A stretch of 64,000 nt of DNA from Struthio camelus (taxonomy: Eukaryota > Chordata > Aves > Struthioniformes > Struthionidae). A model generated the notes under the pieces. That model saw only the letters and a program-made list of their open reading frames with translations. It was not told where the DNA came from and ran no database searches. Both the position numbers and the translations under genes were made by a program. Positions 1 to 64,000 of the stretch are shown piece by piece. Numbering within the stretch: position 1 is the stretch's first letter; each line of letters starts with the position of its first letter. Location: assembly GCF_040807025.1 (NCBI RefSeq), contig NC_090945.1, positions 78,778,088 to 78,842,087 of the forward strand. The letters run 5' to 3'.

Positions 1-40
1 GGTTTAAGGCTAAAGTTTTGCTTGGGAGGGATCACCATAC

Positions 41-193
41 CTCTTTTTTAACCAGTTCGACAGCTGCATCCATATCTTTTTGACTGTATTTTAGCACATC
101 TATAATAGCATCCACTGCAGCGTTTGTGGAAGCAGTAAAAGGCAGTGGTGAAACACCACTGGTCAGAGAGTCTGGAATTAGGGGACCTCTATC
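41..193 (-). CDS. TACC3: TACC3 exon entering the coiled-coil region
   Basis: A 153-bp exon (51 codons, phase 0 at both ends), last of the gene inside the window. It encodes [19 protein letters not shown], the segment just before the TACC coiled coil. The donor GTATGG lies at 40-35, so the gene continues past the left edge. Confidence 0.9.
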
Positions 194-3100
194 CTGTGAG
201 GAAAGAAAAAAAAAAAATCAGAGTTTTAGCTAATTCAACATATTTAACTTAAGAAACCTCCAAATTGCCTCCATAACTGTTACCATAACCCTCCAAACTG
301 CCTCCATAACTGTTACCATAACAGTTGCTATCTTATAATTTTGTAGAATTATGCAATTATTTGAGGTGTTAAATTGCCATCTACCAGTTATGACGGGCAG
401 AAACAGCAGACGACATCACACTATGTCCGTCAGTAAACCAGGCACCAGTTTGGGAAACTGCTGTGTAGATCTCTATTCAAAAAACAATGCTCACATTACA
501 AACCTTAGGCTGTACAGCATCAAGTTTAACTGAAGTGCTTTTCATCTCAGCAGTGCGATTAAAATAAGAGTTTATCTTATTTTTGTGGCTTCAGCTGCAT
601 GAGAGATTGCTCAAATACAGCGTTCTTCAGAACGGTTTAAATTCTCTTAAAGAATGTGCAACGCTACTAGTTTGCGCAAAAAAGATAATACCCAAGGACA
701 TGAAGCCCATCAAAAAGTTTAACTTTGATATCACTGGGTATCCAACCTCATTTCTAAGATGACAGTTTAAATAAGCACTTCAAATATTCCGTTATCCAAA
801 GCATTAAGTATTCTGTTATCCATAGAAGCTTTGCATGATAAATCTTGAATGCAGAACACTACCTGACCCCTTCCCGCAAAATATCAACAAGAAATTTGAT
901 CTCATTTCAGGTATCCTTACAGAAGTTGTAAATGTTCCCAGAAGATCTAGTCCTTTCGGTTTTTCTTCGTTTTGAAGACTCACTGCAGGCTTTTCAGCTT
1001 CCTCAAGCAATCTGCTTAAATCAGCAACAGGACTAAAAATGAACAGATGCTAGCAATTGTGTTCAAGTGCTGCCTTTCTTTGTAAGGCTATGTACTACAG
1101 TTTAGATTAAATCAATACCTACCCACACTGAAGGGGAGCAGTCATGATATTCGTATTTGTTTCAATAGTACCAGAAATGGGTTTTCTGGGACTGTCTCTC
1201 AACAGAGGGTCAAACTTCAAATACAGCGACTGTTTCCTCAAAGCAGACTCTTTGAACTGAGGGGAAAGAGGTGTAACTAGCAGATTTACTGCTTTATAGC
1301 GTAACACTAACACACACAATCCTCTGGAGGAAGGGTGAGCCTATTCTTCTGTGGCCAGAGTATTGTTCTCAGGAGAAAAATTACGTAACAGACCTTGGTG
1401 CCCACAGGCTTAAGTCCTTATGTAACATCAAGTGAACTCAAAGTCCTTCGCTCACAGAGAAACAAAACGAATTTTTCAAAGCCAGCAGACCTATCTGACA
1501 GGGAAAGATGGTATGTAAACTGAGGGAGTAGTATGTGTCGGCCTCTGCCTTTGCTAACATAAATACAAACACAGTGGGATTAAAAAAAAAAACACTATTT
1601 CAATTCACTGTATATTCATAGTCACTCCTACTCTGGTCCAAAGGAAGGGGAAGAATAATTAAGCTGTATTAATTGAAACATGACATTCTGATAGACTTCC
1701 TGAAGAACTCTTAAAAAAAAAAAAATATTGCTTCAAAACAGTGATCCTGCACTTCCAAAGCATTATGTTCTCAGAGCTTTGGCAATCAGATGTAAAACAT
1801 CACCCATCTCAATTTCACTACTGACAACAGAAATAGCACCTCTGCAAACTAAAAGCACAGGATCTCTGATGCTTAGCAGAACTGCTTGTAACTACATTCT
1901 CCCCCAGCCTTATAGAGACGTTTCTTTGAAACGGAATGTATACTTCTATGGTTAAATTCAAAGCCAAGTCATTTCACAAAAGTATCTAAGGCTTGACAGT
2001 TTCCTTTCTCTTCCTTTCCCCTTAGGCAGGAAGGGGAACAAAACATTTCAGTATCATACTTACCGATGAAGTTCCAAACTGTTCCAGATAGTCTATTTCT
2101 ATGCCCATTCCTAGAACTGGAAAAGAATGATACAAAAGATGTGCAATATTGCCATATTATTTCACGGTGAAGCATCTACAGATAGAAACAGATACGTACA
2201 GGTAAAAAAGCAAATAAATCCCTCCTCCCATCTCATCAGCTTTAGTTTTCCACTTGCCAAGAGTCTTACACTTCAAAATGAAATTTAAAAAGGCAACGTT
2301 TTCTAAGGCAAATAAACTTGCAGCCTCCATTTATCCCCAAATGCATATTAAACTCATAGAATTCAACACACATTTGAAGAAATTCTGTTGTGCTATGGTC
2401 AAAGTGGCAAGCTCACTCTGATATTCTTCTACTTTACACAGTGCCCCATAAAAGGTTAAAATTGCCAAGTCTGACCATTAAAATCAGTATACAGCTCATA
2501 ACTGCGATCACAGTTATCACAGCCATTTCTCAAGACATCACTGCCACTCCAGTGGTCAAGAAATTTGCTCATCCTTCCCCATAATGCTCTTACAAGCAAT
2601 AACCCTTCCAGGTGAACAGAAGTCTTTGCTATGCAGTAAGTTTAAGACATCTGTGCAAGTGCAGAAAGATCACCCATCTGTTGCTTGCTGCAACAAGCAA
2701 TCAGCATTTAAGCAGTGCTGAAGGCCTACAGTAAGCTATAAGACTCAAATGCAGGCAGTTAAACGGCTCTAACGTTCTCAGTTTAGAGAGCACTTAACAT
2801 CAGAAGTGACTTTGAGGGCAGAGCATATATTTTCAGCACAGCAGCAGTCACTGAAGGTCCAAAGACACCATTTCTATTCCAGAATAAAGTTCATCTCTTA
2901 GGCAGCAGATTGCTAGCAGTCAGCTATTGAACTTAGTAGAATCCAGAGGAGGTTAGACACAATCTTCAATACATTTCCCACCTCTGCTACATTTTGTGAA
3001 TTCTACAACCTCTTTAGGACAACAAAAGGAAATAAGAAGTAGTTTCAATTGCCAGTACTGAAGTAAGAGTAAATAAATATGGAGCAGTTATTTTAATAAC

Positions 3101-6100
3101 GTCTTTCCAAGCCTATCCTAAAACTGCTCTTACCTTCTGCTGATGGTCTGAATTGCTCTTCAGGTTCAGTGCTAGCTGTCGGGTCATCTGTTATTGTCTC
3201 AGTTCTGTTGGAACTAAGTTTAATTTCTCCTGCAGGCATTGAGCTTTTTCCACTGTCAGTAGAAACTAGGTTATCTTGAGAGGGGACATTACCTGGAGAC
3301 AACTTAGACGGACTCATTTTCTTCTCCTGTAGAAAAAAGCAATCCTTTTTATTGTTAATATAAAACATTTTACTTGCAATATGAAAATAATATATTCAGG
3401 ATCATAGTAATGACCAAATTGGTTTGTCAAACTAGCTGGGCAGCCAACATAATTAAATCTCAAAAGTTCACAGCACAAACTACACAGTACCAAGATGTTA
3501 AGTATGGCTCACATTAGACAGGAGTAGCTCTTTAGAGTCTACACCCTTAGGTTTGTCCTTATATGCTACCGCTGATCAAAAGAGATACTATGCATCAAGC
3601 TATCAGTTTTGCTGCCTCTGATGTTACCTTCAAAAGAACTCTGTGCACAGTTGATATTCACTCTAAAAGTAGTGAAGATCCTTAAAAACTAGTTCTTACA
3701 TGAAATATCAAACAAGGGATATAGCGGTGAAGTCAAGAATAGTTTTGTTCTGTTAAACTGGCCAAGAACCAGATCTCTTTTCTATACCTTACCATGGCTA
3801 GTTGTCCTAGAAGTTCAGCTTCTGTTTGACCTCCTAGCTTGTCTTCTTGAATTCCTGGCTTGTCTTCTGCCACACTCTGTTTACCAATTTCCCTATAGAA
3901 AAAAAAGATATTGCCAAAATCCAAGTCACCTAGACAATTCTTAACTGTTTACCAGATATACTGAAACACTGAACAAAATAAGTTTGAGCGCTTCTTCTGA
4001 CGCAGTGCAGAAAGTTTCTAGAAGAGCGAAGATGTAAATTCACTGTTTTGCCTGATGGCACTTAAGTGACAGAAAGCTCTCCCTTCATCAACAGCAGTGC
4101 TATCCGGGAAGCAGAGAAAGTCACAGCGGTACCACAGAGGCATTTCACATTTTACTTAATACCCCTGACGTATTTCCACCTGTAAAGCCCAAATCACTTT
4201 AAGATGAGCTTTTTGTTTAAAAAAAGAACTAGGATTTACAAGGCAACCTGCTATTCTTTCTGCCAAAAGAACATGGCATGACTATTGGCATAAAGCTTCA
4301 TTAGAAGTCCAATATTTCATTTACTGCTGACAGAATAAATATTATTTAACAAGTTACAAGTACGTCATGGTACAGAAGGAGCAAGAAAGCAGACACTTAT
4401 TTCTGCCAAACGTACATCTCCTTAAAGTCTATTTCAGGCAAGCACCTGCCTATAGTAACGCAAAAAGCTGCTAACATTTAATAGTTACACTTTATAGGAA
4501 ATAAAACACACCATCTCCCCTTCTCAAGTGAAGGGAAGAACTCATTCAATCCAGTGCCACAAAAACGCAACATTTAAGGGAAGCCGCAACATTTAAGGGA
4601 AGCCGTTTAAGTGGAGATAGCATTCAGAGTCCAAGACAAAGAAGAAACTACGAGTTCAGCCACTACTCTAACTTGCTTCAATCAGTCCTTAGTTCTACAC
4701 TGTAAACATGGAACAGAACTGCATAGTCCTTCACACCGCATAAAGCACAATTACGCCTATTAACTCTCCACAGTCACAACTTAATACACAGTTCACCTGA
4801 AAGATAGCAGCAGCTACCTATCCTCCACATTTTACTTTAACTTTGGAAGAGGGAGGATAAAGAAACATTTGACCAAGGTATTAATGCTCTTCCCACACAA
4901 GCTTGTTCTCTTCCCTTCCTCACGGCTTAATAATGACTTTTGCCCAAACCTAGCTATCTCCAGATGTCTCCCCAAGGAGATCTTTGCTGTCACAACCCAT
5001 TATGCTAAAAATTACAGTGCATGTCAGAATTTCACCCGTCTCTGAGGGAGAAACTCAAGGAGTTAGAGTCCATTTGTTCTAAGAAATAAGTCATCTCCTT
5101 TCTCACAGGAGAGTTCAAGGTGCTTCTACATTCAGTTATGCAGATTTACTTACAGACTTCCAAGATCTCTTTCCTCAAGAATCTCACAAGCACTTGGTGT
5201 GTTATCCTGCTCCACTGGAAGAGACTCCCTCCTTGACAAGGTACCATCCTGCTCCTTTTGCAGATGAGCTTTTTGAATGCTAGGTTTAGGGCACTTTGGT
5301 GAGCTGGAAATTTTAGAGCCTCCTCCAAACGGATTAAAGTTTGGATCATCAAGTTTGTCCCAGTCAAACTTATAAGATGCTTTGGGAACAGGAATTTCTT
5401 CTTCCACATTACTCACACTTTTCACTTCAGTATTCTCCGTTTTTGTTTTGGCACCAGGAGTTTTTTTGGAAGATGGCTTAATACCAGGTCTTTTACCTAG
5501 TCTCTTAGGAGGTGGTTTTCTAGTAGTGGTGTTATCAAAGTCAAATTCCAGTTTTACTGGTCCAGCCTTGGTGATACCAGGCTTTTCTGCAGGTTCCTCC
5601 TTGGAGATACCAGGTTCCTCTGCAGGCTTTGACTCTTCTGTAGAGCTTTTTTCTGCTACTGAAACATTCCGAAGCTTTGGTTCCCCAGTTTTAGAAGAAC
5701 CAGTAGCACCAGAACTACTAGCATCTAAGTTGCCAGATAATCGTACAGAATGTGTAGGCACTTCTGTTGATCCTACAGAGTTATCTGTTTGGCTTACTGC
5801 ATTGGAAGCAGATTTCACATCCTGCACAGAGTCACTGATTGCTTCCTTAGGAGTCAGTTTGTGTTTGCTAGACTCCAATTCTGTCGAAACAGATTCTTTT
5901 CCAGGGAAAAGTATGTTTTCCTCCGCGCTGGAGTTCTCTGTACTTGCTGTAGTTGAAGGAGAAGGAGCCGTATCATCCAGCGGAAGAGAATTACTACTTT
6001 TTCCAGAAACTCCCTCAGGGCTGCTAGATACAGGAGACTTTTGTAGATTTCCAGGAGAATTCTGCAGCTGCATTGAACTCTGAAAGGGATTGATGTCATT

Positions 6101-9100
6101 TAAGTTATCAAAGTCAATGTTGTAAGAACCTCGGCTCTTCACTGGCATCTCATCATCTGGGTAAGAAGCAGTGCTGACCTTCTCTGGCATTTGTGTATTT
6201 GACTCTCTACTTGCTTCAGCTTCAGGTTTTTGAAGACTTTCGCTGCATTGAAAGAGTCGGATCACACATGATTAACTACTTTTCAGATATCATTTCAAAT
6301 CATGTTTAAAAAGATGATTTGCCAAAGTAGCTTTGTACGCTCTAGAACAGTTCAAATTTTTGATGTAGTAAGGGAGCTGACAGCAAAAGAATAGCATAAC
6401 AAAGAATCAGTTGCCATCTAAACAGCCTGCGATTATGAGATGGTGTACACGAACCACAGGAAAAAGAATCAGTCCTTAAAGGCACTCAGTATTCCTAAGC
6501 TATCCATTGACCCACAGCTAAGTTCTCTTATTCCAGTCACCACTGTGACAGCTCTCCTTACCACAGTGACATGAAAATGGACATTTCCATTTCACTGAAT
6601 AGTTTGAAATATATAATCCTTGGAGTTATCAAAAACAATCAGCTTAAACACAGACACAACTAGTAGCACATCCTCGTGGTGATTTGTCTATGAGTCATGA
6701 CTAATAGGACTACCATCATGACTCACTTCTCCCATTTCATCCATTACTTTGTCTGTTCATCCTGGCTGATTTTGTTTGCCTGAAAAGCGAGTGCCAGCAC
6801 TTCATCCATGAGGTCCTCCACGTCAGAACAGAATCTGGACTTAGATATTCTCGGCTCTATACAACAAAGCTGAAGAGCAAAGCAGCATATGCGAAAATAA
6901 ACGACTTCCCTCTAATAAGAGAGGGAAGTAAGATTCTAACAGAAAAAAATAGGTTAAAGAAACTTGGTATACTCACTATTGCTGGGTATTCTACAAGTTA
7001 TTGCTCCCCATGTTATTTCCCCAAGCTTGACTTCTCTGAGGCTCATCCTCAGACTACAAAGAGTTAAGCCATTACTTCCTGAAACAGGATTTCCTCCCAT
7101 TGTTTTGTTCCTGTGCAAAGTAATTATTTGTGTGCCATTCATATCTGCTATAGAGCAGAACATGATTAAAAGCTGCTCAATAAAAATACTACTTTGATAA
7201 ACCTGAAAGCAAAAGCTGGAGATAAAGGTCAGAAAGTTCTCACCGGGTTTGAGTGCCTCTTCCCTGCAACAGTTCAGCCCTAGACTTGTCTAACTAGTCA
7301 GGCCCCTCCCATTTTCTTTCAGTGTTTAACCTAATAAATGCCAGTTGAGAGCAAGCTGTATGCTTGAAACTTAGAGGGCATGTTTTTTAACTACTTCTCT
7401 CTAAAAGTAATTCAGCAACATGCAATTCTTTATTTTAAAATACAGATCTGCTTGTAGAAAGAGGAAAAGCAGAAAGGATATGCACAAGCAATGACCTGAC
7501 ACACAATTATGCCCCTAAAAACAATCAGGGGCCAGCCCTTAACTCACTTGAGCCGTATATGTATTAGATCTGCATTTATTCATGCAAACAAGTTTAAGCC
7601 ATAGATGCAATTAAGCAAGTAGTTTAAAAAATCGTGGTGACTTGCTCAGAAGTAATTTTCTAAACTAGAATATACGTGCAAGTTAATAACTGTTGAAGTG
7701 AATCCAACCATTTAAGGGGTACCGAGATGTTAAATGAGAACTTGTCATCCACTATTTCCATCTTTCTCCCTTCTCCCCTTCCTAAATGCAACAATAGGTG
7801 CAGGTTGCATTTAAACAGGTAAACAGGTAGTTTAAAACAGAAGGACACACTTGTCCACAGAAGAGGAAGCTAAGCTCCAAGACTTCTTACCACTAGGCAT
7901 CATAGACATCAGATGCTTACTTAAGTTTAAAATAAGGCTGAGAAATTCAGTAAGAAAAATATCCACCGTGAACTATGAAATAACATAATAGCATTGTATC
8001 ATTGCTACACTATTGTAAACTGCATCTCTAGTGAAGAGGAGGCTGCAAAGCCTAAATTAACACTGCAGACTTTGTGCCCTTCTCTAGGCAGCTGCCATTG
8101 GCCACACTGGGACACAGGCTCCTAGAGATGCACGAGCGAGTTCTGATTTGGGATTGATGTCATTCACTTCAAGGTGCCTTTTTTTTTTTCTTCAAAATCT
8201 AAACACTCACTGACTCAGGGCGTTAATTCAAGCTAACCCTTCTGAAGACACATCCTAAGGAGAAAATTTAAAGAGATAATGAAGAAAATGTGAAGACTTG
8301 TCAGATTAGCTACAGATAGTCATAGAGTCTCGCATAAAAAAAACTAACCGTAGGAAACAGTTTTGTATTCTGTGCCTAATGTACTTCTTTTGTTTTAGAT
8401 TTTATTTGTATCATAGTAGTCTTCTCTGCCAGTTGTTGCACAGATCGAAACAGAGCTCAGTAATCACTATCGCAACCAAGATAACTGTCATTACTTCTCA
8501 GAAAGCTTTAGCTTTGAAAAGAGTTTGTGCATCAAGTTCAGCACTAATACTGATCCACTTATGCAGTCTACGCCTGTTAGAAAAATTACATTTTAAACAA
8601 CCAAGTTTAAAGCGAGGGAGAATTATATTGAGTATGTCCTGTATTGTTAAGACTACTAGCAGTGACATTACTTACTCAATATTGTTGCATGCAGATAAAA
8701 GATCATCCTCTGGGGCTTCCCTGAAATCATCAAGCGTAAAAGTAGCCTCAAGTTTGTCTGTCATGGTAGGACTTAAGATTTTTCGAGTCTGAGGATCTCT
8801 TAGAGGAGTTTGAAAAGTTACCTTGGGGGTGGGGGGAGGAGGAGGAGGAAAAAAGGAAGAACATGAACAAAGCAGTATTTTCAAGCTTCAAATAGCAAAC
8901 ATATTCAGTTCAGTGTCTGAGATCATGGAAAGGAAGAAAGCAGCATATAATCAACACAAAAGTAGATTTACCTTCATAGTTTTTGCCACACTTCTTGGTG
9001 GCAAGTTTTCTTTCTGTGATAAACGCAGAATGGATGGTCTCCCTGTAGGTTCCGGTGGTGTGAAGCAAAAGTCACAGTCTTCCGCTGTTAAATCATCATT

Positions 9101-12100
9101 GACGTTTTCGCCATTTTCTCCATTTTCTGCATTTAAAATCTGCAGACTCATTCTAGAATATCAACACATGTACAACAACACACCAGAAATGAGAGGGCGT
9201 GGCTGTCCAGATGCACTTTCAGATAGTCAAAGAAGCTGGAAGCCTGGCACTTACTAGCAGAGAAATATCAACAGCTGCAAAAGGAGTTTTAAAAGTATTA
9301 AAAATCCTCATGAAAAGTTAACTCAGACCACCCTGCAGGTATCTAAACACAGCATTTCCACAGACACTCTTCTTCCGATGAGTCTAAAAAGTTAACTGCT
9401 GATACCACACTTTCCACAGCTAACATACAAGCCTACTAAGCTGCCAATCCTTTACATGGAGCTGCATCATTTACAACTTTCTTCGTTCTCAAATCCTTAA
9501 GGCCAGTAGGGCCACTGAGGCGCAGTCACGTCTCTTATGATAGGGCATTTAACTAAGCAAAACTACAGCCTTTGCAAGCAGCAAACCATCATCATTTCTC
9601 TATTTTATTCATATGGCCTCATTACCACAATATACACCTGTAAATAGTAAAACAAGTGCTAGTTTAGTTAAGGTGTGCTTAGGAGCAGAGTTCTGAATAA
9701 AGTTATATAGAAAATAAAGTTATAAAGTTATGAATAAAGTTATTCAATTTTTCCCTGCACTGTCTGAACACATGTGCATTTTGAAAAGGCACAGAGCACT
9801 TAAGAATCCCTTGTCTTATAAGCATTATTGGTATGAAAACCCTGAAAAAAAGAAAACTTGTAATAAAGATATATATTTCTTAAACATTGCTTTTTACATT
9901 AAGCATACCTAAAGGTTTAGAAGACCATATAGGATGATCTAATTTTACTAGCATTTCAAGTGTGAAGAACTTAAACTAAAGCTTGCAGGACATCTAAGAT
10001 TAAGGAAGAAAATAAGCTAGAGAGAAAGAACACATTTAAGTATCCCATGCAAGCTAGTATCTTATAGTACTTCAACTCAGTCCTCCTTTTATTCCCATTA
10101 GAGCCTCCTCTGGTGGCTTTTTTATAAACAGATTTAAAATCAGTAGTAGCCTCACCAAGCATTGTGGGGTTTTTTCGAACAGAAAGACAAAAGGCAGAAA
10201 AACCCAGAGGATGGAAAGCATACAGCAAGAATTAGGCATAGCCACTGCCCACCAAGGATGATTCCTTGATGGGTGCATAGCTACCCGTCAAACCACCAGC
10301 AAAGCTGCTTCTTCCATAAGAATGAACCCATTGGAAAAACGCACACAAGGACCTATGAAAGATAATCAGGATTGTCAACTGGAGAAGATGCTGGCTTTCT
10401 GGAATAGATCACCATTCCAAAAGACCAAAAGCTTTCTTTGAAATAAAACACCTAACAATTAGTTTTTCCATCCTTCATCCAAGAGCAGTCAAGTAAATCA
10501 TCTGAAGATGACAAAATCATTCAGAAAGGTAACAAGAACATTCACCCTGAAAGTTTTACATCGTGTTTTCAAATCTACTGTCCCCGTGTGTTTAAATTTG
10601 TGAATTTAAGTCTCTGCATACATTCTCCCACTCTTATATTAATCATTACACAGATATTTGCTTTACTATCCACTGAACTCAGCTGCTTTGTCTGCAAGAC
10701 AGACAACAGTAGAGCAGAGTTTTACACTATCAGCAATGGAATACAAACAATAGCTAAAGAAGCAACAGCAAGAAGCAGGTTATGCCTGTATTTGTTATTT
10801 CTCTGAGTCATATTTGAGCCAAAGTTGCTTTAGAGCTAAAAAATTACATTAAGAATTTATAAAACTTTAAGCGCAATCAGCTTCACTGCTTCCCTTTATT
10901 CCTCCAAGCTGAAATTGAGACAACTGATCAACACCTGACTAAAGAAAAACTAGATGTTTACCGTAGCTAGTTAGTTTAAAAACAAAGCCTAAGATGAGAT
11001 AAAATTGAGTACCTTCCAACACAAACTCAAATGAGCATCCCCTGCTCATGGGAGACTTTAGGTTTATTGCATTGAGCTCTTTATGCACCGTTGCTAGGCC
11101 AAATTAAATACCTAGTATACTGACATGATGCACATATACCACATTTACCCACAATCTTAGATATTAGAAGCAAACTCCATTTTCTGGGATTCAGCTGTTA
11201 AAATATGTAATTATTGACTTAAAATATGTGCAACTAGAAGTTGATCTAGATTTTATTATCACAGTCTCGCTGGCTAGTAGCTGTGGGAAATAAGGTAAAA
11301 GGGAAAGGAAGGCTTTAAACAAAACAAAACAAAGAAATCTTAGTTTTTTTAAAGTGATGAGTGTCCAATGCACACAAGCCCATGTTGTAAAAAAAAAAAA
11401 AAAAAAAACAGCAAGTTTTCCCACTATGGCCATTTAAAGATCCCCAAATGAAATCACTTCACATCTTAAAAGAACATCAGGGCACAATACCTAAAATACA
11501 GTTGGATCCTCAAAGGCCTAAAAAAGGCACTGAACATGCAGGGCAAAGAGATGGAATTTTTGTGCTTAATTATCTTCTGAGATCCTCTCGCAGTTGAGCT
11601 GCAGAGCACTGGCCAATAGAGTAATTTAAAAATCAGTAATGTGCATGCCTAGCATTTCAAGTCAAAAATGCACGCGTTATTACAATTTGTAAATACTTAA
11701 ATGAATGGAGAAACGTGCCCTGAAACTTTCCAGGCAAACTGACAGAGCTGACGGCTGTACTTTCTAGTGCAAACCTATCACTCCAAAGTTAAGCAAACAG
11801 TCCGAAATGGCGAGGTGCACCTGACCGCAGAAGTCACCCGACTGAGAAGCGTCGCCCTCAGCAGACAGACAGCTTGAGGGAGGGGAAGGAGCCCCGCTGT
11901 TAGCTAGCGGCAAGCTCGGGTGGGCGGCCCCCTCCCCACCCCACCCTCCGTGGCGGGGGGGTGTCTCGGTAGCACCAAACACCGCCCCCGCCCGGCGCTG
12001 CCAGGACTATGGAGCTACCCCCAGCCCCATACAGCCCCCAAGCTTATGCGGATGCCCCCCGAGACTCCTCGTCAAGACCCTCCCTCAAGCTCGCGGAGGC

Positions 12101-13050
12101 GGCCCCCCCCTCCAGACCCATCCCCCCCGACCCCGCGGAGGCGGCGGCCCCCCCCCTCCCCTCACCCCCACGCCGCCCCCCCCGACCCCGCGGAGGCGGC
12201 GGCCCCCCCCTCCCCTCACCCCCACGCCGCCCCCCCCCGACCCCGCGGAGGCCCCCCCTCCCCTCAGCCCTACACCGCCCCCTCCCGACCCGCAGAGGCG
12301 GCGCCCCCCCCTCCCCTCACCCCTACGCCACCCCTCCCGACCCGCAGAGGCGGCGCCCCCCCCCTCCCCTCACCCCTACGCCACCCCTCCCGACCCCGCG
12401 GCGGCGGCCCCCCCTCCCCTCACCCCCACGCCGCCCCTCCCGACCCCGCGGAGGCGGCGGCCCCCCCTCCCCTCAGCCCTACACCGCCCCCTCCCGAAAC
12501 GTAGAGGCGGCGCCCCCCCCTCCCCTCACCCCTACGCCACCCCTCCCGACCCCGCGGAGGCGGCGGCCCCCCCCTCCCCTCAGCCCTACGCCGCACCCTC
12601 CCGACCCCGCGGAGGCGGCGCCCCCCCCTCCCCTCACCCCTACGCCACCCCTCCCGACCCCGCGGAGGCGGCGGCCCCCCCCTCCCCTCAGTCCCACACC
12701 GCCCTCCCCGACCCCGCGGAGGCGGCGGCCCCCCCTCCCCTCAGCCTCACGCCACCCCCCCCCTCAGCCCCACTCTGCCCCCTCCCCGACCTCGCGGAGG
12801 CCCCCAACAAGACTCCCCTCCCCCACAGCCTCCCGAGGCTCAGGGAGGCGCCTCCGAGACGGCGGGAACCCCCGTAAACCTCCCGCTCCCAAATCAGCGG
12901 GGCGGCCCGCAGCTCCCCAAGCCCCCCTCGACCGCCAGGGTGCCCCAGCCCGCAGTACCTGCCGCCGTGCGCTCGGCCAAGGCGCTGCGCGGGCTCCAGG
13001 TCCCCACTACCGCAGCCACCGCCGGCCAGCACCGCCTCAGCTGCCGCCAC
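41..13050 (-). CDS. TACC3: TACC3, transforming acidic coiled-coil protein 3 (partial, C terminus beyond window)
   Basis: TACC3 is a spindle protein that works with ch-TOG and clathrin to stabilise kinetochore microtubules and is activated by Aurora A. Exons I can place on the minus strand: noncoding exon 1 about 13050-12959; 9152-8972 (ATG at 9151); 8821-8676; 6242-5154; 3892-3793; 3326-3134; 2110-2064; 1256-1123; 1032-921; 193-41. Every junction has GT-AG sites and the phases join without a break, giving 718 in-window codons. Family landmarks are the start MSLQILN, the KEN box in SQKENLPP (residues 47-49), the stretch [18 protein letters not shown], the NPFGGG acidic motif (412-417), [11 protein letters not shown], the Aurora A site [13 protein letters not shown] (serine 595) and [12 protein letters not shown] just before the coiled coil. 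The TACC coiled-coil domain itself lies to the left of position 1. The gene diverges from TMEM129, as in mammals. Identity is near certain; exon 1 limits are approximate. Confidence 0.95.
257..322. repeat. Two-copy 33-bp tandem repeat in a TACC3 intron
   Basis: Two adjacent 33-bp units (257-289 and 290-322) differ at one base near the start of the unit (AAATTG versus AAACTG). It is a recent local duplication with no coding content. Confidence 0.85.
1123..1256 (-). CDS. TACC3: TACC3 exon with Aurora A / clathrin-binding motif
   Basis: Encodes [19 protein letters not shown]. In human TACC3 the serine of RKQSLYLKF is phosphorylated by Aurora A (S558), which creates the clathrin heavy chain binding surface. 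The serine and its basic flank are intact here (residue 595 in my numbering). The preceding 47-bp exon (2110-2064) supplies [11 protein letters not shown], and the phase junction matches exactly. Confidence 0.93.
4566..4603. repeat. Two-copy 19-bp tandem repeat in a TACC3 intron
   Basis: Two identical 19-bp units (CGCAACATTTAAGGGAAGC) lie head to tail. Nothing else notable was seen in this intron between 3893 and 5153. Confidence 0.85.
5154..6242 (-). CDS. TACC3: TACC3 large acidic exon with two NPF motifs
   Basis: A 1089-bp exon encoding residues 110-471, rich in S, E, P and K and probably disordered. Two related acidic blocks stand out: [10 protein letters not shown] (around 153-162) and [17 protein letters not shown] (around 401-417). 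The second is the signature shared by TACC proteins. [10 protein letters not shown] near 337-346 also matches the family. A short imperfect repeat, [20 protein letters not shown], lies just before it. The antisense strand is also open for 233 codons, but that is a by-product of composition. Confidence 0.93.
8676..8821 (-). CDS. TACC3: TACC3 second coding exon
   Basis: Residues 61-108 plus two bases. It begins [14 protein letters not shown], the most conserved N-terminal block of TACC3. The acceptor is an AAG preceded by a very C-rich pyrimidine tract (seen on the plus strand as a G-rich run near 8825-8850). The donor is a consensus GTAAGT and the phase-2 end joins the large acidic exon. Confidence 0.9.
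8972..9152 (-). CDS. TACC3: TACC3 first coding exon, with KEN degron
   Basis: The acceptor (ctag) lies directly before AATG, so the exon starts one base before the initiator ATG at 9151. It encodes 60 residues and ends in phase 0 at a GTAAAT donor. It carries SQKENLPP; the KEN box is the known type of APC/C-Cdh1 recognition signal and fits destruction at mitotic exit. The acidic repeat ENGENGEN near residues 9-16 is local and of unknown meaning. Confidence 0.92.
12110..12800. repeat. C-rich minisatellite, about 52-53 bp period, start of TACC3 intron 1
   Basis: About 12 imperfect units, each holding a block such as GACCCCGCGGAGGCGGCGGC followed by a C-rich run with CCCCTCACCCC or CCCCTCAGCCC. 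Successive GACC(C)CGC blocks start near 12133, 12183, 12239, 12286, 12339, 12391, 12443, 12495, 12548, 12602, 12655 and 12708, so the spacing is mostly 52-54. The array makes long proline-rich open frames in all directions, but these are repeat artefacts. It lies just downstream of TACC3 exon 1 and merges with its CpG island. Strong strand asymmetry (C on plus, G on minus, the TACC3 sense strand) would allow G-quadruplexes. Confidence 0.93.
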
Positions 13051-13245
13051 AGGATTTCAAAATTCAACGGCCGCCCCAGCCCGCCAATGAGGAAGCGGCA
13101 TTCGGAAAGGTTTCGCCAATCGGCAAAGAGCGCTGAAAGGAGGCGGGACCAGCCGCTATTCCCTCGCCAATGAGCCCCCGCGGAAGGGTGTTTTCGCGGA
13201 GGGTGATGGTACTGCGTGGGGCATGCCGGGAAATGTAGTTCGGGG
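13050..13245 (-). promoter_or_regulatory. TACC3 promoter with CCAAT boxes, CHR-like element and ZNF143-type site
   Basis: Read on the minus strand, three inverted CCAAT boxes lie at 13167-13171, 13116-13120 and 13084-13088; the last two are 32 bp apart. A CHR-like TTTGAA (plus-strand TTCAAA, 13056-13061) lies just downstream. This NF-Y plus CHR layout is typical of genes switched on in G2/M by NF-Y and the DREAM/MuvB system. Farther upstream, 13221-13240 read on the minus strand matches the ZNF143/THAP11 form ACTACAnnTCCCnnnATGC. Binding is inferred from motifs only. Confidence 0.65.
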
Positions 13246-13261
13246 GCGCCATCACGGCGGC

Positions 13262-14920
13262 CCGCCGGGGTGAATAACGGCCGAATTCCTTGTTACTGAA
13301 CAGCTCGTTGCTATGCAGGAAAGAACTGCGTAAAGCGTTTGCGGTTTTACTGGTAGTCTAGATCAGACTGCTGAGAACTTATGTACGTAAAGCTTCTTTT
13401 TAGGACGGAGAGTTGCGTCTGTAAATCCCAAGGTAAGTAATCCAGTCCTAGGGGGGACATTTAGAAAACTAAACTGACAGGGCAGGAGGGATTTGGGCGC
13501 TGAAAGGAGCGAAGAAAGAAGGCCGGGGCGAAAAACGCTAAAGGCCCATATGGATTTTTATGCATCCCAGCGCACATCCTGGGCATAGGCCCAGCTGTGG
13601 CCCTGCTTCGTGCTGGGAGAAAGCCAGGTGGCACGCGCCCTGATTTCCACACAAAGGAAAACAGGGCAACAGCTCGGGAGGGGAACTCCAGCATCCCCCT
13701 CCCTAGATGCCTACTGTGAAGAAATCTGGGGTTTGAGGCTGTGGACCAGACTTTGTACACAGTGGTCAATCTAGGTAGAACTGGAGCGTCCCAAGACTCA
13801 GTCCTGCAGTGAGTTTGGCATCAAGAGGAGTCCTGCATAAACTATCGTTGATACCACGAGGACTCTGTAGGGAGAGTGAATCCTGCCTATAGAGATTAAT
13901 GTGGATCAGGTTAGAAACTGGGAAACTTTTAGAAGATTAAGGTCCATGTTTAAATGGTGGTTCTTTCAGAGATCCATATCGATAAATCACATGAACTATG
14001 AACTTCCGCTGCCCTCAGCACTTTGGCACGGCTGTCCCATGTAGCTGTTAAGAGCATTTTGCCTGTTTTCCCCCTCCCAAGAGAAAACCATCTGTCTCCT
14101 GTAGCCCCAAATCTACCCACAGCATTGCCGTTTTTCTACATCATCTTGTGAATAAAACCACAGAAGGAAAATTTGCTGCCTCACAATGTTTTATTATGAT
14201 TTTTATTATTAAATGTCACGATCCATTCCAAAAATTAACACACTCAACATCAATTAAATTAGAGTTGAGTCATTAGGCAGTAACAATGAAATGGTTGTTG
14301 AAACCAATAAAGCTGGTAACAACAAAGTGTTTTGTAGTGAAATGCAACACACGCGATCCAAGTTCAATTTTATTGACGCAACAATCACTAAACCACCATG
14401 AATTCTGATCTCCATCAACAACACCCTCTGCCAGCCTCAGATTTCACGCTGCAGAGGCGGCATTTCCTAAGTTTCCTGTGACTAGTAGATTATAACGTTG
14501 CATGATGTTTCCTCTGCTCTCCTTCCTCAATTACGCAGTTTCCTCTTTTCTCTAAAATAGAAAAATATTAAGTTCATGGTTATTTATTACAGTGTGGAGG
14601 AGCAGTTGGTTGTTGTTTTCCAAGCGAAACAGTGATGCTTGCAGTTAATAGTTATTATTTGTATCTCAGTGGTAACCAGAGACTGCGGTCTGGCCTCTCC
14701 CTCTCCTGTGTTTGGAAGCTCACAGACATATCTTAAAAAGTTCTCTAATCACTTTAAGACCTCTTAAGATCTTAAGGCTCCTCCCGATCCTCCTCTAAAG
14801 AAAATATTACATAAAATACTCCAAGAAACCCAAAGAGAGTTGGAGCCCAACAGCCACATGCCTACTTCAGATGGACGTTACCCAACACCACGGGGCTTTT
14901 TAAACCTTAGAACCGCAATG
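13262..14920. other. Gap between TACC3 promoter and TMEM129 promoter
   Basis: About 1.7 kb between two divergent genes. I see no convincing exon. The only structured part is an LTR-like stretch around 14214-14460, listed separately. The short open frame on the minus strand at 13461-13769 has no recognisable motif. Confidence 0.6.
14214..14460 (-). mobile_element. Possible solo LTR remnant (uncertain)
   Basis: On the minus strand the segment ends in GGATCGTGACA, and the plus strand begins TGTCACGATCC, the TG...CA style of a retroviral LTR edge. Inside, two AATAAA signals on the minus strand (AATAAAATTGAAC and its neighbourhood) are followed by about 150 bp of unique sequence, as in an R-U5 region. 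I cannot find the other LTR end, a target-site duplication or any gene remnant, so this is a suggestion only. Confidence 0.28.
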
Positions 14921-14989
14921 CGCTGCTTTTGCCCGGCGCACCCGGCCGCGCATCTCCCCGTCAGCCGAGCCCCTTGCGCGGCGGCGGCG

Positions 14990-15218
14990 GCGGCGCATGC
15001 GCGACGCGGCCCGTAACGGCCGCGGGCTGGGCGGGAACTACCGCTCCCAGGGAGCCGCGCGGCGACGCATGCGCGGCGCGGCCGGTAACGGCCGTTGGCG
15101 GGGCGGGGCTGGCTCCCCCCGGCCGAGCGGGAACTACCGCTCCCAGGGAGCCGCGCGGCGGCGGCGGCGGCGGGCCGAGCCGAGCCGAGCCGAGCCGAGC
15201 CGAGCCCGGCGGCGCAGC
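14990..15218 (+). promoter_or_regulatory. TMEM129 CpG-island promoter with a duplicated 96-bp block
   Basis: NRF1-type palindromes lie at 14993-15002 (GCGCATGCGC) and 15065-15074. A 34-bp stretch at 15031-15064 is repeated exactly at 15127-15160, offset 96 bp. It contains AACTACCGCTCCCAG, resembling the ACTACnnnTCCCA half of a ZNF143 site. The flanks GTAACGGCCG are also repeated. The 5' UTR next to the ATG is a CGAGC pentanucleotide run (about 15176-15206). Confidence 0.6.
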
Positions 15219-18200
15219 ATGGAGAGCCCGGCCGTGACCTTCACGCTGGCCTACCTGGTGTTCGCCGTCTGCTTCGTCTTCCCGCCCGACGAGGTCCGCT
15301 CGGCGGGGCTGACGGTGCAGAGCCTGCTGGCCGCCTGGCTGGGCAGCGAGGACGCGGCCTTCGTGCAGTACCACCTGCGGCGCAGCACCGGCACGCTGCT
15401 GGCGCACTCCCTGCTGCCCCTCGGTGAGGCGGGGGGCGCGCCCGGCCCGGCCCGGCGGCAGCCTGCGGCGCGGCGTCGTGTCTCCCTGTCCCCCCCCCCC
15501 CACCCCGGGTAGATGTGGTGGTGTGCGTCGTATCAGAAATCTCGGGATTACGGTCTTTCGGTAGAGGAGCCCCACAGCCTCTTTGTAATACACACCTTTG
15601 GAACTAGCTGGCCGCGTTGGAGTACGTGTGCTCCCAAAGCGATAACTTTTTATTTAACCAGCTGGTTCAAGTCAGCTTCCTTTAGCGATACAGTTCTGGT
15701 AAAAATAAGTGACGTCCGACAGGTAAGAACTTGCACCAAATTGCTTAGGCCAAGAGGCTTAGAATTTGAGTTGCCATCCAAAAATAAAACGGATTTGGAG
15801 GTGACCTCACCCGTTAAGATTAACTACAAAATTGAGGGATACGCGTTTACGTGTGTACTTGTTTTCTGAAAGTAAATCTTTTTCCTTGCAGGCTATTACC
15901 TTGGAATGTGCTTTGCTGCACCGGAAAAACATCTTTATTTTTTTTACTTGGCTTCGAAAGGATGGAAAACCTTCTTCTTTTTTGCCGTTCTCCTCCCAGC
16001 AGTGACCAGCGCCCTGGCATATTACTGGTCACGGAAAGGTTGGAATAATCATCCGTTAGCTCGGACGCTTGCTGTTCATGCTCTCCCGCAGTCGGGCTGG
16101 AGGGCAGTAGCTTCTTCCATCAATATGGAATTCAGGAGAATTGACAAATTTGCTACTGGAGCCCCAGGAGCCCGGGTGATTGTTACAGACACATGGGTGA
16201 TTAAAGTGACCACCTACTGTTTACATGTTGCCCAGCAGCAGGACATTCATTTAACGGTTACAGACTCCAGACAGCATGAACTCTCACCAGACTCAAATAT
16301 GCCTGTGCAGTTCCTCACCATCCGTGTTGCCAGTATTAATCCCTACGTGAAGGCATTTGATATTCGGTAAAGCAGAACATGCTACACCGTTATGTTATAT
16401 GTATGTCATTTAATGATGTTAATGGAGTGCTTCTTGGCAGATCTGAAGACTTCTAGGGTTTCATCCCTTTCTTTTTGCTCCATGCCCAGTGCTCAGAGGT
16501 TCTTTGTGCGCAGTTCTGTCACTTAGTGCAGTGAAGAAAGGCTGTTTAGCAAGATTCACAGACCTACAATATTGAATCCACAACGGTTAATCAGAGGGAC
16601 GTCCCTGTTTAGTCCTTTCTTAGGAAGAGAATTTAGTAGAGGTAGGAGGAAGTAACTGCAAAAACTTGGGTGAAAGAGAACAGGAAAGAAATGGAGAATC
16701 TTTAGTCTTCCATGTTTTGGAGGAGGAGAAATAATGATTTCTGTAAAACTGACCATTGCTCAGTCATGACTTCTTTTTCCCTCCTCCTGCTCAAAACTCA
16801 TAATTTAGTCTCTGCTTGAAAGAGTTCTCACTGACTTACTGCAAACCAATTGCTCTTACAGTGAAGCAAGGAAGTAATTTAGGTTCACTTCCGATTTGTG
16901 TATCCTAGTAGTTGTAAATCATGGAAAATGTGCTGTGAATTGTTAGTGCTTGTTTTCCAAGGGGCCATGCTGTTTGTTTGTTTTAGCAGTCTGTCTACCT
17001 TGACAAGAATACAAGTTCTGCAGAAACTTGCAACAAACACTCTTGATTAGATTGGTGCTAATGTCTTCATTGTTGCTGTATCAGTAAAGGGCGTACACAA
17101 AGACATGTTCGTTCTCCTGAAGCTATTAATTTGAAAAAGTATTTGAGCGTGTTTGCTGTAGAGTCGTATGTCATGCAGTAGGCTGTTGGTATTACTAAGA
17201 TTTTAAGTTTTAAATAATAGACAAAATTTGACGCAGAATAGCAAATACAGTCAGGTCTGCTTTAAGCTCATAACAATTTGAGTCTCTCTATACCAACAGT
17301 AGTATCTGCTCAGCTTTTTCTGCACTTAAAAAAGAATGGTCACAATTTGAAGGAGATCAGTCTTACGCAGTTTTACAGGGTTTGAGGGAAAAGCAACAGT
17401 TCATGTAAGAAGTAACTTTTCTTAACAGATGACAGCAGCACGTATTTAGCAGTAATTACAAGTAAGCAGATTACCAAGCTTTTAGGTGAACGGGTCCTGG
17501 CAAGCATGAGGAAGCTGCTGAGATGACTGTGTTAGATCTAGGCAAACAGAGCTCAGAATGAGGGTTAAGGTAAGCGTGACAGAATAATAAGGAGAGATTT
17601 ATGTAGAATTGTGAAAGTGGTGACCAAACAATTTTTAAGCAACTAATGATTTTCTTCTGCAAGTGCTTCAGAGTCTGAGTGTTAAAACTACATCCCAGTC
17701 GAGAAAATCAGGACTTCCTTGGCAGTTCCTTTTGGGGGGGGAAAAAACCCCCAAACCAGAATTTTCCTTTGGTGGTTAAACAGAACAGCACCAAGAAGAG
17801 TGTTTAAAAGTTCTTGTAATAAGATTTGTCAAAAATAGCAAATCTCTACTTGAATGCAGTGGTACAGGATTTAAGGAAAGTGCGGTAGTACAAAATTCCC
17901 TTTCTAAGGGTATAGAATCATTGTATATTTCCAGAATCAGATTAGATATGGTGGAATCTTTATGAAAGGAAAATGCCTTTGTAAAGACAGGCCACAGTGC
18001 TTTCTGTGTTCCCTGTAAGTTTTTCCTCTGGATACAAAGGTCTCTGTTACTTGGAGAGATAGTATTTATTAGCAAACAACACTATTATCCTGCAGTGCTT
18101 AAAAACATGGAGACCACCTGGAGCTGAAGCTAAGCCAGCATTGCGTTGTACAGTATCTGTTCCTCGGGGAACTGAGTTGGTGGTAGGAAGAACGAGGAAT

Positions 18201-21200
18201 TTCAGGGCAGTGTTCCCAGGGCTCCCTCATGAACGCTGTTAAATGAGTGGAAACATTGAGCTGGGAAGTCCTGAATCTGCAGTTCAGAGCTGTTTAGTCA
18301 AAAAATGTTCAGCCACAACAGAAATGTCTCATTGCAGGGTCTGTACAAGGCCTCATGTGCCACAGGTAGTCTGTGGGCCTCACTTAAGAGAGGTTTACTA
18401 TAGCAGAAACAACGTAGTATGAAAACTGCCTCAAATCAAATTGTGAGTCCTATCCAGGAGCTGTTTGTAGCCTTTGTAAAATTTCAGCTTTTATCTATAA
18501 TTCATAAAAGTACAGAAACTTGATATTAATTGACATTCTTCTGATATTTTTATGCACTGTATCTACATGATGTATGCCAGGTATGATACAATAACTAGCG
18601 TCTGTCCTCAGGAGTTTATAAACTAGAATTTAGACATAGTACAAATAAATAGGCATAAACAAGGCGGACAGAAAATATGCAGTATTTTACAGTTTCTGCA
18701 TGATTTATTAGTTAAAAAAAAAAAAAAACGTACACTACTTTAGAAGCCTAGCTTTATTTTCATATGATGTTTTAACTGATCTCTGGTATATCCTATTGGC
18801 AGTTTGACACGGCTGTGAAGGATGGGCTGGATGTGAGGGCTGAACTTATATTTGTATATTTATATCTGCAGGTTGGGGTTGAGGCAGGAGGACAGCATGT
18901 TCTGCTGTCTAAGTTGTATCTGTCCTATCCCTGAATGCCACTCTTAAAGTTCTCGTTTGTCCCCTTTCATAAGTGTTAAAGGACTGTACTTTGAAAAAGA
19001 GCTCATGATTTTGGGATGTCAGCGTCTGGAAGTCTCACGTGAGACATTCTGGCTTTGATTTTAAGAAATATGTGTATGTGACTTTATTTGAATTAGTGGG
19101 ACCCTGGTGCCCAGCTCCAGAGTGGGGAGGAAATGGATGAGAAGTGCTTTAAGTTGAGCATGCTAAAAATGGAAGCCAGTTTTAAACAGCTGTCTCCAGA
19201 TGCCAGAATTAAAACTGGAATAAATGTAGGATTTCAGGATTTTTTCACCTGTGAGAAAATGCAATGAACTATGAATTTTTTTTTTTTTAGTTGCTTAACC
19301 AAATAAAACTCCAAAAGGCAAAAGAAAACAAAATGCTGTGCATTTATTCTGACCAATACGCACCAACCTCAACAGCTTTTCTGTGGATTCACGTGTCTGA
19401 CATTAACCTCTATAATGTACTGAACGAGGTATTTGAATGGATAACCAAGGTAATGTTTTATTCAATCTTTTCTTCAGGTTGAACTCTACGGAGTACGGGG
19501 AGCTCCGAGAAAAGCTCCGTGCTCCTATCAGCAATGCAGCTAATGTTGTGATCCATCAAAGCCTCAGTGATTTATTTCTGGAAACTTTTACATCTCTTGT
19601 GGAAATTAATCAGACGTACCCTGTTCGAAGCACTCAGGTGAGATCTTCTTTCCATGCAAGATTGTAATAATTCTGCTTTTCAATATAGGTGAGCCTGTGA
19701 TTACTGTGTGTGGTAACTATATTTGCTTATGGCTCACCTTTTCATTTCAGTAAACATGTAATAAATGTAGATCTGGCTGCTTTTTCTGTTCCTTCTTCTA
19801 GGAAAATAACTATATTGTGAGCATTAAATATTTGAGAAATGAGAAATAGCATCATGGAAAAAGTTCCTATAATAATTTCTATAAACCTTTTACCTGAGAC
19901 GTTTGTAAACGGTAACGTTACATTTCCAGAAAGTTTATGGGAAGCTAGTCACCGTTGACTATGCTTTAGGCAGTTTGCTCCATTACAGCTTGCTTTTCTA
20001 GAAAGCCAGGTTTTGCTGGATCTTTTCTGTAACAGATTAATGATTCTTAATTGGGGCTCACCTTAATTATAAATAAGGACATGGAATACTTCCTTCGGTA
20101 ATATAATAAAGACCAGGTCTCTGTGAATGTTTGTGCTGCAATCACAGTGACTAAAAGTCACTAGAAGCGTGACTAAAGTACTGTTCAGTATACTAGGGAT
20201 AACTTTGATTTAACTAGCTCTGGTGACCTTGCAGTGAGGTTAGATAGATACTGTTAGGTTCCTTTCTCGGTGCTTGCAGATCTCCTTGCCTGTTCAGTAT
20301 GCTTTGTCGTGAACGTTGTACAAAGCTCTTGGAGAGCTTTAGCTGGATGACCCATAGGAAGTGTAAGTTACTATTTATTAATGAGCAAAACCAGTTCCCT
20401 ATATGCAATTGCAAGTTGATGTGATAAAATTAACTGTGGGGAAGTATCAGTCTATTCCAGTAACTTCCCAGAAAATTGTGCAAGGTTCTGGTCTTTGAAG
20501 ACAAGCACCCATTGATTTCGGTAGAGCCTAGATTTTCCCTGTTATTTATGTCTCTTATTTACAAAGAAGGAAGATAGGAAGAAAACTTGCTGTAATAAGT
20601 GGTAAGAACTGTTTGCTTTGTTTATTTTTCTTGCTGTATATTGTATGTTTTGTGAAAAAGAGCAGTCTGAGTAGTAGAGATGGCTGCTTGCTTAGCTTAT
20701 CCTGGCTGCTATGTACTGGAAACAGATGGGGCCTTCCAGAGAGACAGGGAAAGTTTGTTTTCAGTCATTTGTTTAATCTGTCTCATGCAGCAGTTGGAAG
20801 TCTTCTCTGTCTAAAGAGTTACTTTGTTCTCATTTGTTAGTTTGTGTTCCTATAAAATGCAGTTCTGGAGATTGGAAGCATTTGGTATCTTTCGGTGGGG
20901 CAGTTCTGCCTTGGGGCTCTGCCCAGCTCAGGTTCCTGCTATGCTCACGTGGAGATAACTTTCTAAGAGCCTTTGAAAAGCAATAAAAGAAGCCATTCTG
21001 TGCAGTTCATAGTGTTGACATTTTTTTCCTCCTTTAGGAACTGGAGCCGTGCATAGGGTGCATGCAGACTAACGCAAATATCAAGCTTATCAAGAACTGC
21101 CAAGAGCCAAACGAAGGAGAATGCCAGCAGTGCTACTGTCGTCCTATGTGGTGCCTCACCTGCATGGGCAAATGGTTTGCCAGCCGGCAGGATCAGCAGC

Positions 21201-21286
21201 ACCCAGAGACCTGGCTGTCAAGCCAAGTGCCTTGTCCAACTTGCCGAGCCAAATTTTGCATTTTAGATGTTTGCATAATACGGTGA
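15219..21286 (+). CDS. TMEM129: TMEM129, ER-membrane RING-type E3 ubiquitin ligase
   Basis: Four coding exons: 15219-15423, 15892-16366, 19478-19637 and 21038-21286. All junctions are GT-AG with matching phases, giving 362 aa, the length of the human protein. TMEM129 is an ER-resident E3 ligase that works with Derlin-1 and UBE2J2 in ER-associated degradation; it is known for the removal of MHC class I driven by cytomegalovirus US11. Membrane segments can be seen at about 7-22 (FTLAYLVFAVCFVF), about 54-75 and about 93-112 (FFFFAVLLPAVTSALAYYW). Conserved blocks include ALPQSGW, EFRRIDKFATGAPGARV and LNSTEYGEL. The C terminus holds an atypical Cys-only RING: C285xxC288, C301, C309xxC312xC314, C319xxC322 and C346xxC349, then C354 and C359. 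The start is fixed by MESPAVTFTLAYLVF. It diverges from TACC3 and precedes the SLBP-like gene in the same direction. Confidence 0.97.
21038..21286 (+). CDS. TMEM129: TMEM129 terminal exon: C-terminal RING domain
   Basis: An 83-codon last coding exon, acceptor CTTTAG at 21032-21037, stop TGA 21284-21286. It contains the whole cysteine-only RING: CIGC, NCQE, ECQQCYCRPMWCLTC and PCPTCRAKFC. This domain binds the E2 enzyme and is on the cytosolic side in the known topology. All expected cysteines are present. Confidence 0.95.
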   Translation, partial: ELEPCIGCMQTNANIKLIKNCQEPNEGECQQCYCRPMWCLTCMGKWFASRQDQQHPETWLSSQVPCPTCRAKFCILDVCIIR

Positions 21287-24200
21287 ATAATATTTTGATA
21301 CGTTTTAACTTTCAGAATTGAAATGTATTTCATAGTGGGTTTGGCTAAAGGGTCTGTTAGGTTGTTTCTTACACTTCATATGCTACATGGGTGCAAACTC
21401 CAGAGCCTTGAAAATGGGAGTCCATCATCTTTTCAGTTCCTTTTCACTTTTACCTTTATTCTTGTTTTTGACTTGCCAAATAGATCAGTTCTGGAATATG
21501 TTTCTTTTAAACATATTTTGCTTTCTTATGTCTCGGATGGAATAAGGGTATCCCATCAATGTTTTAGATACTATTCTCTTTGCAAGTTTTATCAGGGGTA
21601 CTTTGATTTTTTTTTTTTTGATTCTTTAGTAAAGGGCTAACTGAGAAAATTGCTTTGATTAGGTTTCATTGATACTTTTATTATTCCTCGATCCATCTGT
21701 AATGTTCACGTTCATCCTTCTAAGTGTTCATCAAGCTGTGTTTCTTCTGCTGGTCCCATTCACTTAAAAGCAGGATTGGTTATGATAAACTAAGGAATTT
21801 AATTCCTAAAGATGTACAGCTCCTGCAGGGACCTTTTATTTCATTAATCTGCCTCTACCTTGTTCTTGGATGGATGTATTTATTTCAAACAACAGAAGTA
21901 TTCAGAAATGTACCATTTACCTACTCTGCTAAAGGTGTGCATAGACTGTTGTAGTTAAATGTTCCTGAAAGCTACATTGCTTAGGGTTTCAGCACTCTTC
22001 AGGTGATGAATTTTTTTTTTACGTTTGAAGGGAATGCAGCAGACATCTGAACTGTTTAAATATTCAGAAAGAATGCTCAGCTATTTCAAAGCATGTAAGC
22101 TGTTCTAAGGGATACCCTTCCCACTGAAAGAGATGCCGGAATTAGATCCGTTCCCAAGAATGGCCATCGTTATTGAAAGTTTTTCAGGCTTGCACTTCAG
22201 AGGAACGATCGTAAGCGGTGGTCGCTGTTTCAGCATTAGTAGGGTACTGTTGCACGTTTCCTAATGTGGTCTACATCAGAGTAATTTGTAAAAAAAATTT
22301 TTGAAAAATGCTTTGATTTTAATTTAAAAGAGAGCTCCACTCCTGGGCCTAAATGCACTGCTTCGTGTCCCAGTTGTCCATCACACCCTTCAATGAAAAT
22401 TAGCCTACTGCCTGGTGAAAAGCTTTAAGCTGCTGGAGATTGTGCGTTTGAGTTCATACACTGAAGTATGCACTGTAGTGGCTGAGATGCAGATATTTTG
22501 CCCATCTTAGAGGGGCAGTAATCGCTGGCAGAGAGGCGGGACAAATAGCAAGAGAAAAAATATTTTAATGTTTTGGTCTAGGAGAATCATAGGCCCTAAT
22601 ATTTCCCTCTTGTATAATAACAAGGATCTTACCAGTAAGTCACCGGTACAGATGACATGCCAGTGGTTAATTGAAAAAGTCTGAATTACTGGTATATGCA
22701 AGACTGCTTTGAGCAGAAATAGGTAACAGGACATTAACAATGGTACAAGTACTGAAGCACAACCATGAAAGATTTCATTACAATCTCAGCCTAGCTACAG
22801 GCTGTATGGTGAAAGCACCAAACTGTACTTAAGAGCCGGACAAACCAGGAAATGGTTACATATGCGGCTGCAAGTTGCATTCTGGAGACTCAAATATAGA
22901 TTTGGCAGCATCCTATGAGCACTGACCTATAATTTATATATACACAAATATGTAGGTGTTTTCTAATATGCACTTAAAAGGCCACACTGCTTTTGTTTAA
23001 GGACACTAATCACTTAGGCAAATCTCAGTTGTTGCATATACAACCTTTACTGTGCAATTGTCTGTACTACCTATTAATAAGGGTGATTTTTTCCTATTTT
23101 TTCATTACTTCTTCTTTTAGATCATATGGAGTGAAAATGTGATGCTTAGCCTGGCAGTTGGGATATGTCTCTCTTTCCCAGATACATCTTAAATGACATG
23201 CCCATCTTCATTTGATTGGGATAAAATTGAGTCCCTGAATTTCAGACAGACTTGTTGACAAGTCTGAAAATCAATAAAAAAAAATCAGGTGATCACTGAT
23301 CAGTGATTGAATTTAAAATATTTTCCAGTACCTTTTTGGAAAGTTATTTGTAATTTTGAAATGCTCTCTCTCTGCAGTGTTGTGTTTTTTTTTTTTTTTT
23401 TTAAATCTATGGTAGATTCTTAGTGGGCGAGGTGGTGCCATCTGATGTGCAGCTCTTCACTGTACAGTAGCCTTTACAAATCAGGATTTTATACTACTAC
23501 TGGAGTCCACATAATGTAGCACAAATATAAGGAATATGGTCCTTGAAATAGTGCAGAAGGGAGGGCAGGATTATGGACTTGAGGCTCTGCCACTGACAAG
23601 TCATTCAATTCCTACATCTCTTTTCCTGCTTGGAATAAATATATCCATTTATTGTTAAGGTGTGTGAAGCTTAAATTGTAAAGGCCTTGGGAACCTTAGA
23701 CAGACACATGTAGTTGCAGATGTTTTTGTAAAAGAAAAACAGGTTAATTGCAAACAGTATCTCATGTAGTAAGAGCTTTAGTCTCCCGATTGCTTGTGCA
23801 GTCCTGTTGTTTTTTTAAAGAAATCTATCTTCTTTGAAATGATTAGAAGTTTTCATTTCAGGGGAACTTTGCTTTTACTCATCTTAGTTCTTTTGCCAAT
23901 ATGACAGTGTAACAAAGTAGTATTCATAAATGAATGATACTCCTGCATCTTTTTGTGGTAGTGCTCTATCCACAGAAGTGCCTCTTAGAAGACTTAGTAA
24001 TAATTACCAAAATAAAAGGATGATTTACATTACTAATGGTGCCTGGCTTATATTCCTAAAACAAGCATTTTCTCAAGTTCAGATTCTCAAAGTAGTGTGG
24101 CATGCCTCTAAGGTTTGTAAGCTTCTTCAAGGCTATGTTACAGAACCAACTTGTTAAAAATCCATATGAACTATCCTTTGTAGAGATGACAGAAGGAGAA

Positions 24201-25200
24201 GCCGTGACTTCTCACTGGTAATCTGGTATCATATTTGTGTTGCATAATTCACCGAATGTGAAATTAATATAATTTAAAAATAGGTGTTTGTCTTCATGAT
24301 AACTTCAAATCATCATTCCAAAAAACCACTCACGTATGTATGGCTGTTTCTAGACAAGGTCACTGCTTGCAGTAAAAAGAAATACATTGCCTCCCACCCG
24401 ATCACGATATTCTTCGTAAATATTATAGATTTCTCTTTATCGCACTTGTCTAAGGGAAAATGGGACATCACTGAATTTAAGTTCTGAGTGCCACTTCCCA
24501 AGAGGGACATGGTTTTGGTTTTCTTACTGTGAGATATTTAAGGAGAAATGAATATTCAAACTCTGACATACATTATGAAACACTTTCTTCCAAAGATATA
24601 CTGAAGGTTTGTTATTTGTGGGGAGGTTTTTTATCCATATAGTTAGTTACATATTTTAAAACTGACTTTTATTTGGATAGCCTTTAAGCAAAAGGGTTAC
24701 TGAATACATGCAGTTCCTTCTAAAACTGCCTGAATAAAAGTACGATTGATTGTAAGAAAGACTTCTGCTTTTCATTTCTGACTTATGCTTACAGTTAAGA
24801 CAGTGCATGGGCAGAAATCGGACGGACTCAGCTGTGTATGATGCGTTAGCTCAAATAAGTCAATACAAAGTCAGACTTAAATTCTCCTAAAGGGGCACCC
24901 AACAATTCCTTTGCTAATTTGAATATATATACTATAATTTGAATGCAAAAGGGATGCATAAATGAAATAAGCTACGAAAAATCTATGTGTATATCTCAAA
25001 AAAACAAAACAGAACAAAAAAAACCCAAAACACCTCAACCCATTTCCATAAATAGCTGGGGTAAGGACTGGATCCCGTAAACTCAGTGGGGGAAATTACC
25101 AGAAATCCGTTTTACCGAGGAAGCGCTTACATATTGTGGTGGTGATTCCCTCACAAAACGCGAACAAACCCCCGTTTACATTGTGGCATTGCTGAGAGAC
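21287..25200. other. TMEM129 3' UTR and intergenic sequence
   Basis: About 3.9 kb without coding evidence. Several possible poly(A) signals occur (AATAAA at about 23274, 24013 and 24733-24738); I cannot tell which one ends TMEM129. Poly-T runs near 21606, 22011 and 23385, and an A-rich stretch near 24998-25040, are the only low-complexity parts. Short open frames here have no motif. Confidence 0.55.
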
Positions 25201-25599
25201 GTTACCTGTCACAGGCAACAGACACAGCGCGCTCCGTTAGCCAGCGCTACCGCGGCCTGAACCCGGCTCCCGCCGGCTGGCTCCGATCCGCCCCTGAGGC
25301 AGCGCCCCAGGGACCCGCAGCACGGAGCCATCTTCCCCACCCCCGGGCCTGCCTCCCGCCCCCGCGGGTCGTGTTCCGGGCGGCGCGGCAGGCCAGGCAG
25401 AGCCCGCGAGGAAAACGGCGCCTTGAGCGTGAGGCGAGGGGCAGCCCGGGCTGCGGGACGCCACGACTCCTCCCTCTCACGGTCCCGGCGCAGGAGGCGA
25501 TCGGCGCCCCCGCCCGCAGCAAGGCTTTTGACGGCTTGGAGAGGCTGCGCGTAGCCTCCCCTCGCTGGCGCTCCGGCACCACCCAGTAGGACGCCGCGC

Positions 25600-25757
25600 G
25601 CACGCGCACTCCGGCCGGCAGGAATCCCGCGCATGCGCGCCGCCCCATCGGGCCGGCCGGCTGCGTCAGCCGGGGAGGCCCGGCCGCGCCTGCGCGCGGC
25701 GCCCCCGCAGTGGCGGGGCGCGGCCATGTTGGGCGGGCGGCGCCGCTGGCCTCAGCC
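25600..25757 (+). promoter_or_regulatory. SLBP-like gene promoter, CpG island, with upstream ATG
   Basis: The CpG island covers about 25240-26350. A perfect NRF1 palindrome GCGCATGCGC lies at 25629-25638. GCGGCCATGTTGGGCGGG (25720-25737) resembles a YY1 site followed by an E2F-like site. The ATG at 25726 is out of frame with the main ATG at 25758 and would act as an overlapping upstream frame if transcription starts before it. TSS unknown. Confidence 0.5.
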
Positions 25758-28700
25758 ATGTTCCGCAGGCAGCGCGGGCCGCCGCGCCGCGCCGCGGGGC
25801 CGCACAGGTGGGAGCTGCGGCGGCGGCGGGAGGGAGGGAGAGAGAGAGGGAGCGCGGAGCGTCGTCGTTGCTTCCTCCGGGCGGGCGTGGGCGTGGGCGT
25901 GGAGGCGGGGGTGTGGCCCCGCTGCTCCCGGACGCCTGGGCCCCCTGCCGGTGGGGGAGGGGGGAAGGAGCCGCCTGCAGGCAAGAAACGTGACAGTATT
26001 GGCTTCTGTATCCAAAAGGCGTGATGTGGGGTTAGCGTTTTCCCTGCTAGCTCTTGAGAGAGCGCCGAAGGTGCCCGAGGGCCGGCGGGTGTCGCGTTGC
26101 TCTTTGCCGTCCGGCGGAGCGACCGCGGCCGGCCGTGGCGGGCAGAGCTGGGCTTTAACAGCCCAGCTGCTTGCCGCAAGCTCCCGCGTTAGCAGCGTCC
26201 TTTTGTTCAGGCGCGTGATCGGGGTTAGATTATTCATGCTGTGCACTAGCAACCGCCGGGGCTGCGGGAGCAGGAAACTCCCCGAGAGGCGCAAAGGCAG
26301 CGGAGGAGGAACGGGAAGGACACCCAGGCTGTTAATCCAGGATTAGAGAGACAGCAACCTGCCTTTCCTCCCACTCCTGTTGGCCTCAAAGAGCAGAGAG
26401 ACCTCGCAACTGCAAGGGTCCGGCTATCGCAGAGCAATGTATCTGTCGCGTGGGGTCCTCAGGAGAGTTTCACCCTCTCGGGGGGCGGTGGCTGACCGGC
26501 AGGTGCGGGCTCTACCTTAGAAGCCGGGTCTTGTGTTTAGTAAAAGCTGTAGGCGTTTTGTTTAATCACCTAACATCTAACAGAAATTAAGACACCAAAA
26601 GGGTTGGATAACTTCTCAGTTATTAAGTAATCCTTGACTGACCTTGCAGTATTTGCAAGTGCCCCACTCCTTCTCCCCTACGTACTTCTCCACAGAAGTC
26701 TCTGGTAAGGAATTTCTGGTCTAAAAGTGTTTCGCCTTGAACATTTGACCTACTTCTCTCCTGTTAGACACACTGTTTTCTGTGCTGAAGGAACCTTTCT
26801 CTATTTTTGCCTTTTTAAGAAGTTTAGTGCTGAATGGAATGGTGCATATGTACGTAAGCTAGTGCAGTGCTACTAGAGGACAGTGCATGGATGTTGCAGG
26901 TGTCAGCAGTTCCATAAACACTGTTGGAGGCCCTCAGCTGTTTTTTTCCCCCTTTTTTGATTGTGAATAGAGGAAAGGAGAATTTTTTTTTGTTAAGTGA
27001 AAGTTAGCAGATTAAATTCTGATGTCTTAATTGCAATAGTCAAACACCTTCTCTCAACTGTTGACCTGGCTAGCACCTGTACTAAGTTAGTGTTTCCTGA
27101 GTAAGCTGCTGTAAATCTATAAGGCAAACTGATCAGTTTTGTAATGACAAGTGATAATAGATAGGTTGTCATGTTTGTTTTGAGGAGGTGATGTTCAGTG
27201 ACTACCAACGAGTAGGCTGCGGGTGAGAATTATTATTTTGTAGTTTTGTACAACCTCCACACTGCTGGTTTCAAGAGTAGAAATGCAGAAACTGGAATGG
27301 TTCGGATTCTTTGGTGTTTGAGGAATATCCATCTAGACGTTTAGATCACTGGGTGGAGAGGTAAGGAATAAATATGAAGTTTGCTTAAATCTTCACTTTA
27401 CTGTGAGGTAAAATCTTCCTTGAGGAATCCAGCAACACTTTGAATACGATTAAAGGAAAATTTTGTAATAATATGGAGCATAGAGCTAGCAAATATCCTT
27501 CTTATGTAAGAGTAGACCATACAGTTTGGCTAGTTGAAATTCGTGTCATATAATTTGCAAATATTCCCTATGAAAGGGAGTAATTGTATATTGTATACTG
27601 AGGCAGCAATTAGAAACCCTTTGTTGCTAAAATCTGTATTAGTAGAAAATGTCCCTTGAAAAAATATGCTGGTAACTTTTCTGCGTTGTTGATGCATATT
27701 TATCTGTGTGTGGGCAAACCCTGATGTTTGCCTCTTCCTCTGTCAGTGTGCTCAGTCTGTTCAGCTGTATCACACTTTTTAGAAAAATACCCGTTTTCTT
27801 TGCAGTCCCGTACTGAGGACAACTGGAGATGAGATCAAATTTTATAGGTAGGTAGTTTTAAGAGTATTTTGCTTTTCTTTTGGATGTTCTAGAGTGCAGG
27901 CCTCAGGTAGAAGAAGTGCTGGAGCTCTAGAGATATCTTGATGTCTGGCAGGAAGTAAAAAACTGATGAGCGTTTGGATATTTGCAAACAACTGATCATA
28001 AGTTAGAGAAGATGATGAAATATATACATACAAAGTGCCCCCAGTAAAACATGTGTATATATACACACACACACACACACACACATATGATTTGTACATC
28101 TCTGAATATTACATTATATAAGGATTATAATCTCTGGTGGCCTCTTTGATATTGCTTCAGTTAATAACTGGATCTTTTGAAGAGGTTGAGAAAAATAATC
28201 TTGTATTCAGAAGGCGATCCTATGACTTTAAGGTTATAAAAAATATTAGAGCTATGTTATGACAGTAACTCAAACTAGGTGTGCTAGGAGCATTTTTTTG
28301 TTTCTTTTTTGCTGAATAGAGGTATTCCTGCTCTGTGTTGAATCTTTATGTTGTGTAGTATTAAAATAACATTAAGCAGCATTGATGGTAATTTCAGCTG
28401 TTGGTATGAAACATTTTATGTAGAGTAAGATTCTAAACTGGAACTACTGTATTATTTTACGTTAAATGTAGAGGCATTAACATCAAAAGAATTGGAATAA
28501 CTTTGTGGAAAGAAAGTTCTCACTGCTTCAAAGTACTACAGCATTATCCGCTTTTCATTAGTTAATGAGGAACCTGATGAGTTTCTCTTTACTCAGAATA
28601 TCAGTGATCCAGCTAGTTGTTAAAGTAGGAGCTTCCTGGCTCCATTTTTTGCTTTACACAACAGAGCATACATCCTTGACATTGTGTTTTGGGAAGGTAC

Positions 28701-31700
28701 GAAGTATTGCTGATGTCTGAGAGAATGTTAGTTCTGCTCATGAAATGGCACTTTTCTATTTCTTGAGCATCTCTACTGTCCTTTGCAACGTACTTTGCTC
28801 GTCACTGACAGCAGTGTTTAGACTGATTTTTGACCTCAAGTAACGTCATACACTGTGCTCTTTGACAGAACTGAGGTATTGGAAAAAATACTCAGCATAG
28901 CAGAGAGAAGCCTTCACGTTGGCTGAGCTGGGAATATTTATAGAGCCTATCAGCTCTGTGGCTATGATGCGAGGTTCACTTCGTGATTGTTTTCTTTCCC
29001 TGCAAGGTAAAACTGATTGTTGTCTCATGTCACTGCAGAAGGTGACTTAAGCTGAGATATTTTAATCTGTTTGACTGTACACTGAAATAAAAAAGGAGCA
29101 CTCCCATGGCCAGTTTTAGTATTATAGTTGCGGAGGGTACTAATTTGCTAGACTATACTATCTTGATTTGCAAAGCTGCGCTTGTCCACTGTTGAAGTTT
29201 CTGTCAGTTAAATAACAACCTGTGGGCAACAAATGTTCATATAGAGTTCTAATTATTTTCCAGCTCTACGGTATCAGAAGACTCGAAGCCTCTTTCAAGT
29301 TGTTCAGACTGGGGAAGTGGAATTGAAGAAGGCAAAATAATGAGGATATCAGATAAAGAAATGACAAAGTGAGTATTGCGTGATTATTAAGTGAGTGTCA
29401 TAACCATCTGATGATCTCCAACTACTTTACGTGCATTCATGAAGATTTGAAATGCCTTGGGCAGGAGGGAAGTGATTGTATCCGGAATCTTGGCCTCTCT
29501 CTCCATCATGCTCCGTATTTCTCACCGTTAAGTTGGGCAAACTGTTTCATATCAAGCCTGAAGGAAACATGAAGGAGAGAATAGCACAGAGAAGTTCTTC
29601 TCTTAAGAGCTATTTGTGTGATCATTTCAGATTCTCTTTCTTTTCAGGCTACATTGCATATTCATTGCAACTTTACCTGAAAGAAATACTGGACAGTGAA
29701 AGGAAAAATGAAAAGCGACGTTCTAGCCTTGGAGAGAGAAATGGCTATGAGATCATTCAAGCTAGCCTCCTTTATCTTATCCATCTCTGTTGTATTAAGT
29801 TTGGGGTTTTTTTTAAGTTTTTGTGTTTGCTTTTGTTTTTTTAATATTAGAAGGTTGTTGCACATATGCACGAATCATCTACCATTTTGTCTCCTGGTTA
29901 CAGAACTAGCCATAAACTTCTAGTAAGGCAGTTGTACTATTGGTACCCTCAGATGATAGTTGACTTAGTACAAACCTTAGCAATTACGTGAACTTGAAAA
30001 GCCTGCTCTGTTCTAGTGGGTCATTTGGTTAGCATCACCATCACCTCTGTGAGCAAGTCGCTACCGTCTATTAGAGTATATGTGGTTCTAGAGTATGTGT
30101 GTACATAACTTACTGTGAAGCTATTACCTTGATTCTAACTTTTATTTTTAAGTTCTGTTTCAAACAATTCCACCAATCCAGCGGAAAGGGAAACCGATGA
30201 GGTGGTTCTGAGGAGAAGGCAAAAACAGATCAACTTTGGAAAGAACACCCTTGCCTATGACAGATACATTAAAGAAGTTCCAAAGTAAGTTGCACTGTGC
30301 GTGGCAAGTTTTCAAGTAAACGCTTATTTGTTCCTGACGCGTGTAGGTCAGAGTATGGCTTTAGTTCTCTTAAAATAATAATGACAATAAATGAATAAAA
30401 CCTGAATCATAATTGTTTTTGTGAAAAGGAAGCCAGGGATTTTCTGCACTGGAGCAAGTTTAAAGCTAAACATAGCCCTTGACTACTCTTGTTGTCAGTA
30501 GCAAGCATGCTTTAAATAAATTCTTGATTAGTCAGCTCCCTGTGAAGTTTCTGGTCGTTGTGTTGCTAGACCAATATGGAGTTAATTGCTGTTGGGAAGT
30601 GACAGTTTTGAATGAGGATTGAATAAAGCTTTTCCTTTAACTATAGGTAAGGGCAACTAGTCTTCAGTGATTAATCAGTCACTGACTGAAATCAAACCCT
30701 GGATTTCTTCTGTTCTCTGTCATTCCACCTTGGGCTTCACACGGTCTGTGAATTGTAGCACTTACATTTGGTTTTTCAGTCAGCCCTCTCTGCTCGCTTC
30801 AGAATTATAAGGATTCAGAAACTACTCTGTAGAACATATGGATGTGCATCTGTGTTCTTAGTTTTGGATTTGAGGTTGACCTTTTTGTTTGTTTGTTTGT
30901 TTTTTAAGACTTAACTATTTATGGTTGTCTTACTTTCTCTGCATTTTACACTTAAGAGTCTGTTGTGAAAATTGTCTGCCAAGCGCAGTGGACACTACAA
31001 GCTAGTTGTTGAGCAAGGCTTAAGAGTAGCAGAGATGACTAAAAATCAACCACAGGTATTGTAAATGATTACAGATATTGCACAGTATTGTGATCACATC
31101 TTCAGGAACGCTCCCCCCCCCTCTCCCCACCCCAAAGAATCTGAGTGGCTCAATGGGACTTGTGAACTGGGTTTTTCCCCCCCCCCCCCCCCTTCGTCAT
31201 CAGTGTGGTAGGACTGCAGCCAGCCTTATGGTTATACCTGGCACTTCCATAGCTTGGCTATAATCAGCTAAATTGTAGGTGGAGAATAGGAAAAGATGAG
31301 AACAACATTCAGGAAAAAGCATGGGATAAACTAATTAAAAAAAAAAAAAACAAAGTTACTAGATGGTATTTTAACAGGATAGTTAATAATACTGTTCCTT
31401 AGCAGGGATCTATTTCTGTTACAAAAGAGTCAGTCAAACTGTTATGGCTTCGTATATTGGACTGTGAAGCTGGGAGGAAGAACACTTGAAAGTAACGTAC
31501 TTTGTATGAGTTAAAACATGATTATGATGTGTTCTTTCTTCCCAGGCATAAAAGCTGAGTACAGTATGGTATGGCTATAACCACGGGATTATTTTGTACT
31601 GCAGATATGATTTTAGTGAGGTCTCCAGTAATCTTTGGTTGGACAGGATCTGGATTTGAGATGCCATCCAAGAAATGTCACTTCCAGCCATTTGGTGATT

Positions 31701-34700
31701 CCAAACACCATTGTTACAGCATTTGCCCACTGCAGATTTAGTGAAAAGGCATACCACTTACTCAGTTGCTTGCATATTACCCAGAGGGTGTGGGTATGTT
31801 GTTTTTTAAATCTATACTCCCAAGGGACAAATGCTGTTCAGAAGTGTATACGCCCCATTGTAACAAATCGTGAACAACTGTAAAAGAAAAATTCACAGAA
31901 GATATTAAATGCGAAGAAACTGTCCCTGACTCAGGAAATCTGAGACAGAAATAGTTGGAGGCAGGGAGAGTACTGAAGGAATATCCCGTATGCTGCTTCT
32001 GTTTCCTATTTGTCCTTAGGCATTAGACATCTGCTTTTGGCAGCTGTCAGGCTGCTGGGCTGGATGGACCTCTGCTCAGACTCAGTGTGTTATTGTTAGT
32101 TGTTGCTCATGTGAATTGTTTTGTTTTTGACAATGTTTTAGAATATACCTATTTCAGTTAAGCTGTTAACATAGGAGTGTTTTGCCTCATAGTCCATTGA
32201 CGTTTGCTTAATCTGATGGGCTGAGGATTTTCTGGAAGAAAGAAAATCATGTCCTGAAATGTAAACGTTACTGGTTTTTTACAGGAATCAACGAATACCA
32301 GGAGTTCATCCTAGAACTCCCAACAAATTTAAGAAGTACAGCCGTAGATCCTGGGACCAGCAGATCAGGCTGTGGAAGATAGCGCTACATGCCTGGGATC
32401 CTCCTGAGGAAACCTGGGATCTGCAGCCAGTGTGTGTATGGGTGAATTAGTCAACGCTCATCTGTTGCTTCACAGCAGGGCTCTGAATTTCCTCTAGAGC
32501 ATTCCTTACTGGGAACAAGAGAGGGAATTGATCTCAGGCTCAGAAACGGGAGTCCCATTCAGTTTCCTCTAGCGCTTTGTTTCCCCCTTCGATTTCTGTT
32601 AGTATTCAAAATTTTCCTAATGTTTAGTCTAAATTCACTTCCAGTAAGGCACTTTGGGGAGGAAAGCGTGTGGTATGTCTGCAGTAGTACGTTCCCTTCC
32701 CTGTGTGTTTGCACTAGTCAACACAAGATAAAATTATTTTTCTAGGAAGGGATAGCAATAAGTGGAAACTTGTTGATTACTGTTCCTTGACCTTGATATC
32801 CTTTCCATCTTCCTTATAGTTAGACAGTGGATACTTCTTTCTGATGGCAGGAGAACCACCCTGCTCCTGTAATAATGATCTGTTGAGAGTCTGAAGTTTA
32901 AGATTGGAGAGATTTTCCATATTCTTCAAAAGACAGTGGCAACTGTTTTCAAGTTGGAGAAGCTTTTTTAATCTTTTAAGAACTTTGACTTTCTGTAACA
33001 GGGCTAGCTTCAATAATTAACACCTAATGTTTAACAAAGTTGGGAATAGTAAATTTGGAGGAGAAGAGTGAATGGAATTCTCTTAGCACTGTAACTCATG
33101 GTGTCAATAGCTTTAGTTGTGCTGTCCTCCATGGTGGAGGCTACAATTGTTTGCACCGTCTGGGTATTGTGTGAGATGAACTATTAACTACTGCAGCTTA
33201 ACTCTCTTCTGCTGGGAGTGATGAGCTAGAGGGACAGTATTTCAAATCTTGATTTTTCTCTTTTAGTAGTACAGAACCTTCAGGCAGTTCCCAAGAATGG
33301 GTCTACAGAGATCAGGATGACTCTGGCTACCCAGTATTTGATGAAAAGCAGAGTAGAAGTGGATATGAAGATCAATACAAAGAGACAGACTATGCGTCAG
33401 AGAGGTATGAAATAAAGTTTTGTGACTAGTTAATTGCGATAATTCAATGCACGTTACTGTTACCATTTTTTTGTGGGAACTGTTTAATGAGGGGGCAATT
33501 ATTGCTCTGTCTCCCCGTTTGGCGCTTACACTGTTGAATGTCATCCATCCCTGGTACAAGGCATTGAAAGTGGAAAAAGTACCAGCATTACAGATCTGCA
33601 TGATTAACAGTAGAAAAAGGAGCCGTTCTTTCTGCTTGTCTGTTTATACAGTGGAGTACTGAGGTGTCTTTAACCAAAGATGACAAATCCTGAAAGTAGG
33701 ATGTCTTCTTCAGAAGCAAGACTGACAGTCCTAAACTGAGTGGTCTCTCTGCGTGCAGAACAGCATGGAGAGTTTACAGTGAAGCATCTCATGCAGTTCT
33801 GTCTACCGAGATGTCTTGATCTCAGCTATGCATGTGGGGCTGGAAATGGCTCTGCATCCAAGCTCAGTGGAGTCTCACTGGCAATTATCACTTGATTCAG
33901 TTTTCAGAATACAGTCAAGAGGTTACAAAATCTGAGCCGTTTTCTTAGGTGTTCCTCTTGCTGTAGCTTGTGTGTCTTACTTCAGGGAGAAAACTCTTCT
34001 TCTGTTGCACGTGTCCTTGCTTTGCAGAACTGTGATATGAGTTTAAACACAGATGATGGGGGGAAAAATGCTTTCTTTGTAAAATCCTTGTCTTATTTTT
34101 GCAGTCCCTGTTCTCCCGATTCTTCTCCAGTATGGAAACGCAGAAAACGAAATAATCCTGACTCCTCTGCAGTCTCAAAGGGCAAAAACCATTATGTGCC
34201 TACGTACCACGCACTGGAAGGGTATGAAATGATTCTCTTTTTGGAGAGCCATACGCATTATGAACTGGCTTTTGGAATATTACTGAAATTGACCCCCTCT
34301 CCCTCTCCGCTATTTGTTAACAGCTTTAATTTAGTCTAAACATACTTGCATTCTAATGAGGAAAGGAAATCATGCCAGAATAACCATGGTGATAAGTATT
34401 TGCAAAGGTGAAGAAAATCTATTGTCAGAAGACGCAGCACAGCTTATTTTAGGGCAGATGCTTAATTCTACATACAAAAAAAAAAATCCAACATCAATGT
34501 CTTATCCTCGATTTCTAATGGAACCTCGTTTCTCCTTCAGAGCTTGTAACTATGACAGAGCCAAAACAATTTCATAATTATTTCACATAAGAATTTTGAG
34601 GTACTTGTAGCACTTTGAAACACCTCTTACATGCACTGTATTCTGCCTTTTGGCATGCAGAGTATATACAAGTGGATGAATGTCACGGTAAAGGAATAGA

Positions 34701-36480
34701 GCTCCACAAGAAAGCATGTGCACTCATCAGTCCATCAGTGAATACTGAAACTCACTGCCTGTTTAACTATTACCATTTTACATTTACTACAGATGTTACG
34801 GAAAATGTGTATTCATTAAGGGTTGTGAAGGGGAAATTTTGTGCGTTTTTGGCTACGCTTTTCCCTGCTTTACAGAAGGTGGCATGGGAAAAAATGCTTA
34901 TTGGAACAACGAAGTATAGGTCACCCATCTGGAACTGGGTCAAAGTGAGATCAATGACCAAAAATGGGAAGCAGAAGGGCTTTGAGATGTCAGAATGTTT
35001 CAGAGTTCTCAGGCTAACACCTTCTTTATTCAGAGTTGCTTAGGAATTACACTAATCTTCTAATTGTTTTTAATCATATTTCCTTATTTTTTTTTTTCCT
35101 TTTCCTAGCCACTGTATAAAAAGTTTTCTTGTAAATGGGAAATGATAGGCTGGCTATGTAACAGAGAGTACACTTTAACTGTGTATGTATAGTATCGCCA
35201 AAACCACAAAGAAAATTGGAACAATGGTTTAAGGTTTGTTGGGTTTAGTAGCCTTTTGTCAAGAACCTTATTAAAAATGTTTATACAGGTGTGCTATTTT
35301 TTTTCCTTCTCTTTACTTAGCTCCCATATTCTCAGAAGAAATAAAAGGAACAAAAAGCTCCATAGCTTTAGACCTTTTTCCTTTCTTTCTAGTCTTACTG
35401 AATCAGGACATCAGGAGGCTTTTTCAAGGTATTCAGAGTGGGGAACCTCAGGTGAAAATGATGAAATAATGACAGTACAATATGGTATAGAAGTAACAAG
35501 GTAAATACCATAATAATCTTTTTTTTATTGCTCATGCTGTGAAGCTGTCCTTGGCTTTTTTAAACATCCCTTTCCTTCACTGTTTTCTTTAATCCTACTT
35601 TTTTTTTTCCCCCCTCTCCTCCTTATACTTCCTGCAGCTTATGTTTTGTTTGGTTATTTTTGTTCCTTGACTTGGCTAGTGTCAATCTGACTCTCTTCTA
35701 TTCCTGCTGCTGCTGCTTCTGCTATTAGGTAGTCCTGCAAGATGCTGAGCTGCTTTCACCCTTTTTTTTCTCTTAGGGAAAGCTGTTGTTCCCAATGGTT
35801 GTTAATCGCCTCTTACTTGCTAAGCCTAGCACCTGAATACTTCTTGTCTTTGTCTCCTCAGAGATGAAGCTGTTTTGTAGCTGACTACAGAGGTGGTTAT
35901 TTGTTTTTATGCAGTGCCCAGGTTCCAGCCAGTTGTTCTTCAGGATGGAATGATCAGAAACAGAAAAATTCCAGGTTTCCGCATTATAGCACAACATGCG
36001 GAGACTCAGACTACAGGCTGGAGAGGTATAAAGAGCCTGTCCATCAGGGGCTTTTTTACATGTTAAGTTAGAGGTGTGTTATCTTACTGTTATATTTCAA
36101 GCCAATATTTTATTAGGAACATGTATCTCTACTACTCCTTTTAGGGATGTTTTGGGCAGTATTTTTTTTGTGGTAAAGCTTTGTCCTTAATGCTCTGTCC
36201 TTGCAAACCGTAGGCAGCATTATAAAAGGCAGTCTGTATTAAATAGCAGCTTGTAACTATATTCGGTATAAAAAGGTTACCATAATAAAGTCAACAACTT
36301 AGTAGTTTTGAATGGAAATAGAGATACAAAAGCGGAATATGTGGGTTTTTTTTGTTTTTTTTTAATATCTGTAGGCTTAAACTTTGCAGCAGTTTATTGG
36401 AAGGACGTCAGTCAGACTACCCTGAACGGGGATGGGGAAGTGCAGGTGTTGAAGATGAAATAATAAGGAAAAAAATCTAA
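25758..36480 (+). CDS. SLBP paralogue (SLBP2-like) with repeated-module C-terminal tail
   Basis: Model exons: 25758-25807, 27806-27847, 29264-29368, 30153-30284, 32285-32431, 33267-33404, 34105-34221, 35393-35500, 35915-36025, 36375-36480. All introns are phase 2 and the sum is 1056 nt, 351 aa plus TAA. Residues about 79-158 form the SLBP RNA-binding domain ([45 protein letters not shown]), which binds the histone mRNA 3' stem-loop. The TPNK motif, whose threonine is phosphorylated in SLBP, is present. Exon 1 has the same 50-bp length as exon 1 of canonical SLBP. Residue 46 onward, [13 protein letters not shown], corresponds to the SLIP1-binding motif. Missing are the TTP phosphodegron and SLBP exon 4. 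The tail (159-351) is made of modules resembling SLBP exons 2 and 3. The two genes lie in tandem, 5 kb apart. It could be the SLBP2 orthologue or a lineage-specific duplicate. The domain is sure; tail splicing is inferred from sites and phase. Confidence 0.85.
27806..27847 (+). CDS. 42-bp small exon of the SLBP-like gene
   Basis: Strong acceptor (TTTTCTTTGCAG) and donor (TATAG/GTAGGT) bracket 42 bp that are open in the phase-2 frame and encode [14 protein letters not shown]. It sits where canonical SLBP has its exon 2. It is in frame whether included or skipped, so it could be a cassette exon. Similarity to SLBP exon 2 is not evident. Confidence 0.6.
28063..28085. repeat. (AC)n microsatellite in the SLBP-like gene intron
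   Basis: About 11 AC dinucleotides flanked by alternating TA/TG runs (GTGTATATATAC), within the intron between 27847 and 29264. Confidence 0.9.
29264..29368 (+). CDS. SLBP-like module B1: N-terminal SLIP1-motif exon
   Basis: 105 bp, the same length and phase as SLBP exon 3 (44035-44139). It encodes [18 protein letters not shown], against [17 protein letters not shown] in SLBP. The DNA is also alike (TTCAGACTGGGGAA in both). The SLBP exon opens with FTTPEGP; here that part is STVSEDSK, so the cyclin/CK2-type TTP degron is absent. Confidence 0.88.
30153..30284 (+). CDS. SLBP-like RNA-binding domain, first half
   Basis: 132 bp, the same length as SLBP exon 5 (45005-45136). Encodes [20 protein letters not shown] and [12 protein letters not shown]. 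One visible change from SLBP is Y to F in QINFGKNT. Exon 4 of SLBP (the RRKLLINEF exon) has no intact equal before it; the phase-2 ends allow a direct join from 29368. Confidence 0.95.
31177..31192. repeat. Poly-C run of 16 in the SLBP-like gene intron
   Basis: A homopolymer of 16 C between a T-run and CTTCGTC. A shorter C run lies at about 31112-31120. The length may be affected by sequencing error. Confidence 0.85.
31950..32110 (+). mobile_element. Decayed CR1-like LINE 3' end
   Basis: The stretch TGGGCTGGATGGACCTCTG (from about 32057) followed by CTCAGACTCAGTGTG is close to the conserved CR1-family 3' end (GGCTAGATGGACC..GGTCTGACCCAGTGTGGC). Upstream text, TTTCCTATTTGTCCTTAGG and CATCTGCTTTTGGCAGCTGTCAGG, also fits CR1 3' sequence of birds and reptiles. 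It is short and old and sits in the intron between the two RNA-binding exons. Identified from memory of the family. Confidence 0.55.
32285..32431 (+). CDS. SLBP-like RNA-binding domain, second half
   Basis: Encodes [20 protein letters not shown] and [18 protein letters not shown]. The homologous SLBP exon (45847-45996) ends at GAA-AT/GTATGT; the aligned site here is CCA-GT/GTGTGT at 32431/32432, a weaker donor. If it is not used the frame stops at TAG 32448-32450 (ending VCVWVN), giving a short protein without the tail. A better-looking donor at 32441/32442 (TGG/GTGAAT) is in phase 0 and would break the frame with the next exon. Confidence 0.9.
33267..33404 (+). CDS. SLBP-like tail module A1
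   Basis: 138 bp, phase 2 to 2. Contains SSQEW, then [17 protein letters not shown] and a final DYASER. These line up loosely with SLBP exon 2 ([23 protein letters not shown]). The acceptor TTTTAGTAG offers two in-frame sites 3 bp apart. It is the first exon after the RNA-binding domain. Confidence 0.75.
34105..34221 (+). CDS. SLBP-like tail module A2
   Basis: 117 bp, phase 2 to 2, acceptor TATTTTTGCAG. Encodes [20 protein letters not shown] followed by [13 protein letters not shown]. The order W, basic cluster, DSSxV, N-aromatic-xP follows SLBP exon 2 ([22 protein letters not shown]). KRRKR is a possible nuclear localisation signal. Confidence 0.77.
35393..35500 (+). CDS. SLBP-like tail module B2 (SLIP1-motif-like)
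   Basis: 108 bp, phase 2 to 2, donor AACAAG/GTAAAT. Encodes [17 protein letters not shown], parallel to [17 protein letters not shown] of SLBP exon 3. The DNA block TTCAGAGTGGGGAAC almost copies TTCAGACTGGGGAAC in SLBP, which indicates exon duplication and not chance. Confidence 0.83.
35915..36025 (+). CDS. SLBP-like tail module A3
   Basis: 111 bp, phase 2 to 2, acceptor TTTTTATGCAG. Encodes [20 protein letters not shown] and ends DSDYRLER, matching the SDNRLDR end of SLBP exon 2. The donor (GAGAG/GTATAA) is like those of A1 and A2. Confidence 0.77.
36375..36480 (+). CDS. SLBP-like tail module B3, with stop codon before a relict donor
   Basis: Encodes [20 protein letters not shown] and ends KKI-TAA at 36478-36480. 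[13 protein letters not shown] is a third copy of the SLIP1-type motif. The frame after the stop reads ACT GCA AG then GTTAGT at 36489, at the place where the other B exons have their donor. The stop codon therefore appears to lie inside a once-complete B exon. A second in-frame acceptor (TTTGCAG, ends 36388) is possible. Confidence 0.8.
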
Positions 36481-36488
36481 ACTGCAAG

Positions 36489-39400
36489 GTTAGTTCATGG
36501 TGTCTACTTACTTTACATATTCTGTTTCAGTAGCCTATATGCGGTCTTGTTCAACAGCATCCAGCTGTTCAGTTTAAGTAGATCAGAGTTTCTCTCTTTA
36601 TTCCGCTACTTTATGATCAGTATTTTCTGTCATTTTCTTGTCTTTAATGCAGTACCTAATTAAAGGATGTAATACTTTTGACTTAGTAAATTTAAATGTT
36701 TATCTGTTCAGCCAGAAAGCATAAAATTTTTTATCTTAAAATACAATTAAATGTGGCTTTCTTGTTGAAAGCTATTCCAGGAGCAGCTTTTTTGCCTGTT
36801 TTGTGGTGAAATCACAACTTTGCATTTGCAGCCATAGAATTCAGTTAAAAATTTATTTTGGGCTCTAGACTCCTTTGCATTAATAGCATGGAAAATATCT
36901 CGAGTCAAACAGCCTTTATTAACAAAGGTGATCTTTTATGCGATTCAATTAAGTCTTTGTTGATCTCTTTGATGCAGACTCTGAAATGTTGTGCGTATGG
37001 TATACATGTCTTTTTAACAGTCATTTTGGAATATTTTTCATAATAAGGACAATGAAAAATTTGGCACAGAACTAGTATTGTACTAGCTAGGTTTTGTCGA
37101 ATTCTACTGTGAATACAATGAAAAAGCAGTTAGGACTTTACCAAAAATGTGTATTAATAGCAGTTTTTCTGCTGACTTCATTGATCCTATTTTAAACTAA
37201 ATTCTTTATTAATATGAATAAGACAGTATGGGTTATTGTTTTTTAAAGTGCTAATTCAATATTTGAAAATATCTAGTCTGTCTTTGTATATAGAAGTATC
37301 AGAGAAGAAAGACTTTCTCCTGTGATACAGTGATTTGAAGGATAGGGATATATTGTGGGTTCAGCAGAACAAGCCTTGGACGACTGATGCAGTCTCATAA
37401 CTTCTGCACTGAAAGAGGAAGAGATTTATCGTCAGCATGTGTATAATCAACACAAGGTGAAATGTGCAGGTAAAAGAAGCATGCTTCTGCATTGCTATTC
37501 GGAGAGCCTTTCTAGTCTTTTAGGTAGTGAACTGATATTTATCTGCTTTGCAGTCAGCTTTGTTCTATATAAGGTTCTAATAAAGAGTGTAAATGCTCAG
37601 TGGGTGCAATCACTCACTCTAATTGGAAAGCTATCTTTGTGACAAGTTGAATGTAGAGAGTGAATTTAATAGCTTCTCTGTGGAGCAAAGCATAGATTTC
37701 CTGGCATGCAAAGATCGGGGTTTAGAGAGAGGCAGTTCCTGTCCATTTTGTTTTCAGGTGTGACAAACTCTAATGCTCAAATGGCAAGAACTTTTTGACT
37801 TATCTGAGGAAACGGAATGTTGTTTGAAAACCAACTTGTGGATTCCGTGATGGAAACCCCCTGCCTGTTTGCTAAAAGAAAGTTGCTAATTGGATTCTTA
37901 GTCTCAGGCAGGAAAAAAGAAATTTGGCTGTTACATTCAGAATGATGAGACATTTCTCTGATTGCTTTTTAAGGGGAGGGGAGAAAAAATTAATAAGTAG
38001 AACACTTGTGATGTGACCAGAATTTGTTAATTGCAATTGAGAGAAAATGTGTTTTGGGCAGTATTTAGGTGAAGATGATGTAAGGGATTGGGAAAGGCTC
38101 AAATACTTCGATTTATCTTTGGCACATACTTTAACAACATCAGTTATGTAATGCTCTCATTTTGGCAGTAAGTTATGTTCTCAACATGTTCCTAATATCC
38201 ATAACACTTCCTGAAATATGGACAATTTAGCTTTGTCTTTTATACTGTGCTTTAAGTTCACCACTTGCAGTGCTCTCTTCCTTTTGCTATTCCTGTAACT
38301 CTGGCTTAAGACAGTAATGTGGGGGTTTTTTGCGGTTAATGATTACATATACTTATAAAAGGCTGTTGTGTCTACCTTTTTATTTAGGTTTCTCCAGAGC
38401 TTTAAGGATAGATCGGCTTCTGCAAGCTTTGCCTTGAACGTAAAACCTCAGGTTTCATTAAGCCTGGGGCTAAGATGATGGACGTTCCCTAAAGCTTTTG
38501 TGAGAATATTTCTGCTTTATCTGAGTTGGCAGATGCCATGTGCGTCATATTGTAAAGGCTACTTCAGTTTTTGGATCCTGCTGTTGCCTTTTGGAGATCG
38601 TGCTACTTACAGTGCACTAATGTTATGTTGGTGTATTGGTCCAATATTGAGTCAGTGCGAAGGATGCCACCTCTCAAACCACGGAGTTAAGCCCTTTTTC
38701 CTGTACTGGACCAGAATTATGTATTCAACCTGAAGAACTGCTTCAGAAGAATGTAGATAGTTCCACCCTTTCCTCCAGCTGTTGAAGACAAACTCCTTCT
38801 AATTTTGGATGGGATGTTCATCCAGTTGGTTTATTTTCCATTTTCAGATAATGTATATTAAGCTAGCATCTGTCTAATCCTGGTGAGACAAGAGAAAAGG
38901 AAAGGTTTATCAAAAGCAGCCCCCTCTCTTTGAGGGGATGAGTGACTTAACAGCAACACAGCTTAAATATCTGGATTTTACTCTTATGCCTGTTACAGCC
39001 TGCCCCAGAGAGCCAAGCTGCTGCTGAGAATAAGGAAGGATGAATTCAGTGGCTGCTGTTGCTACAGAAATAGAGGAAAGCAGCACTACTGGAGCAGGTA
39101 GCTGCTCTAGGGTATGGAGTGTCCTGGCTGAGGGCTACTATGGTCACCCTCATTTTATCTTTCTAGCATTGTGCTCAGATGCTCCAAGTGAGTGCTGTGG
39201 TTACAGTGGAGTTTAGACAAGATTCGTGTATTACAAGAAACTTTTACAGTCCTTATGATTTTGTTTGTTTTTTGTGTTTTCTGATGTAGACTGTACTAAA
39301 ATACAAATGTATTGGGAAATGTTAGCATTGGGAATTCTCATTGCGTTAGTGTAGCTTTGGCATTGCTGCACCTTGTCTCCTTGCAAGACCACTGCAGAAA

Positions 39401-40270
39401 CTGTGGCAGTTATAGTGATGACGCACGGCAGCCTTGCTGTGGGACCAGCAGTGGACCAAAGGGCCAAAAGACTATTGTGCTGTTGAAGTCGAAGCAAGTT
39501 GCTTCCTGACAAACTACTCCCAGTGTCTCCCAAAACATAACTTCTACTTGTGTTGCTCAGACCTTTTTCAAGTTAGTTTTGAAGAACTGCTGTGCTGGTC
39601 TGGGTTTCCAGACGTGTTACAAAATGTCCAAAACATGAAGAAAACAACACTGTAGAAAATACTGTTGCAGTGTGCAGGAGCAGTAGGTTGCCTTCACCAA
39701 GAACTGCCATGCGTGCAGAAACTCACGGCTGCAGTTAACCATCACAGGTTTGACAATTTCCAGGGAAGATCAAAATTTCTGAGTATGAAGGGGGGGAAAG
39801 TGTGCTCCTGCCTCAACAGATAAACGTGAGCCTTAGTTACAGCTATCGCTCAACAGTAAGAATATCCTTTTTGCTGTGTGTGCTCTGCTTACACAAGCAC
39901 AGGAGGAGGGCCATGCCTCTGACTACGAGTCAAGTCAGTTAATGCCTTGTCGGGGTGAGGAGAGCTGCCTGCAGGTTGGTGACTTCTATCCTAGATGCTT
40001 CCTGCAGCTCTTGGCGCTCATCCCACCTTACCTAGGGGTTCAGTAGTATCGTAGCACAGGGATGGCTCACTCGCATGCCACAAAGACTTAAGAGCATGGA
40101 ATGTGTATACAAGGAACAGATCTGTACAGCACCTTTTAAAGAAGTAATATGTAGAGCCTTGTTGTTGCAGTGTGCATGTTTCCATGTATTGTACGATGTT
40201 TATAAAGAAAGAAATGTTTTTAATCTTTGGCATATTGTCTTTATGCAAAAGAATTAAAGTCTTTAAAACT
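36489..40270 (+). other. 3' region of the SLBP-like gene (UTR, possible terminal exon)
   Basis: If the donor at 36488/36489 is used, a terminal noncoding exon could begin at 38388 after a good acceptor (CTACCTTTTTATTTAG). Possible poly(A) signals are AATAAA at 37579-37584 and ATTAAA at 40253-40258; the latter follows an AT-rich stretch typical of a 3' end. No other coding exon is convincing between 36.5 and 41 kb; small open frames at 38500, 39231 and 40594 have no motif. Confidence 0.4.
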
Positions 40271-40984
40271 GACGTTTTTATTTAGAATGTACTGGCGTAG
40301 TAATGTTTTAATTCCTGTTAGTATTGTTAGTCTGTTGTCAGTGTTTCATTATAAAAGGCATGTGTTGGTTCAGTAGTTGTTCTTTAGCCCTTGCTTGTTC
40401 TGGGGGAAGGGAGGACTCTGTTCAGAGATGAAACCAAACTCTTGAAGGGAGTCTACAATACAGCTTGGGTTGTGTCCGCCACCTCAGTTTAAATTCATGA
40501 CAAGATGTCAAAACACATGTTCAGTGCATTGTAACCTAGTGAAATGGAGCAGCCGAGGCCCCAGCACCCGTTCTGCGGCCAGAATAGTGTCCTCTAGGTG
40601 AAGATGGACCTGATGGTTGGGAGCAATAAGACTCCTGAACTCCCAGCTCCTGAAATGCGGTGCCAAAGCCAGGGGCAGAAAACGCTGAGCAGTTTGTGTG
40701 CGCCTTCCTGTGCACCCCCAGCCTTCAGGCAATGAAGGCTCGGAAAGTTGTTATTTTTAAAAACCCTGCTTGAGTTCTGCTGCAGGAGAGCTCCCCGTTG
40801 TTTCCGAATTACTTTTAAGACATTTCGGTGTGTTGCAGATATCACAGATTTAACAGGATCGTGCCATGCCTGTGGAAGCCACAGGAATTTGTAATGAAAA
40901 CATACGTAAGGAAACTCCACGCGTCAGCTTGGAGGCACAGCAGCCTCATGGCATAATCCAACCTCGTTTAATATGGGCATCAAA

Positions 40985-41427
40985 TACTATTTAGCGCCAG
41001 GTCGCTTTACGCGTTTCGGGTTGGCCGGGTCGGGGCGCGCCAAAGCGGCGCGGCGTTCTCCCGCCAACACGCCCCGGGGGCGGGGCGACGGGCGGGAGCG
41101 GGCTAAACCACGAGAACGAGGGGTGGGGGGGGGATGCGCCGGTGTGTCCCGTTCCTCCTTCCCTCACCTCACGAGGGGGCGCTGAGGGGGGGAGGGTGGT
41201 TTCTCCATGCTAGAGCGGGGGAAGGGGGGGGCGGCCTTGGGGGGCCGCGGCGATTCTTCCCTCCCCCGCGCACCTATGCGCAGTGGTCGGGCCCGCGCAG
41301 GCGCCTCGAGGAGAGGCGGGGGCGGAGCCAGCGGCGGCGGCGGGAGATGCGAACGGGCTGAGGCGGGAAGGCAGGTTGCGGCTGTCTCGCTCCGCTCCGC
41401 GTCTGTTCCGCGTGAGGGCCCCGCACC
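40985..41427 (+). promoter_or_regulatory. SLBP CpG-island promoter
   Basis: GC content jumps at about 40.98 kb. E2F-like sites can be seen: TTTAGCGCC at 40990-40998 and TCCCGCC at 41059-41065. Several G-rich GC boxes (GGGGCGGGG type) follow. The layout fits an S-phase gene, but the TSS is not marked and binding is inferred only. Confidence 0.5.
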
Positions 41428-44400
41428 ATGTCCTTCCGCCAGAGGAGCCCCCACGGCGGCACCGGCACCAGCCGCAGGTAGGGCCCCCCCCTTCCCCCTC
41501 TACCCGAGCGGCGCGGTGGCGGCCGTTGGGGCTCTGCGGCTCTTTCCTCGCCCCCCTCGCTGTAGCGGCGGGGGCAGAGAGGCGGCGAGGCGCCCCGGGG
41601 AGCGGGGGTCGCCCGCCTGGGGCGGGGCCGTGCCGACCTCGCGCGCCCGGCCGTTAACGGGCGTCGCGCGCCGGTGCGCGGCCGTTAACGGGCGTCGCGC
41701 GCCGGTGCGCGGCCGTTAACGGGCGTCGCGCGCCGGTGCGCGGCCGTTAACGGGCGTCGCGCGCCGGTGCGCGGCCGCCATGTTCGGCCCTGCCCGCGGC
41801 GCCGCGCGCTGCCCCCTGGAGCTTTCCGCGGGGCCTGAGGGGCAGCAAAGCCGGGCCGGGCCGGGCTGCTGCGGGCCAGGTTGTGGGGGGCGTTAACGGT
41901 TTCCCCTTTTGTAGAGCCCGAAAGCCAAAAGCTGCGGCGGTAGCACGGAGCCCGGTTTGTTGAAGTAAAGCTGGTGAATAAAATATGATGTCTGTATGCG
42001 ATGTTGTTTCAAAGATTACAAAAAGCTTACTATTGCGTGTTGTCTTTACTTCGCCTGCTGCCAGCCCGCAGCCTCCACCTCGCTGGTCCCAAGGAAGGAA
42101 ACGTGGAGCAGATGGAAAACGGAGAAAGCAGAATGAATTAGATTCGTCTGTTTTTGATGAAAATGAATATAGGCCTTCTGACAACAGGCTGGACAGGTAG
42201 GTGATGCTTGCGTGGCATGTAAGTACTAGAAACAAGTCCGTCCTCTTTTTCTTCATCAGAAGAAGGTGTCAAGTTAATCAATTTAGTGGTGCTTAGTTCC
42301 TGTTCTTAGTTTGTGCCTAGTTTTTTCAAGTCCTGTGCTTTTGTACATCATTTGTAGATGTTAAATAGCTGATTTTAAGGAGGGAAAATAATCTAGCCTA
42401 GTGTTCTTATCTGGAGCCCCTTGTTATCAAGAATAAGTAAAAGTATTTTTCATTTTTATGTCTTGCATTATATTATTCATCACTTTCTATCCTATTCTAT
42501 GCTTGTTTATTGCTATTTATCATGAGCCCCTATCATAGAAGCTGAGTCATACAACCAGAAGTCAATCTGTGAGACTTAAGCCTTGTTTTCCTGCTCCTCT
42601 GACGGGGTTTAATCACCCTTTGCAATCCTAGCGGAGCAGCAGATGCTCCCAGCAGATACTGGGCCCAGCCCAGCCTTCTATCCAAGTGTGAACTGGTACA
42701 TGGGGATGAGGGTCTGGAAAGAGACAGTTAAGTTGAGCTGGGTCTGGATGGTACCAGGGTTGTCACAGAGCAAAATAATCAAGAGGAAGCTATAGATCCT
42801 CTCACGTTCCCCCTATTCCCTATATACACAGCACAGGTACAGAAACAAACATGTACAAAAGGGTATGACAGACTGTTGAGGAAAAAGCTGAGGTTGTGGG
42901 ACTAACCAAGTACTTTGGGATGCTTCTGCCAATAATGCATACTTTTTGACCGTGGGAAATCGGAATATAGTCTGCGTTCTCAGCCAAGTTAGAGGTCATT
43001 GCAAGCAAACGCTGGAAATCCTTGTAGTTTGAATAGATATTTGCAAAGCGACCTGTGCTGTATTTTTCTTTATTTGTCCTCTCCACATAAAGAGGACTTA
43101 CAATTTGAATTTAACAAAAACGTGAAAGTAGTAATGCAAGCCTATTTCTGGTCTGGGAGCAGGGAAGGATTTGGAGCAGGTTTCAGTTCAGATGTGACTT
43201 AAACGGATTCCCTGACTTAAAAGGACTTTTCTGGGCAGAATCCTAGTAACTCTCCAGAGTACTTCTAAATCTACTGAAAAAGCTCTAGTTTGTAGGTTAC
43301 GGTTTTGAGTTTGTACTTTGAGAAAATCAGTCGTCAGGAGGACAAGAAACTAAGCTGAAACACATATTTAATAATCTGAAATTAGGCAGCTGTTGTTAGC
43401 TGGAAGGGGATATAAGCTCTTCCCTCTGCCCCCAACAACAGCTTGAATCTGCTTATGATACTAATGTGCTGCAATAAAGACAGTTGTTAAGTATCTGCTG
43501 GCAAGGTCAGAGCAAATCTCAGTTTGCAGCCTAAAAACTGAACTTCATTTTTAGTGCATTTGCCTGTTCTTCAAATTATCTTTTTATATGGGAAAGTCCT
43601 GGTGCTATCACATAGCTTTATCTCCTTAGCTGTATAACTTAATTCTGTGTTCTAAGTTTTGTCACTTTACTGGGTCTGCAATCGTGAAAGGGTAAATAAG
43701 GGAGTAAATGAGTTACGATGGTATTTCATGTATTTTTTTCTGAAGGAAAACAGCTACAATATGGAAAATGCTGTAGGCTAGGTTACTTGCTACGTTGGTA
43801 CCTTTCTACACATCTGTATGTAAACTTAAACACCCTACCCTCTCCAAGCCCAAAGGGAGACCCTGCAATGAGGTTTAAGTTTAAAATGGTTACGTTTTAA
43901 AAGAATTACACAAGATTCTTACAACTAAGACTGCTGTAAATGAGTATGTGAAATAACTATTAAGCTGAAAATGGAGGGGAACGTGGGGAAAAAAAACTTA
44001 AAATAAAATTTTAACGTAGAGGCTCTCTTCTCAGTTTTACAACACCGGAAGGCCCTGGACCCCTTTCACGGTGTTCAGACTGGGGAACTGCAGTGGAAGA
44101 AGATGAAATGAGGACCAGTGTTAACAAAGAAATCGCAAGGTACCATGGGTGTTTAAGACAAAGTAGGAAAGGGAGGGGAAACGGTACTAGTCTTGCAGAA
44201 TCTGTATTGACTTGCATTTTAACTTCATAATTGTAGTAAAGTCGGAGACTAATGTAGGCCTGACAGCCCCATATAGTAAGTCCTGCTTTTAGGCCAGCTT
44301 TGGCTGGCCCACTAGGAGTCATATAGGAGTGACATTTTAAAACTCTCCAAAGGTTGTGCTGTATATTACTGAATGTCCCCCTTTTGGAAGAATCCTATTC

Positions 44401-47400
44401 TAAATCTCTTAGATTGAGTTACTGTGAGTGTCATTTCACTGATTGCTGTTCTTGTGTATAGCTACTATAACAAGAATTTTAGGGAGAAGACTTGGGAAAA
44501 GTAAATTTTGAGAGTTATGGAATAGATCTTTCAGTTTTTCCCTAAATGGAAAGATATTTATAGTTTGTGCGTTGACTTCAAGGTTATTGCTTAACTGAGA
44601 AGTGAAATAAACTGTGAGCTTGGGGGAGGGGGAATCTTATATTTGCTTTGTATATAATATTAACAGTATTGCTTTGAACTCTTACAGGTATAGAAGAAAA
44701 CTCCTGATAAATGAATTTTCAAGAGAAAGAAAGTCCTCCTCTGGAAGGTAAGATAAATTTCTGTCTTAGTTGAGGGAAATCCTGACGATAGGTCTCAATC
44801 TCACATGTGCCCTGTTGCTTCTGAAAACCCTCAGCTTGAAATAGTTCATCCTAAGTCTGCTCTAACATGTTAATTCAATTCAATAAGAACGTTATCAACT
44901 GCTTTTTAAAAAAAAGTTAACTTTTCAGCATCTATGTATGTTTTTGTCTTTGACGATCTTTGGTTTTCTAATACTCCCAAATCTACACTTTTTTTTCCCT
45001 CTAGTTCTGATTCAAAGGAATCCACTGTAACAGTAGAACTTGAGACAGATGAAGTGGTTTTGATGAGAAGACAAAAGCAGATAAACTATGGAAAAAACAC
45101 AATTGCATATGATAGATACATTAAAGAAGTTCCTAGGTAAGGTTTTTGAATTTCTGGAAAACTGTAAATATACAAATATGCCATACCTGTTCTTTATAAG
45201 CATGTTAACAGACTAAGCTTGGTACCTGAGGTATATTCAAATGAAAGGCATCTGCAAACGTGATTTTTCTGAGACATTTCTTCCCCACACCACCCCCCCA
45301 AGATGATTGAAACTAATGATATTATGTAACTTGACTTGGATTTTTTTTTTTTCCCTGACTGCTCTGTGCATGAGGAATGTCACTTAGAACTTTCTCATGT
45401 TGCCGAAATGAAAGTGAAAGCTGTTTTGGTTGTAGTTGTGGCAGTCAACTAGAAGAAATGAAACTGTATTTTTCACAGGCAGTTTTCTCCCTTCCTAAAC
45501 TGAAAGGCAAAACAGAGCCTCGTTGCTCTTAAGTTTGACAGGTATATTATTATATGCAGAAACTGCATGCTGAAATTTTCAGACTTAAGATTGATAGTCC
45601 ATTTTTATTTAAACTACCCAAAGATGGAAAATCTAAAATGTGAATATATAGATGATAACCTTTCACTTCGGGGCTGGAATTGTACCACTTGTGGAGTTTT
45701 TTCTCTAAGTGATTATGTTACTTATTTCAGAATGTGTTGGGCTGTAATCAGGCTATGTAGCAGGCAACCAGTCTTAGAATTTAAAGCTATTTGACATGTC
45801 TGTGTGAAAAGCATTAATGAATTTTTCATGTCTAATATGTGGCTAGGTGCCATCGTATACCAGGAGTTCATCCCAGAACTCCAAATAAATTTAAGAAGTA
45901 CAGCCGTAGGTCATGGGACCAGCAAATTAAACTATGGAAAGTTGCGTTGCATTCCTGGGATCCACCTGCTGAGGAAGGATGTGATCTACAAGAAATGTAT
46001 GTATTGAGTATTCAAGATACCTTTAAAGAAACTAATATATACAATCTTAGGCTTGAGGGGGGAGGGGTTAAAAAAAAAAAAAAAAGACAGCCCTTTTGGA
46101 GACCAGTCAGTGATCACTGAATGCTTTCCCTAGCTGCTTGCCTACACTGAGCGCTCTCTGGAGCTATTCATTTCTTTTGCGGACAAAATATGTATTGACT
46201 GACTTTTGAGTTTTTTGGATCTAGTTGGTGGGACTGGACTTAGCTAGTGTCCATGCAAGGACATGGCTGTATGTCCCTCATTTCTTTAGTGGATTTCCAC
46301 AGCGTGAAATCAGAGAACCTGCTGCAGTGCTCTCTAAAAGGAAGCACCACACCTGCAGGGCAGGCTAGTCCTTTCAGAACAGTCTGCAGACTAATTCTAG
46401 AGGAACAAAAGTGACTTGTGGTAGCAGCAGTGCTGAGGAGTTTGCCTGACGGACTTGCAGATCTCATGAATATTGAGCTCAGAACACAGCGTACAGGAAC
46501 ATGCCTTATACTTTTCTCTTTTGTTAGTTCAAGAACGGGGTATAAGTTTCTTGTTCCCTGAGCAGAGGGGAGGAAAGAAGGACTAGTAAAATCACCTCAG
46601 GGTCGCATTAAATTAAAAACATCGCTATGAGAATTCACAGTCCAGGCTAGTGTGATCTTTTACTCTAGAAGATTCAGAAGAATGTGACTTGTTCCTTTCA
46701 TCTGTAGGAACTAAAACTGATCAAGGAGCTTGCAAGATAAAATAAACTGGAACTAACCGAACGAAGGGAGAGATGTAACTGATTTTCCAAGAAAAAGAAA
46801 TATTTTTGTTGCTAAGGTTTTCTTTTCTAATGAGGACAATGATAAAAATCAGTATGCAGCAATGTGATCTAAAAACAAAGGGTTAATTTGGTTTGCTTTT
46901 TACTTGCAATTGACATGAAAGGAGTTAGTTGGTATTTTAGCTTGAAGCCTACTGTGTGTACTGTACGTTGCTGTTGAAACTATCCCTAGATGCTGGGATC
47001 TGGTTGTGTGTATGATGGCTGTTAAATTTTACATTGGAAAACAAATTAGTGTCATCTCAGGGGAAAAAAAAACTCCTTGTTCTTTCCATGTTTGCCCTCT
47101 GTATTGAGGCATTGCTTGAACGTTGGATATTTGTGTTCAGCAAGCTGTAGTATTCAGTCTCAAGACTTAGTCTTTGTGTGTTTTTGACTGTGTTAATTAA
47201 CTTGCTATTCTGTTTGGTCTCAGCAACTTGCCACCCTTGTCCCTACAATCTCTGTAGGTCTCTCTGTGCTTGTTCTGGCACCACTTCTAGAATTGCACCC
47301 ACAAAATGCAATAAGCTTACTGTGAGAAAACTGAATTTGTTCTAAGCGATATACTTTTGAATTATTTTACAGTACTCCTGTTGATCTTGGTGAGATGGAG

Positions 47401-48339
47401 ACAGAATCTATAGGAAGCCATTCTACTGAATCTCAAACGAGTTCTCAAGATAACGATGTAAGAATATCTGTCACTTGCATAATTTTTTTTTTAATCAGTC
47501 CATTACTTATAATTGTATCCAGAGTAGCCTGAATACATTAGAGCCTCTGTGAGCTGCCAGGTGTAGATGGAGACTGTTTATAAAGCGGAGTGATTTCAAG
47601 TCACAGGGGAACTCACAGAAATATTTTCCAGCTATAGCCAATTTTTGTTTGTAGTCCAAGTTCAGAGAGAACTTAAGTGATCGGCTGAGATGACAGATAC
47701 CTCATTCTTCATGGCCTACGAAAGAGAAAGCATCTGTTTGTTTAAAGCATGCCACTTGTGACCTGCAGTGTACAGAAGAAGTACTTCTTTTTAAGATTGT
47801 GATATCGAATGTTAAAACAGGACATAATTGGTGTAACTGTCATGGCACACTGTGACTTGTTGAAGTAAGCTATTTTTATATCCAGGAAGTGTTTTTCAGA
47901 GCTGGGCAGTAAACTTCCATAAAGATTCAGTAATGTTTTTCTTAATGAATTTCTTTCTCTGAATATTGAATCTGTATAATATTGCAGTGTCTGAATACAT
48001 AGATCCTTTGAACATAGTAAACAAATCTTTGAAAGTGTTTGGATGGGCAGAGAAGCCTTCATTTAAATTCTTCAATCTTATACTAGTCTTGTTTTTTTTC
48101 TGTGTTAAAGTGTTTGTAAGCCTCTGTTACAGGGTAGGCTAAATGAATTACAGAAGTGAAATATGTTATCGCATAACTAAGTTGCACTTGATGACTAATT
48201 GCTCACTGACTTTGTATTCCAGGACACTTATTCTGGCACTCCCACAAAAGTCAGACATGTCAACTATCAAACAGAAGATGAATTTGACTTGGAAGCGTGT
48301 TTGAGTGAGCCGCTTAAAGATCTCAATACTATGAGTTAA
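41428..48339 (+). CDS. SLBP: SLBP, histone mRNA stem-loop binding protein
   Basis: Eight coding exons: 41428-41477, 42065-42196, 44035-44139, 44688-44747, 45005-45136, 45847-45996, 47373-47457 and 48223-48339. All are GT-AG with matching phases; 831 nt gives 276 aa (human 270). SLBP binds the 3' stem-loop of replication-dependent histone mRNAs and drives their 3' processing, export and translation. Landmarks: [17 protein letters not shown] (basic, exon 2); FTTPEGP (62-68), the phosphodegron for destruction at S/G2; [13 protein letters not shown] (75-87), the SLIP1-binding motif; [10 protein letters not shown] (exon 4), with the basic RxL cyclin-docking type motif; RNA-binding domain about 129-200 with [25 protein letters not shown] (T171), [18 protein letters not shown]; and the C terminus [18 protein letters not shown]. 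Identity with human SLBP is high throughout, so this is the canonical orthologue. Confidence 0.98.
41649..41776. repeat. 31-bp tandem repeat (4 copies) in SLBP intron 1
   Basis: Four near-identical 31-bp units start at 41649, 41680, 41711 and 41742 and a partial unit follows. Each holds the 10-bp palindrome CCGTTAACGG, then GCGTCGCGCGCCGGTGCGC. AACGG is the core of a MYB site, present on both strands of the palindrome. Related GTAACGGCCG words occur in the TMEM129 promoter. Confidence 0.95.
44035..44139 (+). CDS. SLBP: SLBP exon 3: degron and SLIP1-binding motif
   Basis: 105 bp, phase 2 to 2. Holds both FTTPEGP, whose TTP is phosphorylated to trigger degradation, and [12 protein letters not shown], required for translation activation through SLIP1. 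It is the parent-like form of the B modules in the neighbouring paralogue. Confidence 0.95.
45005..45996 (+). CDS. SLBP: SLBP exons 5-6: RNA-binding domain
   Basis: Exons 45005-45136 and 45847-45996 encode the roughly 73-residue RNA-binding domain found only in SLBP proteins. Key conserved residues are visible: [30 protein letters not shown], and ALHSWDPP. The domain recognises the stem and its flanks at the histone mRNA 3' end. The acceptor before exon 6 (TGTGGCTAG) has a weak pyrimidine tract. Confidence 0.96.
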
Positions 48340-49175
48340 GTAGTGTTGGGCAAAGTGTTTTAGAGGAAGTTTATTTTAAATTTGAGAGGTTAGCCTGATT
48401 AATAAACTGGGTGTTGTCTACTTGTTAATAGTATGAAAGCTTGAGCAAAGTTAAGGACTGTTCTCTAAGCTGTGGTTGGTCTATGTATTCTCTGGACCAA
48501 ACCTATGTAAAAATAGAATTAAGTTGTGTGACTTCTTTTTAACTTCTAATTTATGTTTTATCAGACTTTTTTTTTAAAGAACTTTTCAATAGAAAAATAG
48601 CCAAAGGCAATGCTGTCCTCAAGTAATCCTAAATAGTTCAGTAAGAGCATACTGTTTCTCCTGTAGCTGAGTTTGTAACTTCAGTTGCCATGTCACATCA
48701 AGAGCAAAGTAGGGTGATGTTGTTGACCATCGATATGCTACTTTGTTTTTCCATGTGGCTCTGCTACAAAGATTTATCTGTAGGTAATACAGGAGGCAGC
48801 TGAACCATGCTGATGATTAGTACTAGCAAACAGAGCCACTGCAGTTAAATTTAAGTTTAAACTGCCTTACGTAAGAAAGAGCAGGTTCTTTTTATTTGCA
48901 AAAATATTTCCGAAACAATGGGAAAGTAAATACTGTAAGAATCTGGAGTTCCATATGGTAAAGCCCAGGTAGAAGTGATAGTGCTTTAAGAAGCAGTAGC
49001 CCGAGAAGTCTGTAAATAGTCATGAACGTTAAATGCAGTCAAGAAAACGAAGTGCTTAATTCTTTTTAACTTGCTGATTTTAAATGTAAAACTGTTGTAA
49101 ATGATAACATTGTACAGACTTTCTGTTTTCAGCAGAAGATGTTTCTATTGCTTTTTGTATGGGATGTTGCTGGAA

Positions 49176-49181
49176 AATAAA
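49176..49181 (+). promoter_or_regulatory. SLBP poly(A) signal
   Basis: AATAAA about 840 bp after the SLBP stop codon, followed by a GT-rich stretch (GGATATGTGTTTGTTTATG), the usual downstream element. Preceding sequence is AT-rich 3' UTR. This is the best candidate for the SLBP cleavage site. Confidence 0.65.
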
Positions 49182-52100
49182 TGGATATGTGTTTGTTTAT
49201 GACTCTTAAACTTCATTTGATATTAATTACGTTCTGTGGATAACAAAATGCTGGTAACATGCTGAAAAACACATACCTGAGACTGGTATTAATACCCAGG
49301 TTTGCATATATGTTTTTAGCACCATCTTCTGATTGTCTTTGAGGGCACCTAATACCTCCTTGCATGTATACAGGCTGCTGTAGTAAATTTAAGGCTTAAA
49401 GTTATATGGGTAAGCCTACTGACCTTTTGCAGACTCCTCAGAAGTAGTTTAGACTAGTAGTTGTCCATTGGCTGACTAGCAAGTTCTGTTATCCAGAACA
49501 CCTGCTAGAAGAGCTAGGTGGAAACTTCAGTCTTGTTTGTTTAACAGGACCTTTTATCAAGGAAAGTCACTTGGATTTATCTTTAAAATGGAGTTTCTGG
49601 GTGTGGATGTTATGTCAGGCTTACCAGAGACACTTCTCAACTTTCAAATGAGTATCTTGGCTATGAGGAATATTACTAGCTCTCTAATCAATCAGGCACC
49701 CATAAGATTCTTATCTAAGATCTGGTGGGGAAACCTTCAAGAGGAGGCTATGGCTGGGATAAAGATGGAGCTGCGCTCTGTTAAGGAGATGGCCTTCCTA
49801 GCAGAGAAGTCCGCAAACTGAATAGTTCCTCTTGCTCACTGCCCTGAGGGCCTTGAGCTTACAAACAGAAGAGAGCTACATATCTAAGAGAAAGTTTATG
49901 GGATCTGTTCAATGGCTCGTAGTTCTCCTCTGATCCCTCTGTTCCAAGTTCTGCTTTCTGCCCTCTCCCCAGTCAATTTTCTTGTTCATTTCCTGAGTAG
50001 GTTGCCCCTACTTTTCTTAGCAGTTCTGTTGTTGAATACCTAGTGGTAGCTTGAGCTACAAAGTCACTTCAGAAATTTTTTCCTATATCTCCTTCAATAA
50101 AGGTGGTCTTAAGGTCAAGCCGAACTCTTCTGTGACTAACTAGAATCTTTTCTAAACTGGAATCCAGACAATTGCATATGAAGTTGCTTGGGAACTAGGT
50201 CAAACAATGACTACTTAGTTGTTTGTTTGTTTTTTATGGTTAATGCATCTAACTTGAGTCAGTCACCTAAAGCTTAACTTAAATGGCACAGAGACAGAAC
50301 TGTATTTAGTACCACCAGTTACAAACTGTATCAGAAGAGTTTTTTTGAGGATAAATGTATTACTTTCTGATTGTTTTGAAGATTATTGATGAGTAACATT
50401 CAAGGCAAATGAATAGCTTTTTTGTTTGCTTCATAAGTTTGAATATTAATCAACAAAGAGTTCACACAACTGACTGTCAGTCAAGAATAAAGTATTAATA
50501 TTTAATGACATGCTGTTTTATCCAGTGTGAAATGAGGTAAGGCAAGAATTCTGTAGCAAATCACATATGGTGTAACTATAAACTAGTATTTCATAGGTCA
50601 CTTACGTCACCTTGATTCTCTCCTCATAAGCTTGAAGTGCTTGACACTTTGCAGTAATAATTGGATCTAGATTTTGTGTCTCAGTTCACATGTTATCAGG
50701 AGATACCAGGTGCTTTTGCTGGAGACCTACTTTTACCTGCCGTGGTAACGCTCAAGCTCTCTAGTTCTGTGTTATCATACTGTAATAGCTTTGCAAGTTA
50801 TTAGGTGATCAATGAATTATCTTCTCTGCATGCTCTTCTTAAACTCATGTTATATCAAAACTTGACGCGATTAAAGCGGCAGAACTTCTCAAGGGTATAT
50901 CTAGGCTATTCAGGATAACCTGAATGAAATTAAGTCCTGGAGTACTAACAGATTCATATAATCTGATCTCCTGGATAACGTGGGCCGTAAAATGTCACCT
51001 TAAATAATCCTGTAGTGAATCAATTTTCTCTGAGATGGAGAACCAGAATGAGGCACTGTTGGAGTCGCTGCGCTAAGGGAGAAAAGATTAGATGAAACTT
51101 TTAATGGGAGGAGGAGAAATCTCGTTAATCTTAACGTCTGTCTGTGTGTCGGAGTGCATGGTCAAGGCCAGCAGACTGAGAGTGGAAATGTTCTCTAGAT
51201 AGCTGGCCAAGTTGGGTCAGTGGAATATTCAAAAGATTGCTTAAAGGCTACCTCCAAAGGATAAGGATACTTAAAACTGGTTTCTCGTTAAGAATATTGA
51301 ACCCAGCAAGTATCCCCTGAGATAGATCTGAAATGTGTGCATCTTCTCTAGTTTATTCTACAGAAACCTGTCACTGTTCTAATCTGAAGAACGTCCACAT
51401 CTGTGAAAACCACTTTCTATGGAGCTTTTTTCAGAACTTCACCAAAAAAAAAAAACTTTCTTTATAGGAAGCATCTGGCTAGGGTATTTGAGACTTTGTT
51501 ATATTCATATGAAAAAATACTTCAAAACCCAATATTTTTTAGTAATTCAGGTTCTTTTTGGCAGTCACTAGGATTCTGTGACTTGTGTTCTTGGGGATCT
51601 GTATCAGTGAAGGAAATAGAGGACCCTTTTTCTCACCAGAAGACTCAAATATGGGGAGGACGTGAGCAAAACATCTTGGGGAACCATAGTACCTTTGTAC
51701 TTGGCAAACGCTTGGGCAAACACCTCAGCTGAGTGAGTTTTCTGTTGTTAGAATGAAACGCATAAGAAATATTTCTCCTCTGGCAAATGTCTTGGGACGC
51801 TTCTGAGTTTCTACAGCGTCTCTCTTCAGTGGGTAGCTTATATGTACGTTTAGACAAAACTAACTAACTGGCTATCACACAGCCAAGATTTCCATCACAG
51901 GCCTTGGGATGTGATTATCTTGTTCCCAGTATTGCGTGCAGCCTGCCTCCTGACACTGCTGTTACAAATGCTTTCATATACAAGAATCATCCAGTTGAGA
52001 ATAATGATGCTTTTCCACCCTACCCCTTGCTTATTCACCAGCTCCAATTCCCCTATGTAGGCATGGATGTGACCTTATTTTCAGGTCTTTTCTCAGTTTT

Positions 52101-55100
52101 CAAATTTTGGAGATTTTCCATTGTGCTGCACTTGGTCGGTTCGTATTCCAGCCATGTGCTGGAATGGGTCATTCTTCTACCTGCCAGGTCTATGCTATGT
52201 TGCCCCTGCCTCTGAAGTATAAGGTCCTGTGGCTGTTCCTTTTTCTAGACATTTCTATATATTCATCCTCTGTTTCTCTAATGCGCTTTGGCTAGTTTAC
52301 AGGTAACTTATTTTTGCTTGGCTGCCTTAAAAGCAGACCTCAGGTGAAAGTCTGTGCTGTTCAGTATGCATTCTAGCGCAGGGACTAGGTATGTGTGAGT
52401 AGACAGGTTGAGCCTAGTAATTTCTTTAGGCTGGACTGTGTTCAGTGACCGTTCCTAGAACGGGCTCACGTTTTGAACAGATCTCAAGACAGACGGGCAT
52501 CCATACTGCTGTCTTTAATTCTATGAGTTATTCCCCTTCTCTTCAGCTACTTAGAGATGGTTTTATGGATTGCATCTAGCTAGGTGGCTAAAGAGAGTGA
52601 CCACGCTGTTGGAATTTTTTTCCTAAGATGTTGGATTATCAAACTGGAAAACAGCTTCGTTTTGTTGTTGGATAAAGCCCTCTGGTGGTTAAACATGGGA
52701 TAACTTTACCCTTTAAGGGAACGTCTGGTAATAGAATCTTATGTGAAATAGCATTTGTGCATTCAACCACATAACTTCATACAACGAAGTTTACTTAAGA
52801 TGGAGAACTGGCAAGTACCTCTGTCAACTTTAGATATATTAGGTTAAGTTTTTAACTTTTTTTTTTTAATGTAGGCAGCAGAACTTGTGAACCCTGCTTT
52901 CTTACAGATTCGTGCCTTTTATTTTATGATTCTCTTACTCCCTTCATAGCAAGAGTCCTGAATCCTGTTTCAGCATCCTTCATATCTTCATACCTTCATG
53001 CCTGGCTAAGTGAGAGCAGTCTTAGCCATGGCTAATTTAAAGCTACATCTGTGTTGACTGGATAGGTGGTGAATCTGTGCTGATAGGATGGCAAGTGGAG
53101 AAGGTTAGAGCTAAGCTGTCCCTGCTTTTCCTTCATGTGGGCATTAACTGGGTCTTCCTTCATTACTTATCTGTTGTTTCATAAGGCTTAAAGGAAAATT
53201 ACATCTACCCTTCTGTTAAATATAGATGAAATTAGAAAGCTAGTTCAGAAATTAGGGGGGAAAGGGAGAGCAGCAGGAAAAAGGACTTGACAATACAGTG
53301 ATTTACGTCTCTTTAAGGAATCCAAGCTAAAACTTACTGTGTTCAATGAATTCATTTCTGAATCAGAAATGCACATGAGCAAAACACTGGTGAATGGATA
53401 TGTTTACTAAAGTTATTTTCAGGAGTCAAAACGATTATCTGTTTTGTCATTGTTGCTGATATACGTAAGACACTGGTATAGAGGCAGCTTTTTTGTAATT
53501 GTGCTTTAACGTGGATCCATGCAGAAGTCTTTTGGGGGATGATCAAGTGTGTTTTATTGAAATACCTGGACGGGTGAAAGAGTTGTTCTGAAAGAGATCC
53601 AGACTTTCCTGAAAGATCCCCCATCCTCCTGTGTTTGCTTGAGATGCATCTATATAATTTCTCAGAACTTGAGAAGACTGATTAATAAATGTTTATGTCT
53701 TCCTTTTTGGGTGCTTTCTGACATAAATATGAATAATTTTGGAAAAATAGCATACCTACAGTTGAGAGATTGAAGGTTCTTTGGGCAGTGTTAGAATTTA
53801 GTTTTATTTATTTTCAAAGAAACCAGTGTACTTAGGGTGTAGTATAAATGATAGACTGGCTAGGAGAGAGAGCCGTATTGTTGGGCAGAATCTATCCAAT
53901 ACATCCAGTATTTAATTCTGTGGTGTCTGGGTAGTACCTAAATACAAAACATACAAGAAATCAAGATCTAGCATCTGTCAGTTCTGGCCCCCACCAGTGC
54001 TGGATTACCACCAGCGCTGGTTTCTTCATTCTTTGAGCTTGCCATTTAGCTCCTTTGGATTGTGTTTAAACACAATAGGAAACTAATTTATCCACAAAGG
54101 TGCTGATTCATGCACTTGAGAAATAAGTTAGCTTTAAGTGGAAAATTGGAGCTTTCTTGGTGAGTTAAACTGGGGTTCAGCTGTCTTATGTTGGGAGTTA
54201 CCTATTTTTTCGAGACTCTTGAAAATTTTCCTGGAAGGTATTGAAAGGGCTGTAATTATTAGTAAAAACAAAAGTCCTCTTCTCTGTTTCTTTAGAAAGC
54301 GCCTATTCTATTTCTTCTGAAAAATTCTTTGTCCTCAGAAATACGAGTGCAATATAGGAGTGAAGGTTTGTGTCTGCTCTTTCAATCAGCTTTCACGTGC
54401 TAAAATCAAAGTAACTTTGCAATACTGCAGAGGGCAGTAAAAGTGCATGTTTAATTACATGCACACAAAAGAAATCTCAAGAGTTGCTTTATATTTGTTT
54501 TAAATGCCAGGAATCTAATTATACTTACTGATTCTGACCTTAGGAGCAACCCACAGTTCCAGTAAAATCCCTTCAAGTCTGTCATCTTTCACTGTTCTTT
54601 CCATTTCCAGTTTCACTTGATCTTAAGCCCATTATTACAGGGGATGAAGGATAATGGTAACTTAACAGCAGACAGGGAGAGAAAAAAATGGAATTTAGGC
54701 AAAAAAAATCCTCCTGACAAATACTACTAGCCTGCTTACATTTGCAATCCTTAGTACTGTACAGTGGAAATATCTGAAAATGCTTATTTAAATTGTTTTA
54801 TAGAGATAGTTTCCTTGTGCAAAGAATAAAAAACTCATTTTTTTCCCTGAGGTTTTGAGGTTTCCCAGGGAAAACTAATTTCAGCATTTTGTGCCCAGTT
54901 AATGTTTTCAGAAGCTTCCTTGACAGCTCGTTAAGTATCATCAGGTTATAAACTGCTCTGTGATGAGCAGTGCATAAGAATGGAGGATCGCAATGAGACT
55001 TTTGCCTGTGTTTGGTGTAAAATGCGAGATTGAATCCATACTCTTTGACATACTTGTTAAGAGTTTGTTTCTCCTATATCTAACAAATCATCAGATCAGT

Positions 55101-58100
55101 GCAGTAAAAGGCTTGCGATATGAATTTGAAATTTTACATTGAAGCAAGAGCACTGGATGTGAAATCAAGGTAGGGAGTTAGCAGTAACTGAAAAGAATAT
55201 GTTGGTAAGGCCATTGTGGATGACACAAAGAACGCATAACTGAGAGAAGATACAGTACTGACTAACAAAGACAGTCTGAAGATGCGTTAGGTACTAAGTC
55301 TAGGAACAAAACTGCCAATTTAATAAAATAATAACTTACTTTTTTTTCCTAGTATTTGACCATAACATTTCTTCCCCTCATTCTCGTCGATTTTAAGTGC
55401 ACCATTAGGACAAAGGAAACTGTCAGGAACAATCTTTATGCTAGACAAAGTATGACATGAAGAGAAAAGTATAGAAGTGAGACTTTATGAGACTTTTAAT
55501 CTATTATTTGTAATGGAACATTCTTACTTCTTCAGATTTTCATCCCATTAAAATACGTCTCTAATGAAAAGTTGATATAAGTGCTTCCAGTCTTTACTGG
55601 ATGCTGTGTCTTTTTAATTTTTGCTTTCTTGTAAGATGTCAATGTTAAGGTCAGCAATAAACTGAAAGACAAATGTTTTCTCTGAATAATAATCATGTTA
55701 TCGATTAAGCGAGACATAATGCAGTTTTATTATTGAAAACTAAATAAACGGTGGCTGGATGGAATTACAGGCTTTGTGAATCTTAATCTGGGCTAGGTGA
55801 AGATGGGCTGTCTTCAGATAAAGGTGGCAAGCGCTTAAGCTAGTTCTCTGGAGAGCATCTAGAACGGGGCAAACTTTTCATGTGAAAAATTTCTGTATAT
55901 CAAACTTTTTTTGTTTTTAATGGAAAAAGAGAAGATGCCCCTCTAGGAAACTCAGAATCAAGTCCTTGCTCTGCCTTTCTTGGAGAAGGCCGTTAAAACA
56001 AGGTCTGTCCCATCCCTGCAGGCTTTTAACTCTTCTAACATTAGGGGTCATGCGCTCCTTGTGGTCAGACACTATTCCCCAGGAACCTTCCTGGAAAAAA
56101 TATCATTGGAATCAATGTGCTTCTACTTCAGTTAATTTTTCGGACAATAATGCTAAAATATTCTCCCCAAAAAACTCCATAACAAATCTAACTTTAAAGC
56201 TATAATTTTTAGAGTTGAGGTGGATTCAGAGTAGCATGGAACAAAATACGTTTTGTTTCCTAGCACAAGTCTGTTTTACTAGGACTACAGGTAGAATTTG
56301 GGCCCTGTGGTGCAATTCAGCATAAGATTTTCTTCACATTAGTGCAATACTTGAAGATCACTATTTTTAAAAAGTTATGAAAATGCAGTGTTCATTTCTA
56401 AGAACAGAAATCTCACAAAGGGACTTCTTTCATCGAAAAATGCAGTTCTTGCTTTCTTAGCCTCCATTGGTCTGGTTTTGATGTATTCACAAAGCAAACC
56501 CATTAAGGTGTGTTCTACAAAGCAAAAACAGTATTGATCAGGAGGCAAACGTGTTCTTGTTGGTGGAGTAAGCATGTCTGACTATTAACTGAACAAAGTA
56601 GATCCTCTGTTTGACCTTTGTCTGCTGTAATACTATTTTAAAGCTGAGACTAGTATTTTGCTTTCAGTCTGCTTATTGCTGAGAGTTGTACTTTTCACAA
56701 GGATGTAGATATAAAAGGGATGATCCCTTTAAGACTTGCCTGATAGGTTAAGTCAGGAAATTCATATCTCGCACACCAGGCAAAAATATGCTAGCAACTG
56801 CTGGGAAAATGACAACTGCAGTGTCTGATCGCTTGTCAAATCAATGAGGCTTTTCTCTCCTTTTGGTGAGAATTTATTTGCAGGGGTTGGTGAGCTGAGA
56901 AAATAAGATTCCTGACCTAATGGTCACCCCCATTGGTATCTCATTGTGGAAAATACTCTCTGCTGCAGTCCATTCAAGTGATTGGCAATGACAGCTTGGA
57001 TGGATATTGTCAGTTGACAGGGCTTTGCACTCTTTCTGTTTTAAAAATGATGCAAAAGATCCCTTCCCCAGTGGGCAGCGCCACAAGTTGAGTTTATGAA
57101 TGAATGGATGAATGCATGCTTCTCTCCTGTCATTTGCAACAAAAAATATTCCAATCCCATCCCTGAAATGATATGCTAAGTAAATTCACACACATGCGTT
57201 TAACACTCAAATGGTGCCTGAAGGCAAGCTGAGCAAGTCCTTCCGAACGCCATGGCTGTATTTTTTGTAGTCATTAGGAATTTCATGGAAAATGTAAAAC
57301 TGCCCATTTGATATGGAAAATCTCCATGAAAAATGTGAAATTCCAGTGTTTCCAGCAAGGTTTTGCTGACAGCTCATGCATGGAGAATAGCCTGAAAGAC
57401 ATGCATGCAATTAAGGCATCCATATAGCTGAGCGGGAGAGAACACAGGCAGTGGGGGATGTGGCCTTTGCTAGGGCCAGCTGGTGTCTGCGCCTGGACTC
57501 TCTGAGGGCACTAGACCATTGAGAGAAGAGGGAGAAAGGGAGGGGGAAAAAAAAAAACACAGAAGCTTCAGAGAAAATCCTAAAGCTCCTAGGTAACCTT
57601 ATGCCTCTTCCGCCTCTCCAGATGCTATTAGATGCAGTTTAGCGTGTGACAGAAGTTTATTGCTTTTGCATACCTGATAGTAATGATGCAAATATCAAGT
57701 ATGCAGAGGTACTGGGGAACTTAGCCAGGGAACCAGGTGCTAGGCTGTGAAGATGAGAATGAATGGTTTGGGAGAGAAGGAAGGGCATTTAAATTTTGCT
57801 CGGTAATTGTGTTAGGCACGCCCCACCACTGCTTGTTAGAGAAGCTAATGGCGAAGAGACAGCTCTGTGTCTCTGAGTTTCTTTGCTACATTTTTGAGTG
57901 GTTTAGCTCTATCAGTAAAGGCTTAGCTAATTATCCTACTTGTTTTAGAAGAGTCATTTCTGCATATAAGCTTGAAAAACCTTCAGCTGTGTGTTGAATA
58001 TGGAGGGTAAAACTGAAAAGAGAGGACTGCAAAGACTCTCCTGCCTTCCTCCATTTCCATTGCAACAAAACGGCATAATGTTGCAGGCAGCCGATTCCTT

Positions 58101-59080
58101 GCTTTGCCGTGCGGTCATTTGTCTGAGAAGTTCCAGTCCATTCCTTGCACCAGCCTGGCCTTATAGCACTCTTGTGTCCTTAGCATTGATTTAACCAACT
58201 TTAGAAAGGAAGGGTGGAACAGTTTGCGAGCCCAGGGCTGCAGGTTTGCAGAACAAGTGTGTTTATTCTCCAGACGTTCCCTGTAAAGGCACCTGCTGCC
58301 AACATTCATGTGTCACGGGTGGGCCTGAGACAGGGCAGGCAGCGCGCAGAAGCGTGGGGCAGAGCGGTCCAAGCTAGCAGTGATTTGCACTCCTGCGGAC
58401 AAGTAGTTCAGCATAGCTCTGCACACAGAGTTGCTTGGATCTGCAGCAGCACGGCTGCGTTATGCTGCTAGGCCGCTCCAGCTTCTAATGCTGCTCCACC
58501 AGCCTTTGGTGGGGTACCTCTGCTCCGTCCTCGTTGCCCCGTGGAGACAAGGACTAAGTGATGCACCCCTCAGGCACAAACAAAGCGTCTAACAGAACTG
58601 GGAAAGAACCAGGTTGCCCGATTCCCAGGCGTAATGCCCTGACTTATCTTTCTCATTTAGGAGCTATTGTACAGATTTCTCCCAAAGCAGATTGTGCTCA
58701 TTCTTCCTTCTTTGCTTGCACTGTTCGGGAAATACCTCTTGTGTGCAAGTTTGGGAGAGAAGGTGGGGGGCAGGAGAGAGGAGGAAAATGAAGTATCGGT
58801 TGGTGTTGCATATGAATGTAGAACAGAGGTCCACTATGTAAACAGGAGACAATTTGAGGAGAGGCTGGCAGTGGATACATTATTTCCCTGCTGCTTCTGA
58901 AGCATATTTAATAAAAGCAAAACTGTGCAGCCACTGAAATATCCCATCAAAATAAAGTCTCAGATGGTTGCCCTCTCACAGCTGCACCATCAAAGGAATT
59001 ACATTTAAATGTTTTGTTTGGACTCTCCCCCTTGCCCCCCCTCCCCAAATCCCTGAACACTCACTCCCACGCACATGGAA

Positions 59081-59151
59081 TATTTAAACCGAGTAGCGAG
59101 AGCATGAGGGTCCCGTAGCGTGAGCCTTTGCAATTACAGCAAAGAAGGAAG
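59081..59151 (+). other. Possible noncoding first exon with TATA-like box (speculative)
   Basis: TATTTAAA at 59081-59088 is followed by about 60 bp and then a consensus donor AAGGAAG/GTAAGC at 59151/59152. If real it could be a distal 5' exon of the next gene to the right, FAM53A by synteny. There is no CpG island and no coding content. Confidence 0.2.
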
Positions 59152-62100
59152 GTAAGCAGCTTTCACTGTGCTCCAAATCATTTGCTTTGCAATCCCAACA
59201 AAACTGTTTACTGATTGACTTAACCAACTTTTTCCAGAAAGGCTTGGCCAGCCTGTGAAGCGGTGGTGCTTTGTTTGTAGAGGTCTGTTTGCTTTACAAG
59301 ACTGCCTGCAGCACAGGGAAAATGGAGGCAGAGGGGACCCCTTGTTAGAGCCTGCCTGCTAAGACTGCAGTTCAGCATATATCCTTGTTCTACTTTTTCT
59401 GGATTTCTTTACTTCCACGCCTTCTAGTTTTTAGCTCCATCGCTGTTTGTGTTCTTTTGAAAAGGCAATCTTTTGTGGCCAGAGAACAAGTGACAAGACA
59501 ATGCGGAGTGCAGAAGGGGAGAGCGCTTTGCAAAATTAGGCCAGAAATTACAAGACCTACCAGGTATTATTACTAGTATAAGAAAATTATGCACAGTACC
59601 TGACAGCTATTTAAGGAGAAGATGCTAATTGCTGGAGAGGTCCTTAGGGAAAAAAGCAAATCCAGACACAGAGCCTCCTCTCCTTTGCACGGTAACATCT
59701 CCAGTAATGTTAGCCCTATGTTGCTGCTAGTTTGCAAGTGATATAATATGCCATGCCTGATAGGTTAGTATATTGCCTGTCTGGGTGAAGCATGCTCATG
59801 CCATGCTCCTTTACTAAAGTCCTCGCATTTTTGAAGGTGATCATTTTTGATCACCACAGCTGTGTAGGGCTCTGGTTTGCTGTATAAATACGGTATGCTA
59901 CTCCAACTGTAGTTCTGGTATTGACCAGGATTTGAGTGTATTCACACACAAAACCATTTACTCTGAGTAGGTGGTGGTTTATATATGAGTTAGCTGGCCA
60001 GTTATTAGTGTTTGGCAGTCTATTAGCGCATCTCAGCTGCTAAGACAAGTGTTTCATATTGATAACTTATTTTGTATTTTTTCTCATTTGGCCCACAGAA
60101 GATAAACTAGCTTCAAAAGGCAAAAGTCATTAACGCCTCAAGAAAACACAGCTCTGTAGTTCTGTAATATGAATATGGACTAGATACCCGAGTTCTCCTC
60201 TTCCATGAGGAAGAGGCAACATTTTACCAACCATGGCCAAATAATGAGACTAGACCTGCTTCCCTTCATCATTTACACAAACTGGACTGGAATAGCTCCT
60301 CACAAGGCTAGTCTGCAGCAAAGGTTGTGTTATTCTGTAGAAGAAATAACTGTTCTCAGATAAGGTCATTTATATTCTGGGACAGAGCCTAGATTCTTCT
60401 GTTTAAAAAGAAAAAAAAAAGGGGGCATTTTTGCTGTTGCTCCAGTGGCAACAGCCACAAATAGATATACCCAGAACCAGCTGCACCAGCCAAGCCTTTT
60501 TGCCTTGATTAGTGGGCAGAGTGTGGGTGAAATGATAAGGAGTGCATGGCAAATTGAAAATAAAAATGATGCATTGTTCTATAATTCAGAGACTTCACTT
60601 TCTGCATATGTGCCCTTCGTGCTGTCGTCTTTTCAGGGGGAAAATATTCTCTTTCCCTTAAAATGCTGTGGTCACTCAACCATGGTGAATGTGCTTGAAT
60701 CTTAAGATTTATGATCACAATCCTGTTATCTGCAATGTCAGGATGATTATCCCAGCAGTCCTATGGGATCAACCTAAAAATTGTTGGTCAAGAAAATTAT
60801 TTGTTAGGAATTACAGCAGGAAGATGATTTGTTCTGAATTTGAAACAGACATAGTTATATGCAGCTGCTCTGGCTGGTCCCCCCTCCTTTCCCATGCTGT
60901 CCAGACAAGATGAGATACAGGTTCTTGTTTCTTCTGTCAGGATTTGCAGGCTGACTGGAAGAAACTCACTTTCTATTTTCATTTGTTTTCTTCATTTTAC
61001 TGCCATGAGTATGCAATAACTACACTATAACTTTAATACAGCTGAAATATATTTTATCTTCTGGGTCCGAGGATTTACTCTCTTGTATTTGGGTGGGTGT
61101 ATTTAATGGAGTAGACATAAAATACTGAAAGGTCTTTTGTGTGTAGAAATCTGAAGAAAAGCGTCTCTTTGCCATCAAAAGCTTACTACTGACTGAGTTC
61201 TAATCTCTTTAACCAAACAAAAGACAAGCCCAGTGACAACTACGATAGTTCTAGCATGGCTTCTTAAAGCTTCTGTCAACTTTCTGCAACGCTTTCGGAG
61301 AGAATAGAAACCGGCCGTCAGCGCAGTGGAGTATTTAGCTTGAGAGCATGAAAAATCGTGACGATTCTTTGGCTATTGGAAATGTCACTTTTAACCTTTT
61401 TAAAATAATAATTCCGTTAGAAGATGCCTTCTCTCTAAGCACTCTCTCCCCACAGCTATGTCTACACCTCATACTAGAAAATAGCTTCAGTACTTGCGTA
61501 AATTTGAACAGGTAGCTAGTCCAAGAGACTTTGGTAGCTAAAAGTTATGTATCCATAAACGCTTTACAGACAACTTGTTTGGTCTAAGATCTGTTGAGCA
61601 AAATGGAAATCCTTCCACTGACTTGAAAGGGCTCCTGGATTAGGTGTTTGGGAAGGCCACAAAGCACAGACCTAGGCGGATAAGTAAGTCAAGTTCTACT
61701 GTACTAGCTTTGCTGCCTCCATCTGATTTCCCATTCTAGGCTACAGCAATGTGTTAATTGTGCTGGGCTTCTTTTGCTGTGGACTTGCTGCATATGGTTT
61801 TCAAACATAGGCCCTTCACCAGGCATCCAGTTGTCCCATCTGGGCCTAGATTTGATGTCATTGCATCTACAGCTGTATTCTCACTGTCTTTCATCTTCCA
61901 TGAAAAGCTAGGGGCAAGATCAGGGTGTCTGTGAGGCATCTTATAGCAACTGGCAAAAGACTTTTGGAAAGCTCTGTGAAATCTCTGAAAACTTGTTCCT
62001 TCATCCTTTGCAGTCGTATTCTGTTGTGAGAGGAATGCAGCAGAGCAGACTTACTGTTCATGTTGCACAACCACTTAGGACTGTGTTGTGCTGAAGGTCA

Positions 62101-63454
62101 CAGCCTGTCACAACTTTCACAAAACTGTCACAACCCAGCAGAGCTTAAAATCTGTTAGATGCTCCTGCATTCTTACACTCTTTACTGATCCTTCTAATCT
62201 GGCTCTAATTTTCAAACACATCTATTAGGTGGAGTGGATAGAAGAAGTGATTCAAATTCAACAGCTGAAGCAAGTTCTAGGTGATCTCCAGCATCACTTG
62301 AGACTGTCAGAATCTTCAAGATGAAGCCCTAGCCCAAGGTATATATCCTAAGCCAAGGGCCAGGCTGGATTCTGTTACCTTAGCAGGTAGCATGTTATTC
62401 CACAAGTATTTTGAGGTTTAATTTGGTGTGAGCATAAGCCTGTGTTTAGGCTTCAAGCTTAGGATGGGACAGCGTCCTCCATCCTCATCAGGTGAGAAAC
62501 GGCTACGTGGTATGCAAACCAACCATATGTTTGGAAGAACTACTTGTGGGCACTTTTCCTCCAGCTTGTGTGAGAAATTTCCAAGGTGTGAAAGCGTGAC
62601 GCAGTTTTGCCTGAAGATTGTGATGTTTAATGGCGAGTGACTTTGGGGCTGTTGGGCCTTATAAAGGGAAAAAGACTCAAAGAGAGCGATGGAGATGAAG
62701 TTACATGAGAAGGGATGAGCACTTAAACAATTCACTGCTGCCAAAAAAGGAGTACCCTTTATTTTCCTACTTTCCCCCCTGCCTCATCTCCAACCAACCA
62801 CAAGATCCTGCCACTTGTTTTGTAACATCTCCTGTAAGACCAATCGGCTTCTAGATCAGTGAGTTCAATTAGCTCAATGAAGGACGCATGAAGAGCTAGA
62901 ACCAGTGCCAAAGCGAAGATAGGAACAGGTGGAGAAGAGAACTTCAAATAGGCTGGATCTGTGTGTAGAGGCAGAAATTATATTATGGCAAGAGCAAATT
63001 TAGCAGCTTGTCATGGTGAGGGAAAATCTTGCTTTTCTTCCTTCTGCTTCCAGCTGTGCTTTCCCTTCTTGTCCCTTGGGCCTGCTCTGGCACCTGTTGA
63101 GTCAACATGTTAAGCAGGCAGAAAACCGCATAGGGAATAAAAGAAAAGAGTTTGTGTCTCTAAGGGATTTGAATCAGCTCAGCAAAGCGTCAGTATGAGG
63201 AACAGATAAGGAAAAGGGAGGAGATTGTACCCTCAATCTGTATGAGTTGAAGGCGCTATGCAGTATAGATGCATATATGCTACACTATAGACAAACCACA
63301 AGGGCCTAGGCACAGGCTAACCAAATGCATATTGTCAGGAATATCACTTGGCACAAGATACCGCAAGATGGTAGGCACACGTGCAGGCAGTTAGCTCACT
63401 CTGCTCCATGCTAGCAAGCCTGCACTTAATGGTGGTCTAGGGGAAAGTGCCATA

Positions 63455-63525
63455 TGACATAAGAACATGAAAATAGCACCTAGCTAGTATCCTGTTGGGT
63501 CCAAGAAAAAAAGGTAAGAATGAAA
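63455..63525 (-). mobile_element. Possible CR1-like scrap, reverse orientation
   Basis: CATAAGAACATGAAAATAGC followed by CTAGCTAGTATCCTGTTGGG recalls the reverse complement of the CR1 3' end (CATAAGAACATAAG...CTAGCCCAGTATCCTG), with a deletion in the middle. Too short and altered to be sure. Confidence 0.33.
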
Positions 63526-64000
63526 GTATATTCTGAGATTTTCCCTGGTGTGCTCTCTTAGCTTCCAGCTATCTATAGCTTAAAGGCTTCTTGAGCTAGA
63601 GATTATGCTTTTGTGTTCATAGCCCTTGGCAGACTTTCCTCCTGTGAATTTATTTAATCATGTCTTTGAATCCATGAAAACTTTGGCAAGATAATTTGAG
63701 ATCTTTGGATAAAAAGAACCATAGTAGTATAAAAAGAGGTCTAGCAGAAAACACCAGTATTTTTACAGTATGATGAAAACTTCCTTTAAATAAAAGTTTC
63801 AAATATTTTTCCTAAAAAATCAAAACAAAACTAAAAAGTAAAAATATTCAAATATCAATAAAATCCATGTACTACTACTTGCAAAAACAGTTATTCCCTC
63901 TTCTCTTCTTCGCCTTCAATAATGAGAATCTTGTTATATTTATGCTTTCCCTATACCTGCTAAGGATTGTTCCCCATATCAACATTAATTGTTTATCTTC

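Follow-up and report, generated by a model that had tools for sequence, protein, structure and literature searches.

We propose that archosaurs possess a tandem SLBP paralog whose C-terminal tail derives from fused copies of the gene and whose product acts as a stable multivalent adaptor. This is the best explanation of our observations as a whole, and we give it a probability of about 0.7. In the window, which is the entire 64,000-nucleotide stretch of Struthio camelus DNA that was analyzed, the order of genes on the forward strand is TMEM129, whose last exon (21038-21283) matches the Pfam family Tmpp129, the SLBP paralog (25758-36480), and canonical SLBP (41428-48339), a parent-type gene of eight exons identified by sequence search and lying in tandem downstream.

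The ostrich paralog comprises exon 1, an exon-2-type module (A0), an exon-3-type module (B1), two RNA-binding exons and the tail modules A1-A2-B2-A3-B3, where A stands for the exon-2 type and B for the exon-3 type; every internal junction is phase 2. The putative exon 1 (25758-25807) contains an ATG, lies in a CpG-rich stretch and is 50 bp long, like canonical exon 1; the call rests on its frame, its donor (CAG/GTGGGA) and its likeness to the starts of other bird proteins. A0 (27244-27360), which matches the bird A0 profile with E 1.2e-18, does not appear in the exon list of the preliminary description of this locus. B1 (29264-29368) is followed by the equivalents of canonical exon 5 (30153-30284), identified by profile search, splice check and Pfam, and canonical exon 6 (32285-32431). 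Behind the RNA-binding domain the splice donor is a weak one (AGT/GTGTGT), yet its position corresponds to the end of canonical exon 6. The ostrich paralog showed no counterpart of canonical exon 4.

The tail modules are A1 (33267-33404), A2 (34105-34221, with the basic patch WKRRKR), B2 (35393-35500), A3 (35915-36025) and B3 (36375-36480). As had been described previously, all five exons are open and join in frame, in phase 2, to the RNA-binding exon at 32285-32431; all have AG acceptors, and A1, A2, B2 and A3 have GT donors. The accompanying claim that each of them runs from phase 2 to phase 2 holds for these same four, but B3 is the terminal coding exon and ends in a TAA stop (36478-36480). 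Comparison with gavial protein P0082 suggests that the following bases (36481-36488) are the rest of an older B3 exon: in ostrich a GT donor (at 36489, AAG/GTTAGT) follows the stop at a distance of 8 bases, at the former phase-2 position, where gavial B3 joins on.

Spliced from B1 to B3, the ostrich exons encode 321 residues, which from the methionine in B1 differ at 1 of 295 positions from an annotated ostrich protein (P0001, LOC104151346), the best database match, identical over 92% of the query. Among the best 120 of 654 matches, chicken LOC422901 has 75% identity over 100% of the query and an Alligator mississippiensis protein has 57% identity over 98%. Annotations of the same protein exist for many birds, alligators and the gavial, the crocodilian versions (3 proteins) being without B2, under the names “uncharacterized protein” or “histone RNA hairpin-binding protein-like”. 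All of R2, A1, A2, B2, A3 and B3 were recognized in 27 of the first 96 of at least 120 matches listed, a count made with regular-expression patterns that are loose in both directions and on rows many of which, judging by length, are partial records.

Two chicken-like proteins with the source label “lgn” extend without interruption from within B1 to B3, and their contigs measure no more than 3176 and 1690 bp. Because the B1-to-B3 exons are spread over about 7 kb in ostrich, contigs this short must lack the introns, as transcript assemblies do, and we infer from this that the “lgn” contigs, by what we take their source label to mean, represent spliced RNA. This reading is helped by the canonical SLBP rows with the same label (P0132, P0134, P0174 and P0175), which are complete on contigs 1490-1848 bp long. 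The preliminary description had named tail exons that are never joined to the RNA-binding exons as the finding that would count against it; the two are joined in the annotated proteins and on the short “lgn” contigs. Predicted isoforms skip A3 (guineafowl P0031 and grouse P0037), A2 (goose P0043) or an RNA-binding exon (goose P0044), in each case in frame, as phase-2 cassettes allow.

To relate the modules to canonical exons, we aligned module profiles built from 25 to 30 bird rows or from 2 to 3 crocodilian rows (with no crocodilian profile for B2) with canonical exon profiles built from 7 vertebrate SLBP proteins (4 for exon 4), and judged significance by 1000 column shuffles. Canonical exon 3 was matched by B1 (z 13.4 in birds and 11.3 in crocodilians), B2 (z 7.7, birds only, 0/1000) and B3 (z 4.1 in birds, 1/1000, and 12.9 in crocodilians). 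Canonical exon 2 was matched by A0 (z 6.1 and 4.4 in birds and crocodilians, respectively), A1 (z 4.0, 4/1000, and 2.9) and A2 (z 5.9, 0/1000, and 7.0). The A3 profile failed in birds (z 1.5, 85/1000) and succeeded in crocodilians (z 6.5, 0/1000), and ostrich A3 is recognized through this crocodilian counterpart. Scores against off-target exons were all z 2.5 or lower. By these profile comparisons, module homology is shown to be specific to the right exon, with A modules corresponding to exon 2 and B modules to exon 3. The exon-2-like and exon-3-like forms reported earlier were thus recovered for A1, A2, B2 and B3, but not for A3 when birds are taken alone. A1 and bird A3 are the most weakly assigned modules, and crocodilian A1 resembles exon 2 (z 2.9) and exon 3 (z 2.5) almost equally.

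Nucleotide comparisons within ostrich point in the same direction for most modules. The DNA identity between B2 and SLBP exon 3 noted in the preliminary description was reproduced, at 41 of 52 bp, ungapped, with 0/1000 shuffles scoring as well, and the sequence quoted there for it (TTCAGAnTGGGGAAC) is present. B3 aligns to exon 3 over 29 bp (0/1000). Compared with exon 2, shuffles reached the observed score in 3/1000 cases for A0, 6/1000 for A1 and 2/1000 for A3; A2 failed this comparison (90/1000). Searches of the window with single peptides found B2 (E 0.013 and 0.0087), and those for A1, A2, A3 and B3 were marginal, no better than chance matches elsewhere in the window; with the A3 peptide, a chance place at 11353-11448 (E 0.04) outscored any true relative. 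A pooled A profile detected A2 (E 0.00045) and A1 (E 0.089) in the window and did not find A3.

The RNA-binding domain of the paralog is intact and near-invariant, and its sequence predicts stem-loop binding. It matches PF15247 over positions 1-70 of 70 with 103 bits (cut-off 27). Its 78-residue stretch is identical to that of ostrich in 7 of 8 birds compared and differs at one position (77/78) in the eighth, P0030; ostrich and gavial do not differ in the 72-residue domain stretch used for a tree. None of the branches is starred in that domain tree, which was built from 35 rows (19 of them different) and is unable to date the duplication. The ostrich tail is identical to that of chicken at 133 of 188 positions (71%). 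Among 30 bird rows the tail tryptophans are kept in 28 (A1), 30 (A2), 28 (B2), 28 (A3) and 29 (B3), and the WKRR of A2 in 30. Neutral simulation gave an expected identity of 0.53 with an open frame in 0/400 runs at 0.3 substitutions per site, and 0.72 with an open frame in 11/400 runs at 0.15. The observed tail identity fits a neutral divergence of about 0.15, and overall constraint would be weak if the value between these birds were that low. Neutral divergence between ostrich and chicken is usually put at about twice 0.15 or more, nearer to 0.3.

A paralog-type domain was recognized in 93 of 218 proteins, all within the first 96 of at least 120 matches listed. These 96 rows are birds and crocodilians by name, except a frog protein (P0089), which is not among the 93, and the unnamed P0020 and P0022. 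The A2 signature is present in 83 of the 93 paralog rows compared to 0 of 108 other SLBPs; 17 rows fit neither pattern. A search with the gavial tail returned 3 proteins, all crocodilian (gavial included), with no turtle or lizard, through a word filter that missed birds too. Judging from the best 120 of 654 and 120 of 832 matches, the paralog is likely absent from turtles, squamates and mammals.

Sequence comparison makes fused remnants of tandem SLBP copies the best reading of the tail. In gavial P0082, past B3, and Chinese alligator P0088, past A3, the protein runs into 46 residues (SIKEEGLPS...SWDQRIKPWKTNL...) that match canonical exon 6 only (z 10.7, 0/1000 shuffles); Mississippi alligator P0079 has B3 and another ending. 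This remnant indicates that the tail combines the 5' exons of at least one further SLBP copy with its decayed RNA-binding exon. If A1, A2-B2 and A3-B3 each count as a block of their own, two or three copies likely lie behind the tail. In the order of events that we envisage, a tandem SLBP array would have formed first, read-through splicing would have joined the RNA-binding exons of the paralog to the exon-2-type and exon-3-type exons of the copies that follow, and the loss of RNA-binding exons from those copies would have left serial A and B modules as a probably disordered tail. A stop would then have arisen in B3 on the bird line: the ostrich frame stops there (KKI-stop), and most of the bird proteins read stop after KK plus one residue. 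An AlphaFold model with a mean pLDDT of 44.9 and no secondary structure in the tail is consistent with disorder.

The preliminary description had proposed instead that pairs of N-terminal exons gave rise to copies on the 3' side. An intragenic duplication of exon pairs 2-3 alone, with no further gene copies, would be easy given the alternation of A and B modules and their shared phase, and a profile search of the ostrich locus detected nothing left of exons 4 to 8, either between the modules or after them; candidate RNA-binding remnants 3' of ostrich B3 (37356-37391 and 37573-37605) are at chance level (E 0.7-0.8), in the wrong order, and were rejected. However, the gavial and Chinese alligator tails reach a decayed RNA-binding exon 6, against the copying of exon pairs alone. 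Gavial B3 also ends in KEIAR, as canonical exon 3 does, and is nearer to exon 3 of ostrich and turtle (scores of 69 and 70) than to gavial B1 (38), though ostrich B1 scores about as high (63). We therefore regard exon-pair copying as unlikely. It could also be argued that annotation has strung tail exons of dead SLBP copies onto a live paralog in species after species. Models fused with neighbors do occur at this locus, for example those named TM129 in owls and a bustard and Hirundo P0052, which is fused with canonical SLBP, and annotated proteins are open by construction, so that stop-free models are no test of constraint. Against such an artifact stand the unbroken proteins on short “lgn” contigs, the retention of the tail tryptophans in 28-30 of the 30 bird rows and the open ostrich frames, since a neutral tail would seldom stay open; we consider it very improbable.

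Another concern is that the paralog, whatever its state elsewhere, is decaying in ostrich itself. Ostrich A0 contains an in-frame TAG (27278-27280) at a position occupied by Q in chicken and most of the other birds read, or else by a gap, and with A0 included the frame ends at codon 29; the annotated ostrich protein begins at a methionine inside B1. If this TAG blocks the full protein, the rest would be free to drift. On the other hand, with A0 skipped the frame from exon 1 to B3 is open and encodes 337 residues, and the remaining exons are open with the RNA-binding stretch unchanged. A0 is also missing from the 4 palaeognath models that were read (Struthio P0001, Apteryx P0002, Rhea P0004 and Nothoprocta P0039); the tail extends to B3 in P0001 and P0002, the end of B3 is altered in P0004, and the annotation of P0039 goes no further than B2. 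From these annotated models and the ostrich DNA, a loss of A0 in palaeognaths is possible, and decay of the ostrich gene seems to us unlikely, though it deserves some weight. Finally, the paralog could be the bird version of SLBP2, the oocyte-specific storage paralog of frog, fish and cow, since it is an additional SLBP whose RNA-binding domain is intact and which lacks the canonical C-terminus. The ostrich genome, however, has a third domain of the family on a contig (C13; 308220-308766, minus strand) other than that of the window (C4); exons resembling CDC25 and CtBP lie no more than about 10 kb away. This domain is divergent: its end branch is 0.57-0.63 in a poorly resolved tree, in which it lies far off, and the paralogs form one group (92/87) somewhere among the SLBP rows. 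Near it, no exon-2, exon-3, A0 or B1 module scored better than E 0.27 (own strand, 30 kb, about 21 kb upstream). We read the C13 gene as a putative SLBP2; in fish, slbp2 lies beside zmat2, according to one report (PMC7255616). The paralog, moreover, is in tandem with SLBP and retains, as B1, the translation-activation region that passages on the oocyte-type SLBP2 describe as missing there (PMC7179931, PMC7226043). That it is bird SLBP2 is therefore very improbable.

If the paralog is indeed a fused-copy descendant of SLBP, its motifs suggest how it might act. The cyclin-docking motif [KR]RKL occurs in 0 of 93 paralog rows compared to 96 of 108 other SLBPs. The TTP phospho-degron is absent in ostrich, and TTPE occurs in 9 of 93 paralog rows (one of them the fused P0052) compared to 102 of 108 others; GTPTK, of C-terminal exons 7-8, occurs in 1 of 93 (again the fused Hirundo P0052) compared to 85 of 108. 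In passages on canonical SLBP, exon 2 is described as carrying a nuclear-import element, exon 3 as carrying the Thr-Thr-Pro degradation site and the region required for translation and for contacts with SLIP1, CTIF, eIF3 and PAIP1, in which Trp75 is essential for CTIF, and exon 4 as the site of the cyclin-docking KRKL (PMC3764509). Deletion of residues 21-58 of human SLBP, stated to be exon 2, weakened UPF1 binding according to part of another report (PMC12775136). The exon-3-type tryptophan is present in ostrich B1, and the paralog combines one RNA-binding domain with as many as three sites of the exon-3 type and as many as four of the exon-2 type. It would bind the 3' stem-loop of histone mRNA as SLBP does, while its exon-3-type sites could provide several docking places of the SLIP1, CTIF, eIF3 and PAIP1 type and its exon-2-type sites contacts of the nuclear-import and UPF1 type. 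A genome search in ostrich gave 20 matches to the MIF4G domain, none of them assigned to SLIP1 or CTIF.

With the cyclin-docking site gone and the TTP phospho-degron mostly gone, the protein may escape destruction at the end of S phase. Its motif content thus suggests that it is probably a stable multivalent adaptor on histone mRNA. B1 and A3 each lack the tryptophan in 3 of 3 crocodilian proteins; together with the missing B2, this implies that the partner-type sites are not all ancestral and that the number of usable sites differs between lineages, which argues against simple multivalency. Such a protein might allow histone mRNA to be stored or translated outside the usual cycle, the egg being one example, though this site of expression is a guess. 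In a chicken oocyte study SLBP (chromosome 4) was oocyte-enriched, and the passages concerned do not mention the paralog (PMC9570461). Somewhat doubtfully, and as a tentative extension, we suggest that archosaurs fused tandem SLBP genes into a multi-site histone-mRNA protein, with several sites each of the translation-factor and import/UPF1 types, that is free of destruction at the end of S phase and governs the translation or storage of histone mRNA outside the cell cycle, perhaps in the large, yolk-rich egg.

To our knowledge, no vertebrate SLBP gene besides SLBP and SLBP2 has been described. The preliminary description regarded the architecture as new, and literature searches limited to open-licence PMC papers found no description of the paralog, although the protein itself is already annotated in databases. 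A conserved archosaur paralog of this kind, with its partner-binding exons multiplied, would serve as a natural experiment in how the translation, storage and decay of histone mRNA depend on the number of exon-2 and exon-3 sites. It would also be a clear case in which fused tandem genes gave rise to a repeat-module protein, with crocodilians keeping the intermediate, a decayed RNA-binding exon.

The paralog shares with canonical SLBP (PF15247) a two-exon RNA-binding domain preceded by exon-2-type and exon-3-type modules, as well as phase-2 junctions, strand and tandem position; it differs in having no exon 4 (KRKL), mostly no TTPE and no exons 7-8, and in bearing a tail of additional exon-2 and exon-3 modules in their place. 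Like SLBP2 of Xenopus, zebrafish and cow, it is a second SLBP with a conserved RNA-binding domain and divergent flanks, but it occupies another locus, in tandem with SLBP, and the translation-activation region missing from SLBP2 is kept and multiplied (B1, B2 and B3). HBP/SLBP splice variants without exon 2 or 3, as described in passages of one study, show these exons to be in-frame cassettes that alter the behavior of the protein; those variants lose modules by splicing, whereas the paralog gains them by gene duplication (PMC3764509). SLBP isoform X2 of the frog Phyllobates (P0089) is likewise a predicted fusion of tandem SLBP parts, but there it is the RNA-binding domain and C-terminus that are repeated, whereas the archosaur paralog repeats exons 2 and 3.

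Module A0 of the ostrich paralogue, an SLBP exon-2-type module of the second SLBP-type gene between TMEM129 and canonical SLBP, contains an in-frame TAG at window positions 27278-27280; chicken and most of the other birds compared carry glutamine at this site, and A0 is absent from four palaeognath gene models of the paralogue. Four owl and bustard models of the paralogue (database proteins P0005, P0007, P0009 and P0019) carry the name of TM129 isoforms, which suggests either read-through from TMEM129, the adjacent gene upstream, or a mistaken fusion with it. At the opposite end of the gene, the Alligator mississippiensis model (P0079) continues for approximately 60 residues past the exon-3-type module B3 to the end of the model, in sequence unlike SLBP (NLGRQIWTPRIP...), and its 3' end differs from that of gavial.

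Within canonical SLBP, a perfect 31-bp tandem repeat of 4.2 copies occupies window positions 41648-41777, in a GC-rich stretch between exon 1 and exon 2. Another ostrich contig carries an SLBP2-like RNA-binding domain split over two exons (L007, G000:C13:308220-308766, minus strand), near CDC25-like and CtBP-like exons; a search around this domain found no exon-2/3 module.

In the Cyanistes caeruleus model (P0003), B2-A3 modules lie both before and after the RNA-binding domain, and the extra pair is perhaps a further tandem copy or else an assembly error. A predicted SLBP isoform of the frog Phyllobates terribilis (P0089) has two RNA-binding domains in succession, perhaps reflecting a separate tandem SLBP fusion.
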